From contig NZ_JAPDPI010000003.1 of assembly GCF_026013615.1 (NCBI RefSeq), forward strand, positions 124,001 through 188,000: a DNA stretch of 64,000 bases. Direction: 5' to 3'. Below are positions 1-64,000 of the stretch, piece after piece (position 1 is the stretch's first letter; each line of letters begins with the position of its first letter). This DNA is from Plebeiibacterium marinum. GTDB lineage: Bacteria; Bacteroidota; Bacteroidia; Bacteroidales; Marinilabiliaceae. A program made the position numbers and the translations under genes. Under the pieces are notes generated by a model. The model saw only the letters and a program-made list of their open reading frames with translations, did not search any database and was not told the DNA's origin.

Positions 1-1150
1 CAACAGCAGGCGATTCTGCAATTACTAAAAATCCTTTTTTATCGGCCAGGTTATAATACTCCTCATCAAAGGGATAGTATGCTGTGCGGAACGAATTGGC
101 TCCCACCCAGTCCATTAATTCCATATCAGTCACAATAACAGGATTATTAGTTCCCCTGCCAAACAAAGGAAAATCTTCCTGCTTTCCAAAACCCTTTAAA
201 AATATAGGCTTATCATTCAATAAAATCTGATTTTCATTAACTGAGACAGTTCTAACCCCGGTTTGTAAACTATAACTATCAATTTCTTCTTTTTCCCCTA
301 GCACTACTTTAACATTATACAAATAAGGATCTTCCGGCGACCACAACCTCACATCGGGTATTTTAATGCTGATTTTCGCAAGACCATCCACAAACTGAAT
401 ATTTTTGTCTATTTCATGTCCATTACCACTAACTGTAATGCTTCCTTGCTCAACATCTCCTTCCTGCTCAACAATAACTTCCATTAACCCTTTTGTCCCT
501 TTAAACGAAGGAACAACGGTAATATCCTTAATGTGTGCCTTTTGAGGTACTGTATACAGGTAAACATCTCGATTAATACCACCATATGGGAAATAATCCA
601 GATCGGCAATAGCCTGACTGCTAAAACCACCCTCCGGCATTCTGCCAAATTCAAAAATATTTTCAACCTGTATGGTAATTCTGTTTTCTGCACCAAAATT
701 TAGCATAGGACTGATATTAAAGGAAAACGGTACATGCCCACCTGCATGTTCCCCAACCGTTTTCCCATTAATCCACACCTTGGCTGCATAAGATGCCTCG
801 CCAATTCGTATATAAACTTTCTCATCCTTCCATCTTTCGGGAATAAATGAAGTTGTTTCGTACCAAACCCAGTCCCTGTAATTCTTCATATCAGTAAACT
901 GTTCATTCCAGCTTCCCGGTACAGCTATAGATCTGAAATCTTTTAATCCGTTAAACCACTGTTCTTCAACGCCCTTATCTTCCGCATCCTTTTTAAATTT
1001 CCAGATGCCTGATATTTTTTTCAACTCCCTTACTTCGTTTCTTTGTGGGAATAGTGCAATGTCTTTAGGATTTGCCTTGCTGAATTCCTGAGCATTTAAA
1101 CCCATTGATATTGCAAAAAGCAGTATATATATTGTTGTTCTAAGTACCAT
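1..1150 (-). CDS. GH2 beta-glucuronidase-like enzyme, C-terminus beyond the window
   Basis: The minus strand is open from an ATG at 1150 to base 1, about 383 codons with no stop, so the gene is cut by the window edge. It starts with a signal peptide ending in LNAQ, which predicts export. The visible part aligns closely with the next gene upstream (1161-3065): the jelly-roll sugar-binding domain (PGSWNEQFTDM, KVWINGK, VGEHAGGHVPF), the immunoglobulin-like domain, and the start of the TIM barrel (LLNDKPIFLKGFGKQEDFP, GANSFRTAYYPFDEEYY). The catalytic glutamates and the N-x-K glucuronate motif would lie off the window, so glucuronidase specificity is inferred from its paralogue. It begins only 10 bp after that paralogue's stop, so the two are probably cotranscribed. 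Confidence 0.88.
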   Translation of the reverse strand, partial: MVLRTTIYILLFAISMGLNAQEFSKANPKDIALFPQRNEVRELKKISGIWKFKKDAEDKGVEEQWFNGLKDFRSIAVPGSWNEQFTDMKNYRDWVWYETTSFIPERWKDEKVYIRIGEASYAAKVWINGKTVGEHAGGHVPFSFNISPMLNFGAENRITIQVENIFEFGRMPEGGFSSQAIADLDYFPYGGINRDVYLYTVPQKAHIKDITVVPSFKGTKGLMEVIVEQEGDVEQGSITVSGNGHEIDKNIQFVDGLAKISIKIPDVRLWSPEDPYLYNVKVVLGEKEEIDSYSLQTGVRTVSVNENQILLNDKPIFLKGFGKQEDFPLFGRGTNNPVIVTDMELMDWVGANSFRTAYYPFDEEYYNLADKKGFLVIAESPAV

Positions 1151-1160
1151 AACCTTCTGT

Positions 1161-3065
1161 CTATTTGTTTTGATTGCTATTCATCCATCTCTCTCTAAGA
1201 TAATGGGCTGCCATTTTAGGTTTTCTGTCCCTGGTAAACACGCCTTTATAATTGAAGCCTCCAAACCGGAATATGGCCTGCGAGGTTTTAAAATCTGCAA
1301 AATTCCATACATGCATACCTGTAACATAGGGACGCTCATCAGCAACATCCAGATAAGCTTTGATAAACTCAACCTGATATTCTTCCGAAAACATTTCTGC
1401 CTGTTCATCATGACATCCTGGATAGGTATCTGCACCAAACTCCGTAATCATACAAGGTTTTTTAAACTGCTTATGTAGTTTATCTATTTCCTTGCCCACA
1501 ACATAACCTCCGGTTTCAGCATCTCCCGGGGCTGTATACCAACCATAATAACGGTTTATGGCAATTACATCCGTTAACTCAAACCACTCTTTAGGACCCA
1601 TCATAACACCTACATACATTACCAAACGGGTAGGATCAAGAGACTTTGCCAATGAAAAGCTTTCTGCAAACATATTTTTCATTCTCTCTTTCTCTTCCTT
1701 GGTTTTGCGCATCACTGAAAAGCCCAAAGTTGCCTTATCGCTGGGCTCATTAGCCACACACCACATGATGATGGAAGGGTGATTTTTATCTCGATAAATC
1801 ATTTCCTGGATATATTGTTTACAGGTCTTTTGACGTTTTGATAGTTGTACAGAATCCCCTGCAAAATACAAACCTACAGCAGGTGTTTCACCTATTACCA
1901 TAATCCCTTCCCTATCGGCCATATGATAATATTCCTCATCATAAGGGTAATGCGTTGTTCTAAAGGAGTTAGCACCTGTCCATTTCATCAACTCAAAATC
2001 TTTTACCATTACCGGATATGCACTTCCCCTGCCGTTTATTGGGAAATCCTCATGCTTTCCAAATCCATTTAAAAATACAGGTTTACCGTTTAGTAATATT
2101 TCATTCTCCGTAACTCCCACAGTACGCACTCCTGTTTTCAATGTGTATGAATCAACCACTTTACCATTTTGGCTTAATTGTACAGTTACATCATATAAGT
2201 CAGGTGTTTCAGGCGACCATAAGTGAACATCAGGAATATCAACTTTAGTTTTTGCTTTTCCTTCTGTAAAAGAAACTGATTTCTCTATTTTTTTTCCAAA
2301 TCCTTCAACAATGATTTTACCTGATGATAAAGCACCTTTTTGCTCTATCTCTACATTCATAAAACCTGTTGTCCCTTCAAAATCGGGACGTACTGTAATA
2401 TCATGGATAGATGCTACGGACGGCACAGAATAAAGCTCAACGCTTCTGTTCAAACCTGCGTAAGGAAAAAAATCGTAATTTGCATTCGGAAAATTACCGA
2501 ACGCACTCCCTGGCACTTCTCCGGTTGGAACACGTTCCGGCTTTAATATATTTTCAACTTTAATGGTGATTCTGTTGGATGCCTCCCAATTAATATAATT
2601 ATTTAACTCAAAAGCAAAAGGTACATGACAGCCTTCATGTTCACCAACTGCCTTACCATTCACCCAGATTTTTGCAGCGTAAGTAGCATCATTAACACGA
2701 ATATATATCTTATCGTTTTTCCAGGATCGGGGTATATAGGTTTCTGTTTCATACCAGCCCCATGCCATGTAATCTCTCATATCAGTAAACTGTTCATTCC
2801 AGCTACCTGGTACAGCTATTTGCCTGAAATGATTTAAACCATTATACCACTGCTGACTTTCCCCTTGATTCGCAGAGTCTTTTTTGAAATTCCAAATTCC
2901 ATTAAGGCAAATCTTATCTCTGTAACTATTTTGTATTGGAGACAAAGCTATATCCTTAGGCTTTGCTATACTAAAATCACCTGCATAAAGCGGCAGTGAA
3001 CTAACCAAACAGGTAAGCATAATGAACAATACCCATTTGTTATTATGGTATAATTTATGGTACAT
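1161..3065 (-). CDS. GH2 beta-glucuronidase, exported
   Basis: This 634-residue protein has the GH2 order: signal peptide (1 to about 28), jelly-roll sugar-binding domain (about 50-215), immunoglobulin-like domain (about 216-315) and TIM barrel (about 316-625). The acid/base is E440 in CVANEPSD and the nucleophile is E542 in MITEFGADTYPG. The end keeps VWNFADFKTSQ and the N-x-K motif (N605-Y606-K607, then GVFTRDRKPK). In E. coli GusA this motif binds the glucuronate carboxylate, so release of terminal beta-glucuronic acid from glycans is the likely activity. Length fits the family (GusA is 603). It is the first gene of a pair with the truncated GH2 that follows. Family is secure; the polymer substrate is unknown. 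Confidence 0.92.
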   Translation of the reverse strand: MYHKLYHNNKWVLFIMLTCLVSSLPLYAGDFSIAKPKDIALSPIQNSYRDKICLNGIWNFKKDSANQGESQQWYNGLNHFRQIAVPGSWNEQFTDMRDYMAWGWYETETYIPRSWKNDKIYIRVNDATYAAKIWVNGKAVGEHEGCHVPFAFELNNYINWEASNRITIKVENILKPERVPTGEVPGSAFGNFPNANYDFFPYAGLNRSVELYSVPSVASIHDITVRPDFEGTTGFMNVEIEQKGALSSGKIIVEGFGKKIEKSVSFTEGKAKTKVDIPDVHLWSPETPDLYDVTVQLSQNGKVVDSYTLKTGVRTVGVTENEILLNGKPVFLNGFGKHEDFPINGRGSAYPVMVKDFELMKWTGANSFRTTHYPYDEEYYHMADREGIMVIGETPAVGLYFAGDSVQLSKRQKTCKQYIQEMIYRDKNHPSIIMWCVANEPSDKATLGFSVMRKTKEEKERMKNMFAESFSLAKSLDPTRLVMYVGVMMGPKEWFELTDVIAINRYYGWYTAPGDAETGGYVVGKEIDKLHKQFKKPCMITEFGADTYPGCHDEQAEMFSEEYQVEFIKAYLDVADERPYVTGMHVWNFADFKTSQAIFRFGGFNYKGVFTRDRKPKMAAHYLRERWMNSNQNK

Positions 3066-3183
3066 GATATTGATATAATTATTTATTATGGATAAAATAT
3101 GTTGCTTTTGTTTTTAGATACAATAGTTCGGCAAATATTTATAACTGTCATATTTACAAGCGTCTACAATTTGTAGCGCAAAA

Positions 3184-3622
3184 CACATAAACAATTAATT
3201 TTAAGCGCCTTGTAAATATGTCTATAATCTATTATCTAAAATCTAACGATCTATTGATATAGATATTGGCAAATAGCCATTTTGTTTCCTGATCGCTATT
3301 AGTTATTCAATCAATCTGTTATTTTGGAATATTCGTTAGTGGTTTAATACCCTTGAAATATTACACCTAACTATATTAGTGTATGCGCAACAATTCTCAT
3401 TCAATATTTTTGCGTTTTTATACTATTAACCGATTCGCTTACTAAAATAAATACTCAAAAACATATATTGCTACATAATTAACAGGTCAATAGCTCGGTG
3501 GTTTTATATAACTTTCAGATACCTTGGCTTTTACATTTCGCTGCATTAAATACATAAATAATTGATTTTAATAATCTTGTAAATAAGTCTAAAATCTATT
3601 ATCTAAAATCTAACGATCTATT
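3184..3622. repeat. two 72-bp direct repeats in a gene-free region
   Basis: The stretch 3066-3699 holds no credible gene. It contains two 72-bp copies in the same orientation, at 3184-3255 and 3551-3622. They match at 63 of 72 positions by eye, and the last 30 bases are identical. They are rich in ATCTA words (ATCTATTATCTAAAATCTAA). About 295 bp separate them. Nothing between them resembles a transposase. They could be a duplicated intergenic element, remnants of a mobile repeat, or paired regulatory sequences. Confidence 0.75.
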
Positions 3623-3699
3623 ACAATATATAATGCCAATAACAACTTGAAGTATGCCGGGAAGTATATAACTCCCCGACATAACATTGGTATTAACAA

Positions 3700-4074
3700 C
3701 TATTCTTCTTTAACGCCTCTTGTTGCATAGGCATCAAACATGTCCATTAACGAACCTTCTAATTTATCCTCTTCTACTTTTTCAAGATAACAATACACAT
3801 CATATCCTCCTGAAACCCAATATACAGTTACCTCATCCTCTTTAAGTTCTACACGAGTCGCCTGTGTATCCGGCTTTCCTTCCTGCTTAACCACACCTAC
3901 AACTTTACCCTCTTTTTCTTCCAAAGTTATAATAATAGTAGCATCTCCACTTGGGGTACCTTCAACCAATACAGTCCAGGTATCCACTAAACTTTTTTCT
4001 TCAGCTTGTGCGTTTACTGCAAAAGCAGAAAATAAAAACATCATCCCTACAATAATCTTACTAATCGTTTTCAT
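3700..4074 (-). CDS. small secreted protein of unknown function
   Basis: A 124-residue protein. Residues 1-24 form a signal peptide (MKTISKIIVGMMFLFSAFAV, cut near NAQA). The mature part of about 100 residues is acidic and alternates in a way that suggests beta strands (ATIIITLEE, KVVGVVKQEG, DEVTVYWVSGGYDVYCYLEK), as in small lipocalin-like folds. I do not recognise the family. It lies 30 bp downstream of the outer-membrane receptor gene on the same strand, so it is probably the second gene of that operon and acts in the periplasm or at the surface. A GC-rich inverted repeat just past the stop (3654-3682) could end the transcript but lacks a T-run. Confidence 0.7.
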   Translation of the reverse strand: MKTISKIIVGMMFLFSAFAVNAQAEEKSLVDTWTVLVEGTPSGDATIIITLEEKEGKVVGVVKQEGKPDTQATRVELKEDEVTVYWVSGGYDVYCYLEKVEEDKLEGSLMDMFDAYATRGVKEE

Positions 4075-4103
4075 AATATAAATATTTAAAAGTTATGTAT
4101 TAA

Positions 4104-6452
4104 TTAAAATTTAAAGTCCACTGATAATTCAAATTGACGTGGTCGTATAGCCGAAGCAACTACACCTGTACCTGCAGCAGGTTCCTCTGTCATTTGCATT
4201 GAGTTAACCAAATCTCCTTTGATACCACGTTGATCAAGGAAATTGGTAACTTTTAAGCCTAGTTTTACATTACGACTCAACATATAGTCTAAACCTCCAA
4301 AGCTTTCCCACCAAGGATTATATTTAATTGTATTTAAAGCTGTACCATATTGTTTTCCAAAATAACGCAAGCTAAACCATGCTTTCATCTTGTTTTTATA
4401 GAACTTATAACTAGGATCTATCTCTAATAAGATCTTCGACAATCCAACTACCTGCTTGTCTGAATAATTGTAAGTATCTGTTGCTCCTGGTATGGTCATT
4501 CCATACAAGTTAATATCATCAAACTGATAAGTTAAAGAGTAATTTTTATATTTTGGATTTTGCAAAGTCACTAAAAAGTGAATATTAAAGTTCTTAATAG
4601 GATTTGCAGTAATATCCGTAGTCCACCCAATAGTTTCAATATCGTAATATTCAGGACCAAAATCACTTCTTACTGCCTGTGCTAACTGTCCATAAATGGC
4701 TTCAGCTTTTTGATTATACAGTCCCGTTTCAGTACACCTAACATTGGTTTTTGTAATTCCTGTAATTTTTGAAACAATATTTAATTTGCTCCCAATGTTA
4801 TAATAAAGCCCTGCTCCATACTTTGTAACTACAGTTTCTTTTTCTATTGGATTTACTTTACGTCCATACGATAAACCATCGGCATTTATTATACTACCTG
4901 TTGCATCTCTATCATAATCCCAATCCAGTTCCCATGAAGAATTGTAACAACCATCAGCCAGAAAACCAAAATTATTGGTCACTTTAAATACAAGGTTACC
5001 TATACCCACCTTGTTCCATTTATTATTCATTTCATAAGTCATCAATTCCGATTCATCCTCTGGCACTGTTTCATAGGATACATTGAACTGGTTATGAACA
5101 TCCTTATAATTCTGATGCTCAATACGAACTCCTAATCCAAGATCAATCCTGCTTCCTATTGAAAAATCATCAGACAAATATAACGCTGTTTTATTCCATG
5201 TATTACTAGCTACATTTCCCCATGAAGAAGAAACAAAGTTTTCAGGATTTGAGCCATCGAAATATGTAATTGAACCTGTAGCACGATCTTGAGCATAGAT
5301 TCTAGGATTTGCTTCAACAGTCATACTGTACATACCTGTATATATTTCGTACTCGCGTTTATAATATTGATTATGCAAGCCTAATCGTAAACGGTGCTTG
5401 CCTGCTTCTTTGGTTAACTGGATTCTTGTATTAAACATTTCACATTCTGACTGGGGAATAAGTTGGTTGAGTACACTTTGCTTCCCAATGCCCCCATTTG
5501 CGTTTACATCAATAGATGTACTTAGTGGAAAAATAACAGCCATTGGGCTATTCATATCCTGATATAAAGTGGTATAAGATAAATTGTATCCATTGCTAAA
5601 CTTATGCTCACCTGTTAAATATAGATTATGAGATATCGAACGACTATACTTATCTTTTGAAATATCTGCTGTTCCTATATTACCATATGGATCTTTATAT
5701 GGGATTAAACCATTACCTGGTATATAAGAATCCCTTCCTAAATCAAAGTTATCCAGTTCTTTAAATTCTCCATCTCCCTTATACATTAAAGGCACATAAT
5801 TGGACATGATAATACTGGCATCCACCATTTTATACAACAACTTTACATTACCATTCTTATACTTTTGCTGAATACCTACTTTTGTCATAGTAGTATTATC
5901 ATACCATGGAGTAAACTGATAATTAATACCATTTCCCCTGTCAAAGTTTTTATAGGCACTTAAAATATAACCCAGTCCATTTTTATTTAAAGATCCTGTA
6001 AAGGTTGCATCATAACGAGATGTACCATTACTTGTTAAATTAATAGAAGCATATCCTTTAAATTTTCTGGATGCATCTCTGGTAAATGATCTTACCGGAT
6101 TACCTACTTTTCCATATAATAGCGCACCTTCCTCAAAGGATAATAACCCCAAACGAGTTAAACTATTGTCTTTACGCCATGCTGCCAAAGGATTAGTAGG
6201 ATAAAAATAATATACAGATGGCACTCCATTCTCCCCTATTATTAAATCACCCTTAAATGGTAAACCAATATTTACGGTTCGTGGACCTGTAGAATTTTCG
6301 GCATTTAGCATTACATTACGGTTCTTTTCTTCCTTTTGAATACCTTTTTTTACCTGTGTTGAATCTGCTGATGATTCATCATCCTGTGCCCATCCATTGG
6401 TAACAAACAATGACAACACGAATAATAACATTCCGATAGATTTCTTTTTCAT
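4104..6452 (-). CDS. TonB-dependent-receptor-like outer-membrane beta-barrel
   Basis: From the ATG at 6452 the product has 782 residues, a clean signal peptide (MKKKSIGMLLFVLSLFVTNG then WAQ) and the terminal phenylalanine of an outer-membrane barrel (ELSVDFKF). An in-frame ATG at 6521 would put a charged stretch before the signal, so 6452 is preferred. Strand after strand shows aromatic girdle patterns, and late motifs resemble TonB-receptor barrels (KNMKAWFSLRYFGKQYGTA, VKLGLKVTNFLDQRG). There is no carboxypeptidase-like domain, no STN domain, no SusC signature and no SusD partner, and the plug region is not obvious to me. The divergent membrane AraC gene at 6832 is a candidate regulator. 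The substrate cannot be told. Confidence 0.75.
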   Translation of the reverse strand: MKKKSIGMLLFVLSLFVTNGWAQDDESSADSTQVKKGIQKEEKNRNVMLNAENSTGPRTVNIGLPFKGDLIIGENGVPSVYYFYPTNPLAAWRKDNSLTRLGLLSFEEGALLYGKVGNPVRSFTRDASRKFKGYASINLTSNGTSRYDATFTGSLNKNGLGYILSAYKNFDRGNGINYQFTPWYDNTTMTKVGIQQKYKNGNVKLLYKMVDASIIMSNYVPLMYKGDGEFKELDNFDLGRDSYIPGNGLIPYKDPYGNIGTADISKDKYSRSISHNLYLTGEHKFSNGYNLSYTTLYQDMNSPMAVIFPLSTSIDVNANGGIGKQSVLNQLIPQSECEMFNTRIQLTKEAGKHRLRLGLHNQYYKREYEIYTGMYSMTVEANPRIYAQDRATGSITYFDGSNPENFVSSSWGNVASNTWNKTALYLSDDFSIGSRIDLGLGVRIEHQNYKDVHNQFNVSYETVPEDESELMTYEMNNKWNKVGIGNLVFKVTNNFGFLADGCYNSSWELDWDYDRDATGSIINADGLSYGRKVNPIEKETVVTKYGAGLYYNIGSKLNIVSKITGITKTNVRCTETGLYNQKAEAIYGQLAQAVRSDFGPEYYDIETIGWTTDITANPIKNFNIHFLVTLQNPKYKNYSLTYQFDDINLYGMTIPGATDTYNYSDKQVVGLSKILLEIDPSYKFYKNKMKAWFSLRYFGKQYGTALNTIKYNPWWESFGGLDYMLSRNVKLGLKVTNFLDQRGIKGDLVNSMQMTEEPAAGTGVVASAIRPRQFELSVDFKF

Positions 6453-6558
6453 AGTGAATTGTTTAAATTGTTTACAAAACTTAAAAATAAGGTCAAAAAC
6501 ATGTATAAATTTTAGTTTCATTTCAATCTGATTTTAACTTTACTTTTTTCTTTCAATA

Positions 6559-6566
6559 CAAACATA
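6559..6566 (-). promoter_or_regulatory. possible -7 box for the outer-membrane receptor
   Basis: On the minus strand these bases read TATGTTTG, an exact match to the Bacteroidota -7 consensus TAnnTTTG. The -33 element is weak (ATTG about 16 bp upstream). The box would place transcription start near 6552, about 100 nt before the ATG at 6452. The rest of the divergent intergenic region (6453-6831) is AT-rich with nothing else I can name. Confidence 0.3.
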
Positions 6567-6831
6567 TTTATAAACATTTTAACAATCATTCACATTTCTG
6601 CTCACAATTTATTTATACGTCCTAATGGATTGTAAACTATCGTACTAATTTCTTATATACCTATATTACTGTGAATTACAACTCAGAAAAAACTTTACTT
6701 CCTGATCCATTCAATGATCTATTTTATGTATATTTGCCACTATAAATTTAAAGTAATTAACATTTGCAGTTAAGATGAAATGTTAAAAATTTATATTTTC
6801 TAGACTCAATTAACTTTATATTATAATCTTC

Positions 6832-7974
6832 ATGAATACAACTTTATTTTATATAGGTATAGTTGAAACTATTCTAATCTCAATCATACTATTTTTTAAA
6901 AGACCAGTAAATATTGCTGATAAATTACTCAGTTGCTGGTTTATGATATTATCGTTGACTTTTGTTGTAAATATTATCAAGCTTAACCATCAAATAGAAG
7001 AATCTTGGGCATTTTCTCTTATTCTATACTTAGCATTTCCCCCATTTATATTTTTATATACAAAATATATTACTACCGAATATAAAAGATTTGATAAAAA
7101 GGACTACTTACACTATATACCTACATTTATTAGCCTACTCCTTTTATTTATTTTTAAAACACCTGATTCAAACAACATTAAATCTTTAGCCGATCATTAC
7201 AGCGATCAAGTATTACTACGAATGATACTAGGCAATATCTATATCATCAATTTGTGGGCTTATGGTATTCTTTCTTTATTAAAAATGAAAAATCACCATA
7301 AACAGATGATAAATGCCTATTCTTATAATTCAGGAAAAATAAACCTAAACTGGCTATTTATTATCGTTATAGCCTACTTATTGCTACATAATGCAGGAAT
7401 CTTAATAAGCATTTTTAAGTTTCTTGATAAACCAATTCATAGCCTTGAACATTTATCAAGCGGTGTGTTACTTGTATTTGTATTTGTATTGGGCATATTT
7501 GGGTTTAGGCAAAACCAGTTGACATCTGTTACTAACTCACCTAAAATATCAGCTCCTCAAATTAAAGCACCTGCAAAAACTGAAGAAGAGGTTTCGGATA
7601 AATACAAGCACTCCAGCTTAAAGGAAGCCCAGGCAAATGCGTACATGCAAAAAATTATAGATTATATAAATGCCTCAGCCATCTGGAAAGATAATGAGCT
7701 CTCTATAGATAAAATATCTGCTCAAACAGGCATACCAAAATACTATATATCACAGGTATTAAACGAGAAGGTTCAAAAGAATTTCTACACTTTTATTAAT
7801 GAGTACCGCATTGAATATGCCATGAAGCTCATTAAATCACCGGAACATAAAAACTGGTCGTTTGTAGCTATTGCCTTTGAGAGTGGTTTTAATTCAAAAT
7901 CGGTGTTTAATTCATTTTTTAAGAAACATACGGGCATGACGCCTACTGAATATAAGAATAAGGAAGTTGGGTGA
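6832..7974 (+). CDS. membrane-bound AraC-family regulator
   Basis: A 380-residue protein with two parts. Residues 1 to about 225 hold roughly seven hydrophobic segments (for example LFYIGIVETILISIILFF and VLLVFVFVLGIFGF). After a linker, residues about 270-378 form an AraC-type double helix-turn-helix (LSIDKISAQTGIPKYYISQV, then SFVAIAFESGFNSKSVFNSF, ending HTGMTPTEY). Proteins of this plan are common in Bacteroidota and are thought to sense signals through the membrane domain. It starts with the first membrane helix, 379 bp from and divergent to the outer-membrane receptor gene, which is the natural target. A distant paralogue lies at 8551-9624. Confidence 0.85.
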   Translation: MNTTLFYIGIVETILISIILFFKRPVNIADKLLSCWFMILSLTFVVNIIKLNHQIEESWAFSLILYLAFPPFIFLYTKYITTEYKRFDKKDYLHYIPTFISLLLLFIFKTPDSNNIKSLADHYSDQVLLRMILGNIYIINLWAYGILSLLKMKNHHKQMINAYSYNSGKINLNWLFIIVIAYLLLHNAGILISIFKFLDKPIHSLEHLSSGVLLVFVFVLGIFGFRQNQLTSVTNSPKISAPQIKAPAKTEEEVSDKYKHSSLKEAQANAYMQKIIDYINASAIWKDNELSIDKISAQTGIPKYYISQVLNEKVQKNFYTFINEYRIEYAMKLIKSPEHKNWSFVAIAFESGFNSKSVFNSFFKKHTGMTPTEYKNKEVG

Positions 7975-7990
7975 GTTGGAAGGATAGAGG

Positions 7991-8060
7991 GAACAATGAA
8001 CAATGAGCAATGAGCAATCAACAATGAACAATGAGCATATTGACTAATGACTATTGACTC
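7991..8060. repeat. low-complexity CAATGA repeat
   Basis: Between the AraC stop and the nuclease relic lies a run of near-identical words (GAACAATGAACAATGAGCAA and variants), followed by TGACTAATGACTATTGACT. About six imperfect units of 7-10 bp are visible. No gene is present. Such runs occur between genes in Bacteroidota and probably arise by slippage. Confidence 0.7.
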
Positions 8061-8095
8061 TAATAAGCAAGGAAATTGATAATTGATATTGATAC

Positions 8096-8530
8096 CTATC
8101 GACCTTGTAGCATCTTCTCAATTTGTTCAACGGTTAAACCGGTAGATTTAGATATAATTTCAATAGACACGCCATTTTCAAGAAGGCTTTTTACTAACTC
8201 TGAAGTACGCTCCTCTTTGCCTTTCTCTAAACCCTTTTTCCATCCTTCTTCATGCCCCTCCTCTTTTGCGGTATCCAAGGAGTTTTTAAGATCTCTGTAG
8301 TATTTTAAACTATCTTCATACGACAAATATTCTTCATGAGAAAATTTTGCAATCTCTGCAACCTCAAATACTCGCTCAAACACTTTCTCTTTTAACTTAT
8401 CTGGCAACCGATCCAATTTATGGAGATTTTTCAACACATATAACCACTTGTCATAATGCGAATCAAGTTCATCAATAGTTTTATTGAACTTTGGCATTTC
8501 AAAAGTACATTTTCTACTAATAACTTTCAA
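8096..8530 (-). pseudogene. C-terminal fragment of an Rpn/PD-(D/E)XK family nuclease-transposase
   Basis: The open frame resembles the C-terminal half of Rpn-type recombination-promoting nucleases (PF12784 type): PKFNKTIDELDSHYDKWLYV, RLPDKLKEKVFERVFEVAEI, a YEDSLKYYRDLKN segment, then a charged coil rich in E, G and K and a short helical tail (ISKSTGLTVEQIEKMLQGR). Full members are about 280-300 residues; here only about 144 remain and the catalytic N-terminal domain is absent. The first usable start is TTG at 8530. Upstream the frame runs into the 3' end of the neighbouring AraC gene and stops at 8561, so the 5' half was deleted. It is probably a non-functional relic. Confidence 0.75.
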
Positions 8531-8550
8531 GTCTGTAATAACGAAATAAT

Positions 8551-9624
8551 TTAACTCCTCTTATCCTTCAGTTTATTTAAATACTCCGAAGGTGTATTAC
8601 CCGTAATCTCTTTAAATGCTTTGTTAAAGGCCGACTTGCTATTAAACCCACATTCATAGGCCAGATAGAGTAACTTAATGTTCGAAGAGTCTTCCTTTTT
8701 CAATAAATCAATCATATGGTTTACCCGGTACTCTTTTATAAAATTAAAGAAATTGGTATTCAGGTTTGTATTGATCACTTCTGATAAATACTGCTTTTTA
8801 ACATCCAGTTGCTCTGCCAGTTTTTCTAAAGACAAATCCCCATTAAGAAATGGTTTCTTTAGGTCCATATACTGCTTGAGCACTTCTACATAGTCTTCAT
8901 TGCGCTCTTTTTCTTCTTTCTTGTCCTGAGCCTTAACTATTTGTGTTTTGGTAATATTCCTCTGCCACACACCTAAAATCAGTATTATAAATATACTTAT
9001 GCTATGGTTAAAGTTATAATAAACACTTATTTCATCATACAACTCTACCGGGTTCTCTTTACTTAACAGGATCCATCCCATCCCTCCTATATGAATTAAA
9101 ACATCATAACTTAAAATCGCTACAACCCAGTATAAGTTAATTTTTGCTGATTCATAGGAATAATAACTTTTTAAGTCTTCATGATGCCATTTTAAAATAC
9201 GGAAAGAAAGAAATAAAAAGCAGATCATAAACGCAAAAAACAAGGTATTTATGATATCGTAATGAATACTTGAGTATGCGCTATTTATATAATCATAGCG
9301 GGATACTACCATATAAATCAACAAAACAACAGCAGGAAGAAAATAAAGTATATCCTTATTCTTGATCCTCTTTAAGTCTGAGGTCATATATTTTAAGTAC
9401 AGAAAGAAAAATATATACTTTTCAATACTGATTACTGTACAAACATTATGCAGAAGCAGGTTATTATATTTCTGGTTTACCAACTCAATTACATATTTTA
9501 TTGTTGACAACAAGAAAAAAGATAAAAGTATAATATTCCCTGCCTGCGACCTGTCTTTCAACATATAAATAAACACAGAACCTATAAGGGAAAATACAAG
9601 ACCATATAGAAAAATCATTTCCAT
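8551..9624 (-). CDS. membrane-bound AraC-family regulator, divergent from RND efflux operon
   Basis: The same plan as the protein at 6832: about seven membrane segments (MIFLYGLVFSLIGSVFIYML first), a charged linker (KEEKERNEDY), then an AraC double helix-turn-helix (LSLEKLAEQLDVKKQYLSEV; LLYLAYECGFNSKSAFNKAF; TGNTPSEYL). An upstream TTG at 9669 would add 15 residues before the first helix. The ATG at 9624 is preferred because its paralogue starts directly with the helix. That gives 357 residues. It is divergent from the efflux genes starting at 9934 and is their likely regulator. The inducing signal is unknown. Confidence 0.83.
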   Translation of the reverse strand: MEMIFLYGLVFSLIGSVFIYMLKDRSQAGNIILLSFFLLSTIKYVIELVNQKYNNLLLHNVCTVISIEKYIFFFLYLKYMTSDLKRIKNKDILYFLPAVVLLIYMVVSRYDYINSAYSSIHYDIINTLFFAFMICFLFLSFRILKWHHEDLKSYYSYESAKINLYWVVAILSYDVLIHIGGMGWILLSKENPVELYDEISVYYNFNHSISIFIILILGVWQRNITKTQIVKAQDKKEEKERNEDYVEVLKQYMDLKKPFLNGDLSLEKLAEQLDVKKQYLSEVINTNLNTNFFNFIKEYRVNHMIDLLKKEDSSNIKLLYLAYECGFNSKSAFNKAFKEITGNTPSEYLNKLKDKRS

Positions 9625-9644
9625 CTTAAAAACTAACTTTAGCC

Positions 9645-9715
9645 CATATTCAAATTGGATAGAATACAAATATAAAGCATATTTTCACCAAACCAATAAC
9701 CTGCACATATTCAAA
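9645..9715. repeat. paired CATATTCAAA direct repeats upstream of AraC regulator
   Basis: The 10-mer CATATTCAAA occurs at 9645-9654 and 9706-9715, 61 bp apart, and each copy is followed two bases later by GG. Both lie between the preferred regulator start (9624) and the efflux operon (9934). AraC proteins often bind direct repeats, so these are candidate binding sites for autoregulation or efflux control. The rest of 9625-9933 shows nothing else I can support. Confidence 0.4.
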
Positions 9716-9933
9716 CCGGGAATTTTCAAACAAAAAAACTGAAATATCACTACTTCTCCGGGCGAATATACATACCCCCATAACACTGACACACTGCCTG
9801 TTAAGAGTACAACTTTATAACATAGACGTCTTTTTTAAACCTTTTTGTAAGGCAACACCAAAATACATTCAACATTAAATAACATTGCTTCTAATTACAA
9901 TCAAGATTATCCAAAAATAAAAATCAAATTATA

Positions 9934-11298
9934 ATGAGATTAAAGAAATACAAATTAGCATGCTTCATGTGGCTTATTTTTTCCGCGGCACTTTCTGCCC
10001 AGGAAAAGCATATTATGGATTTAAACCAGATGTTGGAATTTGCCCGTCAAAACAACTACGAGATTAAAGAGGCAAACCTTTACAAAATGCAAAGCCAGGC
10101 AAAAGTAAAGGAAGTAAAAGGAAATGGATTACCCCAGATCAAATCTGAAGTTGATTACAAGCATTATATCGAAAGACCGGTAACAGTTCTGGATGGGGCA
10201 ACACTGGGTCGATCCGGGGATATTCTTCTTCCTGTTGGCCGAATTGATAATGTAGATGCTTCGGTTCAATTTTCTCAACTATTGTTTTCGCTTAAATACA
10301 TCAATGGAGTAAAAACGGCAAAAAAAGTTACGGAAATCAGGGATCTTGAAGTTGATAAAGCAGAAGAAGAGATGATCCAGTTGCTTTTGAATGAATATTA
10401 CAACCTATTGGCAATCTATGCTAACTTAAATATTATAGAAAGCAATATGGAATCCCTGGCTCAAATGAAGCATAAAATCAGTTCACTTGTTACCAATGGG
10501 GTGGCACTAAAAACCGATCTGGATAAGATCACAGTGAACTACGCAAACCTTCAGGCAAATAAAGAGCAGGTGTTGGCTGCTATTAATGTTCAGTCCAATA
10601 ATCTAAAATACATTATCGGCATTGAGCCAAACGATGAACTTGCTATTGACACAACAGGTTTCCACAACTTGTTTAAAGCCTCTCTTATAACTGAAAATAC
10701 TCAGGAAAACTTAACTTTCGACAACCTCACTGAGGTTCAAATGCTTAACAAGTCGCTTGACCTATACAATTTGAAGGTTAAAACTGAACAAGCAGAAAAA
10801 TACCCCAACGTTGCATTATATGGAAGTTTTATGTATCAGGGGATGAGAAATGAATTCAACTTTTTTGATACGAATGAAAAGTGGTATCCTGTACAGGTTG
10901 TTGGATTTAAAGCTTCTATACCAATATTTACCGGATTCTCGAACAATGCCAAAATTAAGCAGGCTAAATACGACTACTGTGTAACCCAAAATAAAATGCA
11001 GAAAGCACTATCCGGCCTTCAGCTTCAATACTCAAACGCATTGATGCAGTACAATGCCAGTGTTCGAAACTGCCAGATTCAAATTGATAATATCCAGCTA
11101 GCTAAAGACGTTCGACATCAGGAAGAGATGAAATACAACGAAGGGATGTCGACCTTAACTGATTTGTTAATCTCAGAAAAAGACCTGAGAACAGCAGAAA
11201 TAAACTATGCACAAAACTTTATTACCATGAAACAGGCAGAAGTAGATCTGTTAAAATCAAAAGGATTACTAAAAGACTACCTGGTATCCCATCCATAA
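9934..11298 (+). CDS. TolC-family outer-membrane efflux protein
   Basis: A 454-residue exported protein (signal MRLKKYKLACFMWLIFSAAL, cut near SAQ) with the two repeated outer-membrane efflux domains of TolC proteins (about 25-225 and 250-445). Long amphipathic helices appear in each half (LNQMLEFARQNNYEIKEANL; EEMKYNEGMSTLTDLLISEK). It should trimerise and form the outer-membrane exit duct for the adaptor and RND pump encoded next. It is the first gene of the operon, with 48 bp to the adaptor. Confidence 0.92.
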   Translation: MRLKKYKLACFMWLIFSAALSAQEKHIMDLNQMLEFARQNNYEIKEANLYKMQSQAKVKEVKGNGLPQIKSEVDYKHYIERPVTVLDGATLGRSGDILLPVGRIDNVDASVQFSQLLFSLKYINGVKTAKKVTEIRDLEVDKAEEEMIQLLLNEYYNLLAIYANLNIIESNMESLAQMKHKISSLVTNGVALKTDLDKITVNYANLQANKEQVLAAINVQSNNLKYIIGIEPNDELAIDTTGFHNLFKASLITENTQENLTFDNLTEVQMLNKSLDLYNLKVKTEQAEKYPNVALYGSFMYQGMRNEFNFFDTNEKWYPVQVVGFKASIPIFTGFSNNAKIKQAKYDYCVTQNKMQKALSGLQLQYSNALMQYNASVRNCQIQIDNIQLAKDVRHQEEMKYNEGMSTLTDLLISEKDLRTAEINYAQNFITMKQAEVDLLKSKGLLKDYLVSHP

Positions 11299-11346
11299 CC
11301 CCCTGCTTTATCCATTTTAAATTATTAAATTAAAAATATTACAGTT

Positions 11347-12423
11347 ATGAAAAAGAAGAAAAATATCAGACGTGTACTGTCGCTCGTTATTATAGCTGCT
11401 TGCTGCGGACTAATATTTATGCAGTTGAAAAGTAACAAAGAAGAAACAAAAAAAATTGCAGAACTGGCTAATATTAAAGGACAGTATTATCCTGTAAAAG
11501 CTTTAATCATTGAACCCACAAATCCTAACGCAAAAATAACAACTACCGGATTTCTACAATCAGAAACTGATTTGAATCTGATCTCAGAAACTCAGGGTAG
11601 AATAATTGCAGTATACAAAGAAAAAGGTGATTACGTTAACAAAGGAGACATAATTGCCAAAGTTGATGATGAATTACTGAGAGCACAATTAAATGCAACA
11701 AAAGCTGCCTATGAACAACTTGAAAAAGAGGTAGCCCGCTTTACAAAACTGGTTGAAGAAAATGCTGTTACCAGTCAAAAATTAGAAGAAATCCAACTGA
11801 ATCTGGAAACAACAAAAGCAAAATACGTTTCTGCTAAAAAGCAATTAGAAGACACTAACATCAAGGCGCCAATCAACGGTTTTATTGAAAGTGACAATAT
11901 TGAAGTTGGCCAGTTTATAGGAGGAGGTGCTGTAATATGCAATATAATCGATGCTAAAAACTTAACACTTAAGCTCGACATATCTGAGCAAGACTATGCC
12001 AATATCAAACTGGGACAAACTGTAGATATTACCTCATCTGTGTTTCCTAATCAGACCTTCCGGGGCACAATTTCTTACATCGGCAAAAAAGCAGGATATG
12101 GTAATAGCTTTAGTGCTGAGATTAAATTAGCCAACACCAACGATAACCTGTTAAAAGCAGGGATGTTTGTTACAGCAAGTATTTCACTTCAATCAGAAAC
12201 CACAGGAATTTTTGTACCACGTAGAGCCATTGTAGGTTCATTAAAAGATGCTTCTGTTTATGTAATTAACGATAACAAATCAATACTAAAAAAAGTAATT
12301 ACAGGAAACACAATTGATGGACAAGTACAAATTGTGGAAGGATTAAAAGATGGTGATTCAGTGATCGTTGAAGGTAACTACAACATCTACGATCAAGCCG
12401 ATGTAAAAGTAATGAATCTCTAA
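11347..12423 (+). CDS. RND efflux periplasmic adaptor (membrane fusion protein)
   Basis: A 358-residue adaptor with one N-terminal membrane anchor (VLSLVIIAACCGLIFM, about residues 10-26). It is followed by a biotinyl-lipoyl-like half (GRIIAVYKEKGDYVNKGDII), a helical hairpin (about 105-165, AAYEQLEKEVARFTKL), the second lipoyl half (APINGFIESDNIEVGQFIGG), a beta-barrel domain and the membrane-proximal C-terminal domain. It bridges the RND pump and the TolC duct. The next gene starts 202 bp downstream, across a repeat-rich gap. Confidence 0.92.
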   Translation: MKKKKNIRRVLSLVIIAACCGLIFMQLKSNKEETKKIAELANIKGQYYPVKALIIEPTNPNAKITTTGFLQSETDLNLISETQGRIIAVYKEKGDYVNKGDIIAKVDDELLRAQLNATKAAYEQLEKEVARFTKLVEENAVTSQKLEEIQLNLETTKAKYVSAKKQLEDTNIKAPINGFIESDNIEVGQFIGGGAVICNIIDAKNLTLKLDISEQDYANIKLGQTVDITSSVFPNQTFRGTISYIGKKAGYGNSFSAEIKLANTNDNLLKAGMFVTASISLQSETTGIFVPRRAIVGSLKDASVYVINDNKSILKKVITGNTIDGQVQIVEGLKDGDSVIVEGNYNIYDQADVKVMNL

Positions 12424-12435
12424 TCACAGACATTT

Positions 12436-12612
12436 AGACACAAGATATGAGACACAAGACTGAATTACAGCTTGCGTTAAGCTATTATCAAAAATAAGAA
12501 ACAATCATGATTAAGTATTAAATGCACAGGATGATGAATAAAGAGTATTGAATTCTCTTTTCTTTCGATATAAATTCATCAATCCTGATACTTGATACTT
12601 GTGTCTTGATAC
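12436..12612. repeat. low-complexity inverted repeat between adaptor and pump genes
   Basis: The 202-bp gap inside the efflux operon has ACACAAGA-type words at 12436-12460 (AGACACAAGATATGAGACAC) and a roughly inverted set at 12587-12612 (GATACTTGATACTTGTGTCT). They could pair into a long imperfect hairpin in the mRNA. No gene fits. The effect on expression of the pump is unknown; the style matches the CAATGA repeat at 7991. Confidence 0.6.
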
Positions 12613-12625
12613 TAATTTTTAACAC

Positions 12626-15600
12626 ATGAAAATACTAAGTTTATCCATAAGAAGGAGCACTGTACCTATTGTAATGTTTACCATACTCATTATCATAGGG
12701 CTGTTTTCTGCTTCAAAAATTAAATATGCCCTTATTCCGGAAATTAATTCCCCTATGGTAATGATTAGTACCATATACCCGGGAGCCGGACCGGATGAGG
12801 TAGAACAATCTGTTACTATTCCCATAGAGGATGCCATTGCTTCGTTAGAAGGGATTGAAGAAGTAAGTTCCTCATCCATTGAAAATTTATCCTTGGTTCA
12901 GGTATCGTTATCATTTAATACTGATATAAACCTGGCTGTTCAGGAAGCAACTCAAAAAATAAACAGTATCGTTGCCAATTTACCCAAACAGATAAAAACA
13001 CCATCTGTCAAAAAATTTGATTTAGGTGCGCTACCTATTTTTATTGCAGGGGTAAATTCCGATTTGCCGGATAAAGACTTTTATAAGTTCGTAGATGACA
13101 GGATAAAACCTGAACTGGCAAGTATACAGGGCGTTTCAAGCGTTGACCTTTTGGGAGGTTTACAACGGGAAATTAAAATTATGATTGATCCGTTAAAATT
13201 GAAATCCAACAAATTGAACCTGTTGAATGTTACACAGATGATTCAATATGCCAATATGGAATTGCCAACGGGTAAATTAGAAACACCTACCAATGAAATG
13301 ACCATCCGCCTGTCCGGTAAAATCAGGACTTTGGAACAGTTAAAAAACATCATTGTTGGAGGACATAAAGATGGATCAATAATAAAACTTGGCGACATTG
13401 CCGATATTTATGACGGTATTTCCGACCCGGAAAAAATCACCCGTATCGATGGCATGGAAACCATTGGTATTGAAGTCAGCAAACAAAAGGATGCCAACTC
13501 TGTAGAAGTTATTGAGCTGGTAAAACAAAAGTTTGCCGAACTAGAAAAAACTTATGCACAGGATAATGTGAAATTCCGTATTGCCGATGACCAGTCACGT
13601 TTTACCATACAGGCTGCGGATGCAGTTACCCATGATTTGATATTGGCCATTATCCTGGTATCGGTTATCATGGTACTATTCTTACACAGCTTACGTAACT
13701 CTATCTTTGTATTGGTGGCCATCCCAACCTCGTTGGTTTCAACTTTTACGGCCATGTACCTGCTTGATTTCTCTTTTGACCTGATCAGTTTAACATCATT
13801 ATCTCTTGTTGTTGGTTCTCTTGTTGATGATGCCATTGTGGTTATTGAGAACATCTATCGTCATATGGAAATGGGTAAAAACAGGGTTCAGGCCTCTTTT
13901 GATGCTGTTAAAGAATTAGGAATGACAGTAACTGCTATTACGCTTGTACTGGTAGCGGTGTTCTTGCCTATTGCTTTTGTAACTGGTGTGGTAGGTGATA
14001 TCCTTCGTGAATATGCGGTAACGATTGTAGTATCCATGATGTTTAGTTTATTGGTATCTTTTACTTTAGTGCCATGGATGACTTCAAGATGGGCAGTGCT
14101 TGCTGTAAAAAAGAACAACTTTATTGGAAAAATACTGGATGGTTTTGAAAGATCCATTGATATTGTAAATGAAAATGTTTTGTCGGCTATGCACTGGTCA
14201 TTACGCCATAAAACAATTACTCTGCTTGCTACCTTCTTCTTCTTTATAGGAACGTTTATGCTCTTCCCGGCTGGTTACATCGGAGGTGAATTTGCATCAT
14301 CGGGCGACAGGGGATCATTTATGTTACGATTAGAGTTTCAACATGACATCAGCTTAGCTGAAAACAATAGTTCAACCCGTCAGGTAGAGCAATTTCTAAT
14401 GGAACAGCCCGAAGTAGAAATGGTATATGCCACTGTAGGTAAAAAATCGGGTACGGTTTCCACTACTTCTACTCCCTACTTTAGTGAGATTATGGTAAAT
14501 ATGGTTCCCAAAGACCAACGGGACATGACCACAAGTGTTTACGCCCGCCAGATCAGGGCTAAACTGGAAGAACAGGTGATTGGTGCCAAAATTAAGGCTG
14601 TCGCTGTAAATATTATGGGTAATGAGGATGTTCCTTTAAAGTACTACATTGTAGGTTATGATGTGGATAGCGTTATTCCTTATGCAGAAAAAGCATTGGC
14701 TGCAATGAAATCGATTGAAGGGGCTGTTGAATCAGAACTCAGTGTGGACAAAAACAATCCGGAATACAACATAAAGGTTGACCGTGATAAAATGAGTAAG
14801 TTAGGACTAAACCTGATGTCGGTAGGTGGGGTATTAAGAACATCGTTTGCCGGAAATACGGATAACAAATTCAGGGAAGAAGGTAAAGAATATGATATTA
14901 ATATCCTGTTAAATGAAGCAGATCGCAGAACCAAGGATGATCTGGAAGATATCACCTTTGCTTCTATGACCACCAATGAACTTATCAAATTATCACAATT
15001 TGCTGACATCTCAGAAAGTAATGGACCATCCCGTTTGGAACGCTACAACCGTAATCCATCGGTTATGCTGTCGAGCCAGATTATCGGCGTATCTCAAAAT
15101 ACGGTTCAATCAGAATTCACCAATAAACTGGCTAAAATAGAAGCCCCGGAAGGAACTAAATTAGCTTCTTCAAAACAAACCAAGATGATGGCAGAATCTT
15201 TTGCTTCTCTGGGCTTAGCGTTCCTTGCTGCTATTATTTCGGTATACCTGATTATGGTATTACTATACAACAGTTGGGCTGATCCGTTTGTGGTTATGTT
15301 CTCAATTCCTCTGTCGATAATTGGTGCAATTTGGGCATTGGCTCTGGCCAATCAAACATTAAACATCTTCTCTATATTAGGTATCGTGATGTTAGCAGGT
15401 TTGGTTGCCAAAAATGCCATCTTAATTGTGGACTTTGCCAACGAACTAATCGAACAAGGCAAAAACCTGGTTGAAGCCGTTGAAACTTCTGTGAAACTTC
15501 GTTTCCGACCCATCCTGATGACTAACGTATCCATGATCATTGGTCTATTCCCTCTTGCTTTTTCACAAAGTGAAGGTGCCGAATGGAAAAACGGAATTGG

Positions 15601-15739
15601 TTGGACTCTGATTGGTGGATTAACTGTATCCATGTTCTTATCTATGATTATTGTTCCGATTGTTTACTATGGAATCAAAAGACTACAGGAAAAAATGGGG
15701 TTGGCAAATAAACCTAAATTAGACTTTATAGAAAAATAG
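12626..15739 (+). CDS. RND efflux pump, inner-membrane transporter
   Basis: A 1037-residue RND transporter (AcrB/MexB superfamily) with twelve predicted membrane helices, TM1 at about 10-28, and two large periplasmic loops. The proton-relay pair in TM4 is D401-D402 (LVVGSLVDDAIVVIEN). The second half repeats the pattern (IVMLAGLVAKNAILIVDFAN). The start of the protein, YPGAGPDEVEQSVTIPIEDA, is typical. It should export drugs, toxic compounds or metabolites by proton antiport with the TolC and adaptor proteins encoded just upstream. The substrate cannot be read from sequence. A terminator follows 28 bp after the stop. Confidence 0.93.
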   Translation: MKILSLSIRRSTVPIVMFTILIIIGLFSASKIKYALIPEINSPMVMISTIYPGAGPDEVEQSVTIPIEDAIASLEGIEEVSSSSIENLSLVQVSLSFNTDINLAVQEATQKINSIVANLPKQIKTPSVKKFDLGALPIFIAGVNSDLPDKDFYKFVDDRIKPELASIQGVSSVDLLGGLQREIKIMIDPLKLKSNKLNLLNVTQMIQYANMELPTGKLETPTNEMTIRLSGKIRTLEQLKNIIVGGHKDGSIIKLGDIADIYDGISDPEKITRIDGMETIGIEVSKQKDANSVEVIELVKQKFAELEKTYAQDNVKFRIADDQSRFTIQAADAVTHDLILAIILVSVIMVLFLHSLRNSIFVLVAIPTSLVSTFTAMYLLDFSFDLISLTSLSLVVGSLVDDAIVVIENIYRHMEMGKNRVQASFDAVKELGMTVTAITLVLVAVFLPIAFVTGVVGDILREYAVTIVVSMMFSLLVSFTLVPWMTSRWAVLAVKKNNFIGKILDGFERSIDIVNENVLSAMHWSLRHKTITLLATFFFFIGTFMLFPAGYIGGEFASSGDRGSFMLRLEFQHDISLAENNSSTRQVEQFLMEQPEVEMVYATVGKKSGTVSTTSTPYFSEIMVNMVPKDQRDMTTSVYARQIRAKLEEQVIGAKIKAVAVNIMGNEDVPLKYYIVGYDVDSVIPYAEKALAAMKSIEGAVESELSVDKNNPEYNIKVDRDKMSKLGLNLMSVGGVLRTSFAGNTDNKFREEGKEYDINILLNEADRRTKDDLEDITFASMTTNELIKLSQFADISESNGPSRLERYNRNPSVMLSSQIIGVSQNTVQSEFTNKLAKIEAPEGTKLASSKQTKMMAESFASLGLAFLAAIISVYLIMVLLYNSWADPFVVMFSIPLSIIGAIWALALANQTLNIFSILGIVMLAGLVAKNAILIVDFANELIEQGKNLVEAVETSVKLRFRPILMTNVSMIIGLFPLAFSQSEGAEWKNGIGWTLIGGLTVSMFLSMIIVPIVYYGIKRLQEKMGLANKPKLDFIEK

Positions 15740-15767
15740 TATTCTCTAATATTGTGTGTATTAACTT

Positions 15768-15802
15768 AAAGGTTGCTCTGTTTTTTAGGGCAACCTTTTC
15801 AT
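15768..15802 (+). terminator. rho-independent terminator after RND operon
   Basis: Arms AAAGGTTGC (15768-15776) and GCAACCTTT (15790-15798) pair perfectly around a 13-nt loop and run into TTC-ATTTTC. The site ends the TolC-adaptor-pump operon. It also argues against the GTG start at 15754 for the next gene. Confidence 0.75.
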
Positions 15803-15822
15803 TTTCAAATTCATCAATCAAC

Positions 15823-16842
15823 ATGTATTACAATTTATTACGATTATTAGCTTGTTCTGTTGTTTTCTCCTTTTTCTTCTTCACATCAATAAGCAGTCAA
15901 GGCGTAAAATCAGAAAAAAATATTTCAGATTCAATCAAGATGGCATATATGGAAAAACTGGCACTAAAAAATCCAATGATACGTCAGTTTTCCATGACCA
16001 GTGAATTAATTCCGCACAGAAATATATCTTCAAAACTGTATGGAAAAGATTTTATAAAAGGCGATGCAACTATTTATAGAAACTCAATGCTATTTAAAAT
16101 GCCAGTAAAAGATTGGAAAAACAGTTCACTAAGCTCATCTGCTTCTGTGTTAAATCAAAAGTTTTCAATGCATAACATGACCCATTATGATGATCCAAAC
16201 ACAACTTACGATCTTGATTTTTCAAAAACAACGCTGGGTCTTTCTTTGAATTATAATGTTCGCGGAAAGCTATTTAACAAACCGGTTATGTATAATACAT
16301 CAATAACCGGAGTTACAGATCCTTCTTTTTCTGAATATGATTACTCGTTTACCGGAGTTATGATGTTTACATTAAAAAGAACCCAAACCACAACATTATC
16401 TTTAGGAGGAGTTGTGCTTATTAGTCCGGGAGTAAAAATACCAGGCTTTATGATGGTAAGTTATACTCACCAGTTTAATAAAAACCTGGAGTTATCTGCA
16501 AATCTCCCCTATCGTTTGGCACTACGACAAGAGTTAAACACTAAAAATTCACTTTCTTTTATAAATGAAATGAGTGGATCTAAAGCATTTTTTAATATCG
16601 ACAACCGATATTTTCCTGAGAAATCAAGTTACGGTACATCTGAAATAAAATCAGGTTTATTATATGAACGTCGTTTAGGTAGAAAATTTGTTTTAGGACT
16701 ATCCGCAGGAGCCTTGTACACAGCAACTTCAGAGATGAAAGAAAACAACACCTGGGATGATAGTTATTTTATTAAAAACAAAAGCACACTGGATGCATAT
16801 TTTGATATAAATATTTCTTTGCTACCTTTTATAAATTGGTAG
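15823..16842 (+). CDS. putative outer-membrane beta-barrel protein
   Basis: From the ATG at 15823 the product has 339 residues. A signal peptide (LLRLLACSVVFSFFFFTSIS, then SQG) is followed by a region with many alternating strands (STTLGLSLNYN-type patterns, TLSLGGVVLISPGVKIPG, LELSANLPYRLALRQ), ending LLPFINW. This looks like a medium outer-membrane barrel, possibly of the DUF6268 kind, but I cannot assign a family with confidence. A GTG start at 15754 would overlap the upstream terminator and is rejected. It follows the RND operon but lies behind that terminator, so a separate or read-through transcript is likely. Confidence 0.7.
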   Translation: MYYNLLRLLACSVVFSFFFFTSISSQGVKSEKNISDSIKMAYMEKLALKNPMIRQFSMTSELIPHRNISSKLYGKDFIKGDATIYRNSMLFKMPVKDWKNSSLSSSASVLNQKFSMHNMTHYDDPNTTYDLDFSKTTLGLSLNYNVRGKLFNKPVMYNTSITGVTDPSFSEYDYSFTGVMMFTLKRTQTTTLSLGGVVLISPGVKIPGFMMVSYTHQFNKNLELSANLPYRLALRQELNTKNSLSFINEMSGSKAFFNIDNRYFPEKSSYGTSEIKSGLLYERRLGRKFVLGLSAGALYTATSEMKENNTWDDSYFIKNKSTLDAYFDINISLLPFINW

Positions 16843-16884
16843 AACTAACATTGTTAAAAATCTTAGTAGCCAAACCTTAACCTT

Positions 16885-16917
16885 TTACGCAATTGTTACG
16901 CAATTATTACGCAATTA
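16885..16917. repeat. three tandem 11-bp units TTACGCAATT(G/A)
   Basis: Units at 16885-16895, 16896-16906 and 16907-16917 differ only in the last base (G, A, A). The 11-bp period is close to one helical turn. They lie 43 bp after the barrel gene. The rest of the gene-free stretch 16843-17327 is AT-rich, with loose repeats of ATGTTA at about 17205-17242, and no supported gene; a 62-codon open frame at 17206 overlaps the next promoter and is not credible. Confidence 0.7.
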
Positions 16918-17327
16918 CTCAAAAGCATGGAAAGAACCTGATCCTTTTGTACCAGAATACTTCACATTTTGCGTTCTACTAACTTTCTAAGATCAATAGT
17001 GGCCATCTCTCGTGATATTATATTTAAATTTTGATATTCCTTATTCTTATAAAATTACAATATGCAAAAGCACCTCTATTCCTGTTAAAATAACTTTATT
17101 CCAATAGTTACATACCCTTATTTTACAGGCCTGCAACATTCATTAACAAAAATACTATTAACAATAACCTACCTAACCTTTACTTAGTGTTAAAAAACGG
17201 CCTTTATGTTAATCAATATTTCCAATGTTAACTTAATGTTACCTCTATATTTCGCAAATATTGATTTTAAGGGAATTTATCAACTTCTCTTAATTAAGCT
17301 TAAATGTATAGGTCCAAACGGCCATAT

Positions 17328-17361
17328 TTTGCAACCGATCCGGCACTTATATCTACATTTG
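17328..17361 (+). promoter_or_regulatory. Bacteroidota-type promoter for the small secreted protein
   Basis: TTTG at 17328-17331 and TACATTTG at 17354-17361 match the -33 and -7 consensus (TTTG, TAnnTTTG) with a 22-bp spacer. Predicted transcription start is near 17368, giving a leader of about 38 nt before the ATG at 17406. Confidence 0.55.
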
Positions 17362-17405
17362 AATTGTAAAACAAAAACAAATATTAATTATTAAAATTTA
17401 AAACA

Positions 17406-17759
17406 ATGAAAATGAAAAAAGAAATGAAAAAAGCAGGAATGGTAGCCATGTTTGCTTTAGCAATGACAACTAGTTTGTTTGCCAACGAAGGAGAGAAAAA
17501 AGAAATAAAAAACGATGAACCGGTAAAGGTTGCAGAAGCTCCTGCATATACTGTTTATTTAACCATAAATGGCATGATGATTGAATTATCTCCAATTGAT
17601 GTTTATGCAAAAAACGATACTGATGCAACAGAAGAATCTATTGAACCAACACTAAAAAATGAAGACCTGGCTATGTTGGATGATGCTGATTCTTTTTATG
17701 AAAAGATGCGTATTGAAAATGCCATTGAAGATGTAAAGAGTGCGAGCTATTATTTTTAA
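17406..17759 (+). CDS. small acidic exported protein, unknown function
   Basis: A 117-residue protein with a signal peptide (MKMKKEMKKAGMVAMFALAM, cut near LFAN). The mature part of about 90 residues is strongly acidic (many D and E) with a possible strand pair (AYTVYLTINGMMIELSPIDV) and a C-terminal aromatic tail (SYYF). It resembles no family I know. It is a single-gene unit with its own promoter (17328-17361) and a strong terminator (17841-17882), so it is likely a real and independently expressed gene. A periplasmic location is inferred from the cleavable signal. Confidence 0.7.
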   Translation: MKMKKEMKKAGMVAMFALAMTTSLFANEGEKKEIKNDEPVKVAEAPAYTVYLTINGMMIELSPIDVYAKNDTDATEESIEPTLKNEDLAMLDDADSFYEKMRIENAIEDVKSASYYF

Positions 17760-17840
17760 CCAGCAACTGTAATGTAATGACAAATAACAATGAAAATGCT
17801 GATCAGCATGATCAGGAAAATAATTTATCAAACTTTTATG

Positions 17841-17882
17841 AATGTGTATCTTCAAATATTTAAGAGGATACACATTTTTTTT
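17841..17882 (+). terminator. strong rho-independent terminator
   Basis: AATGTGTATC (17841-17850) pairs perfectly with GATACACATT (17867-17876) across a 16-nt loop, followed by a run of T to 17882. It ends the transcript of the small secreted protein 80 bp after its stop. Confidence 0.85.
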
Positions 17883-18006
17883 ACACTTCATTATTTAAAA
17901 AAACCACATCTTCTTTTCACACCCCAAAATCAAACACACCTATTTCTTCCCAAACAAGCATACAAAAGAAACTCATTCTTCTTAAGGTTTAGAATACGCT
18001 CTCCTG

Positions 18007-18045
18007 AAAAAAAACAGGACACCCTTTTCACATAAAGGATGCCCT
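18007..18045 (-). terminator. rho-independent terminator after the TlpA gene
   Basis: On the minus strand, AGGGCATCCTTT and AAAGGGTGTCCT pair with G-U wobbles around a short loop and lead into eight T. It closes the SusC-SusD-TlpA transcript 35 bp after the TlpA stop. Confidence 0.75.
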
Positions 18046-18079
18046 ATTTTCTCTATAATCAATCAGTAATTAAAGAAAT

Positions 18080-19264
18080 CTATTTAAACACCTCTGAAAA
18101 TTTCTCTTCAAGCTGTGCTCCCCTTAGGTTTTTAGCAATTATAACTCCATCAGGATTAATCAGAAAATTAGTTGGGATAGAACTTACCATATACAGTTTA
18201 GCTGCTTCATTGTCAAAACCTTTTAATGCACAAAGCTGTTTCCATGGCAAGCCATCTTTCTCTACTGCCTTTAGCCATGCTTCTTTCTTTGAATCCATTG
18301 ATACTGCCAGTACTTCCAGTCCCTTTTTATGAAACTTATTATAAGCGGCCAACACATGTGGATTTTCGGCCCTACATGGTCCACACCAGCTAGCCCAAAA
18401 GTCAAGCAGAACGTATTTTCCTTTATAATCAGACAAACTCACCATATTTCCGTCTTTATCTGGCTGTTTAAAATCAAAAGCCTTGATTCCAGGAACAATA
18501 CCATTTCTTTTGCGTTGGTCGGCAATAGCTTCCTGTACCTTTTTAACAACATAATACGACTGAAATTTTGGATGCAGTTCTTTTATTTGATTTTCAAGCT
18601 GCACAAGTCGCTCCTTTTCCTGAGGAACAAAAAAGAGATTACTAACAGATAGCATCTGAACATAGCTTTCCGGATGCTCTTTCAGGTAGTTCTCATTAAA
18701 CTCCATATTCTTTTTATTTACATTATCCAGCTCTTTTTTAAGTTCAGTTAACCTTAAACTATCCTTTTCTTCTGTAGCTTTTTTGTATTGAATGGTTAAC
18801 TCTGTTCTCCCGGAATACTTATTAGCATCTGAAAAATATTGATTAATTTCATCATCCAATTTCGATCCCTTCACTTCTTTATTGATTACCTTTCCTTTAT
18901 CCGCATCAAATGAAGCATTAAAACAGATATCTGAGTTTTCAATATAGAAATCACTCATGGCGTAATACCCGTCTTTTTTTGGCAACCAATACAAATATGC
19001 CCGATTCGGTTCATCAACTAATCCTTTAAAGGTAAAAGTTCCATTCTCAATTTTTGCAGAATCATACACTTCCTTTCCATCTTTAATTAAACCAGATAAG
19101 TATATATATCCTTCTGAAAAGTGAGCGCCTTTGATGTTTCCTTCAACTGCATGTAAGCCATCAATTTTCCCCTTAACAGAAAAACCTTCTTCTTTAGGAG
19201 CTGTACAACATGCCAATAACAATCCTATAGAACTTATTAGCCCTACTCTTTTAATAGCATTCAT
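18080..19264 (-). CDS. TlpA-like thiol-disulfide oxidoreductase lipoprotein
   Basis: A 394-residue lipoprotein-type protein (signal then LLLACC at C19/C20). The N-terminal half resembles the DUF4369 domain often fused to thioredoxins in Bacteroidota, followed by a helical charged middle (about 135-250). The C-terminal AhpC/TSA-TlpA thioredoxin fold (about 258-394) has the active-site pair C294-x-x-C297 in DFWASWCGPCRAENP and the cis-proline region SSIPTNFLI. It should reduce or exchange disulfides outside the cytoplasm. It is the last gene behind SusC and SusD, 27 bp from SusD, a frequent arrangement in sigma/anti-sigma-controlled uptake loci. Its client protein is unknown. Confidence 0.9.
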   Translation of the reverse strand: MNAIKRVGLISSIGLLLACCTAPKEEGFSVKGKIDGLHAVEGNIKGAHFSEGYIYLSGLIKDGKEVYDSAKIENGTFTFKGLVDEPNRAYLYWLPKKDGYYAMSDFYIENSDICFNASFDADKGKVINKEVKGSKLDDEINQYFSDANKYSGRTELTIQYKKATEEKDSLRLTELKKELDNVNKKNMEFNENYLKEHPESYVQMLSVSNLFFVPQEKERLVQLENQIKELHPKFQSYYVVKKVQEAIADQRKRNGIVPGIKAFDFKQPDKDGNMVSLSDYKGKYVLLDFWASWCGPCRAENPHVLAAYNKFHKKGLEVLAVSMDSKKEAWLKAVEKDGLPWKQLCALKGFDNEAAKLYMVSSIPTNFLINPDGVIIAKNLRGAQLEEKFSEVFK

Positions 19265-19291
19265 AAAATATTGAAATATTATAATTAGTAT

Positions 19292-20707
19292 TTAATAGTT
19301 TTGGGTTAAATTTTCATTAAAATCTGTGGCACTCTGCGGAAATGGCGACACCCAAAGTGAAGATTCCGGTGTAAGTTCATAGACTACACCGTTAATATCA
19401 CGCCTGATAGTTTCTTTATAGGATTCTTCAGTATTCCAGCGCTTGATATTGACATAATTTTTCCAGGTGCAAATAAACTCTACCCTGGAAACTTTCTTCA
19501 ACACCTCCATCGCATCTTCTTCTGTAGTGGCCGTTTGGGCAGAGTATACATCCGGATTAATGCGGTACTCCCTAAGTTCGTTAATGACATCTATCCCTTC
19601 GTTGATTTTCCCTGTACGGATCAAGCATTCTGCTTTAATCAGATACACATCAGCAGTAGTCATCCCGGCTGAATTTTGATAATAATCAGGGGCATACCAT
19701 AAAGCGGCACCATTAATACCTGAATACATCAAACCATAATCCTGATCCAACAAAGGAAATCCCCATATATCAGTGGCTTCTTTAAATATATTACCTTCTT
19801 CATAATAATTATCATAAATATCGGCAGATACATTACACATGGTTGGGTTATAATCCTGACTTGTGATAAAGAACAAATTGTCGTCTGCATACATACCATT
19901 GCGGGCAAATGATAATGACCCTATTTGCTCCCTGTGATCTTCATAGGTGTTTTTAATTGACAATGATGAATTTGCTGCTTCCAAAGCCTCCCCATATTTC
20001 CTCATACTTAGTAAAACCTTTGCTTTTACTGCATAAGCAAAAGCCTTACCTACGCGCATTGAATTTGCGGGTTTGTTGGGTAAACTATTTAATTCAATAG
20101 CTTCATTTAAGTCGGCTAACATAAAATTATACACTTCTTCCACAGTACTTTTCACTGGTGATTTCTCAAAGTCAATCTCCTGCATATAAGCTATTCCTCC
20201 ATCAGTAGAAGCAGATACCGGGTCATATGCCCTGGCATAAATATTTACCACAATATAATGTAGATAAGCCCGCAAAACCAATGCTTCTGCTCTTAATTGC
20301 TCTACCTTAGCCGGATCATCATTTACATTTGGTGCCTGTTCTAAAATCATATTCAAACGGGTACTGATGATGCTGTACAACCCCTCATAATTCCTGTCTG
20401 AAGCCGTTAAAGCTGCCCTGTCAACCTCCTCATCATATACCAAACGGACATATTCTAAATCTTTATTGGCATTTGCGATAACAGTTGGAACCTGACCATA
20501 TCCGTAAGAATACATATCATTAACCAGAATCGCGTATTTAAAAAAGTTAAATGATGCTGATGAATTAAAGTCATAATTTAACAAATACTCTAACTCGTCG
20601 GCTGTTTCCAACAGGTTTTTTCCTTTGGGCTTGATGTCGGTATACTCCTCACACGAAGTAACCAATAATAGCCCAAGCAATACTGCTATATATATTTTAT
20701 AATTCAT
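19292..20707 (-). CDS. SusD/RagB-family surface nutrient-binding lipoprotein
   Basis: A 471-residue lipoprotein (LLLVTSCEEY, lipidated C19) with the SusD/RagB plan: an N-terminal domain with helical repeats (LRAEALVLRAYLHYIVVNIY is the classic TPR-like helix), a middle AKVLLSMRKYGEALEAAN repeat, and the C-terminal VYLIKAECLIRTGKINEGID segment. It should form the lid over the SusC pore encoded 12 bp upstream. The family does not reveal the ligand, and no hydrolase gene is linked, so peptides or glycan-derived compounds are equally possible. Confidence 0.93.
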   Translation of the reverse strand: MNYKIYIAVLLGLLLVTSCEEYTDIKPKGKNLLETADELEYLLNYDFNSSASFNFFKYAILVNDMYSYGYGQVPTVIANANKDLEYVRLVYDEEVDRAALTASDRNYEGLYSIISTRLNMILEQAPNVNDDPAKVEQLRAEALVLRAYLHYIVVNIYARAYDPVSASTDGGIAYMQEIDFEKSPVKSTVEEVYNFMLADLNEAIELNSLPNKPANSMRVGKAFAYAVKAKVLLSMRKYGEALEAANSSLSIKNTYEDHREQIGSLSFARNGMYADDNLFFITSQDYNPTMCNVSADIYDNYYEEGNIFKEATDIWGFPLLDQDYGLMYSGINGAALWYAPDYYQNSAGMTTADVYLIKAECLIRTGKINEGIDVINELREYRINPDVYSAQTATTEEDAMEVLKKVSRVEFICTWKNYVNIKRWNTEESYKETIRRDINGVVYELTPESSLWVSPFPQSATDFNENLTQNY

Positions 20708-20719
20708 GATAGTTCTGTT

Positions 20720-23700
20720 TTAGAATTTAATATTTAAACCAAGAATATAAGATGTTGGTAAAGATGCTCCTCCTGTCTCCGGATCATCATGTGTATTATC
20801 CTTAGTCCACTCTATTCCCGGATTATTTACCTGAAAACGCAACTGCATGCTTTGTGCCTTAATCTTCTCCGATATTTGTTTAGGCAATTGATATCCCAAC
20901 ACAATATTCCTTACTTTAAAAAAGTTAGCCTTTTTAACCCAGGTGTCAGCCAAACGTACCTGCGTTCCTGTAGCCTGTTGCTCTGGTTGATAGTACTGTC
21001 CCGAACCGGGTATAAGCGTGTTTGTTTTGTCAGGAGTCCAGCTATTTAACAAATAATCGGGCATTGGCCCGTATGATGGTGAAAGATAACTGCCTACCAC
21101 ATTATCTCTAAAATAATGACCTCCGTAATACACCCCAAAAACAGTCAGACTCAAGCCCTTATATTCAATGCTATTATTAACAGAGAAAGTTGTTGCAGGA
21201 TCTGAAGATCCGGAATAAACTACGGCATCAATATCCGATGAAGGAATCCTTCCTGTAGTTAAAGTACCATCCGAAAGAAGAAATTGCGGAATCCCATTTT
21301 CAGTCAACCCTTTATATTGATAAGAGAACATCGAATTTACTGGTCTACCTGCCACAAACGAACCTGAACCAGCTAACTCAGAAGGTGTGCTCACAAGATC
21401 ATCCACCTTGGTTATTTCATTTTTATTGTGGCTATAATTGAAGGTTGTTGACCATCTAAATCCATCTTTGTTTTCAGGTTTAATCCATACATACCCCAAA
21501 CTTAACTCAACACCCTTATTTAGCATGTCTCCATTATTAATAACTAAGGTAGTATATCCCTGCGTTACATCTAAACGTTTTTCGGCCAACAGATCCGTTC
21601 CCTCTTTCCTGTACCAATCGACACTGGCCCGCAAACGATAATCAAGCATATTCACATCAAAACCAATATTTGTTGTGGCAGTCCTCTCCCACCTTAGCTT
21701 GTCGTTAGGAGGTGTTTTTATCGTGGCAGTAGGCAAATTTGTATAGCGCTGGGTTCCCGTAATTGATGCTGTTAAGCGGCTTGTATAGTTGCTGGCAATA
21801 TTACCGGTAACCCCATAACTGGCTCTAAGCTTTAAGAAATTGATTGCCGTAACATTTTCCATAAACCTTTCTTTGGAAATATTCCATGCCACACCGGCCG
21901 ACCATAAGGGGCGTCCTCTAAACTTTGGTGCCCCACCAAACAGATCGGCATAATCCTTACGTGCTGAACCAAATACATTATATTTTTCATCAAATGTATA
22001 AGTAAAATTTGCATAAGCTGAAGCATACCTGTGCTTTGTTTCAGTACTTAAATTAAACACATCAACATAGAAAGGATACTCCATATACGATGGCCATACA
22101 CTGGCATTCCAAAAAGTATTTACAACATTGCTCAATTGATAAAAATCCATTGAAGAGGTTGATTGTACCTGCAATTGATCGTCGTAACCAAACAAGCCAC
22201 CTGATACCCCTAATGATTTTGTTTGACGGAATTCTGTTCCTCCGATTATTGAGATAAAATGGCGACCAAATTCCTTTTCATAATCAATTTGCGTACGGAA
22301 AGTATAACTTTGCATTTTACTTTCCGAGGTGTATAACCGTCCTCCCTGAGGGATTAAATTCTCATATGAATAAGGATCTTCTGCCGTACCGGCACCAGAA
22401 CGCGTAGTATAAACATTTTGCAGCCATCGCATCATATAACTATCTTCTTCCGAATGCACCCTTGAATCACTAACATTGTCCTCATACTGAAACTGAGGTT
22501 TAATGCTCAACCCATCAAATGGTTTTAAGTTCAGATGCAGAAAATACCTGGTATTGCGTTTGGTAGTATTATTAAAATTATTCTCCAATTCATCAAGGTG
22601 ATTATAACCCAAGGGCTTTAACATTGATGTTGTTTCAAACTCCTCGTTATATTTACTATAAATGTTAAAACCACTTAAAGCATATTGCGACCTGCTGCCA
22701 TCTGCATCAAACAAGCTATAGTAGGAAGGTACATTATTGGCTGATTGCACATTAACATCATAATGCGATTTAGACTTCCCTATAAGCATATTAATACCAT
22801 AGGTCATATCAAACCACTTGACAGGACGAAGTATTCCTTTGTAAGAAATATTGAGTTGATCACTCCTTGCATCAATAATACCTTCGTTATCTGTTTGGAA
22901 ATTAACAACAAAATTAGATTCGGCTTTCTCTCCCCCATGGCGAACTGCCAGGTTATACTGCTGAACTAACTGGTTTTGTAAAGCATGCCTGGTATAATCC
23001 TTAATAAAATTATTCTTTTTATAAGAATCCAACTCCTTTGTTAGCTCGCTTTCTGAAATTTCACCTTTTGCATATTTATAATAGGCATAATTTACAGGAG
23101 TAACACTATTTCCATTTTCAATACCACTCTCATACCCTGCTACTATATCATCAACAGTGCCATTATCTCCGCTAAATATATACCAGTTATAGTAGTCGCT
23201 TTCAAAATCAACTTGTTGCGAGGGGCTCATATACCCAAAACCCAAGTCCGGTTTCTCAAAATAACTAAAGTTAGCTGAAGCCTCAACAGAAACACCCTGT
23301 TTGCCTTTTGTGCCTTTGGTAACCACCACAACAACTCCGTTAGATGCTCTTGCTCCATAAATAGCGGTTGCAGCAGCATCTTTCAACACAGTCATACTGG
23401 CAATGTCATAAGGGTTAAGATCATCAATAGATCCTTCTACGGGTAATCCATCAACAACCAACAAAATATCTTTGCTTGCATTTAATGTTCCAATACCACG
23501 TATTGTTATTTCGTCGTTGTATTTAACCAACCCCGGCACCATTCCTTCCAGGTTTTCAGATAAACTGGTAACATTCTTAGCTTCTAACTGCGATGAATTA
23601 ATTGTTGCAACAGCTCCTGTTAATTTTTCTTTTTTTATGGTTTGAAACCCCGTCACTACAACTTCTTCAAGATCGGCAATATCAGCCTTAAGCATCAGGT

Positions 23701-24301
23701 TAATTACCGTACGCCCGGCTACCTCAAACTCCCTGGTTACAAAACCAATAAACGACGCCACTAAAACCAGGCCTTCTTTATCTTCCACTTCAATGCTATA
23801 ATTACCTTCTCCATCGGTAATTACCCCTACTGACTGTCCTTTTATATAGATATTTACAAAAGGAAGGGGCAACCCGTTTTCATCAGTTACTTTACCTTTG
23901 ATGGTAATCATTTTTTGTTGCTGGGGCAAAGCTGCTTTGGGTGGAGCCTGTTTCAGGATTACAACATTATCTATTACCTGATAAGTCAATGAGGTGTTGC
24001 TTAAACAATCGTCTAAAACCTCCTCTACAGTGGCATTCTTATACCTGGAGTTTTTTACACGAATGTCTTCAACATCATCCAAATCGTACACAAAGGTAAA
24101 CTCGCTGTTGTTCCTAATATCCTTTAGTACATCTACTAAAGACTTGTTGCGTATGTCGAGATTAAGCCTTGTATTTTGGGAATACACACTGGCTGTCATT
24201 TGAACTGAACATACAATCAAAAACATGAAAACCAATTTCATGATCAATAAAGGTTTATTGAGTTTCCGGGAAGGAAAACTCAAAATTTCAATTAAATGCA
24301 T
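20720..24301 (-). CDS. SusC/RagA TonB-dependent receptor with STN signalling domain
   Basis: A 1193-residue outer-membrane transporter. Domains in order: signal peptide (to about 42, ending SVYSQN), STN domain (about 45-110), carboxypeptidase-like domain (about 130-205, GKVTDENGLPLPFVNIYIKG), plug (about 215-325, with the SusC signature DAAATAIYGARASNGVVVVV), then a barrel ending in a terminal phenylalanine (LGLNIKF). The STN domain is the mark of receptors that signal to a FecR anti-sigma factor; fecR and the sigma gene lie directly upstream. With the SusD it should import an oligomer in a TonB-dependent way and report occupancy to control its own expression. Confidence 0.95.
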   Translation of the reverse strand: MHLIEILSFPSRKLNKPLLIMKLVFMFLIVCSVQMTASVYSQNTRLNLDIRNKSLVDVLKDIRNNSEFTFVYDLDDVEDIRVKNSRYKNATVEEVLDDCLSNTSLTYQVIDNVVILKQAPPKAALPQQQKMITIKGKVTDENGLPLPFVNIYIKGQSVGVITDGEGNYSIEVEDKEGLVLVASFIGFVTREFEVAGRTVINLMLKADIADLEEVVVTGFQTIKKEKLTGAVATINSSQLEAKNVTSLSENLEGMVPGLVKYNDEITIRGIGTLNASKDILLVVDGLPVEGSIDDLNPYDIASMTVLKDAAATAIYGARASNGVVVVVTKGTKGKQGVSVEASANFSYFEKPDLGFGYMSPSQQVDFESDYYNWYIFSGDNGTVDDIVAGYESGIENGNSVTPVNYAYYKYAKGEISESELTKELDSYKKNNFIKDYTRHALQNQLVQQYNLAVRHGGEKAESNFVVNFQTDNEGIIDARSDQLNISYKGILRPVKWFDMTYGINMLIGKSKSHYDVNVQSANNVPSYYSLFDADGSRSQYALSGFNIYSKYNEEFETTSMLKPLGYNHLDELENNFNNTTKRNTRYFLHLNLKPFDGLSIKPQFQYEDNVSDSRVHSEEDSYMMRWLQNVYTTRSGAGTAEDPYSYENLIPQGGRLYTSESKMQSYTFRTQIDYEKEFGRHFISIIGGTEFRQTKSLGVSGGLFGYDDQLQVQSTSSMDFYQLSNVVNTFWNASVWPSYMEYPFYVDVFNLSTETKHRYASAYANFTYTFDEKYNVFGSARKDYADLFGGAPKFRGRPLWSAGVAWNISKERFMENVTAINFLKLRASYGVTGNIASNYTSRLTASITGTQRYTNLPTATIKTPPNDKLRWERTATTNIGFDVNMLDYRLRASVDWYRKEGTDLLAEKRLDVTQGYTTLVINNGDMLNKGVELSLGYVWIKPENKDGFRWSTTFNYSHNKNEITKVDDLVSTPSELAGSGSFVAGRPVNSMFSYQYKGLTENGIPQFLLSDGTLTTGRIPSSDIDAVVYSGSSDPATTFSVNNSIEYKGLSLTVFGVYYGGHYFRDNVVGSYLSPSYGPMPDYLLNSWTPDKTNTLIPGSGQYYQPEQQATGTQVRLADTWVKKANFFKVRNIVLGYQLPKQISEKIKAQSMQLRFQVNNPGIEWTKDNTHDDPETGGASLPTSYILGLNIKF

Positions 24302-24327
24302 AAATTTGTATTTAGGTTAAACATCTC

Positions 24328-24395
24328 AATTCCTGGCAGGGAATTGTTTAAATTGACTTTAGCAAAGGTTGTGGCAGCAGCCTTTGCTTTTTTTT
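24328..24395. promoter_or_regulatory. two hairpins between fecR and susC
   Basis: CAATTCC (24328-24334) pairs with GGAATTG (24340-24346), and GCAAAGG (24362-24368) with CCTTTGC (24381-24387). The second is followed by eight T on the plus strand, so it reads as a terminator for plus-strand transcripts. On the minus strand the hairpins lie between the fecR stop and susC and may attenuate or separate the two transcripts. Confidence 0.5.
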
Positions 24396-25581
24396 ATTCC
24401 ATAATAGTTATGTTATTTTCATGTACTTCAAAGCGGACCTTATTGGTGGCAGCCAATATATCAAGCACTTTATCTATGTTTTGATAACGCTTAACCTCAA
24501 TGCTAAAGCGTTTATTTTTTACCGATGGATTCATATAAAACAAGTTGGCATCATACCACCTGGCCAGTTTTGACATTATTACTTCCAACCTTTCACTTTC
24601 GCAATAAATAACGCCATCTTTCCACAAAGCCCAAACCCTGGCATCAACGTTCTTAACCGTAAAACGCTTCTCGCTTTTGCGAATGACTGCCTGCTGGTTG
24701 GGCGCAATAATTATTTCTTCCGAAGCCTTGGTTAATTTCACGCTTCCCTCTACCAAAGTGGTTAATACCCGATCTGTTTCAGGATAGGCCTCTACATTAA
24801 ACTCCGTACCCAAAACTTCTATTTCAACATCTTTTACCATAGCCATAAAAGGTCGTTTTTTATCCGGCTGCACATCAAAATACACTTCGCCATTCACCCA
24901 AACTTTTCTTTTATCATCTTCAAACTGAACAGGATATTTAATCTGCGATTCTGAGTTGAGCCATACCCTGGTGCCATCAGACAGGGTTATACTATATTCC
25001 CCACCCCGGGGAACTTTAACTGTATTATAGATAGTTTCCAGGCCTTTGTTCCTTACACCGGTATAGGCCAGCTTTCCTTCTTTGTTTGTGATCAATGTCC
25101 CATCGCTTTCACGGATACTATCACTTTCTGTTGATTCCAATTGAAATACCTCGCCACCATCTAACAAAAGAACAGCTTTTGAAGAACCCGGGTTAAGTGA
25201 CGTTTGTGCCACTTGTTGAGTAGGCTTGATGGTATTTCGGGAAAGAAAATAAACCCCACCTGATAAAAATGCGATTATCAGAACTGCAGCTACCCGGCCG
25301 ATCCATCCCGGCCACATTTTCACCGTTCTCTTTGGAGGTACAATCTTCGTCCTAAACTTTTCCAGGGCTCCTTCTGTATCTAATCCCCCTACATACTTAT
25401 CTCTTGCCAGCCTTCTTTTACCGTTTTTAATGGCATCATAAAGCTTTTTATTCTCTTGCGACCTACCTACCCACTCTTGTATAATAGCAGATTCTTCCAG
25501 AGTAAGCTCATCCAGAACCTCTTTAGAAATCAACTGAGAAATTTTATATTCTTCCTGAAAATTTTCCATTACTTCTAACAT
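24394..25581 (-). CDS. FecR-family anti-sigma factor
   Basis: A 395-residue inner-membrane protein. The cytoplasmic N-terminal part (1 to about 90) should hold the sigma factor. A membrane helix follows (IGRVAAVLIIAFLSGGVYFL, about 94-113), then the periplasmic FecR domain (PRGGEYSITLSDGTRVWLNS) and a C-terminal DUF4974-type domain (RLEVIMSKLARWYDANLFYM) that contacts the STN domain of the receptor. It sits between the ECF sigma gene and the receptor gene, the standard order. Ligand binding by the receptor would release the sigma factor through it. Confidence 0.93.
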   Translation of the reverse strand: MLEVMENFQEEYKISQLISKEVLDELTLEESAIIQEWVGRSQENKKLYDAIKNGKRRLARDKYVGGLDTEGALEKFRTKIVPPKRTVKMWPGWIGRVAAVLIIAFLSGGVYFLSRNTIKPTQQVAQTSLNPGSSKAVLLLDGGEVFQLESTESDSIRESDGTLITNKEGKLAYTGVRNKGLETIYNTVKVPRGGEYSITLSDGTRVWLNSESQIKYPVQFEDDKRKVWVNGEVYFDVQPDKKRPFMAMVKDVEIEVLGTEFNVEAYPETDRVLTTLVEGSVKLTKASEEIIIAPNQQAVIRKSEKRFTVKNVDARVWALWKDGVIYCESERLEVIMSKLARWYDANLFYMNPSVKNKRFSIEVKRYQNIDKVLDILAATNKVRFEVHENNITIME

Positions 25582-25794
25582 TTTCTACTTATAAAACACA
25601 TGAAAATTTTAATAAGATGAATGGCATATCAAAAAAAATCCACTTTTTTTCACATCACCCCCATGACAACAGAAAAAACAATGGCATAAACTTTCATTTT
25701 AATACACAATCAATGCTATTGACAAATATCTGCTAAAAAAAAATGATATAATAATTGTTTGAAATTGAATCTTTATTAATGACAGATTTTAAGC

Positions 25795-25827
25795 GGAAGG
25801 CCTTTGACTTCACAGATAGAGGCTTCC
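25795..25827. other. inverted repeat in the sigma-fecR gap
   Basis: GGAAGGCCT (25795-25803) and AGGCTTCC (25820-25827) pair with one bulged base. The 294-bp gap between the sigma stop (25876) and fecR start (25581) holds no gene. There is no T-run on the minus strand, so this is an mRNA hairpin or protein site rather than a clear terminator. Confidence 0.4.
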
Positions 25828-25875
25828 CTTTGGAAGTTTGAAAAGAAGCTTATTCACCGTAAATTATTAAAAGAA

Positions 25876-26430
25876 CTACAAATCACCTAACAAAAAAAGC
25901 AACACCACATAGTAATCCTTAAGAACCACCCGCAAAGTTTTTAGTGCATTATACTTTAGTGTTTTTACTGTATTTACTGAAATACCCAAGTTGTCAGCAA
26001 TATCCTGGTTCTGCATTCCTTTTAAACTTAAATGCATCACGTTTCGGGTTTGATTAGGAAGATTGTTTACAGCTTCATAAATAATTCGGTACGATTCTTC
26101 TTCTACGATTTTATGACTGATGTCATTTTGAAATGAATTATCAAGCTCCTTTGTATATTTTTTACCCAGAGCATCCTTTCTTAAATGATTCAGACTAAGA
26201 TTTTTAACCATGACATATAAAAAGGATTTTAAAGAGTTAATGTCGTTATAGTTTTCTTTAGAATTCCATAGCTTTATAAAGGCCTCCTGAACTATATCCT
26301 CCGAAAAAGTATCATCCTTTACATAGGATTTAGCCACTACGCACATGGATGGATAAAATTGACGAAATAATTCTTCAAACGCCGAAACATCACCCCTTTT
26401 TATTCTATAAAACAACTTTTCCCCGGTCAT
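25876..26430 (-). CDS. ECF-family RNA polymerase sigma factor
   Basis: The ATG at 26430 gives 184 residues, three fewer than the TTG at 26439. Sigma region 2 (about 15-85) has FEELFRQFYPSMCVVAKSYV and SEDIVQEAFIKLW, and region 4 (about 125-178) has DIADNLGISVNTVKTLKYNA as its helix-turn-helix. Both are typical of the Bacteroidota ECF group paired with FecR. It should direct RNA polymerase to its cognate SusC/SusD promoter when released by the anti-sigma factor. An inverted repeat ATGGATTA/TAATCCAT lies just upstream (26444-26451, 26470-26477). Confidence 0.93.
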   Translation of the reverse strand: MTGEKLFYRIKRGDVSAFEELFRQFYPSMCVVAKSYVKDDTFSEDIVQEAFIKLWNSKENYNDINSLKSFLYVMVKNLSLNHLRKDALGKKYTKELDNSFQNDISHKIVEEESYRIIYEAVNNLPNQTRNVMHLSLKGMQNQDIADNLGISVNTVKTLKYNALKTLRVVLKDYYVVLLFLLGDL

Positions 26431-26580
26431 ACCCCGCAAAAATATGGATTATAAATTACATTTCCTTTGTAATCCATAAAAAACTCACCTCAGTGAATTT
26501 ATTGTTTTTTTTTGCACATAACTCTTTTAATAATAACCGCCACAGACACTTCATTAGAGACAAATGACTAAGTAATGTAT

Positions 26581-27303
26581 CTATCCAAATATTTTCAATA
26601 CAGCTTCTTTATAATTTTTCCCAACAGGCAGTTTTACGTTATCAACTTCTATAATATTACCCTCCAACGAAAGTATTTCTTTTACCGAAACGATGTAGGA
26701 TTTATGTATTCTAATAAAGTCCTTTTCCGGTAAGGAATCTTCCAGATCTTTCAACGAAGCCAGGGCCGTAATCTTTTTATTGTGGGTATGAAAGGTAACA
26801 TAAGCCCTTTGTCCTTCGATGAACTTGATATGATCGAAATTGATTTTATACAATTTTCTATCAGCCCTGACAGTCAAATAGGTATCTGCTATTTTTGTTT
26901 GGGTTTGCTCATCTGTGATATGGCTGTTTCTGGGATCATTTTTCAATTCAAATTTATCAATCACCTTATTAACAGCCTGAAAAAAACGCTCAAACGAGAA
27001 AGGTTTTAATAGATAATCGGTGGCATTGATATTAAATCCTTCAATTGCATATTCCTGATAAGCAGTGGTAAATATCACTTCTGGTTTATGATCCAGACTT
27101 TTCATAAAGTTAATCCCGGTAATATCAGGCATCTGAATATCCAAAAATAACAAATCCACTTTCTTTTCTTTAATCAGATCCATGGCTTTTAATGGAGAGT
27201 TGAAGTCACCTATTAACTCAAGTTGCGGAATTTTGGCAATGTAGTTAATAATGTATTCTCTGGCTAATCGCTCATCATCTATTACTGCACATCTGATTTT
27301 CAT
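26581..27303 (-). CDS. LytTR-family response regulator
   Basis: From the ATG at 27303 (a TTG at 27345 is less likely) the product has 240 residues. The receiver domain (about 1-115) has the phosphoacceptor D55 in LLFLDIQMPDITG and the conserved acidic residues CAVIDDE. The C-terminal LytTR DNA-binding domain (about 140-240) has FIEGQRAYVTFHT and FIRIHKSYIVSVKEI. It is the partner of the histidine kinase encoded immediately upstream. The divergent efflux operon starting at 29099 is the likely target. Confidence 0.92.
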   Translation of the reverse strand: MKIRCAVIDDERLAREYIINYIAKIPQLELIGDFNSPLKAMDLIKEKKVDLLFLDIQMPDITGINFMKSLDHKPEVIFTTAYQEYAIEGFNINATDYLLKPFSFERFFQAVNKVIDKFELKNDPRNSHITDEQTQTKIADTYLTVRADRKLYKINFDHIKFIEGQRAYVTFHTHNKKITALASLKDLEDSLPEKDFIRIHKSYIVSVKEILSLEGNIIEVDNVKLPVGKNYKEAVLKIFG

Positions 27304-27412
27304 ATCTTTCTTTATATTAGATTTAAGATAAAAGAATAAAGACAAAAGAATATTGATTACTCAATTACGGATGACCATTATTTTTTCTAACTGAATAATA
27401 CTATAAAATGGG

Positions 27413-28423
27413 CTATACTTCAAGCACTAATTCTACTTTATATTCCTGGTCATTGTTATTAATCTGAAGATGGTATTGATCCTGATAAATAATATCCAGC
27501 CTATGTTTTACATTTTTAATACCAAGGCCACTACCTGCGATACTTTTCCCTGTTACAGGAACACTATTCTCAATGGAAAAAAACAATTCATTATGAACAT
27601 GCTTTATATCAATATGAACATACGCATCCTCAACCTCTTCTATTTTACTGTATTTAAAAGCATTTTCAATAAACGGGATAAACAGCATAGGTGCTACTTC
27701 AATTGAATCGATATTTGCCCCCATATTAAACTGAATATTCTGTACGTGTTCAGATTTCATCTGTTGAAATGCCATGAAGTTCTCAATATATTTTATTTCC
27801 TGTAATAACTTTACTTTATCCTTATTGCAATCATAAAACACATAACGGAGCATTTCTGAAAGCTTCAACACGCTTTCCGGAGCATTTTGCTTTTGCATAT
27901 AGGTTAATGAGTATATGTTATTTAGGGCATTAAATATAAAATGCGGATTAATTTGTGCCTTTAAGAGCTTTAATTCGGTCTTTAATTTTTCCTCATTCAG
28001 TAGTTTTTCATTTTCCTTTAATTGCGTGGTTTGTTCCATTAAGCTAACAGAGGTAGCCGCAAAAAAAGCCAGGTAAAACTGCATAAAAAGTCTCATAAAA
28101 AGGAAAGCAACCGGAGGTAATTCTTTACCCTCTTCATGAAAAAACTCAAAGGACAGGTACTCCCCTGCAACAACTATTGTTGTGATTAAAACAATATAAC
28201 CAAATGAGATTAAAAAGTACTTATTCTTTTGATGATAGTATTTGGGAAAGAAGTAATATACTACAGCATAATATATCAAACCCAAACACAACACATTATA
28301 TCCCCCAATAACAAAAGCCTTTAATGCAGTGGAAAAAAAATAAATCATATTAAAATAGATTACAAATAAAGCAACCCACACTATTATTTGCATCCAGTGT
28401 TTTTTCCTAATTTTATATCTCAC
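27413..28423 (-). CDS. LytS-type sensor histidine kinase
   Basis: A 336-residue kinase. Four hydrophobic helices fill residues about 10-125 with no large sensor loop. A short coiled coil (EKLLNEEKLKTELKLLKAQI) leads to the His_kinase domain with the phosphoacceptor H161 in INPHFIFNALNN. An ATPase domain follows (PMLFIPFIENAFKYSK and GSGLGIKNVKHRLDIIY). The start is GTG at 28423; an ATG at 28393 would remove ten basic residues. It lies 109 bp upstream of the LytTR regulator gene on the same strand. Confidence 0.9.
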   Translation of the reverse strand: MRYKIRKKHWMQIIVWVALFVIYFNMIYFFSTALKAFVIGGYNVLCLGLIYYAVVYYFFPKYYHQKNKYFLISFGYIVLITTIVVAGEYLSFEFFHEEGKELPPVAFLFMRLFMQFYLAFFAATSVSLMEQTTQLKENEKLLNEEKLKTELKLLKAQINPHFIFNALNNIYSLTYMQKQNAPESVLKLSEMLRYVFYDCNKDKVKLLQEIKYIENFMAFQQMKSEHVQNIQFNMGANIDSIEVAPMLFIPFIENAFKYSKIEEVEDAYVHIDIKHVHNELFFSIENSVPVTGKSIAGSGLGIKNVKHRLDIIYQDQYHLQINNNDQEYKVELVLEV

Positions 28424-28549
28424 TTCTTTTAAAATTTTTCCGGTTTAAATTATCTATAAATTGAGATTATACCTTCCTTAAATACTCACTCAAACCAAAC
28501 AACATGTTATTTAATATGCTATATCGTGTTGGCATGAAAAGTCCAATTT

Positions 28550-28709
28550 CTTCCTCCTCACACCCTCTGACTATCCCAAATAAAAGTTCGGGACAGGCTC
28601 GAAAGGGAGAAACGTCAACCCAAACATAGCGAGGGTTTTCCCCTTTAGGGGCCAGGGGGTGAGCGATTGGATTTTTAATAGTTCCAGGAGTTTTCTTGCT
28701 GACACTAAA
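28550..28709. repeat. degenerate copy of a palindromic intergenic element
   Basis: This part of the 28424-29098 gap shares several blocks with 28828-28978: TTTTCCCCTTTAGGGG, a G-rich block (CAGGGGGTGAG), and the right end AGTTTTCTTGC (28689-28699) followed two bases later by ACACTAAA. Its left end is diverged. No coding function is visible; the short open frames here only track the repeat. Confidence 0.6.
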
Positions 28710-28827
28710 CCACAAATCTATTCAACCTGTTTCAAATTCATAAATAAAATATACAAAAACATCAGATTTTCACTCAAACAGCCTTAAATACGATACAAGA
28801 AGATGCTCTTACATTTAAATAGTTCCT

Positions 28828-28968
28828 GCAAGAAAACTCATGATTCCTACACTCACCCCTTTGATTCCCCTAAAGGGGAAAACGCCAACGCACTGTGCGG
28901 AAGCATCTTCCCCTTTAGGGGACTGAGGGGTGTGGGTGGACTAACAAAAATTTCAGCAGTTTTCTTGC
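28828..28968. repeat. MITE-like palindromic element with terminal inverted repeats
   Basis: A 141-bp element bounded by perfect 11-bp inverted repeats, GCAAGAAAACT (28828-28838) and AGTTTTCTTGC (28958-28968). Inside, CACTCACCCCT and TTCCCCTAAAGGGGAA on the left mirror TTCCCCTTTAGGGGA and AGGGGTGTGGGTG on the right, so nearly the whole element can fold on itself. It has no open frame that looks real. It lies between the LytS gene and the efflux operon promoter. Confidence 0.7.
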
Positions 28969-29098
28969 CAACACTAAATAGGGCAAAACCGTCTTTGGTA
29001 TATCAAATCCATATGTTCGTTCATAAAATTTTAGTTTCCCTGTTCTCTAATATAGTTTTGTTTTGAATTATAATGACTTTACATAAAACAAAATAAAC

Positions 29099-30214
29099 AT
29101 GAAAAAGAAGATATTTAGCATCATTGGGGGAATTGCTATCATTGTTGCCTCCATAGCACTATCTGGATACTTAATAAATTCAAAGCCAGCCCCTAGGAAA
29201 GATAAACAAAAACATAACACCATGAATGTTAAGGCAGGTCAGGTTAAATATTCTGACATTGAAACAGCCATGAATTACAGGGGCAGGATTTCAGCTTTTA
29301 ACACGGTAGATTTAACGGCTGAAGTTTCAGGTCGTATTTTACAGGGTGATATTCTTTTTAAAGAAGGCGAGGCATTTAAAAAGAATGATGTAATTGTAAA
29401 AATTTACAAAGAGGATGCGGTGGCAACCCACAAAGCTGGCATCAGCAGTTTTCTTCAAACCCTGGCACAAATCCTGCCTGACATAAAAGTTGACTTCCCT
29501 GACAAATTTGAAAAGTGGAATAGCTTTTTTGTCGCCATTGATCCGGAGAAGCCTTTGCCAGAGCTTCCTAAGATTGACTCAAACCAGGAAAAGGTGTTTT
29601 TATCTGCCAACAACGTACTAACCCAGTATTACAACCTTCAAAACCAGGAAATTGATTTGGCAAAGCATACTATTGTTGCACCTTTTGACGGTACTTTAAA
29701 AAGCGTAAACAAACAAATAGGTTCTGCAGCAACTACAGGTTCATCGTTGGCAACCTTAATCCGGTCGGATAAACTGGAAGTGGCTGTTCCTGTATTTACT
29801 AACGATTTAAAATGGATACAGAAAGGAACTGCCGCCACATTGACCAATAAATATGGCGAAAAAACTATAATCAATATTTCACGAATCTCAGGTTATGTGG
29901 ATGAAGAAACCCAATCGGTGAATGTATACCTGACCATTTATCCTTCAAGCACTATGAAGTTATTGGAAGGGGAATATGTTGACATTACTTTTAAAGGACA
30001 AACCGTTAATGGGTTTGAAATACCAAGAGAAGCAATTATTGACAATTCTTATGTATATACCTTAGAAGATGGAAAACTATTAAAAACCCGTATTGATATA
30101 ATACGTTCACTAAGCGACTCCTATATTATCAGTGGCATTCCAGTTGATAAAACAATTGTTACCGAGTCGTTAACTTCAATCAGTTCTAATGTTGAATACA
30201 TTGCACGTAACTAA
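29099..30214 (+). CDS. RND efflux periplasmic adaptor
   Basis: A 371-residue membrane fusion protein. The N-terminal anchor is about 5-26 (FSIIGGIAIIVASIALSGYL). The first lipoyl half (TAEVSGRILQGDILFKEGEA) is followed by an unusually proline-rich hairpin (about 120-185) and the second lipoyl half (APFDGTLKSVNKQIGSAATT), then beta-barrel and membrane-proximal domains. It should link the pump 17 bp downstream to the TolC protein. A possible -7 box TAGTTTTG lies at 29053-29060. The nearby LytS/LytTR pair is divergent and the likely controller. Confidence 0.9.
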   Translation: MKKKIFSIIGGIAIIVASIALSGYLINSKPAPRKDKQKHNTMNVKAGQVKYSDIETAMNYRGRISAFNTVDLTAEVSGRILQGDILFKEGEAFKKNDVIVKIYKEDAVATHKAGISSFLQTLAQILPDIKVDFPDKFEKWNSFFVAIDPEKPLPELPKIDSNQEKVFLSANNVLTQYYNLQNQEIDLAKHTIVAPFDGTLKSVNKQIGSAATTGSSLATLIRSDKLEVAVPVFTNDLKWIQKGTAATLTNKYGEKTIINISRISGYVDEETQSVNVYLTIYPSSTMKLLEGEYVDITFKGQTVNGFEIPREAIIDNSYVYTLEDGKLLKTRIDIIRSLSDSYIISGIPVDKTIVTESLTSISSNVEYIARN

Positions 30215-30231
30215 ATATTGAACCATAACAA

Positions 30232-33200
30232 ATGAAAAATATATTATCACAATTTGTAAAATATCCTTTTTATGGGAAAATGGTGATTGTCATCCTTGGG
30301 TTGATTGGCTATATCTCCATGACTCAAATGAAGAAGGCCACGTTCCCACTGGTGGAATCAAAAACAATAACTGTTTCTGTTGCCTACCCGGGGGCTACCC
30401 CTAAAGAAATGGATGAAGGTATTACCTCTTTGGTAGAAAACAGCCTGAGGGGAATTTCCGGCATTAAGGAGTTTTCTTCCACTTCGAGCGAAGGCTCGGC
30501 AAGCATTACCGTAACTGCGCGAAACGGTTACGACATGGATGAACTGCTTTCGGATGTAAAAAATGCGGTAGACGGAATTTCCAACTTCCCTTCCAATGCA
30601 GAACGTCCTATTGTTTCAAAAAGCAGGGCCCGTGATATGGCAATGTTTATGTCCTTATCTGCCGAATCAGATAACGTGCTGGACTTAAACAAGATGGCCA
30701 ACAAAGTAGAGGATGACCTTTTAGCTACGGGAAAAATCTCTCAGATTAGCATATATGGCGTTCCAAATAACCTGGAATTAGCTGTGGAGATTAACGAAAC
30801 TCAGCTTCGCAGATATAACCTGGCTATAAATGATGTTCAAACTGCCATAAGCCAGAATAACCTGGACGCTTCCGGAGGAACAATCAGGAATCCCCGGGAA
30901 CAAATAAAGATTATCAGCCGCCAAAAATCCATCAAACCAACGGATATTGAAAAAATTGTTATTAAAGCCAATGAAAACGGACAACCCATAACTATTGGCG
31001 ACGTTGCCTCTGTAAAGCTTCAGGTTCCTGAGGACCCAAGCAATGGCTATGTTAACAAAAAACCCAGTGTTACTTTGTTGGTGCAAAAGCTGAATTCTGA
31101 AGATCTGGAAAACATATCAAATATTGTAAAGGACTATATTGAAGAATTCAACGACGCTCATGATGATTTCCGTATTGAAGTAAGAATGGACTTCCTGGAT
31201 ATTATTGACGGCCAATTAAATATATTAATAGAAAATGGGCTGCAAGGAGTATTTTTAGTGGTACTATTATTATCCTTGCTATTAAATATCCGTTTAAGTT
31301 TATGGGTGGCATGGGGTATCCCGGCTTCATTTTTAGGCATGTTTATTATTGGAAATATGCTCGGCCTAACCATGAACCTGATCAGCCTTTTTGGTATGAT
31401 ATTAATTGTAGGTATTTTGGTTGATGATGGTGTTGTAATAGGCGAAAACATTTTTACCCACTTTGAGATGGGCAAATCGCCACGAAGAGCTGCTATTGAA
31501 GGAACTCTCGAAGTGCTTCCTGCTGTATTTACTTCGGTTACCACAACAATGATTGCTTTTAGTCCGCTATTTGTCATCGAAGGCCAAATGGAGGTGATGT
31601 ACGAAATGGCTTTTGTTGTAGTAGTGTGTCTGGCCATATCTCTTTTAGAGGGAATGTTTGTTTTACCCGGACACCTGGCAAATCCTAAAGTACTCAAACC
31701 AAACAGGGAAACTTCGTTATATGGTAAGCTCCGTGCTTTTATCGATAAAAAACTGGAGGCCTTTAAAAACAAAATTTATGCCCCTTTCTTAGACTGGGTT
31801 TTATCTCATCGGGGAATTGCCATGGCATCCATCACCGGATTATTTATTATTACAGGTGGACTAGTAGCAGGTGGTATTATTGGGTTTACTTTTTTCCCGG
31901 GTTCACCTTCTGATATGTTTTCAATTGACCTGGCGCTAAAACCGGGTGTTAATGAACAAATCACAAAGAAAATTTTATTTGATATTGAAGACAAAGCCTG
32001 GGAAGCCAATAAGGAGTTAATGAAGGAACAAGGCGACACGATATCCTATATTTCGGCCATGAGTATTTCAATGGGAAGCTCATTCTCCGGAACAGAAAGA
32101 GGAACCAATGCAGGTATGATACGGGTGTTCCTAAATCCTTTGGAAGAAACCCAGGTTTCGGATGAGACTATTAAAAAAGCCATAGCTGAAAAAGTTGGAA
32201 AAATTCCTGAAGCCTATAAGTTTGCCGTTGGTGCATCAAACCGTTTTGGAGCACCGGTTTCCATTAGTTTATTAGGTTATGATGCCGAGGAACTGGAAAA
32301 AGCTAAGGAAGAGCTGGAAATTCAATTGGCCCAAATGCCTGCTTTATTCAACATTACCGATAACAGCCAGTTGGGAAGTCAGGAACTAAGGTTGACCCTA
32401 AAACCAGAAGCTTATGCACTGGGGTTAACGCTACAAAGTTTGATGAATGAAGTACGTCAGGGATTTTACGGAGCTTTGGCTCAACGTATTCAGGAAGGTA
32501 AAGATGAAATTTGGGTTTACGTAAGATATCCAAGAGACAACCGGCAGACTGTTGGTCAACTGGAAAATATGGTTATCCATACGTCTAAAGGAGATTTCCC
32601 ATTGGGAACTATTGCTGAAATCAGCACTGCCCGAAGTTTAAGCTCCATTAACCATTTTAATGGCCGAAGAGAAGTTAGGGTTGATGCCTATCAAAAAGAC
32701 CAGACACAATCGGTTCCTGATCTTTTAGAGTTTATCAATACCAATATTTTAAGCGAGATTATTAAAAAATATCCTGACATTACTGTAATGCAGCAAGGCC
32801 AGCAAAAAGACAGTAACGAACAAGCCGGTAGTATGGGAATGTATTTTGGTCTGGCCTTTTTAATTATTGTACTGATTATAATGATATACTTCAAGTCCTT
32901 CCGCCAGGGTTTGTTAATTATAATGATGGTTCCGTTAGGGATAATTGGTGCCATTTGGGGGCATGGAATCCATGGACAACCCGTTTCAATGATGAGTCTT
33001 TGGGGTATGGTAGCCCTGTCGGGTGTTGTGATCAATGATGCCATTGTGTTTGTTTCTAAGTTTAACATGAACCTGGAGAGAGGGATGACGCTAATTCCTG
33101 CGGTAAAGGATGCCGGACTATCACGCTTTAGGGCTATCTTTTTAACAACAGTAACCACAACTGGTGGATTGATGCCATTGATCTTGGAAAACAGCCCTGA

Positions 33201-33450
33201 CGCCAGAATGCTAATACCTATGGCAATTGCCTTAGCATATGGTATCTTATTCGGAACCTTATTTATTTTAATAATATTGCCTGTTTTAATTGTTTTAAAC
33301 AATAAAAATATGGTTGCCATTAAAACAATTACATCAAAAGAAGAATTTACACCAGAGTCGCTCGAAACGGCTGTTATCAATGCCAACATTGAAAAAACTC
33401 TTGAAATGAATATGGCTAAAATAATTGATAGCAAACCAACTAATGACTAA
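30232..33450 (+). CDS. RND efflux pump, inner-membrane transporter
   Basis: A 1072-residue RND transporter with TM1 at about 15-31, the paired proton-relay aspartates D398-D399 in GILVDDGVVIGEN, and a mirrored second half (LSGVVINDAIVFVSKFNMNL). The early motif YPGATPKEMDEGITSLVENS is family typical. It differs clearly from the pump at 12626, so this is a separate system rather than a recent duplicate. The C-terminal tail after TM12 (about 1030-1072) is hydrophilic and longer than in many relatives. Substrate unknown. Confidence 0.93.
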   Translation: MKNILSQFVKYPFYGKMVIVILGLIGYISMTQMKKATFPLVESKTITVSVAYPGATPKEMDEGITSLVENSLRGISGIKEFSSTSSEGSASITVTARNGYDMDELLSDVKNAVDGISNFPSNAERPIVSKSRARDMAMFMSLSAESDNVLDLNKMANKVEDDLLATGKISQISIYGVPNNLELAVEINETQLRRYNLAINDVQTAISQNNLDASGGTIRNPREQIKIISRQKSIKPTDIEKIVIKANENGQPITIGDVASVKLQVPEDPSNGYVNKKPSVTLLVQKLNSEDLENISNIVKDYIEEFNDAHDDFRIEVRMDFLDIIDGQLNILIENGLQGVFLVVLLLSLLLNIRLSLWVAWGIPASFLGMFIIGNMLGLTMNLISLFGMILIVGILVDDGVVIGENIFTHFEMGKSPRRAAIEGTLEVLPAVFTSVTTTMIAFSPLFVIEGQMEVMYEMAFVVVVCLAISLLEGMFVLPGHLANPKVLKPNRETSLYGKLRAFIDKKLEAFKNKIYAPFLDWVLSHRGIAMASITGLFIITGGLVAGGIIGFTFFPGSPSDMFSIDLALKPGVNEQITKKILFDIEDKAWEANKELMKEQGDTISYISAMSISMGSSFSGTERGTNAGMIRVFLNPLEETQVSDETIKKAIAEKVGKIPEAYKFAVGASNRFGAPVSISLLGYDAEELEKAKEELEIQLAQMPALFNITDNSQLGSQELRLTLKPEAYALGLTLQSLMNEVRQGFYGALAQRIQEGKDEIWVYVRYPRDNRQTVGQLENMVIHTSKGDFPLGTIAEISTARSLSSINHFNGRREVRVDAYQKDQTQSVPDLLEFINTNILSEIIKKYPDITVMQQGQQKDSNEQAGSMGMYFGLAFLIIVLIIMIYFKSFRQGLLIIMMVPLGIIGAIWGHGIHGQPVSMMSLWGMVALSGVVINDAIVFVSKFNMNLERGMTLIPAVKDAGLSRFRAIFLTTVTTTGGLMPLILENSPDARMLIPMAIALAYGILFGTLFILIILPVLIVLNNKNMVAIKTITSKEEFTPESLETAVINANIEKTLEMNMAKIIDSKPTND

Positions 33451-33477
33451 ATCATTACAGGTTTTACAATAAAAACA

Positions 33478-34779
33478 ATGAATATGATTAAAATTCAGAT
33501 ATTGGCTATTTTGTTCTGCATACTCCCTGTGGGTATGCAGGCTCAAAATACATTGTCCCTTTCGCAGGCCATTGAAATGGGACTACAAAATAACTATGAT
33601 TTAAAAATTACACGTAACGCCGAAAAAATATCCTCAATAAATAACACATGGGGAAATACAGGTGCCTTACCAACAATCAGTTTCAGCACTTCTTTGTCCG
33701 AAGGCTTCAATTACAATGATACCGAAAATTACAGGACTGAAATGATCTCGCCTGAACTTGGACTGAATTGGGTTTTGTTTGATGGCTTTAGTGCAAGAAT
33801 CACCAAAAAGAAGTATGAAGAACTCGAAAACCTGTCGAAAGGTAATACAGCCATTCTGGTTGAAAACACCATACAGGAAATTGTGTCGGCATATAACAAC
33901 TGCATCGTTCAACAAGAACTTGTTAAGGTATACGCTGAATTGATGAACCTTTCTGAAGACAGGTACAACCGAGAGCTACACGCAAAAGACCTGGGCGCTA
34001 ACACAACCTATAACACTCTGTTAGCAAAAACATCCTGGTTAGAAGACAAGTCAACCTACTTGCAACAAAAGGTTGAGTTTGAAAATTCCATTCGCACGCT
34101 CAATTATGCACTAGGAATAAAAGACAATAAGATGTGGGAACTTACATCCGGGATAAAAAGCGACTTGCCGGACTACACCCTATCTGATTTGACTACCAAA
34201 CTATTATCAAACAACACAACACTAAAAAACCAATACATAAACCAGAGCTTACTGGCAAAAGAAACCGCTTTAGCTAAGAGCAATTACCTCCCTTCTTTAA
34301 ACATAAACGGAGGCGTTTCTCATACCAACAGAAATGTATATTACTCCAAAAACTCCATTAATGATAGTAAATCAAATTACTCAGATGTTAATATAGGCTT
34401 AAACCTGTCCTATACTATTTTTAATGGAGGCCAAAGAAAAAGAAGCGTTCAAATTGCCAAAATTGAAGAAGAATCTGCTGTTGTTGAAACAGACCAAATG
34501 AAACACAGTCTGCAAAACCAGCTGTTACAAATATTCAGCACCTATGAGGTTCAAAAAGACCTGGTATTGCTGGCAAACGAGCGTGAAGATGCAGCAAAAT
34601 TAAATATGGATATGGCTGAAGAAAAATTAAAGACCGGAGCAATTGATTCTTTTGACTTCAGGGACATTCAGATAAACTATTTAAATGCTGCTATCCAGAA
34701 ATTAAATGCTATATATAACGTGGTTGAGTCGCAAACGGATTTAGCCAGAATTACCGGTGGTATCATCAATGAATTTTAA
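33478..34779 (+). CDS. TolC-family outer-membrane efflux protein
   Basis: A 433-residue exported protein (signal MNMIKIQILAILFCILPVGM, cut near QAQ) with two outer-membrane efflux domains (LSLSQAIEMGLQNNYDLKIT in the first half; MAEEKLKTGAIDSFDFRDIQ in the second). It completes the tripartite system with the adaptor and pump just upstream. Gene order here (adaptor-pump-TolC) differs from the other efflux operon (TolC-adaptor-pump), another sign of separate origin. It converges on the fucose operon, with a terminator between. Confidence 0.92.
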   Translation: MNMIKIQILAILFCILPVGMQAQNTLSLSQAIEMGLQNNYDLKITRNAEKISSINNTWGNTGALPTISFSTSLSEGFNYNDTENYRTEMISPELGLNWVLFDGFSARITKKKYEELENLSKGNTAILVENTIQEIVSAYNNCIVQQELVKVYAELMNLSEDRYNRELHAKDLGANTTYNTLLAKTSWLEDKSTYLQQKVEFENSIRTLNYALGIKDNKMWELTSGIKSDLPDYTLSDLTTKLLSNNTTLKNQYINQSLLAKETALAKSNYLPSLNINGGVSHTNRNVYYSKNSINDSKSNYSDVNIGLNLSYTIFNGGQRKRSVQIAKIEEESAVVETDQMKHSLQNQLLQIFSTYEVQKDLVLLANEREDAAKLNMDMAEEKLKTGAIDSFDFRDIQINYLNAAIQKLNAIYNVVESQTDLARITGGIINEF

Positions 34780-34844
34780 CAGCATAAATTTTCGTTAGCT
34801 ATTGGGTTGCAAATGAGAGTATATATCTTAATGGCGATTCAGCG

Positions 34845-34883
34845 AAAAAAATCTTGATAGGGAAACTTCAATTCCCTATCAAG
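34845..34883 (-). terminator. rho-independent terminator of the fucose operon
   Basis: CTTGATAGGGAA (34853-34864) and TTCCCTATCAAG (34872-34883) form a perfect 12-bp stem with a 7-nt loop. On the minus strand it is followed by a run of seven T (A-run at 34845-34851). It lies 15 bp after the aldolase stop and may also stop plus-strand read-through from the efflux operon. Confidence 0.9.
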
Positions 34884-34897
34884 AAACAACTTATCAT

Positions 34898-36190
34898 CTA
34901 AAAAAACGCTCTTCGTAATTCATCAATTTCCTCATCATTCATAGGAGCAAAATCACCTAATGAAGTCCCCATAACCAATGACTTAGCACTAAATTCTGCC
35001 ACTTCAAGACGGTCAAATGCCTGCAATAAAGAACCTCCGGTCATTAATACAGAATCGTTTTCGATGATGATACCCGGATTTGCTGTTGATATTTTTCCCG
35101 GGATCGTTTCATTTCCGGTGAAGTGCGACCCAAATGGCACATTCTCCATATCCTGTAAGAAAATCCAGCTTTCAGGAATCGTTCTTACATCCAGTTTTTT
35201 ATGCACCACCCCATAGGCCATCAGGTATTCAGGCTGCGTAAGGATGATGGCATTGATTTCCGGATGCATCTCGTATATTTTTTGGTGCAGCCAGGTGGAA
35301 CGGCTAGGTACTTTTCCAGCCTCACATTTACCTTCCTTAATTTGAACGATATCTTTTGCCTGTATATCCCAGCGAGTGGCATCAGTTGGGGTAATTAAAA
35401 AATCATTCCCCTTCCAACGTACAGAAATAGTTCCATATGAACTCATCATTAAGCCCTGGTCACAGGCCCTTCGAACCATACCTTTAATTTGCTGACGGAT
35501 CTCTTTTTCATCAGAGGTGTATTCAACATCTGCCATTTTAGGATGATCGGTAGGGATTTGATTATTAAAACTATAAATCTGTTCCTCAGTAAGAAACTTA
35601 GGTTCTCCAATAATCTTGGAGTTGATTAATGTTCTACACGCAAACTCTAAGGTTTCAAAACGCTCGTAAGCTTTAATGATATCTTTACCCCCGACAACCG
35701 CTCCATGATTTTCCATGATTACAGAATCAAAACCCTTTTTAAACTGGTCTGAGATAGAATTTCCCAGTTCATTACTTCCGGGAATAAAGTATTTGGCATA
35801 TCCTATGGGACCACACACATACTTCACCTGTGGAATGACATTGGTATTCGGAATCTGACGAACAATACTAAAAGCAACCAATGCCGGCGGATGTGCATGT
35901 ACAACAGATTTAATATCCGGACGCTCTACATATATGGCCTTATGAAAAGGATATTCCATAGAGGGTTTATGAGGCCCTACTATTGTTCCATCGGCTTTAA
36001 CACACATAATATCTTCAGGCTTTAATGATCCTTTATCAACCCCTGAAGGCGTAACCCACATATCCCCGCTCTCATCCATAATTGAAAGGTTTCCACCTGA
36101 TGTTGTGGTTAATCCTTTTTTGTAAATACGGTTAATGATCATGATAATCTGATCACGAGGATGCAATAAATTTAAATTTCTAACAGACAT
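34898..36190 (-). CDS. class II aldolase, tandem two-domain (L-fuculose-1-phosphate aldolase role)
   Basis: A 430-residue protein made of two aldolase/adducin domains, about 1-215 and 225-430. Domain 1 keeps the catalytic set of class II fuculose-phosphate aldolase: SGGNLS, E79 in KPSMEYPFH, the zinc histidines H98 and H100 in VVHAHPP, and H162 in MENHGAVVGG. Domain 2 keeps the fold but has LTQPEY in place of HAHPP, ENDSVLMTGG in place of ENHG, and no acid at the E79 position, so it should not bind zinc. Known FucA is about 215 residues. In the operon it would split fuculose-1-phosphate into dihydroxyacetone phosphate and lactaldehyde. The second domain may be structural or regulatory. Confidence 0.85.
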   Translation of the reverse strand: MSVRNLNLLHPRDQIIMIINRIYKKGLTTTSGGNLSIMDESGDMWVTPSGVDKGSLKPEDIMCVKADGTIVGPHKPSMEYPFHKAIYVERPDIKSVVHAHPPALVAFSIVRQIPNTNVIPQVKYVCGPIGYAKYFIPGSNELGNSISDQFKKGFDSVIMENHGAVVGGKDIIKAYERFETLEFACRTLINSKIIGEPKFLTEEQIYSFNNQIPTDHPKMADVEYTSDEKEIRQQIKGMVRRACDQGLMMSSYGTISVRWKGNDFLITPTDATRWDIQAKDIVQIKEGKCEAGKVPSRSTWLHQKIYEMHPEINAIILTQPEYLMAYGVVHKKLDVRTIPESWIFLQDMENVPFGSHFTGNETIPGKISTANPGIIIENDSVLMTGGSLLQAFDRLEVAEFSAKSLVMGTSLGDFAPMNDEEIDELRRAFF

Positions 36191-36223
36191 CGTCTTATTT
36201 TTGATATTAATAATTTCAACACA

Positions 36224-37522
36224 TTATTTTAACCCAACAGTCTGTGTTTTGTATGATCTATACCCATATCCGGCGATTACGATAAAACATATAAAAGGCA
36301 ATATAAATGAGAAGTTTACTGCAGGCAAATAGCCAACTGTTCCTAAATCGATGATGGTTCCCTGTAAAGGCGGCATTAATGCTCCCCCCACAATGGCCAT
36401 CACCAAACCGGCTGCCCCAAGCGTAGCGTCCTTTCCTACGTTTTCCAGGGCAATTCCATAAATAGTTGGAAACATTAACGACATAAATGCCGATGTTGCA
36501 ACCAAACAGTAAAGACCTGCAATTCCATTTATCAGGATAACCCCGCTCACTGTAACAATGCCTCCAATGGCAAATAGCATCAATAACTTACGGCTATTTA
36601 CATATTTCATCAAGAACGTACTGATAAAACGGCTTCCTAAGAATATGCCCATGGCCACAATATTATACATCTGGGCTGTTGCTTTATCTATTCCTAAATT
36701 ATCAGCATATTGTATAATAAAAGTCCAGCACATAATTTGAGCTGCCACATAAAACACCTGGGCAATAACCCCTTCTCTGTATACCTGATTATTGATTAAC
36801 CTTTTAAACGAATCCCAGGGATGAATCTCCTCCTGATGGGCAGTATCGGGCATTTTAACCAACGCAATAACCACCAGCATAACAATAACAACCAACCCCA
36901 ATATTACATAAGGATCCCGGATTATCATCAGGTCTGTAGTACGGATGGCAGCCTTGGCAGCATCATCCAACGCAGGAAAAATTAGTTCCCCCAATGCATT
37001 TCTCTTATCTGATTCCAGAGAGGCCAATACTATTTTTGAAGCCACAAACATCCCCAACAAAGAGCCCATTGGATTAAAAGCCTGTGCAAGATTTAATCTT
37101 CGCGTAGAAGTTTCATGGCTCCCCAATGAAAGAATAAATGGATTTGCTGTGGTTTCTAAAAAAGCCAATCCAAACGTAAGTATATACAACGAGATCAGAA
37201 AGAAACCAAATGCCTGGTATTGAGCAGCCGGCCAAAACAGCAGGGCCCCGGTGGCATAAAGTGCCAATCCCAACAATATGCCCTTTTTATAACTAAACTT
37301 TTGCACAAAAAGCGCAGCAGGAATAGCCATGGTTGCATAGCCTCCATAAAAGGCAAACTGAATAAGAGAAGCCTTGGCATTTGATATTTCCATTACCGTT
37401 TTAAAAGCGGCCACCATTGGATTTGTAATATCATTGGCAAAACCCCACAAGGCAAACAAACTGGTAATTAAAACAAAAGGTATGAGATATTTTTTTTCAA
37501 CGATTTTTGATTGATTTTTCAC
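36224..37522 (-). CDS. fucP: L-fucose:H+ symporter
   Basis: A 432-residue major facilitator with twelve membrane helices. It begins with the FucP-type opening FVLITSLFALWGFANDITNP, and keeps the membrane acidic residues used for proton coupling and fucose binding in E. coli FucP, by position D31 and E123 (GLAFLETTANPF). The start codon is GTG at 37522; no nearby ATG fits. It lies 17 bp after the mutarotase gene in the fucose operon. It should bring free L-fucose into the cytoplasm. A related hexose substrate is possible for this transporter family, but the neighbours point to fucose. Confidence 0.92.
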   Translation of the reverse strand: MKNQSKIVEKKYLIPFVLITSLFALWGFANDITNPMVAAFKTVMEISNAKASLIQFAFYGGYATMAIPAALFVQKFSYKKGILLGLALYATGALLFWPAAQYQAFGFFLISLYILTFGLAFLETTANPFILSLGSHETSTRRLNLAQAFNPMGSLLGMFVASKIVLASLESDKRNALGELIFPALDDAAKAAIRTTDLMIIRDPYVILGLVVIVMLVVIALVKMPDTAHQEEIHPWDSFKRLINNQVYREGVIAQVFYVAAQIMCWTFIIQYADNLGIDKATAQMYNIVAMGIFLGSRFISTFLMKYVNSRKLLMLFAIGGIVTVSGVILINGIAGLYCLVATSAFMSLMFPTIYGIALENVGKDATLGAAGLVMAIVGGALMPPLQGTIIDLGTVGYLPAVNFSFILPFICFIVIAGYGYRSYKTQTVGLK

Positions 37523-37538
37523 TGTCTGATTTTTAAGG

Positions 37539-37970
37539 TTATAAAGGAGTAACTCCTTTCTTTAATATAATATTTCCATATTTGGCTGTTTCACCAGTAA
37601 TAACAACTGCATAAGCACTTTTTGCACGCTCATAAAAAGCAAAACGCTCCAATCTTTCAATGGGGTTCACCTTCGGATTAGTCAGGTGTATGCTTTTCAA
37701 ATAACTATCTTCAACCTTGGGATCAAGGGTATCTCCCACAACGGCATCCATCATAATTAAAGGGTTTTCTACATATTGATCCAATTCGAACAAGGGCAAT
37801 ATAGCCGCTAACAAATCCGGAATCTTTATGCCATCCGCCCTTAAAACATTAGTGTTAAATGTTTCCCCGGGAAAATGAGCATCTGCTAATATTATTTCGT
37901 CTCCATGCCCCATTCTATATAAAACAGAAAGCAATTCAGGGCTTAACAAGGGTGATATTCCTTTTAGCAT
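37539..37970 (-). CDS. fucU: L-fucose mutarotase (RbsD/FucU family)
   Basis: A 143-residue member of the RbsD/FucU family, the usual length. The N-terminal catalytic region has RMGHGDEI (H22) and ILADAHFPG (D30, H32). The C-terminal segment has [19 protein letters not shown]. The enzyme interconverts alpha and beta L-fucose so that the isomerase receives the anomer it uses. It is packed between the kinase gene (11 bp) and the permease gene (16 bp). Confidence 0.93.
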
Positions 37971-37981
37971 AATTTAAATAA

Positions 37982-39451
37982 TTACTGTTTTTTAAATTTT
38001 AAGTAGTTTTTATAGAGCTGGTCATATACCTGCCTGTTGGCCGATGGATTGATAACCTGCGGATTATAAGATATTTTTTGGCGTGCTATACTTGCCGATT
38101 TATATACTCCTGCACCGGCAAACACAAACATTGAAGCTCCTAAAACTGTGGTTTCTTTTTGATCAATCAACTGTATACTCACGTTACAGACATCTGCCCT
38201 TAACTGGTTCCACAACCTGTTTTTGGAACCTCCCCCAACACAAATAATCTTTTCAGCTTTAAAATTACCGGCCGTTTCCAATGCTTCCAAACCTTCACGT
38301 AACCTAAAAGCCAGACTTTCTAAAAATGCCCTGTACAGTTGACTGCGGCGGGTACCAATAGTCAATCCGGTTATGGTTCCACTGTTCACACTCGATCCAT
38401 CATCATAAAAGGCAGGATCAACCATGATACCCTGAGCGCCAGGCAACTCTAATTCTGCCTCTCCAATCATGGTATCATAAAGTTCATCACCACTTAATTC
38501 TGAATAGAAGTTCTTCGAGAACCACTCCAACACGCCTGAACTCAACCAGTTTTGTCCTATATTATAGATCCCGGCAACGGAATCCATCTCGGTTGTTAAG
38601 TTTTTACTCAATTCATCGGCAGAGGCAGTAAACGAACCACTCCGCGACATTAAGATTTCCCATGTACCGGAACTCAACACCGGCTGGTTTAATTGGGCGC
38701 CTGAACCAAATATGGCAAACTGCGTATCATGACCTGCAAAATACACAGGTACATCCGCAGGAATGCCAGTAAGTCCAAATGCTTCCTGTGTAATTTCACC
38801 TGCCTTATCCCCAGGCTCTGCAATGGTTCCGAAAACATCCTTATCCACATCAATCGCACCCAGGATTTCATCAGAAAACGTTCTTTTTTCAAGATCAGCC
38901 ATCATAGCGGTTCCCACCATAGTAGCATCATTTTGCATTACTCCGGATAATTTATGGATAATTAAGGAGGGAATAAATAAAAAACGATGTGCTTGCCTGA
39001 TGACTTCCTGCCTGTGCTCTTTAAACCATATCATTTTATTTATGGTATTAAAGGCATATGGGTACACTCCACTAATTTTATATAACTGCTCAAGTGGAAT
39101 ATATTTTTCAATATGATCCATAATAGGGGTAGTACGCGGACATTGCCAGGAAATTACCGGATAAAGCAACCCTCCTTTGTCATCGATAAATGCACCATCT
39201 ACTCCAAAAGTAGTCACCGTGATGCCTGCAATACGGTTTACATCAATTTGAGAAGTAACAACTTGTGCAGCCTTACATAATTTATCCCATAATTTATCTA
39301 AATCCCAAATCCTTCCACCCGGATAATTGGGATCCTCATCTGTTTCATTAGGCATTGAATGGGAAGCAACAATATGCCCCAAAACATCCATGGCAATTAC
39401 ACGAACATTTGTTGCTCCACAATCAAATACTATAGCTATATCTTTTTGCAT
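37982..39451 (-). CDS. L-fuculokinase, FGGY family
   Basis: A 489-residue sugar kinase of the FGGY family. The N-terminal domain has the phosphate-binding DCGATNVRV and the substrate region TTFGVDGAFID. The C-terminal domain has the ATP-site ICVGGGSKNRLWNQLRADV and TTVLGASMFVFAG. It resembles the rhamnulokinase/fuculokinase branch; the fucose operon decides for L-fuculose to L-fuculose-1-phosphate. The isomerase gene is 33 bp upstream and the mutarotase 11 bp downstream. Confidence 0.9.
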   Translation of the reverse strand: MQKDIAIVFDCGATNVRVIAMDVLGHIVASHSMPNETDEDPNYPGGRIWDLDKLWDKLCKAAQVVTSQIDVNRIAGITVTTFGVDGAFIDDKGGLLYPVISWQCPRTTPIMDHIEKYIPLEQLYKISGVYPYAFNTINKMIWFKEHRQEVIRQAHRFLFIPSLIIHKLSGVMQNDATMVGTAMMADLEKRTFSDEILGAIDVDKDVFGTIAEPGDKAGEITQEAFGLTGIPADVPVYFAGHDTQFAIFGSGAQLNQPVLSSGTWEILMSRSGSFTASADELSKNLTTEMDSVAGIYNIGQNWLSSGVLEWFSKNFYSELSGDELYDTMIGEAELELPGAQGIMVDPAFYDDGSSVNSGTITGLTIGTRRSQLYRAFLESLAFRLREGLEALETAGNFKAEKIICVGGGSKNRLWNQLRADVCNVSIQLIDQKETTVLGASMFVFAGAGVYKSASIARQKISYNPQVINPSANRQVYDQLYKNYLKFKKQ

Positions 39452-39484
39452 ATTTTATGCTTTAAAAAACATGGGTATATGAAT

Positions 39485-41272
39485 TTATTTTATCCCATAT
39501 AAAGGCCCATAGGTAGCACAGGCTCTGTAATCAGATCCTTCCTTATCTTCTCCAAAAGCAGACCAGGCACTTGGACGAAATACCTGATCCTCTGAAACAT
39601 TATGCATATTTACAGGAATGCGCAACATCGAAGCCAGCGTAATCAGATCGGCACCAATATGACCATAACTGATAGCACCGTGGTTAGCACCCCAGTTAGC
39701 CATTACGGTATATACATCTTTAAATGCTCCCTGGCCTGAAGTTCTGGGCACAAACCAGGTTGTTGGCCAGGTTGGATTTGTTCTTACATCCAAAACGGTA
39801 TGAATATCTTCGGGTAATTCAACTGTCCACCCTTCAGCAATTTGCAATACAGGCCCCATTCCTTTTACCATATTTATACGGCACATGGTTACTGGCATTT
39901 CTCCTTCTGTTTTAAAAAGAGAAGAATAACCTCCTCCCCGGAAGTAGCCTCTGTCAGCCTGAGGCCATTGGGTTTTATCTAAACACTTTTGCGCCTCTTC
40001 TTCTGTTATATCCCAAAATGGTTTCATGGCTGGCTTTCCTTCTGCATCTTTTTGCTGTGCTGTGGCATCCAGTGTGGTTGAACCAGAGTTAATCAAATGA
40101 ATAACACCGCCTTCGGCCAAACCGCTTAAAGTTTTGCCTGTTACACGCTTTACTGCATCCGGACTCCAATAGGTTCTCACATCTGAGAATATTTGGGCTG
40201 TATTGGTTAACAGGTGTCCAAACAACATGGATACACTGTTTAGGCTATCATTTTCTGTTGCAAAAACAAATGCCTGACGGATTCCATTCCAATCGAATGA
40301 AGAGTTTAGGATAGCCTCGGTAAAATCAGCGTTTGGCTGATAGTCAGTCCACTGGCGTTGCCCCTGAAAGCCTCCTAAAATGGCATTTCTACCTAACCCT
40401 TCTTCTCTGTAACCTTTATCTATTATCTTTTGATTGCCAATCATCATATCACGGCAAATCAAGGTCATTTTTACAACGGTTTCCCACTCCACCTCTTTTC
40501 GTGCTGCATCTGCCTGCGCTTCCGATGCATTCGGATCCTCTCCTTCCTGACAATTCTCTTTGGTCCAGGCCAGCGCCTTTTGGTATTCATCTTCATCATA
40601 AATGCCCTCATCCATGCGTCGAAGAATTTCTACTGACTCCACAAATTCTGTTCGTATTCCAAGATAATCCTGAAAGAAATTTGAATCGACCATAGAACCG
40701 GCAATTCCCATTGAGCTATAGCCGATAGACAAATACGACTTTCCATTCATTTGAGCTACAGCAAGTGCTGATTTAACGAATCGCAATAACTTTTCCTGTA
40801 CATCTGCAGGTATATTGGTATCTCCGGCATCCTGCACATCACGACCATAAATACCAAAAGTTGGCAGTCCTTTTTGAGTATAACCGGCTAACGCTGCAGC
40901 AAGGTATACTGCACCGGGACGCTCTGTTCCATTAAAACCCCAAACCGCTTTAGGCACCAACGGATCTGTGTCCATTACTTCGGTTCCGTAACACCAACAT
41001 GGCGTAACCGTTAATGAAACTCCAACACCTTCTTTTTTAAATTTATTGGCACACATGGCCGCTTCTGCCACACCTCCAATACAAGTATCTGCAATTACAC
41101 ACTCTACATTTTCTCCACTGGGGAAACGCAAGTTTTCCTCAATAAATTTAGCTGCAGTTTTTGCCAGCTCCATCACCTGGGACTCTAAAGATTCTCTAAC
41201 GCCGTTTTCCCGTCCATCAATAACGGGCCTGATACCAACCTTTGGCAAATCACCAATTAACCTGTTAGCCAT
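39485..41272 (-). CDS. fucI: L-fucose isomerase
   Basis: A 595-residue enzyme (E. coli FucI has 591) that converts L-fucose to L-fuculose using Mn2+. The metal and catalytic residues of E. coli FucI (E337, D361, H528) have clear counterparts: E340 in [12 protein letters not shown]364 in [13 protein letters not shown], and H531 in [13 protein letters not shown]. It starts at ATG 41272 and is the first gene of the operon, which reads isomerase, kinase, mutarotase, permease, aldolase. The divergent AraC-type gene upstream is the expected regulator. Confidence 0.96.
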
Positions 41273-41340
41273 TTTATCTATTTTTTTTCAATGATTATTA
41301 AAGTAATTTCTCTTATACAAATTTGCAGACTAACAGACAA

Positions 41341-41369
41341 TTGTAAAATGCACATTTTTACTATTTTTG
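41341..41369 (+). promoter_or_regulatory. possible promoter of the fucose AraC regulator
   Basis: TATTTTTG at 41362-41369 matches the -7 consensus TAnnTTTG, with a TTG at 41341-41343 as a -33-like element, 18 bp upstream. Transcription would start near 41376, just before the ATG at 41393, supporting that start. An imperfect palindrome ACAAATTTG lies just upstream in the divergent region. Confidence 0.4.
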
Positions 41370-41392
41370 TATCTGTTTTAAACATACACCAT

Positions 41393-42289
41393 ATGCTGCT
41401 ACCAGTTACAAAACCTAAAAAAGGTGATCCTTCAGAAGTAATTCAGTATTTTCCAAGATTTGAATTACAATTACACTGCTGCAGATATTGGTGGTTGCAA
41501 AATTGGGAATACGGAGAGTTATCTTTCCCTTTTTGGAGAATATATCATAATAATTACCAGGGAGGTGTAATCATCTATAAAGGAAAAGAATATACATTAA
41601 CCCCGGATAAAATTATAATGATTGCACCCAATACTTCATATGCCACACGCTTATACAATCATCAAATTCCCAATACAGGCTTTATAATAAAAGGAAATCG
41701 TGTTAATGCCGGACTTCCTGCTGATAATAATTACATATTACACCTTTTTATCCATTTCAACCTTGGCACACCCTACGACAATATAGAACCAGGTCTGTTT
41801 TCTTTTGAATTAACCCCTCATATAAAAGAAAAACTCGATATCATAAAAAAGCACTTAAACTATGAGCATAGCCGATTTAGTTTTTACCCAACACTCGCTA
41901 TTCAATCGCTCATCACGGATCTGTTGAGTTTTCTTCCGCAACAAAGCTGGAGTATTATTACAGAGGATTCACGGATTTTAAAAACACTGGCCTATATTGA
42001 AGAAAACATAGCAGAAGATTTATCGAACACTATTTTGGCCAACTATGCAAACCTGGCAACCAATGCATTTACCCGTTTATTCACTCAGGAGATTGGTTAT
42101 TCCCCACAAAAATTTGTTAAAAAGAAAAGGATCGACAAAGCCTGTGTTTTGCTTCATCACTCCGATAGATCAATAGACGCAATTGCCGGCATTTGCGGTT
42201 TTGCCGACCGGTACCATTTTTCGAGAATATTTAAACAAATTACGAATATTTCACCTGCCAGTTATAGAAAGAGCTTTCATATACGGTAG
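41393..42289 (+). CDS. AraC-family regulator, probable fucose regulator
   Basis: The ATG at 41393 gives 298 residues; an ATG at 41291 would add 34 but lies only 19 bp from fucI. The N-terminal part is a cupin-like sensing domain (LQLHCCRYWWLQNWEYGELS, then YTLTPDKIIMIAPNTSY). The C-terminal part (about 190-298) is an AraC double helix-turn-helix (ILANYANLATNAFTRLFTQE; IDAIAGICGFADRYHFSRIF; ISPASYRKSF). It has no membrane segment, unlike the other AraC proteins here, so it should sense a cytoplasmic sugar. Its divergence from fucI suggests control of the fucose operon. Confidence 0.83.
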   Translation: MLLPVTKPKKGDPSEVIQYFPRFELQLHCCRYWWLQNWEYGELSFPFWRIYHNNYQGGVIIYKGKEYTLTPDKIIMIAPNTSYATRLYNHQIPNTGFIIKGNRVNAGLPADNNYILHLFIHFNLGTPYDNIEPGLFSFELTPHIKEKLDIIKKHLNYEHSRFSFYPTLAIQSLITDLLSFLPQQSWSIITEDSRILKTLAYIEENIAEDLSNTILANYANLATNAFTRLFTQEIGYSPQKFVKKKRIDKACVLLHHSDRSIDAIAGICGFADRYHFSRIFKQITNISPASYRKSFHIR

Positions 42290-42412
42290 GATTCAGGGAA
42301 TATTTAAAATATAGACCATAAATAACGGCTTTGACAATACAACTCCCGAATAGTTTCGTGATGACTTTGGATATTTTCAGGGTTGGTTTTGGCCATTATT
42401 CGGATACCCTGT

Positions 42413-42590
42413 CCGAAGCCTATCCGAACACAACCCGAACAGCACCCGAACAAACCCGACCGCTACCCGAACAATTCCCGAAGCCGTATCGAAAAAGTCT
42501 CAAAAACGCCATTTTTTCGAATAATTCTTGCCGATTTCGGCCATTTCCTGAATAATTTTCGCCGTTTTTGGGCATTTTTTGAATAACGGG
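42413..42590. repeat. two tandem arrays, 11-bp CCGAAC phased and 32-bp
   Basis: CCGAA or near copies start at 42413, 42424, 42435, 42446, 42456, 42467, 42478 and (TCGAA) 42489, a spacing of 11 bp with one 10. Directly after, a unit beginning GCCATTTTTTCGAATAAT recurs at 42508, 42540 and 42571, spacing 32 and 31. No credible gene is present in 42290-42934. The function is unknown; helical phasing would suit a protein or curved-DNA site. Confidence 0.7.
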
Positions 42591-42776
42591 TGCTTTTTTT
42601 AGGTTTTTTAGCATGATGACAATTTCATCTAAATTCTTAATCAACTATTAAACAATAGATTATCAGCCAAAAAAGTCACAATAATATTATCATGACTTTT
42701 GATGGTATTTCAACACAATACACAACTAGTGTATGATCATTTACGTCATTAAGCATATTATAGGTATTTATAACTT

Positions 42777-42796
42777 ATGTTACCTCAATGTAACAT
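42777..42796. promoter_or_regulatory. palindromic operator candidate upstream of hybrid sensor 1
   Basis: ATGTTAC (42777-42783), a 6-bp spacer CTCAAT, and GTAACAT (42790-42796) form a perfect 7-bp inverted repeat. The same arms and spacer length occur upstream of the fructan susC (60522-60541), and flanking bases are also shared (TATRACWT before the left arm). A near -7 box TAAATTTC follows at 42898-42905. It may bind a regulator common to both promoters. Confidence 0.55.
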
Positions 42797-42934
42797 TATC
42801 GACATCAGTTTATTCATAATGTTCAATTGAAAATTGCATTGCCAACTTTATTCATTCTTGATTATCTAAATTAGTATTAATCATTATTTCAAACTTCTAA
42901 ATTTCGTATCTTCAATGACGAAAAGAAAGATCTG

Positions 42935-45700
42935 ATGCACAATTTTAAGTTTCATACAAATTCGATTATTATCCTCATATTAGCTTTTCTACTAAATAGC
43001 TGTATCGAAAAAAAAACCAATAAGATCATTATTGGTTTTAGCCAGTGCACAAGTAGTGATCTGTGGAGGCAATCAATGAATAGTGAAATGTTCAGAACAG
43101 CTTCTTTTCATCCAGAGCTAGAACTCATAATTAAAGATGCAAAGGGGGAAAACTGGAGACAAATAAAACAAATTGAAAACTTTATTGAACAGAAAGTTGA
43201 TTTGTTAATTATATCACCCAACCAATCTGATCCAATCACAGATATAGCAGTCTCTGCATTTGAACAGGGTATTCCAACAATCATTATTGATAGAAAAATT
43301 AACTCATATAAATATTCTGCCTATATAGGGGCCGACAACTATGAAATTGGTAAAAATGTAGCACAATATTTAGGTACATTATTTAATACTCCTAAAAAAA
43401 TCATTGAAATAACTGGTCTAGAAGGTTCATCTCCTGCACAAGAACGTCATAATGGTTTTATTAATGGCATTAAACCCAATTCACAACTTAAATTAGTATA
43501 TAGTGAGGATGGGAAATGGAACCAACTAAATGCAGAAGAAATTACAAAAAACATTATTGATTCTATTGATTTTGACGTGGTATTTGCACACAATGATATT
43601 ATGGCTCTTGGTGCAAGTAATATTATTAACAAAAATATCAATAAAAAAGTATTTATTATAGGTATTGACGCTCTTCCTAATTTAGGATTAGATATGGTGG
43701 ATAAAGGAATTATCAACGCATCTTTTTTATACCCTACAGGAGGAAATGAAGCCATCAATTTAGCTTTAAAAATATTGCAAAAACAACCTCATCATAAATT
43801 AAATCTTTTATCAAGTGCAATTGTTGATGAAAGCAATGCAAAGGTTTTAAATCTTCAGGCTGCACAATTAACCATATTTCAAGATCAGATTGAAAAACAA
43901 ATACAAAACATCAAGAATCAAGAATTAAAATACAACAATCAAAAAACTTTGCTTAATACAACTGTCATCAGTTTAATTTTACTTGTTATATCTATCGTTG
44001 CATTATTTATTTCTTACCTATTAAAAAATAAAAAGAATCTTGAACTCGCAGAGAAAAGTGTAGCCATCCAGAAACAGAAAGATGCCATTGAAGCACAAAA
44101 TGTACAGATTAAAAAAATGCATAAACAGATTGAAGATGCCACTCAGGCTAAGTTAACTTTTTTTACAAATATTTCGCACGAGATTAGAACTCCACTCACT
44201 TTAATTAAAGCGCCCTTAACAAACCTTATGCAGAAAATTCCTAAAGAATATGAATCATTTAAATGGGATCTGGCATTAATTAATAATAATACGGACAGGT
44301 TATTAAGATTGATCAATCAACTTCTTGATTTTAGAAAAACTGAAACCGGCAAATTACAATTAGCTGTTTCAGAAAATGAATTGGTACCATTTTTAAAATC
44401 AATATATAATGTTTTCGTACCATTAAGCAGACAAAAGCAAATAAACTTTTCTTTGTTAACCGACCAAAATGACATTAAACTATATTTTGATATTAATCTC
44501 TTTGACAAAGTAATTTTTAATATTTTATCAAATGCATTTAAATTCACTGATAAAAATGGAGTAATAAAAATTAAAATTAACTCATCCCATATTTCAAAAG
44601 TTGCAATATGCATTACAAATTCAGGAGATCCGATACCTGAAGAAGAACAAAAAAACATATTCACCCGTTTTTATCAACAAAGTCATCATTCCCATATGGG
44701 TACAGGTATTGGTTTAAGCCTGTCAAAAGAATTTATTGAAATGCATAAAGGCAAATTAACATTAAGCAGTAGTAAAGAAACAGGCAATACATTCTGCATT
44801 GAATTATATAAGGGAAAAGATCATTTTGAAGAAAAAGACATCATATCAAATGAAGATCAAATATCTATTGATAATATATTACCCATAAACTCCACTAATG
44901 AACATTCTGATTTTGACAATAGTATCCAATCGGACATCAAGCTTTTAATAGTTGAAGATGATGAAGGGCTGCAGGAGTTTTTAGTACACTTATTGAGCTC
45001 AAGATTTCAAACACAACTGGCTTCCAATGGTCAGGAGGCACTTGAAATAATTGAAGAAAATCAACCTGATTTAATTTTGACAGACATTATGATGCCAGTA
45101 ATGGATGGTTTACAACTTACACAACAAATAAAAAGCAATGAAAACACTAACCATTTGCCTATAATTATGCTCACGGCAAAAACTCAAATTGAACAAAAAA
45201 TAGAAGGTGTTTCGTTGGGAGCAGATGCCTATATTGAAAAACCTTTCAACCCGGATTATCTAATTATTAAAATTCAAAAGATTATTGAATCAAGAGCAAT
45301 ATTAAAAAAGTATTTCAAAAAAAATCTATCGCTACCTGAATTTACTGAAAACGAGAATACTTCTTTAGAAGAAAGATTCCTTCAAAAAATAATTGCTATT
45401 GTTGATAAAAATTACAATAATTCCAGATTTGGAGTAGAACAATTAGGAGAAGAAATTGGGTTATCAAGAATTCACCTATATAGAAAAATGAAGAATATTG
45501 CAGGTCTGTCACCAAGTGATTACTTAAACAAATACAGACTACGGAAAGCTGCAGAACTAATAAAACAACATTCTGATTCAATTAACAATATTTCTTTTTT
45601 AACAGGATTCAATTCTCATGCATATTTTAGTAAAAAATTTAAAGATGAATATGGCTTTTCTCCTTCTGAATACGAAAAAAGAAATAAATCAAGCCAATAG
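42935..45700 (+). CDS. hybrid two-component sensor-regulator with periplasmic sugar-binding domain
   Basis: A 921-residue protein that holds a whole signalling path. Residues about 30-305 form a periplasmic type-1 sugar-binding domain (IIIGFSQCTSSDLWRQ; IIIDRKINSYKYSAYIGADN). A membrane helix (about 342-363) and a short coil lead to the histidine kinase, H415 in FFTNISHEIRTP, with ATPase motifs NILSNAFKFTD and GTGIGLSLSKEF. The receiver has D717 in LILTDIMMPVMDG, and an AraC domain ends the protein (about 812-918). This plan matches the B. thetaiotaomicron fructose sensor BT1754. The N-terminus has a lipobox-like LLNSC (C23), unusual for this class. It converges on a GH32 gene with 3 bp between stops. 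Confidence 0.93.
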   Translation: MHNFKFHTNSIIILILAFLLNSCIEKKTNKIIIGFSQCTSSDLWRQSMNSEMFRTASFHPELELIIKDAKGENWRQIKQIENFIEQKVDLLIISPNQSDPITDIAVSAFEQGIPTIIIDRKINSYKYSAYIGADNYEIGKNVAQYLGTLFNTPKKIIEITGLEGSSPAQERHNGFINGIKPNSQLKLVYSEDGKWNQLNAEEITKNIIDSIDFDVVFAHNDIMALGASNIINKNINKKVFIIGIDALPNLGLDMVDKGIINASFLYPTGGNEAINLALKILQKQPHHKLNLLSSAIVDESNAKVLNLQAAQLTIFQDQIEKQIQNIKNQELKYNNQKTLLNTTVISLILLVISIVALFISYLLKNKKNLELAEKSVAIQKQKDAIEAQNVQIKKMHKQIEDATQAKLTFFTNISHEIRTPLTLIKAPLTNLMQKIPKEYESFKWDLALINNNTDRLLRLINQLLDFRKTETGKLQLAVSENELVPFLKSIYNVFVPLSRQKQINFSLLTDQNDIKLYFDINLFDKVIFNILSNAFKFTDKNGVIKIKINSSHISKVAICITNSGDPIPEEEQKNIFTRFYQQSHHSHMGTGIGLSLSKEFIEMHKGKLTLSSSKETGNTFCIELYKGKDHFEEKDIISNEDQISIDNILPINSTNEHSDFDNSIQSDIKLLIVEDDEGLQEFLVHLLSSRFQTQLASNGQEALEIIEENQPDLILTDIMMPVMDGLQLTQQIKSNENTNHLPIIMLTAKTQIEQKIEGVSLGADAYIEKPFNPDYLIIKIQKIIESRAILKKYFKKNLSLPEFTENENTSLEERFLQKIIAIVDKNYNNSRFGVEQLGEEIGLSRIHLYRKMKNIAGLSPSDYLNKYRLRKAAELIKQHSDSINNISFLTGFNSHAYFSKKFKDEYGFSPSEYEKRNKSSQ

Positions 45701-45703
45701 TTC

Positions 45704-47281
45704 TTACCTCCAGATGCTTTTCATTTTATAAACTTCTATTTCTTTTATGGAGGTACAGGATTTTAAATTTTCTATCTTAATATTGTAGTCTTTAGGAAAA
45801 AAGCGAGTAGTAGCAACATATTTCCCATCATTAATAAATAATTCTACAGATGTTCTGTCAATAAACATATCCAATTTTAATTGAGATTGACTACCAATCG
45901 GAACATCTGATATAGAAGTAAATTGATCTCCTAATACATTTGGGTCACTTACTTTACGAAGAATTTCGATATATCCTTTATCTTTACTATAATCAAGATT
46001 CAATTGTTGATCAACACTTTCAAACAAAACAAGAGACATTCGATCTTCTTTTGTAAGATCAAATACTACATGAATCTCTAATGAATGACAGTTTTCCATT
46101 TCCCTTGTTAAAGAGTTATTTAACTCATCTAAAGTGCTGAATTTGATTTTAACTTTACCTTTTCTTAATTTACTAGTCTCCCTAACTGGATTTTGGATAA
46201 TTTCATAACCATTAGTGCTTTTTTCAAGATATACTTCACGAGGAAGAGACATCACTCCTTTCCATTTTTGGTTCGGGATCTGATTTACATAGTTCCAATT
46301 ATTCATCCAACCAATCCAAATTCTTCTTCCATCTTTGTCAGGAATATCAGACCAACTATATGCGCCCCTAAAATCTTTGCCATAATCATTCCAACAGACA
46401 TTAATGTATTTCTCTCTTAAAGCCAAATCAATTCCCCACACTGTCTCTTTTCCTTTATAATTAATTTGTTCCGGAACAAACTCCTCTCCATCAAAATCGC
46501 CAATAATACAAAGACCGCCCATACCTTGTTTAATGGACTGATCACCAATATCAACCTTTAATATCCACTTTTTAAGTGTTGAGTCTCTGTTGACAGGTAT
46601 CGCAAAAAAGTCTGGATTATCCCATAATCTACCTTTTTGCTTTTCTCCAACAAATTCGCTCATAAACGTCCAGTGTATTAAATCTTTAGAAGAGTAAAAT
46701 GAAAGTTTCTGTTGATCTGCATTTGTTAATACCATAACCCATTTTTCATCAGGATTATACCAAAAGACTTTTGGATCTCTAAAATGCTCTGAACCAATAT
46801 CCAGAACAGGATTAAACTCATATTTATGCCATGTCTTTGCCCTATCATTACTATAGGCTAAACACTGATATTGCCTATTATTATCTATTCTGGATCCTGT
46901 ATAGATTGCAACTACCGGTGGATGAAAACCACCTCCCAATCCACTAGTGTTATCTTTATCAACCACAATACTTCCGCAAAAAACCATTTCTCCATCAGTC
47001 TCTGATATGGCAACAGGTTGTTCTTCCCAATGTATTAAATCCGGACTTATTGCATGCCCCCAACTCATATGCCCCCATTCTATACCATGAGGATTATATT
47101 GATAATACATATGATACTCTCCGTCATAGTAAAATAAACCACTTGGCACATGCATCCAATTTTTCATTGGAGAAAAATGATATTGTGCACGATATGCTTC
47201 TTTATAACTATCGTTTGTATTACATCCTAATGAAAACAAGATCAACAAAAAGGAAATATAATTTATTATTTTTTGCATCAT
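45704..47281 (-). CDS. GH32-family lipoprotein lacking the catalytic acids (probable pseudo-enzyme)
   Basis: A 525-residue lipoprotein (LFSLGCNT, C20) with the GH32 plan: five-bladed propeller (about 33-350) and C-terminal beta-sandwich (DRTSVELFINDG). Invertase-family nucleophile motif WMNDPNG reads WMHVPSG here (W42 to G48), so the nucleophile aspartate is V45. The acid/base motif WECPD reads WDNPD, so glutamate is D221. The transition-state motif RDP is intact (R168-D169-P170). The two GH32 genes upstream keep all three. The frame is long, undisturbed and its fold residues are conserved, so it looks selected rather than decayed. It may bind fructan or fructose without cutting it. It follows the binding-protein gene at 47419. 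Confidence 0.88.
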   Translation of the reverse strand: MMQKIINYISFLLILFSLGCNTNDSYKEAYRAQYHFSPMKNWMHVPSGLFYYDGEYHMYYQYNPHGIEWGHMSWGHAISPDLIHWEEQPVAISETDGEMVFCGSIVVDKDNTSGLGGGFHPPVVAIYTGSRIDNNRQYQCLAYSNDRAKTWHKYEFNPVLDIGSEHFRDPKVFWYNPDEKWVMVLTNADQQKLSFYSSKDLIHWTFMSEFVGEKQKGRLWDNPDFFAIPVNRDSTLKKWILKVDIGDQSIKQGMGGLCIIGDFDGEEFVPEQINYKGKETVWGIDLALREKYINVCWNDYGKDFRGAYSWSDIPDKDGRRIWIGWMNNWNYVNQIPNQKWKGVMSLPREVYLEKSTNGYEIIQNPVRETSKLRKGKVKIKFSTLDELNNSLTREMENCHSLEIHVVFDLTKEDRMSLVLFESVDQQLNLDYSKDKGYIEILRKVSDPNVLGDQFTSISDVPIGSQSQLKLDMFIDRTSVELFINDGKYVATTRFFPKDYNIKIENLKSCTSIKEIEVYKMKSIWR

Positions 47282-47418
47282 CTATTCAATATATCTTTAA
47301 TAAATGCAAGATAAAAATTATCACCCTGACTTTCTATCAAACAGGTTTCTATTTCTATTACTTTTGTAACATTCAGATAATGCAATTTGAATATAAACTA
47401 TTGATACAAGGGTTTTCT

Positions 47419-48417
47419 TTATTTTTCATACACTTGTGTTTCTGAATAAACTCCGGCATCTATTATTTCAGGTTGAATATTCTCTGCTGTAATCAGGATT
47501 GGTTCAATATAAACTACAGGTACATTAAAAGCACCATTATATACATATTTAACATCTATATCTGGAAGCTGTTTTTTGTTCAGGATACCTAAGGCTATGT
47601 CTGCTACCTGATAGGCTAGTTTTTTTAACGGATGTAATACCGTCATGCTCTGTTTTCCCTTTATGATGTTTTTTATTGCTCTTAGCTCTGCATCCTGTCC
47701 TGATACAAATACATCTTCATACTTATATTTTTCAAGCAGAGATATGGCACCTTCTGAAAATCCATCATAACAACTAATAATGGCATCAGGCTTTTCACCT
47801 GTCAATTTCAACACTTTTTCTAATTCAAAAGTGGCGATTTCTTCACTCCATTTCTCAATATAAGTTTTGTACAAGACTTTTATATCTCCTGATTTTACCT
47901 TTGAAGTAATTGCATTTTCTATAGATTTCATTATTACAGGAGCATTCTGATCATACATATCTCCTCCCAAAATAACGTAATTACCTTTAGGCTTTTGAGA
48001 CAACGCCGTATTTATAATCTGACTACCTACACGTTTACTATCTCCCCCCACAAAATAATCGAGTTTACAATTACGAATTAACCTGACATAACCAACAACA
48101 GGAATATCTTCTTCATGGGCATCCCTTACTATTGCAGATGCTGTATTTTCATTAACAGCTATTAGAACCAACACATCAATACCTTCTTTAACCATGTCGT
48201 GAAATCGTTCTCTTTGCAGGTTTTCATCATTTTCAGCCTGACGAATAACAACATCCACTCCTGCTTGTTGTACTCGTTCTTTAAAATACTCCGCTTCTCG
48301 AACAAAGCGTCCTACTGCATCAGTAGAATATAAAAAGCCTATTTTAACTTTATCATCAGATGTACATCCTTGCAGAAGTAGTATCATTGTCAAAATGAAT
48401 GTTCCTAATATTTTCAT
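47419..48417 (-). CDS. orphan XylF-like periplasmic sugar-binding lipoprotein
   Basis: A 332-residue lipoprotein (ILLLQGCTSD, C18) with a type-1 periplasmic binding fold close to the xylose-binding protein XylF: KIGFLYSTDAVGRFVREAEY, EGIDVLVLIAVNE, NYVILGGDMYDQNAPV, VSGQDAELRAIKNIIKGKQS. No ABC permease or ATPase gene is nearby. The ligand-contact pair normally reading D-R (as in the two hybrid sensors, IDRKI) is V111-R112 here (VVGYVRLIRN). It may bind a sugar differently, or act as a carrier or sensor partner. It follows a terminator and precedes the catalytically dead GH32 gene by 137 bp. Confidence 0.87.
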   Translation of the reverse strand: MKILGTFILTMILLLQGCTSDDKVKIGFLYSTDAVGRFVREAEYFKERVQQAGVDVVIRQAENDENLQRERFHDMVKEGIDVLVLIAVNENTASAIVRDAHEEDIPVVGYVRLIRNCKLDYFVGGDSKRVGSQIINTALSQKPKGNYVILGGDMYDQNAPVIMKSIENAITSKVKSGDIKVLYKTYIEKWSEEIATFELEKVLKLTGEKPDAIISCYDGFSEGAISLLEKYKYEDVFVSGQDAELRAIKNIIKGKQSMTVLHPLKKLAYQVADIALGILNKKQLPDIDVKYVYNGAFNVPVVYIEPILITAENIQPEIIDAGVYSETQVYEK

Positions 48418-48510
48418 GATTCCTGATTTTTCTCTTAATTTTATTCTTTCAATAAAGATATTTTCTATAGTACAGATCTATATTATATGTAAACTATGGA
48501 GCAATACATA

Positions 48511-48543
48511 AAAAAACAAGGGCCACTATAAAATGCCCCTTGT
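48511..48543 (-). terminator. rho-independent terminator after the fructokinase gene
   Basis: On the minus strand the arms ACAAGGG and CCCTTGT (48537-48543 with 48516-48522) form a stem followed by a run of six T (A-run at 48511-48516). It ends the main fructan operon 31 bp after the kinase stop and separates it from the binding-protein/GH32 pair. Confidence 0.8.
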
Positions 48544-48573
48544 CCAACCTTATTCAAAACACACTATATAACC

Positions 48574-49440
48574 CTATTGATATTTAAATTCATCAGGCAA
48601 TATCGGAGTAGCACCACTATTGGTACAAACAAAAGCAGATACATCTACAGCTTTTTGATGCAATACTTTTAACGGTTGCTTATTAAGTATTCCCATTATC
48701 ATGGTTGCAGTAAATGAATCTCCGGCACCAATTGTATCGGCAACTTCAACTTTGGGTGTAACAATAAATGATTGTTCGTTCTTTGTGATTAATAAACTAC
48801 CCTCTGAGCCTTTCGTTAATGTTAATAGGGTTAAATCATAATTATGCACTATTTGTTGACAGATTTCCTCTTCTGTTCCTTCCATTCCAAACATATCCTT
48901 AAAAACAACTATTTCCTCTTCATTGATTTTAAACACATTAGCAAACTGAAGAGATTTACCAATAATATCTTTCGAATAAAAATGTTGTCGTAAATTAATA
49001 TCAAAAACCTTTAAACATGTTTCGGGAACCATTTCTAATGCTTTCCAAATAGTTTTACAAGAAACCTCATTGCGTTGAGCCAAAGAACCGTAACAAATAG
49101 CATCTGCTTTTGCGAGCTTTTCTTTTGCAATTTCAGTTAATTCAATATTATCCCAGGCCACATCTTCATAAATTGTATAATTTGGAATACCGTTATTTAA
49201 TTGTACACCAACTGTACCTGTCGGTTTCTTAGTTACATATAGCCCATTCACAACATTTTCTTGTTCAATAATCCTGGTAATTTCTTTCCCAAGATCATCA
49301 TCTCCAATTGCACTAATAACTACACCTTCAGCACCTAATTGCATTGCGTGATATGCAAAGTTGGCTGGAGCACCACCTAATATTTTTCCTTCTGGTAATA
49401 AATCCCAAAGTATTTCACCTATTCCTATTACTGTATACAT
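48574..49440 (-). CDS. fructokinase, PfkB family
   Basis: A 288-residue ribokinase-family enzyme counted from the ATG at 49440 (an ATG at 49470 adds ten residues before the first strand). It has the substrate motif GGAPANFAYHAMQLGA and the C-terminal DTIGAGDSFTATMI with the catalytic base D241. A lid region (about 80-100) and the family nucleotide site (LTLTKGSEGSLL) are visible. It should phosphorylate fructose released by the GH32 enzymes and imported by the sugar porter encoded 151 bp upstream. Location in the locus supports fructose over other ketoses. A terminator follows. Confidence 0.9.
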   Translation of the reverse strand: MYTVIGIGEILWDLLPEGKILGGAPANFAYHAMQLGAEGVVISAIGDDDLGKEITRIIEQENVVNGLYVTKKPTGTVGVQLNNGIPNYTIYEDVAWDNIELTEIAKEKLAKADAICYGSLAQRNEVSCKTIWKALEMVPETCLKVFDINLRQHFYSKDIIGKSLQFANVFKINEEEIVVFKDMFGMEGTEEEICQQIVHNYDLTLLTLTKGSEGSLLITKNEQSFIVTPKVEVADTIGAGDSFTATMIMGILNKQPLKVLHQKAVDVSAFVCTNSGATPILPDEFKYQ

Positions 49441-49591
49441 GACTTTATATTTTTTATTAACTAAAGGCATAGAGTATTGATTTACACCTCCATATCTTAT
49501 GATAATATTTTTTTATTTTAATGAAGAGAGACTATATAAAGACACCTCTCTGCATTGTTAAAACACCCCCATTTCTGACTAAAATAACAGA

Positions 49592-50938
49592 CTAATCTAC
49601 TAGCCCAAGCTCCTCCTGAATTTGTTCTAAGGATTTACCTTTTGTTTCCGGGATTCGAATCAAGGTGAATAAGAATGCAAGAACACTAAATACAAGGAAG
49701 AACCCAAAAGTAAAAGCACCGCCCATTCCTCCAAGCATAATAGGAAAGAACTGCACTACTAATAAAGTACAAACCCAACTAATTGCAGTGGATACGGACA
49801 TAGCAAGACCACGTATTTTATTTGGGTATATTTCGGATGTTACAACCCACATAACAGGAGCAAATGAGGCTGCAAAAAAAGCTATAAAACCAAGGATAGA
49901 GATAAATACACCCAAGCCATCAACATTTCCTATATAAAAAGAGAATGTTATATAAGACAAGAACAAGATCATGCCTGCAGCTCCCCATAATAATAGTTGT
50001 TTTCTTCCTACTTTATCAATTAACCAAACTGCAACAAGGGTAAAAATAAAATTAATAATACCAACCAGTATCGATTGTAATAAAGCAGTACCTCCACCTA
50101 CACCTGTTTTTTCAAAAATAGTTGGCGCATAGGCAATAATTGCGTTAATACCTGTAATTTGTTGAAATACTGCTAAAAGAATACCAATAACTAATACTTT
50201 CCCCATATTTCCCTTAAACAGATCACTTAAGCTAACTCGTGTTGTATTTGTAGCTGACACTTTTAAACTATTTTGTATTTCTTCCAATTCACTTTCTGCT
50301 TCTTCAATATCAACAATCCTGTTTAAAACTTTTCTAGCTGAAATGAGATCTCCCTTCATTACAGACCAACGAGGTGATTCAGGAAAACTAATAATGGTCA
50401 GTAATAGAAATGGCACTGCAAAAATAATTGGGCTATACAACATTAAACGCCATCCTTCATGCATTTCTACAACACAAAAGTCAATTACATAGGCTATCAA
50501 AATTCCAACCACAATACCTAACTGATTCATAGTTCCCATTGTACCACGAATAGCAGGGGGGGTTAACTCACTAATATAAGTAGGAACAACAACTGATACC
50601 GCACCAACTGCAATACCACCAATTAGGCGAGCTATCATTAAATGAATACTACTCTGAGCAGCACCACTACCTAACGCTGAGATGGTAAAAAGAACAGCAG
50701 CAATAATCAGTGCTTTTCTTCTTCCTATTTTATCACTAATTGATCCTATTGTAAAAGCTCCGATTAAACATCCTGCAATCATAGAACTTACTACTAATCC
50801 CAACTCTGTATCATTTAATATAAACACATCTTTAATAAATGATACAGCACCTGATATAGCTGCCATGTTTACTCCAAACAACACACTTCCTAAAGCTGCT
50901 ATAAATATTGCCCAATATAAACCCTTCTTTGTTTTCAT
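49592..50938 (-). CDS. MFS sugar porter, probable fructose importer
   Basis: A 448-residue sugar-porter-family transporter with twelve helices. Hallmarks: SDKIGRRKALI after TM2, PESPRWSVMKG after TM6, QQITGINAIIAYAP in TM7, DKVGRKQLLLWG, and the final PETKGKSLEQIQEELG. The ATG at 50938 is preferred to a TTG at 50968. It belongs to the family of XylE and GLUT, which move hexoses by proton symport. Between the GH32 and fructokinase genes it is the natural route for free fructose across the inner membrane. Confidence 0.92.
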   Translation of the reverse strand: MKTKKGLYWAIFIAALGSVLFGVNMAAISGAVSFIKDVFILNDTELGLVVSSMIAGCLIGAFTIGSISDKIGRRKALIIAAVLFTISALGSGAAQSSIHLMIARLIGGIAVGAVSVVVPTYISELTPPAIRGTMGTMNQLGIVVGILIAYVIDFCVVEMHEGWRLMLYSPIIFAVPFLLLTIISFPESPRWSVMKGDLISARKVLNRIVDIEEAESELEEIQNSLKVSATNTTRVSLSDLFKGNMGKVLVIGILLAVFQQITGINAIIAYAPTIFEKTGVGGGTALLQSILVGIINFIFTLVAVWLIDKVGRKQLLLWGAAGMILFLSYITFSFYIGNVDGLGVFISILGFIAFFAASFAPVMWVVTSEIYPNKIRGLAMSVSTAISWVCTLLVVQFFPIMLGGMGGAFTFGFFLVFSVLAFLFTLIRIPETKGKSLEQIQEELGLVD

Positions 50939-51046
50939 ACTTTTTGAATTACTAACACTGAGTATCAAAAGATAATTTTTGATTTTATCTCACTGTCATT
51001 ATATTTATAATTCCTGATTCAATACTAAAAATTTGCTATATAAAAT

Positions 51047-52594
51047 TTACCAGATTGAAGACAGATTACTGATTGACCCACCAATTAATTCAACTTCTCC
51101 CTTTTGCGAAAATAAGCATACCGAAGTAAATTTATCTGCTGTAAATAACTGTTCTGTCATGCTAACTAAACCATCAACAGCAAATAATTCAACTGAGGAT
51201 TCATCTATGATGAGTTTTAAATCCAGCGACGGGGAACTCACAATATAAGGTGCGTTATGAATACCTGCAAATTCCTGGTTCGGACTGTCCCAGCCACAGT
51301 TACTCCTGTCAATAAAAAAAAGTTTATTTAAGTTATCGTAACCAATTTTTAGCGACTCATTTTTTTTATTTGATAAAATAATCCCAAAACGTTCACCAAA
51401 ATTCATTGCTGTATTGTTTTCGGTATTGAAGTTCAAGTCTATTTCCATCGGGAATTGTGGTTTCATATTAATCTCCTGCATTCCTGAGATTGTTGAACCT
51501 GAGATATTTTTTGAACCTGATTTTAGTTTTTCAAATTCTTTTACCGGCGACGAAATCATTAGATAGTCGTTATAGATTTCTGTCAATTCCAGAGTTCTTG
51601 GAAGGGTAAATACCCCCCTCCAGCCCGATGTCGGAATCTCATTTGCATATTGCCAGTTATTCATCCAGCCAATTAAGATCCTTCTGCCATCCTCATCCGG
51701 GATATCCGACCAGGTCACACCTGCGTAATTATCTTTGCCATAATCGAGCCATTTGGTTTTTTCTCCATGCGGTTCAAAAACATGTCCGTCAAAGTCACCA
51801 ATAAAGTATTGTGTCGCAGATCCTCCGTTTGGCCCTCCTGGATTGATGCTAACCAGTAATACCCATTTTGTTTCGTCTGTTCCTTCAATCTGCAAAGGAA
51901 ACAAATCGGGGCATTCCCACACGCCGCCATGTGCTCCGATTCCTACTCCGAATTCACTTTCCAGGGTCCAGTCGATTAAATTAGGCGAAGAATAGAAATT
52001 GATATGGTCGAGTACAGCAAGGGTCATAATCCATTTCCCGCTTTCTGGGTGCCAACTCACTTTCGGGTCGCGAAAATCGCGGATTCCAGGATTAGGCAAA
52101 ACCGGATTATTTTTATATTTCGTCCAGGTACGTCCTTTATCAAGGCTGTATGCAATTCCCTGGTACTGAAACTTATCAGTTCCGGCACTCTCCAACTCGC
52201 GGTTATGATAGGTAAAAATAGCTACCATGGGCGGAATGCCATTTTTACCCAAACCCGATGTATTTTCCCAGTCGATAACAGCACTTCCTGAAAAAATCCA
52301 TCCCAAGCTATCTGGATACAGGGCTATCGGCAGCTCCTCCCAGTGTATAAGGTCTTTGCTGATGGCATGCCCCCAGTGCATTGGTCCCCAAATTGTTGTA
52401 TCAGGATTATATTGAAAAAATAAATGATATTCTCCATCATAATAGACCATTCCATTTGGATCATTTGCCCAACCTGATTGAAGCGAAAAATGGATCTGAG
52501 GACGATATTGCTCAGTATACTTCTTCTGATCGTGCTTTTTAACACATGATACAAAACTTAATATTATTAAAAATACAGTAATTATATTTTTCAT
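51047..52594 (-). CDS. GH32 fructan exo- or endo-hydrolase, lipoprotein
   Basis: A 515-residue lipoprotein (LSFVSCVKKHD, C17). The propeller holds the nucleophile D45 in GWANDPNGM, the stabiliser D176 in DFRDPKV, and the acid/base E227 in GGVWECPDLF. The C-terminal sandwich has DESSVELFAVDG. The nucleophile motif has A in place of the usual M (WANDPNG), a minor change. It should release fructose from levan, inulin or sucrose outside the inner membrane. It follows the other intact GH32 gene by 45 bp and shares close sequence with it, so one arose by duplication. Linkage preference cannot be read by eye. Confidence 0.94.
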   Translation of the reverse strand: MKNIITVFLIILSFVSCVKKHDQKKYTEQYRPQIHFSLQSGWANDPNGMVYYDGEYHLFFQYNPDTTIWGPMHWGHAISKDLIHWEELPIALYPDSLGWIFSGSAVIDWENTSGLGKNGIPPMVAIFTYHNRELESAGTDKFQYQGIAYSLDKGRTWTKYKNNPVLPNPGIRDFRDPKVSWHPESGKWIMTLAVLDHINFYSSPNLIDWTLESEFGVGIGAHGGVWECPDLFPLQIEGTDETKWVLLVSINPGGPNGGSATQYFIGDFDGHVFEPHGEKTKWLDYGKDNYAGVTWSDIPDEDGRRILIGWMNNWQYANEIPTSGWRGVFTLPRTLELTEIYNDYLMISSPVKEFEKLKSGSKNISGSTISGMQEINMKPQFPMEIDLNFNTENNTAMNFGERFGIILSNKKNESLKIGYDNLNKLFFIDRSNCGWDSPNQEFAGIHNAPYIVSSPSLDLKLIIDESSVELFAVDGLVSMTEQLFTADKFTSVCLFSQKGEVELIGGSISNLSSIW

Positions 52595-52639
52595 CTGAAT
52601 TATTGATTTTGTTGATTAATACTTAATATTTAATTCCAA

Positions 52640-54184
52640 TCAATGATTTACTGATTTTTGAATAGAATTGATTTTAAAATACTTAATAAATGAATTATTA
52701 GAACTTCCACTAATAGAGAAAGAATTATACTTGTATTCACTAAAAAACAGAACTGTCATTACTTTTTCACCACCGTTAATTAATATTTCTAACGAGGATT
52801 GATCGACAATTAAATCCAATACAATTTTCCCTTCCGATGGTTGTATATCGCATTTTATCTCCTTTTTAAATAACTGATCGAAATCCGAAATGCCACATTC
52901 ACTTCTATCAATACTCAAGGTTGAGTTTACTTTATCAAACCTTATAAATATTGATTCAAGTCCATTTCCGGTTTTTATTTCAAAATCATTTATATTTTCT
53001 GTTTCCATTTCAATTTCGGCCCAATAACTTCCATATTCTACAATGGAATTATTTTCCAGTTCGATACTTTTTTGCGGTGTATCAATAATGAGGACATCAT
53101 CATCACTCATTAAATTATTCAATTCTGCTACCGCTTCAAAAGCTAATAAGTATTGATCATTCTTCTGAATTAATTTAAGTTCAAGGGGTATGGTCATTTC
53201 ACCACGCCATCCTTCTGTTGGAGTAGCTCCAGCATAAATCCAGTTACTCATCCATCCCAGAAAAATCCTTCTACCATCTTTTTCAGAAATATTACTCCAG
53301 GTAACTCCTGCGTAGTTATCAATACCATTGTCTACCCATTTGATCTCATTATTTTCAGAAGTGAAAGTAGTTCCATCGAAACTACCAATAAAATACTGCG
53401 TGGCACTTCCTCCATTTGGCCCACCTGGATTTATACTCACCAAGAGTACCCACTTAATTTCATCACTTCCTTCAACTTGTAAGGGAAATAAATCAGGACA
53501 TTCCCATACACCGCCCTGTGCACCTCTTCCTGCACCAAATTCACTTTCAAGATGCCAATCTATTAAATTAGGTGACGAATAGAAGCTTACATGATCAAGA
53601 ACAGCCAACGTCATAATCCATTTCTGCGTTGGTTCATGCCAAATCACCTTAGGATCACGAAAGTCAACAATTCCTGGATTCTCTAAAACAGGATTTCCTT
53701 CGTATTTAGTCCACGTTTCCCCCTTGTCAGTGCTATATGCAAGACTCTGGGTTTGTAAACCATTATTACTTTTATGATGCGTAAAAATTGCTACCAACGG
53801 ATCATTATCGTTTGATTTAAATCCTGCTGTGTTATTTTTATCCACGACTGCACTTCCCGAAAAAATATAACCCATATCATCGGGATAAAGCGCAATTCCC
53901 TTATCTTCCCAATGAAATAAATCGGTACTTACGGTATGCGCCCAATGCATTGGGCCCCAATTTGTACCATCGGGATAATATTGATAAAAAAGATGATAGA
54001 CTCCATCATAATATACCATACCGTTAGGATCATTCATCCAATTTTCTTGTGGTGAATAATGAAACAATGGCCTGAGATTGCGATGTTTTAAAACCGGATT
54101 TGATACCACATCAGCGGTATCGTCTTTTGAACAAGAAATAAAGGAAAATAAGACCAGGGAATATATAATGTAAGATAATTTCAT
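52640..54184 (-). CDS. GH32 fructan hydrolase, lipoprotein
   Basis: A 514-residue lipoprotein (LFSFISCSKDD, C18). All catalytic motifs are intact: D52 in NWMNDPNGM, D177 in DFRDPKV, E228 in GGVWECPDLF. The C-terminal beta-sandwich has DQSSLEILINGG. It is the first enzyme gene after the uptake genes, behind a hairpin at 54202-54228. Together with the GH32 gene at 51047 it should depolymerise fructan captured by the SusC/SusD complex. Whether either is an endo-levanase cannot be told from sequence alone. Confidence 0.94.
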   Translation of the reverse strand: MKLSYIIYSLVLFSFISCSKDDTADVVSNPVLKHRNLRPLFHYSPQENWMNDPNGMVYYDGVYHLFYQYYPDGTNWGPMHWAHTVSTDLFHWEDKGIALYPDDMGYIFSGSAVVDKNNTAGFKSNDNDPLVAIFTHHKSNNGLQTQSLAYSTDKGETWTKYEGNPVLENPGIVDFRDPKVIWHEPTQKWIMTLAVLDHVSFYSSPNLIDWHLESEFGAGRGAQGGVWECPDLFPLQVEGSDEIKWVLLVSINPGGPNGGSATQYFIGSFDGTTFTSENNEIKWVDNGIDNYAGVTWSNISEKDGRRIFLGWMSNWIYAGATPTEGWRGEMTIPLELKLIQKNDQYLLAFEAVAELNNLMSDDDVLIIDTPQKSIELENNSIVEYGSYWAEIEMETENINDFEIKTGNGLESIFIRFDKVNSTLSIDRSECGISDFDQLFKKEIKCDIQPSEGKIVLDLIVDQSSLEILINGGEKVMTVLFFSEYKYNSFSISGSSNNSFIKYFKINSIQKSVNH

Positions 54185-54201
54185 TGCAGATAATGATATT
54201 T

Positions 54202-54228
54202 AAAGGCAGGGATTCTATCCCTGCCTTT
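54202..54228 (-). terminator. hairpin between the surface binding protein and GH32 genes
   Basis: AAAGGCAGGGAT (54202-54213) pairs perfectly with ATCCCTGCCTTT (54217-54228) around three bases. The stem is GC-rich for this DNA. The following minus-strand bases TTTAAATATC make a weak T-tract. Lying in the 50-bp gap inside the operon, it may be a partial terminator or an mRNA-stability element that lowers enzyme output relative to the uptake genes. Confidence 0.65.
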
Positions 54229-54234
54229 ATTTAA

Positions 54235-55398
54235 TTAGTTTTTTTGAGATAAATAGTTTAATGAATTCTTCGTAATCAAATTAATATTATTTTGATAGGC
54301 ATTCACTCCATCAGGATTAATATCTCCTTCGCTATTCTGATTAAATTCAAATCCACCAATACCTTGATAAATAGCCTTTCCACTGAAGAAATCAGTAGGT
54401 AAAAGTTCGAGTACACCAGCCATATAGTAATCTCGTATTCCACCCCAAACACCAATGTAATTAACCTTGTTGGATGTTGTAAATGCAGTATAAGCATCTT
54501 CATCAGCGTTACCATATCCATGATATTGAGCAAGGTCCACCATTACGTAATTATGGTCTTCTCTATAGCCTGCTCCTATTATTGGCACCCATTTGTAACC
54601 GTCGCCATCTGTGCTAAAGGAAATACCCTTATATATCGGATGCGCAGTCATATCATGCGCACCAATACTGGCACCAATGCTCCACACATCACTATTCTCA
54701 AAACCAAGACCATCGCCAATAACCATGTTGTAGGTATTCGTTAGTCGGCCCATTGTCCAGAAATAACCACAAGCATATCCGTTAAATAAAAGATTTCCGC
54801 CGTTTTGATAATATTCTTTCATTTTATTTAAAACAGTTGCATCATGTGCAATTGCAGGTAAATCGCGTTCTGAATCATTATACCACCAAAGAACCCTGAA
54901 ATCATTTAAATCAACCTCTCCATTCTTTATGGCATCGAAGCTGATATATTTACCATTGTCATAATTAGCAAAAAACCATTGTGCAGCAGCTTGTTGATCG
55001 TCTTCCGTTATTCCGGCAACATTAGCAGCAGTTCCAAGGAAACCAATAAAAAATTGTTCTGTAACAGAAATTGTGTATTCGCTGTAAACATCACCATTCA
55101 CGATGGTAAAATCAATCGGATTCGTAAAATCCATGCCTGAAGTGATCGCCGGAGTGATTACAGCACCTTCTGTCAGCTGGATTTCAGGACTTATATTCGA
55201 AACGTCAGTTCCATCTGGCATCGTAACCACAATTGTTTTTTTTGCTTCATCAATAACACCTTCAACTCCATTAACTGAAAATTGAGATATTGTAACATCC
55301 GTATTCAATTCAAGGTTTGAAGTATATTCTTCCTCGCAGGAATTAAATACCAGTCCTGAAAGCAAGATGAATGTTATGTAAATAAAATATTTTTTCAT
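54235..55398 (-). CDS. DUF4960-type surface fructan-binding lipoprotein
   Basis: A 387-residue lipoprotein (GLVFNSCEEEY, C21). The N-terminal domain (about 35-115) is a DUF5018-like beta-sandwich (ISQFSVNGVEGVIDEAKKTI). The C-terminal part (about 115-330) looks like the DUF4960 domain found in fructan loci (FDAIKNGEVDLNDFRVLWWY; NGGNLLFNGYACGYFWTMGR), with many exposed aromatics suited to sugar binding. It follows SusD by 30 bp, the usual place of a surface glycan-binding protein. Domain names are recalled from the family and were not searched here. Confidence 0.82.
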   Translation of the reverse strand: MKKYFIYITFILLSGLVFNSCEEEYTSNLELNTDVTISQFSVNGVEGVIDEAKKTIVVTMPDGTDVSNISPEIQLTEGAVITPAITSGMDFTNPIDFTIVNGDVYSEYTISVTEQFFIGFLGTAANVAGITEDDQQAAAQWFFANYDNGKYISFDAIKNGEVDLNDFRVLWWYNDSERDLPAIAHDATVLNKMKEYYQNGGNLLFNGYACGYFWTMGRLTNTYNMVIGDGLGFENSDVWSIGASIGAHDMTAHPIYKGISFSTDGDGYKWVPIIGAGYREDHNYVMVDLAQYHGYGNADEDAYTAFTTSNKVNYIGVWGGIRDYYMAGVLELLPTDFFSGKAIYQGIGGFEFNQNSEGDINPDGVNAYQNNINLITKNSLNYLSQKN

Positions 55399-55428
55399 TT
55401 TTATATATTTAAAAATTTCCCAATAATG

Positions 55429-57165
55429 TTACCACCCATAATTTTGCTTGTACAAACCTTTACTAAAATCAATCTGATTCTGAGGAATAGGAAAGTACTC
55501 ATGCTTCCCTGTTGTAAATCGACCATCTTTCAGGTATTCCCTTTTGGTTTGCTCTTCAACAAAATAGCTATTGATATAATTTCCAGCTATTCCCCAACGT
55601 ACCAGATCGAAGAAACGGATTCCTTCCATTGCCAATTCAAGCCTTCTTTCCCAGCGCAAAGCCTGACGGGCAAATTCCTGTGTCCAGTCACAGTTTATAC
55701 CTGATTTATATATGTCCATGTTGTAGTTTGAACTTGGATTGCCATTGTTCATTTTCAACATGGCAGTACTATTGATTGCACGTTGCCGAATCTCATTAAT
55801 AATTGGCAGCGCTTCATATTGACGCCCTAATTCAATTAGTGCCTCAGCTTTCCATAATAAAACATCGGCATAACGAATGATATCAGTATTTTTCGAGCTC
55901 GCCATAAATGGAGGGACTTTTTGAAAACAATCGCAATCCGGTGATTGATTTTCTTTTAAGGATGAAAAATGTCCATAAATTTGAGTTGCCCTGGCCCAGT
56001 CTTTCTGATAAATAAAATTCGGATCATATTTCCAAGGATGTCCAGGTATTGCAACGGTATGGTCTAAACGAACATCAAAAGAATTGTTTTGAAAATCATC
56101 CCCCTCCGAAACATCTGAATTATTAAATGTGTCAAATTCTGGCAACCCATTTACATCTGTTTTAAATGAATTTACAAGGTTCTGACTTGGAATATGAAAC
56201 CAGCAACATCCGTACTCCGGATTCATTGGATAGTTTAACATATTTCCCCAATCCAAACGTCCTTTCGGTGTACCATCATCAACCGAACGCTGAATCGCAA
56301 AAACCGACTCACTACTACCTTCATCATGACTCCAAAGAAAGTTATACCCAAAATCGGCAAATAACCCATACTGTCCTGAGCTAATAACTTCATCTACAAG
56401 AGAAACTACTTCTTCTAGTTTTGAAGTATTTATACTTGTAACAGAATTATCATCTCCTTGCTCGTAAGCCTGATATAGTTTTGTTTTTGCCAAATAAGTT
56501 TTGGCTGTATATTTATTTGGTCTTCCCTTATCACTTTGTGTTTCCGAAAGATTGTTTGCAGCAAATTCAAACTCTGTAGCAATTTTATCCCATAGCTCAC
56601 TGTCGGTGAATTGTCGGTTAGACACGTCACTATAAGCATTTCCTTCTATCGTTTCATCTATCCAAGGAATATATTTAAACATGGTTTTCAAAACGAAGTA
56701 GTAATGTGCTCTTAAAAAACGCATTTCGGCCTGGCGTTTAACCTTCTCCGCATACTCATCTACAGAAAGTTTATTAATAACTTTAAGCGCCTCGTTAGCT
56801 CTGCCAATTCCAACATAAAGTCTATACCATTTTTGATCAATAAGAGGATTATCGGCAGTGTTAAAGGCAAACAGTTCCAAAAAATTAAACTCCCAAATAT
56901 CACCGGTGCCACCACCACCTTTATAAGAATCACCACTTGTAATATCAGCGTAAGGCCACAATGAGTTAGGAGCAGTATAATGATCATTACCTAACTCGGA
57001 GTAAGCAGCAATTACCATTCCTTCTGCATTCTCTGGAGTAAGTAATTGATCTCCACTGATAATACTTTTGGGCGCCATATCAAGAAAGGAATCAGAACAG
57101 GAGAACAAAAACCCTGCTAATGCAATTGTCAATATTTTTATCGTTAATTTCTTCATGATTTTCAT
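55429..57165 (-). CDS. SusD-family fructan-binding lipoprotein
   Basis: A 578-residue lipoprotein (LAGFLFSCSDSF, C23) with the RagB/SusD plan: QAEMRFLRAHYYFVLKTMFK in the helical core, a long insert-rich middle, RYADVLLWKAEALIELGRQY, and the C-terminal RWERRLELAMEGIRFFDLVR. It is larger than the SusD at 19292, as expected for the oligosaccharide-binding branch. It starts 3 bp after the SusC stop and should cap its pore. The GH32 and DUF4960 neighbours point to levan or inulin oligosaccharides. Confidence 0.95.
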   Translation of the reverse strand: MKIMKKLTIKILTIALAGFLFSCSDSFLDMAPKSIISGDQLLTPENAEGMVIAAYSELGNDHYTAPNSLWPYADITSGDSYKGGGGTGDIWEFNFLELFAFNTADNPLIDQKWYRLYVGIGRANEALKVINKLSVDEYAEKVKRQAEMRFLRAHYYFVLKTMFKYIPWIDETIEGNAYSDVSNRQFTDSELWDKIATEFEFAANNLSETQSDKGRPNKYTAKTYLAKTKLYQAYEQGDDNSVTSINTSKLEEVVSLVDEVISSGQYGLFADFGYNFLWSHDEGSSESVFAIQRSVDDGTPKGRLDWGNMLNYPMNPEYGCCWFHIPSQNLVNSFKTDVNGLPEFDTFNNSDVSEGDDFQNNSFDVRLDHTVAIPGHPWKYDPNFIYQKDWARATQIYGHFSSLKENQSPDCDCFQKVPPFMASSKNTDIIRYADVLLWKAEALIELGRQYEALPIINEIRQRAINSTAMLKMNNGNPSSNYNMDIYKSGINCDWTQEFARQALRWERRLELAMEGIRFFDLVRWGIAGNYINSYFVEEQTKREYLKDGRFTTGKHEYFPIPQNQIDFSKGLYKQNYGW

Positions 57166-57168
57166 TTT

Positions 57169-60100
57169 CTAAAAGTTTAAATTAACTCCGATTGTATAAC
57201 TAGCTGGAATCGGATATGCAAATCCAGGAGATTCAGGGTCAACACCTGTAAATTTATCCTTCCCTTTATTATCTTTGATTGTAAAAAGATTCTGCCCTTG
57301 AAGGTAGATTCTGGCAGAAGTTAGTCCAATTTTCTGAGCCAACTGTTCTGGAATAGTATATCCAACTTGGAGGTTTCTTAATTTCAGATACGATCCGTTT
57401 TCAATAAAATATGTCGAAGTGCGATTCTCATTATTAGTATCTGTTAAAGTTAGCATTGGAATAGTAGAACCAGAATTTGTAGGCGACCAGGCATCCAAAG
57501 TTCTGCTCCCAAAGTTGGTTCCTTGCCATATTGAAGTAAAGTCGGTAAGATGTTTATATTCATTATATACATCTGCCCCATAAATACCTTGAAAAAATAA
57601 ATTTAAATCGAAATTTTTATAGGAAAAACTAGCATTAAAACCATATTCAAATTCAGGCGTTGGGTCTCCAATCCAAGTTCGATCAAGTGCATCAACAACA
57701 CCATCAGGCTGGTTAACCCAATTTCCATCGGCATCTAATCCTCCAATATCTTTATATCGTATTCTTCCAATTCCTTTTCCTGTTTGTTCAGCATGGTTAT
57801 TTACCTCTTCTTGATTCTGGAAAAGACCATCAGCTATATATCCAAAGTGAACTACATCTGAATGACCGAGTACCGTTTTACCTGTTGCAGGATCTCCTGG
57901 ATAACCTGTTAATACTTCATCTGGCAAAAAGGTAACCTCTCTTTTGTAAGACGAAATATTTGCCGAAAGATCCATCTTAATACCATTTGAGAATGCTTTA
58001 TTATAACCTATCACAAATTCCCATCCCTTATTTTCAAGCGTTGCTCCATTTTGCCACTGATTTCCACCTTCTCCTTTTACAGCTAAATAAGGTGGTTCAA
58101 TTAAAATATCATTTGTTTCCTTAAAGAAGTAATCCATACTTCCATAAAGTGCTTGATTAAAAAATCCAAAGTCAATTCCAAAATTCGTTTGATTTGCTTC
58201 TTCCCACTTTAGCATAGGGTTTCCTTCGCGTATTTTTCTAAATCCTGAAGGTAAAGTACCGGTATCTGATCCAGTAATATCGTATGCCGTTCCAGAATCA
58301 AAATCCCAAGTTGGATCAATGCCATAATCTGTTCGATAAATAGAATAAATAGCTTCATTACTGATTTCCTGATTTCCTGTGATTCCCCATCCAGCCCTTA
58401 ACTTTAGATTAGATATTGCATCAAAGTTATCCTTAATAAAACTTTCTTCGCTCATTCTCCATCCCACAGAGAAAGCAGGAAAAACTCCGTACAAATTATC
58501 TTTACCAAAACGTGAAGATCCATCACGACGTACAGTACCGGAGAACAAATATTTTGAATCAAAAACGTAGTTAATCTTTGCGAAATAAGAAAACAGGGAA
58601 TTTCCTGCGCCACCACCACCATTCAGAATTTTTTCTGTTCCAGCATCAAGGAACATATAATCAGCATCCTCAATAATATAACCTTCTCTACTACCATAAA
58701 ACGATTCATACTCCGCTTTAACAGCCTCAGTACCAGCAACAATATCTGCAACATGCTTACCAAATTCAAATTTATAATTTAGCGTATTTGTCCAAGTGTA
58801 TGACAAATTGTGCATTTGAGAAGTTGCTACTCTGTTAATATCACTGATTAGAAAACCTGACATATAACTATAATCCATTTTTCGGTAATAATTTTCAGTA
58901 TAATCAATACCGTAATTTGTTCTGAAATGTAGATCCTTGATAATTTCTAAATCCGCAAAAATATTTCCAAAAACTCTTGCTGTTTTTGAATGATTTTGTT
59001 TATTCTGTTCTATCAAACGAACAGGATTATGACGGTCTGTCATACCAGGCGCTGGTCCTCCCCAACCACCATCAACCGAATAAACTGGCACAACAGGTTG
59101 TTGCACTAAGGCAAGATACATTACATCATCAACCGGAATATCAACATTATCGACACGAGAAATAGTGAAATTTTCTCCAACTTTCAGTTTCCCATCAAAG
59201 AAATTATAATCTGTGTTTATTCTCGCAGTTATTTTGTTTGAGTTGGTTTCTTTAATTATACCGTTATGATCATAATAATTCAAGGATATCAACGAATTTC
59301 CTTTCTTATTTCCATTGGAAATAGTTAAATTATACGATTGGATCAATGAATTCTGTGAAACTTCATCATACCATTTTGTATCAGCCGGGCGCATGGTACG
59401 TGCCGGATCAATATACTCAGGTAGTAAAATTCTATCAAGCACAGCATTATCACCATCCGTGTGCCAGTCGTATTTATAAATACTCGATGTTGGTGTCAGA
59501 CCGTCGTTAATAGATGCCTGCCAATTTACAAGTCCTCGTTCGTATGTATTTAAAACATCAAGTTTTGTGCTGAACTTTTGAACTGTTGCATATGTATTAA
59601 ACTCAATTTTAAGTTGTCCTTCTTTACCTTTCTTAGTAGTAATTAGAATTACTCCGTTACTTGCCCTGGAACCATAGATACTTGCAGCTGATGCATCTTT
59701 CAAAACCTGCATTGTTTCAATATCATTTGGATTTAGCTGTTCTATACCTCCAGTAGTAGGCATTCCATCAATTACATAAAGAGGATCATTGCTTCCTCCT
59801 CCCATTGTACTACCCCCTCTAATTCGAACAGTAGCATACGCTCCTGGGTTACCATCAGTTGTTACTGTGACTCCTGCCACACGTCCTTGAAGAGCTTTTA
59901 CTGCATTTCCTGTTGGAGTTTCTTTTACCGCTCCCATATCGACAACACCAACAGCCCCAGTTAAATCTGCTTTTTTCTGTGACTGATAACCTGTTACAAC
60001 AATAACATCTAAATTTGTCAGTTGATCAACCATAGTAATAGAAAGGTCGTTAACAGGAGATGTTACATTATAGGTAACAGATTCCATTCCTATAAAAGAA

Positions 60101-60345
60101 AGAGTTAATGTTGACCCAGTAGGAGCTTTTATACTAAAAAGACCATTGACATCACTAATAGTTCCTGTATTTGTTCCTTCAATAACCACTGAAACCCCTG
60201 GGAGAGGATTTCCCGTTTGATCCATTATTGTACCTGATATGCTTACATCTTCCTTAACTTGTGCAGTTATTGGAATAAAAGAAAGCATAAATAAAGACAG
60301 AATTATATTCCTGAGAATTCTGCTTTCAAAACTGTTTTTCTTCAT
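57169..60345 (-). CDS. SusC-family TonB-dependent fructan transporter
   Basis: The ATG at 60345 gives 1058 residues with a standard signal peptide (ILRNIILSLFMLSFIPITAQ). Earlier starts (ATG 60393, TTG 60414) would add a charged leader. Domains: carboxypeptidase-like (about 35-115, GTIMDQTGNPLPGVSVVIEG), plug (about 125-235, with DASAASIYGSRASNGVILIT) and a barrel ending in phenylalanine (TIGVNLNF). Unlike the SusC at 20720 it has no STN domain, so control runs through the hybrid sensors rather than a sigma/anti-sigma pair. It imports fructan oligosaccharides with the SusD encoded 3 bp downstream. Confidence 0.95.
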   Translation of the reverse strand: MKKNSFESRILRNIILSLFMLSFIPITAQVKEDVSISGTIMDQTGNPLPGVSVVIEGTNTGTISDVNGLFSIKAPTGSTLTLSFIGMESVTYNVTSPVNDLSITMVDQLTNLDVIVVTGYQSQKKADLTGAVGVVDMGAVKETPTGNAVKALQGRVAGVTVTTDGNPGAYATVRIRGGSTMGGGSNDPLYVIDGMPTTGGIEQLNPNDIETMQVLKDASAASIYGSRASNGVILITTKKGKEGQLKIEFNTYATVQKFSTKLDVLNTYERGLVNWQASINDGLTPTSSIYKYDWHTDGDNAVLDRILLPEYIDPARTMRPADTKWYDEVSQNSLIQSYNLTISNGNKKGNSLISLNYYDHNGIIKETNSNKITARINTDYNFFDGKLKVGENFTISRVDNVDIPVDDVMYLALVQQPVVPVYSVDGGWGGPAPGMTDRHNPVRLIEQNKQNHSKTARVFGNIFADLEIIKDLHFRTNYGIDYTENYYRKMDYSYMSGFLISDINRVATSQMHNLSYTWTNTLNYKFEFGKHVADIVAGTEAVKAEYESFYGSREGYIIEDADYMFLDAGTEKILNGGGGAGNSLFSYFAKINYVFDSKYLFSGTVRRDGSSRFGKDNLYGVFPAFSVGWRMSEESFIKDNFDAISNLKLRAGWGITGNQEISNEAIYSIYRTDYGIDPTWDFDSGTAYDITGSDTGTLPSGFRKIREGNPMLKWEEANQTNFGIDFGFFNQALYGSMDYFFKETNDILIEPPYLAVKGEGGNQWQNGATLENKGWEFVIGYNKAFSNGIKMDLSANISSYKREVTFLPDEVLTGYPGDPATGKTVLGHSDVVHFGYIADGLFQNQEEVNNHAEQTGKGIGRIRYKDIGGLDADGNWVNQPDGVVDALDRTWIGDPTPEFEYGFNASFSYKNFDLNLFFQGIYGADVYNEYKHLTDFTSIWQGTNFGSRTLDAWSPTNSGSTIPMLTLTDTNNENRTSTYFIENGSYLKLRNLQVGYTIPEQLAQKIGLTSARIYLQGQNLFTIKDNKGKDKFTGVDPESPGFAYPIPASYTIGVNLNF

Positions 60346-60423
60346 AACACTTCGATTTAGAATACTTAAATTAGTTTCATCATTAAATTTCATGTAACGA
60401 TTTCTTTTTAACAATCGTTAATA

Positions 60424-60431
60424 CAAATTTA
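60424..60431 (-). promoter_or_regulatory. possible -7 box of the fructan operon
   Basis: On the minus strand these bases read TAAATTTG, an exact match to TAnnTTTG. No clear -33 TTTG is present, as expected for an activator-dependent promoter. An inverted repeat (TAACGATT with AAATCGTTA, about 60397-60420) follows in the leader. Confidence 0.45.
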
Positions 60432-60521
60432 TGGTCGGAAACAGTCCTGCACTAGTAAGAAGGTTACAGGTTATATTAATTTAGTTACCTCATATAACGC
60501 GTTTTGTGTTAACTATGACAT

Positions 60522-60541
60522 ATGTTACATGCAGGTAACAT
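60522..60541. promoter_or_regulatory. palindromic operator candidate upstream of fructan susC
   Basis: ATGTTAC (60522-60528), spacer ATGCAG, GTAACAT (60535-60541): a perfect inverted repeat with the same arms and spacer length as 42777-42796. It lies about 90 bp upstream of the -7 box. A degenerate relative (AGTTAC, CTCATA, TAACG) lies at about 60483-60499. Likely bound by a regulator shared with hybrid sensor 1; the hybrid sensors' AraC domains are candidates. Confidence 0.6.
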
Positions 60542-60843
60542 TTTAAGTTAGTGATTATTTACTTTTCTTTAAATATTTTTAAATCTATATTTACATATAT
60601 GACATTCTGAATTCAAACTATTAAACAATATAATTATCATCCTTTCCATAAGTTTTCGCCCTGCTACATATAAAACAGAACAAATACAAAAACTTGCTAT
60701 TCCCCAATATTTAGGGTGCTTACTTTTGAAAAGTATTGATGCTAAAATTGAATATCAGCATATTAACTGTGAAAGATTAATAATTTTCCGGTTTATCGGA
60801 CTACAATGAAGAAACCCAATTTTCTAAACTAATAAAATTTATC

Positions 60844-60889
60844 GTACATTTATTTTATCGCAATGTACATTACAGCAATTTAACGTACA
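60844..60889. repeat. three phased GTACA direct repeats
   Basis: GTACA at 60844-60848, 60865-60869 and 60885-60889 recur every 20-21 bp, two helical turns. Stretches like TTTTATCGCAAT and TTTTATTGCTAT lie between and after. They sit in the 60415-61068 gap between the hybrid sensor stop and susC, where no gene is seen. They could be AraC-type binding half-sites. Confidence 0.45.
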
Positions 60890-61068
60890 GTAATTTTATT
60901 GCTATATGCCTCAATATACTAAAAGGGTAAATATCGCACATTATATAATTATTTAGGCGTAGTAAAACACTCAAATCAGGAAGGGAGTTGTAATTCTTTC
61001 AAACATTCTATTTAACGTTATCATATCTTTATGGTACTTTAGGTAAAACGTTTTAATAAAAAACCATC

Positions 61069-63831
61069 CTAAATCGATTCCCTGTAGTCACTTGGTGATA
61101 TTTCAAAATGATCTTTAAAACACTTGGTAAAATATGAAGGTGTTGAAAATCCAACTTTATAAGCAATCTCAGCAATAGTGCTATCTGTATTTTTAAGCAA
61201 TGTAAGTGATTGTTTCAATTTAGTTTGAGTAACAAATTCGCTTACAGATAAGCCTGTTATTTTTTTTATCTTTCTGTATAAATGAACCCTTGACAGACCA
61301 ACAAGATTACTTAATTCTTCAACATTAACTTTAGAATCAAATTTATTGTCGATAATGATATTGCTTATTCTTGAAAGGAAATTTTTATCCATTCTACTCA
61401 TTCCTTTCTCCTCTTTGGCTATTTTTATAGGATCCTGATATTTTTCCCTCATTTTAGCCTGAGCCTCTAACAGTTTTTTTACTCTTAACTGCAGATGCTC
61501 TTTATTAAAAGGTTTAGCAATATAACTATCTGCTCCTTCTTCCAAACCTTCCAATAAATGCTCCAATGAAGATTTTGCTGTTAACAGAATCATTGGTATA
61601 TGACAATATCTGAGGTCGCTCTTAACCTTTCTGGTAAGTTCTAACCCATCCATTACAGGCATCATAACATCAGAAATGATTATATCAGGACCTTCTGTTT
61701 CCACTAATTTCAATCCTTCACTTCCATTTTTGGCCTCCAAAATGGAATATAATGATGGCGAAAAACATGATCTGATATATTTTCTGATATCAGGTTCATC
61801 TTCCACAATAAGTAGTAAGGGTTTGTCACTCTCCGAAATACCTGTTTCTAATTCTATTGATATATCTTCCCAGGGCTCATCTATTTTCTCAAACTCAGCA
61901 GAATCAAGCATTACAGGATGCTCTGTCATTTTACCATCCGGCAGTATATCATCTTGAGTAAAATGATTTTTACCTAACGGTAATAATATCTTAAAGCAGG
62001 TTCCTTCTCCTAGTTTACTTTCAACTGTAATTTTTCCCTTATGCAATAAAACAAGCTCTTTTGTTAAGGACAAACCAATTCCTGTTCCTTTATAAGAAAC
62101 AGTGGAATCTGCCTGATAAAAACGATCAAATACTTTTTCTACTTCATGCTGAGGTATTCCTTCGCCATTATCTTTCACCTCAATTTTTGCATACTCCTCA
62201 TTTTCATCTTTACACAGGCAGTCTAAAACAATTTCAATCCTGCCTCCTTTTGCTGTATACTTAAAAGCATTTGACATTAAATTAAACATCACTTTATCCA
62301 TTTTATCCCAATCAAACCAAAGCGATAGTTTTGCATTTTTATTGACAACCTCTACATCAATTTGTTTTTCTGTAGATAAATTGAGAAATGCTTCTTTTAT
62401 ACTATGCATAAACTCATCCAAATTATAATGGCCAACCTTTAATTTCATTTTGGCTGTTTCAATTTTTCTAAAATCCATTATTTGGTCTACTAATCGTAAT
62501 AAGCGCAAAGAGTTGCTATAGATAGTACTTAATTCTTTTTTTAAAACTTTATCTGTGTTATTTGTCTTGATTATATTTTCGAGAGGACCAACAATTAAGG
62601 TTAACGGAGTTCTGAATTCATGTGAAATATTCGTATAGAACTGCATTCTGGCCTGAGTAGCTTCCTGAAGTTGCTCAGACATTCGTTTGAGTTCGTTATT
62701 TTGAATGGATATGGCTTCCTTTTGGTCTTCAAGACTTTTATTTGCAATTTTTTTATTCTTGAAGGCTATAAAAAGTAGAAATATCAGAATAACGACTAAT
62801 GCTAAAGAAAATAAGGTAATAAATAGTAATATCTGCTGCTTTTTAAATCTTCCTCCAAGCAGATCCAGCATCCCTTTAGATCGGGCAATATCATTCTGCA
62901 GGTTTTCAATGTTATTGTATTGCAACCGGGTTATCTTAACATTCAGATCGTTGATTAGGGTTGTGGGCAACAAATTTATTTTCTTAAACGGACTATCTGA
63001 CAATATTTTAGATGCGATGACTATGGCCTCCTTTCCTCCCGTAGGGTAAATTAATGTAGCATCAATAATACTGTTTTCAACCAATTCAACACCTCCGCCT
63101 GCACTAGGAGAACCATCCACACCAATAATTTTAATCTTCCGATCAGAAAAGTCTTTGCTAATAACTTCACTTGCTGCAGCAGCTAAAAAATCAGCATGTG
63201 CAAAAATCGCATCTACATCAGGATTTGAATGTAAAAAATAAGATAAACTATCCAGTACTGTTTGATTATTCCAATTTGAATGGATTCTATCAACAATAGA
63301 TATTCCTGAATGCTGAGATAAGGCATCTTCAAAACCATTCATTCTTTCCTTTGCCGGAGAAGAACTTAATGCACCTAATATCTCTATGACATCACCATGT
63401 TTATTCAAAATATCGGCAATATACATTCCTGCGGTATATCCTATCAGAAAGTTATCACCTCCAACATACGCAGTATATTGATCCGACTCAATCTTTCTAT
63501 CAATTAGAACAACAGGTATTCCTTTTTTATATAAATCTTCTACAACGGGTTGAACTGCTGCAATTTCTATGGGTGCAATAATTAATAAATCAATCCCTTC
63601 ATTTAGCAACTCCTTAATTTGCTTAATTTGGAGCGAAGTATTATCTCCTGCATACTTGATTGTCAAGGCTAAATCAGGATGAAACATCAACTCCTGATAC
63701 ATCTCCTTCTCCATTTGTTGTCGCCAGTCACCACCCGAACATTGAGAAAAACCAATTCTATGTGGTTTTTGAGCAAATGACGTTAATGAAATTAATATCA
63801 CCACTAAAACTAGGATAGACTTTTTCCACAT
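61069..63831 (-). CDS. hybrid two-component sensor-regulator with periplasmic sugar-binding domain
   Basis: A 920-residue paralogue of the protein at 42935. A signal or anchor (SILVLVVILISLTSFAQ) is followed by a type-1 sugar-binding domain (about 24-300, RIGFSQCSGGDWRQQ; VVLIDRKIESDQYTAYVGGD). The membrane helix is about 333-357. The kinase has H404 in FYTNISHEFRTPL and ATPase motifs NLMSNAFKYTA, DNGEGIP and GTGIGLSLT. The receiver has D721 in IIISDVMMPVMDG, and the AraC domain ends the protein (about 815-918). It is upstream of and codirectional with the fructan operon, so it is the likely main activator. BT1754 of B. thetaiotaomicron, which binds fructose, has this plan. Confidence 0.94.
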   Translation of the reverse strand: MWKKSILVLVVILISLTSFAQKPHRIGFSQCSGGDWRQQMEKEMYQELMFHPDLALTIKYAGDNTSLQIKQIKELLNEGIDLLIIAPIEIAAVQPVVEDLYKKGIPVVLIDRKIESDQYTAYVGGDNFLIGYTAGMYIADILNKHGDVIEILGALSSSPAKERMNGFEDALSQHSGISIVDRIHSNWNNQTVLDSLSYFLHSNPDVDAIFAHADFLAAAASEVISKDFSDRKIKIIGVDGSPSAGGGVELVENSIIDATLIYPTGGKEAIVIASKILSDSPFKKINLLPTTLINDLNVKITRLQYNNIENLQNDIARSKGMLDLLGGRFKKQQILLFITLFSLALVVILIFLLFIAFKNKKIANKSLEDQKEAISIQNNELKRMSEQLQEATQARMQFYTNISHEFRTPLTLIVGPLENIIKTNNTDKVLKKELSTIYSNSLRLLRLVDQIMDFRKIETAKMKLKVGHYNLDEFMHSIKEAFLNLSTEKQIDVEVVNKNAKLSLWFDWDKMDKVMFNLMSNAFKYTAKGGRIEIVLDCLCKDENEEYAKIEVKDNGEGIPQHEVEKVFDRFYQADSTVSYKGTGIGLSLTKELVLLHKGKITVESKLGEGTCFKILLPLGKNHFTQDDILPDGKMTEHPVMLDSAEFEKIDEPWEDISIELETGISESDKPLLLIVEDEPDIRKYIRSCFSPSLYSILEAKNGSEGLKLVETEGPDIIISDVMMPVMDGLELTRKVKSDLRYCHIPMILLTAKSSLEHLLEGLEEGADSYIAKPFNKEHLQLRVKKLLEAQAKMREKYQDPIKIAKEEKGMSRMDKNFLSRISNIIIDNKFDSKVNVEELSNLVGLSRVHLYRKIKKITGLSVSEFVTQTKLKQSLTLLKNTDSTIAEIAYKVGFSTPSYFTKCFKDHFEISPSDYRESI

Positions 63832-64000
63832 AGAAAGCTATTTATAGATTATGTTATAAATATAATTAAATGCAGCAAGAAAAACACTTACTGCATTGGA
63901 TATAAAGAGTTCATTAGGTTTTTAAGCTGTTTTCATAACAATATTCTCAAAAAGAAGCATTGCTTTTATTTATAGAACTCTGCATCATGGAAATCAGATC
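63832..64000. other. upstream region of hybrid sensor 2, no gene seen
   Basis: The last 169 bases are AT-rich with no open frame that looks real. They should hold the promoter of the hybrid sensor at 61069-63831. I find no exact TAnnTTTG box and no copy of the ATGTTAC-N6-GTAACAT palindrome; the nearest is ATGTTATAAATATAAT at about 63849. Confidence 0.4.

Follow-up and report, generated by a model that had tools for sequence, protein, structure and literature searches.

The window analysed here, a stretch of 64,000 nucleotides from Plebeiibacterium marinum (GCF_026013615.1, contig NZ_JAPDPI010000003.1, positions 124,001 to 188,000), harbors a locus whose minus-strand genes follow the order HTCS1, SusC, SusD, DUF4960, GH32b, GH32a, MFS, pfkB kinase, PBP lipoprotein and P0001, the last being a degenerate GH32 lipoprotein (Table 1). 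Two hybrid two-component regulators flank the locus (HTCS2, with its sensor recognized by Pfam, and HTCS1, recognized by blastp), in addition to the stand-alone binding protein. The gene content resembles that of the levan PUL of Bacteroides thetaiotaomicron, which comprises SusC, SusD, a surface glycan-binding protein (SGBP), GH32, a transporter, a kinase and an HTCS; to these the window adds the PBP lipoprotein, P0001 and a second HTCS. The DUF4960 lipoprotein, a probable SGBP by its place after SusD and by analogy with the B. thetaiotaomicron locus, holds the SGBP slot beside SusD, while six genes separate SusD and P0001, so that P0001 does not adjoin SusD as an SGBP gene would. The lipobox cysteine of P0001 is followed by one acidic residue in positions +2 to +6 (CNTNDS), without the acidic cluster of DUF4960 (CEEEY) or GH32b (CSKDD), and the surface location implied by the first-pass annotation, which had suggested surface capture, is therefore not indicated. 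The Bacteroidetes-type promoter pattern TTTG-N(17-23)-TANNTTTG occurs once in the window (at 17328), fewer than the 5.9 matches expected; between 45500 and 49700, a sigma-70 scan returned 27 sites (21.9 expected), and three terminator-like sites were found (1.0 expected).

Table 1. Features of the fructan locus in the window and positions of the second degenerate GH32 lineage in other loci (locus:positions).
Feature	Location	Strand	Basis and remarks
HTCS2, hybrid two-component regulator with Peripla_BP_4 sensor	42935..45700	+	Pfam; convergent, 3 bases from P0001 ORF
P0001, degenerate GH32 lipoprotein	45704..47281	-	525 aa; V45, D221, RDP kept
Codon 221, Asp for catalytic Glu (WDNPD)	46619..46621	-	Position from residue numbering; GAT in both species
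Codon 45, Val for nucleophile Asp (WMHVPSG)	47147..47149	-	Position from residue numbering; GTG here, GTA in orthologue
Signal peptide with lipobox Cys20 (SLGC-NTNDS)	47222..47281	-	P0001 sequence
PBP lipoprotein, stand-alone (Peripla_BP_4)	47419..48417	-	Pfam; directly upstream of P0001; 90% identical beside the G008 orthologue
pfkB-family kinase, probable fructokinase	48574..49470	-	Pfam
Sugar transporter (Sugar_tr, MFS)	49592..50968	-	Pfam
GH32a, intact WANDPNG, RDP, WECPD	51047..52594	-	Pfam and alignment
GH32b, intact WMNDPNG, RDP, WECPD	52640..54184	-	Pfam and alignment
DUF4960 lipoprotein, probable surface glycan-binding protein	54235..55398	-	Pfam; role inferred from place after SusD
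SusD homologue	55429..57165	-	49% identical to Pfam-confirmed SusD of L094
SusC homologue	57169..60414	-	39% identical to the TonB-dependent receptor of L094, itself confirmed by Pfam
HTCS1, second hybrid two-component regulator	61069..63831	-	ORF; 39.5% identical to G008 HTCS2 orthologue (blastp)
Second-lineage gene, same genome (G000 C143)	L094:8217-9719		Directly after SusD
Second-lineage gene	L095:12191-13642		Directly after SusD
Second-lineage gene	L193:6994-8568		Stop-to-stop; directly after SusD
Second-lineage gene	L181:9980-11521		Stop-to-stop; directly after SusD
Second-lineage gene	L182:8425-9966		Stop-to-stop; directly after SusD
Second-lineage gene	L166:11461-13035		Stop-to-stop; directly after SusD

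The reading frame of P0001 contains no internal stop. Pfam recognizes GH32N over its entire profile (282 bits) and GH32C over positions 1-157 of 158 (64 bits), both above the cut-offs of about 22 bits, and an AlphaFold2 model built from a 42-row alignment (pLDDT 87.2, pTM 0.88) adopts the GH32 fold. Foldseek returned 149 PDB matches to this model at E <= 0.001, and the 50 best of them are all, by title, GH32-type proteins acting on fructan or sucrose, headed by the exo-inulinase 1y4w. By sequence and predicted fold P0001 is thus placed in GH32, in line with the first-pass annotation, in which the RDP motif, the propeller and the sandwich had been described as retained. The best-matching structures are exo-inulinases, namely 1y4w from Aspergillus awamori (TM 0.82, 31% identity), with InuAMN8 (8i12) similarly close (TM 0.82, 36% identity); unlike these enzymes, P0001 is a lipoprotein and carries D to V and E to D at the catalytic positions together with S102C, Y305R and A306G, the last three being changes beyond those listed before.

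Alignment to relatives places V45 at the nucleophile position, where WMNDPNG has become WMHVPSG, and D221 at the acid/base position, followed by N222 and P223, where WECPD has become WDNPD, while the RDP motif is kept (R168, D169, P170) and with it the Asp that acts as transition-state stabiliser. The substitution of the nucleophile with His and Ser in place of the adjacent Asn residues is as first described. That both catalytic acids are replaced holds literally for V45 and D221, but E221D is conservative and leaves a carboxylate, so that the nucleophile is the only catalytic residue truly removed. Judged by its residues, P0001 lacks the Asp nucleophile and the Glu acid/base of an active beta-fructosidase and retains its RDP Asp.

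The rarity of this combination was gauged on 293 GH32-like stretches gathered from 205 loci, many of them overlapping, and the window, from which 147 rows of at least 380 aa remained once exact duplicates were removed. At the three catalytic columns, 120 rows read D/D/E, nine gap/D/E, six E/D/E, two V/D/D and one D/D/K, the remaining nine being members of a second degenerate lineage (discussed below); V/D/D is confined to P0001 and its orthologue among the 147. In the 120 canonical (D/D/E) rows, 90 columns reach 90% conservation or more, and P0001 keeps 76 and breaks 14 of these (P32A, N44H, D45V, N47S, L58M, F59Y, S102C, G148A, E221D, C222N, G252Q, Y258C, Y305R and A306G), against a canonical median of one and six of 120 canonical rows that break at least 14; the contrast at columns 45 and 221 is flattered, since the canonical rows were selected for D/D/E and these columns are 100% conserved by construction. 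With the threshold raised to 95%, P0001 breaks 11 of 62 columns, and one canonical row of 120 does equally badly. The losses lean to the motif stretches (42-48, 101-104, 167-170 and 221-224), which lose 6 of their 17 conserved columns, compared with 8 of 73 outside them (Fisher p 0.022 at 90% columns, 0.012 at 95% columns and a weaker 0.08 at 98% columns).

Among the residues that P0001 keeps are W42, H57, Y60, Q61, W69, W74, R168, D169, W325, N328 and W329, which in GH32 structures line the fructose pocket; most of the presumed sugar pocket would hence be preserved. N44H, N47S, S102C, C222N, Y305R and A306G may nevertheless spoil fructose binding, and the pocket could have been reshaped for another ligand, for example a charged or differently linked sugar, instead of plain fructan. 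At the columns of these six changes, conservation among the canonical rows is 96-98%, most of the six lie in or beside the catalytic motifs, and Y305R together with the loss of D45 would shift the pocket from strongly acidic toward neutral or basic. However, the inulinase 3rwk has D-G for Y-A at 305/306, so that both positions vary in enzymes, and the scanned genes of the locus are of fructan type by Pfam, hence we regard a different ligand as unlikely, if worth keeping in view.

GH32 catalysis employs D, D and E in a retaining reaction, as described in two articles (PMC6560043, PMC9741242). Established chemistry applied to the P0001 sequence makes loss of retaining catalysis very likely because the nucleophile is gone: D45V would stop the covalent first step, in which the fructosyl-enzyme forms, and the shortened acid/base E221D would weaken any remaining catalysis. 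A slow or altered reaction through D221, D169 or H44, on an unusual or activated fructoside or with inversion, would find its residues in D169 and the carboxylate at 221 and would fit the purifying selection described below, but V45 could not attack C2, H44 would need a different geometry, and GH32 nucleophile mutants serve as inactivated enzymes, which leaves residual catalysis rather improbable.

It is more probable that P0001 grips sugar rather than cutting it. Among the PDB matches to P0001 are, by title, sugar complexes of GH32 proteins mutated at the nucleophile or the acid/base (for example 3u14, 3u75, 4ffi and 7bwc). For the levanase BT1760, the E221A mutant is reported to have lost activity about 4,000-fold while still binding levan strongly and holding levantetraose (PMC6560043), and the D42A mutant to bind levan mainly at its active site (PMC7618045, where the roles of BT1760 and BT1761 in the levan PUL are also treated). 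These laboratory mutants (E221A, D42A, D42N) resemble P0001 in that one catalytic acid has been removed, but each has one designed change, whereas both catalytic positions and their neighbors are naturally changed in P0001. Because dead GH32 mutants still bind, fructan or FOS binding without cutting is, by analogy, rated as the most likely activity of P0001, and with most of the aromatic and polar platform of the fructose pocket still in place, the protein would most likely hold the fructosyl end of a fructan or fructo-oligosaccharide.

P0001 was searched for in 61 relatives, 393 genomes of the order and 247 of the phylum (partly overlapping samples, strict E-value limits, with the best few candidates scored in the order and phylum searches), and a collection of 84,980 species was scanned with six peptide patterns, giving 59 loci; relatives beneath the E-value limits or outside the six patterns would escape detection. 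One other V/D gene was found, in Plebeiobacterium sediminum (L033, the same contig as G008 C276, with an identical gene), whose protein is 98.9% identical, and the gene thus occurs in two of nine genomes of the genus group at the E-value limit of the 61-relative search. Other relatives with readable motifs, among the matches listed and some of them partial, are canonical or belong to the second degenerate lineage. A wide WMHVPSG/WDNPD clade was not found in the 61 relatives, in the order and phylum genomes or in the pattern scan of 84,980 species, and viral contigs held no relative; all 949 records from a plasmid collection, compared by identity alone, are less than 60% identical to P0001. The conserved clade in similar loci for which the first-pass annotation had proposed to look is therefore reduced to two species.

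Between these two species, P0001 differs at 12 silent sites and in six codons with replacements; if single-base changes were neutral, so few replacements would arise with a probability of 2e-5 to 1e-3 (one-sided, transition weights 1 to 8). H44, S47, C102, D221, N222, R305 and G306 are identical in both proteins, while codon 45 is silently different. A frameshift or assembly error was rejected, as the same residues occur in two assemblies with differing flanks and the frame is intact in both, which bears out the earlier view that separate substitutions in an undisturbed frame argue against sequencing error. The synonymous distance (dS, YN00) is 0.05 for P0001 and 0.65 for HTCS2, 0.32 for PBP, 2.0 for the kinase and 0.46 for MFS, and a tract of high identity, roughly 1.8 kb long (from about 45.6 to 47.4 kb) and 98.9% identical over the gene, spans little beyond the degenerate gene, with flanks at about 83-94% per 150-base bin. 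The low dS relative to the neighbors and the short tract indicate that the gene was recently exchanged between the two lineages, so that its two copies are not independent and the pair shows purifying selection since the exchange, not long persistence. The occurrence in two species only, the recently exchanged tract and a longer branch would also suit an enzyme gene decaying before its first stop; the intact 525-codon frame in both species, the 12 silent against six replacement changes, the 76 of 90 conserved columns kept and the leaning of the losses to the motifs make decay highly improbable.

The first-pass annotation had pointed to two intact GH32 paralogues nearby and to recruitment from an enzyme. 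The motifs of GH32a and GH32b are indeed intact, but neither is nearest kin to P0001. Thinning at 75% identity left 87 of the 120 canonical rows; the 75 nearest to P0001 and 10 others entered an 85-row tree, calculated without the motif columns by a quick method and without bootstrap. Here, P0001 and its orthologue are sister to GH32 of Candidatus Arcticimaribacter (SH-aLRT 97), within a 23-row group (SH-aLRT 98) in which 11 rows are from Planctomycetota and four (G107, G073, G363, G423) from the order to which the window belongs; another group takes in GH32a and GH32b together with most GH32 of Bacteroidales. The branch of P0001 measures 1.13, against 0.61 plus 0.14 or 0.21 for the sister pair. 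A duplication of GH32a or GH32b is not supported, as P0001 lies in a clade rich in Flavobacteriaceae and Planctomycetota and both neighbors in another group, and recruitment from the neighboring enzymes finds no support in the tree. P0001 would rather descend from an exo-inulinase-type fructosidase whose clade is now found in Flavobacteriaceae, Planctomycetota and others.

In P. sediminum, the MFS, kinase, PBP, P0001 and HTCS2 proteins are 89-99% identical to those of the window, whereas the best matches reach 51% for SusC, 40% for SusD, 32% for DUF4960 and 52-56% for the GH32 enzymes. With 89-99% set against 32-56% identity, P0001 goes with a five-gene cassette and not with one SusC/SusD pair. 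Of 71 genomes of the bacterial family, 51 carry the PBP family, so that its link to P0001 is weak when taken alone; the PBP lipoprotein as a specific partner was therefore discarded, its presence saying little. In the fructan locus L184 (G011), the pairing seen in the window recurs: a PBP lipoprotein (2783-3742) is followed by a GH32-type lipoprotein (3915-5573), which has kept RDP and ECP.

That P0001 stays linked to PBP and HTCS2 in two loci that otherwise differ would also be expected if it were a structural or regulatory partner of an active GH32, of the PBP lipoprotein or of the HTCS2 sensor, with no need for sugar in its pocket. A precedent is tobacco Nin88, reported to activate cell-wall invertases indirectly (PMC3713406), and the GH18-like BT1284 of Bacteroides, catalytically impaired, is reported to show no measurable binding of high-mannose glycan (PMC11180146). 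The presumed sugar-platform residues are, however, kept in P0001, which is unexpected for an unused pocket, and a partner role of this kind is very doubtful.

The most likely reading, for which we consider the chances about even, is that P0001 is a lipoprotein that binds fructan or FOS without hydrolysing it and belongs with an import/sensing cassette, where it would keep oligosaccharides at hand for import or sensing. The further changes around the pocket and the case of BT1284, with no measurable binding of its expected glycan, weigh against this reading. This place is likely because P0001 travels with MFS, kinase, PBP and HTCS2 and not with one SusC/SusD pair. Of the binding protein originally proposed, the intact, selected, non-canonical GH32 with a very likely loss of catalysis stands, while recruitment from the neighbors is not supported and surface location is not indicated.

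Natural GH32 proteins that lost activity are known from plants, where Nin88 among the defective invertases is regulatory, yet the triad is stated never to be affected in them (PMC3713406), whereas it is changed in P0001. Within Bacteroidales, BT1284, which adjoins the active BT1285 judging by gene number, and a GH18-like protein of B. faecium are natural impaired glycosidases, as proposed for P0001, but they are TIM barrels reported throughout Bacteroidales species (PMC11180146), while P0001 was found in two species. No natural bacterial GH32 with a changed triad was described in the literature searched, as far as the accessible portions of open-licence full texts go. A pseudo-glycosidase in a PUL is of a kind already known, and is undescribed in GH32 as far as the open-licence literature reaches. 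Family-based annotation would label P0001-like genes as fructosidases, and counting them as enzymes misjudges which fructans are cut. If P0001 binds, it would be a natural counterpart, in a defined locus, of the dead-enzyme mutants of structural biologists, and the locus would make it possible to test how a PUL profits from a glycan that is held but not cut.

On another contig, the same genome encodes a second degenerate GH32-type lipoprotein of 500 aa, in which EMQLGAPKELF stands at the nucleophile motif and EWTDLEF replaces WECPD. Relatives are found in G003, G008, G049, G435 and G426, and a truncated one in G333. The gene lies directly after SusD in all six readable loci, with a canonical GH32 nearby, and no DUF4960 match (E 1e-3, ORFs of at least 150 aa, DUF4960 of the window as reference) was found beside it. 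Since the G435 and G426 loci share 98% identity across 14.7 kb, and the proteins of G000 and G008 share 93%, the six loci amount to four distinct ones. Four members break 34/89, 27/79, 41/88 and 48/89 conserved columns. The dN/dS is 0.27 for G000 and G008, against 0.03 to 0.10 in three neighbors, and 0.07 for G426 and G435. Surface exposure is uncertain, because in the members shown the stretch behind the lipid Cys is not acidic. With a first profile of this lineage, G435 and G426 scored below a canonical enzyme of G011, and in an order-wide profile search only G000 and G049 stood out, both of them rows of the profile.

The second lineage groups within Bacteroidales GH32 (four rows, support 100), and a single origin with P0001 was rejected (AU p 0.0026, with the long rows L168, L167 and L114 left out). 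It arose separately from P0001 and would be the older of the two, standing in the SGBP slot directly after SusD. Our tentative view, held at somewhat less than even confidence, is that fructan loci of Bacteroidales turned GH32 into non-cutting lipoproteins at least twice, once in P0001, with its fructose pocket kept and in an import/sensing cassette, and once in the older SusD-adjacent lineage. If so, PULs would have drawn fructan-handling proteins from the GH32 fold repeatedly, and two separate losses in one genome make the question of a repeated route testable.

Other unusual GH32 sequences were observed among the loci. A 754-aa GH32-type frame in G076 (L198:8020-10281) has WMNDPNG and RDP intact and WKCPD in place of WECPD, a single E to K change that is either real or an error. 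L168, L169, L174, L178 and L179 have N-E for N-D at the nucleophile motif (WTNEPHG, WTNETHG, WTNESYG, WANENYG) with the acid/base Glu kept, and Glu may serve as the nucleophile in these stretches.
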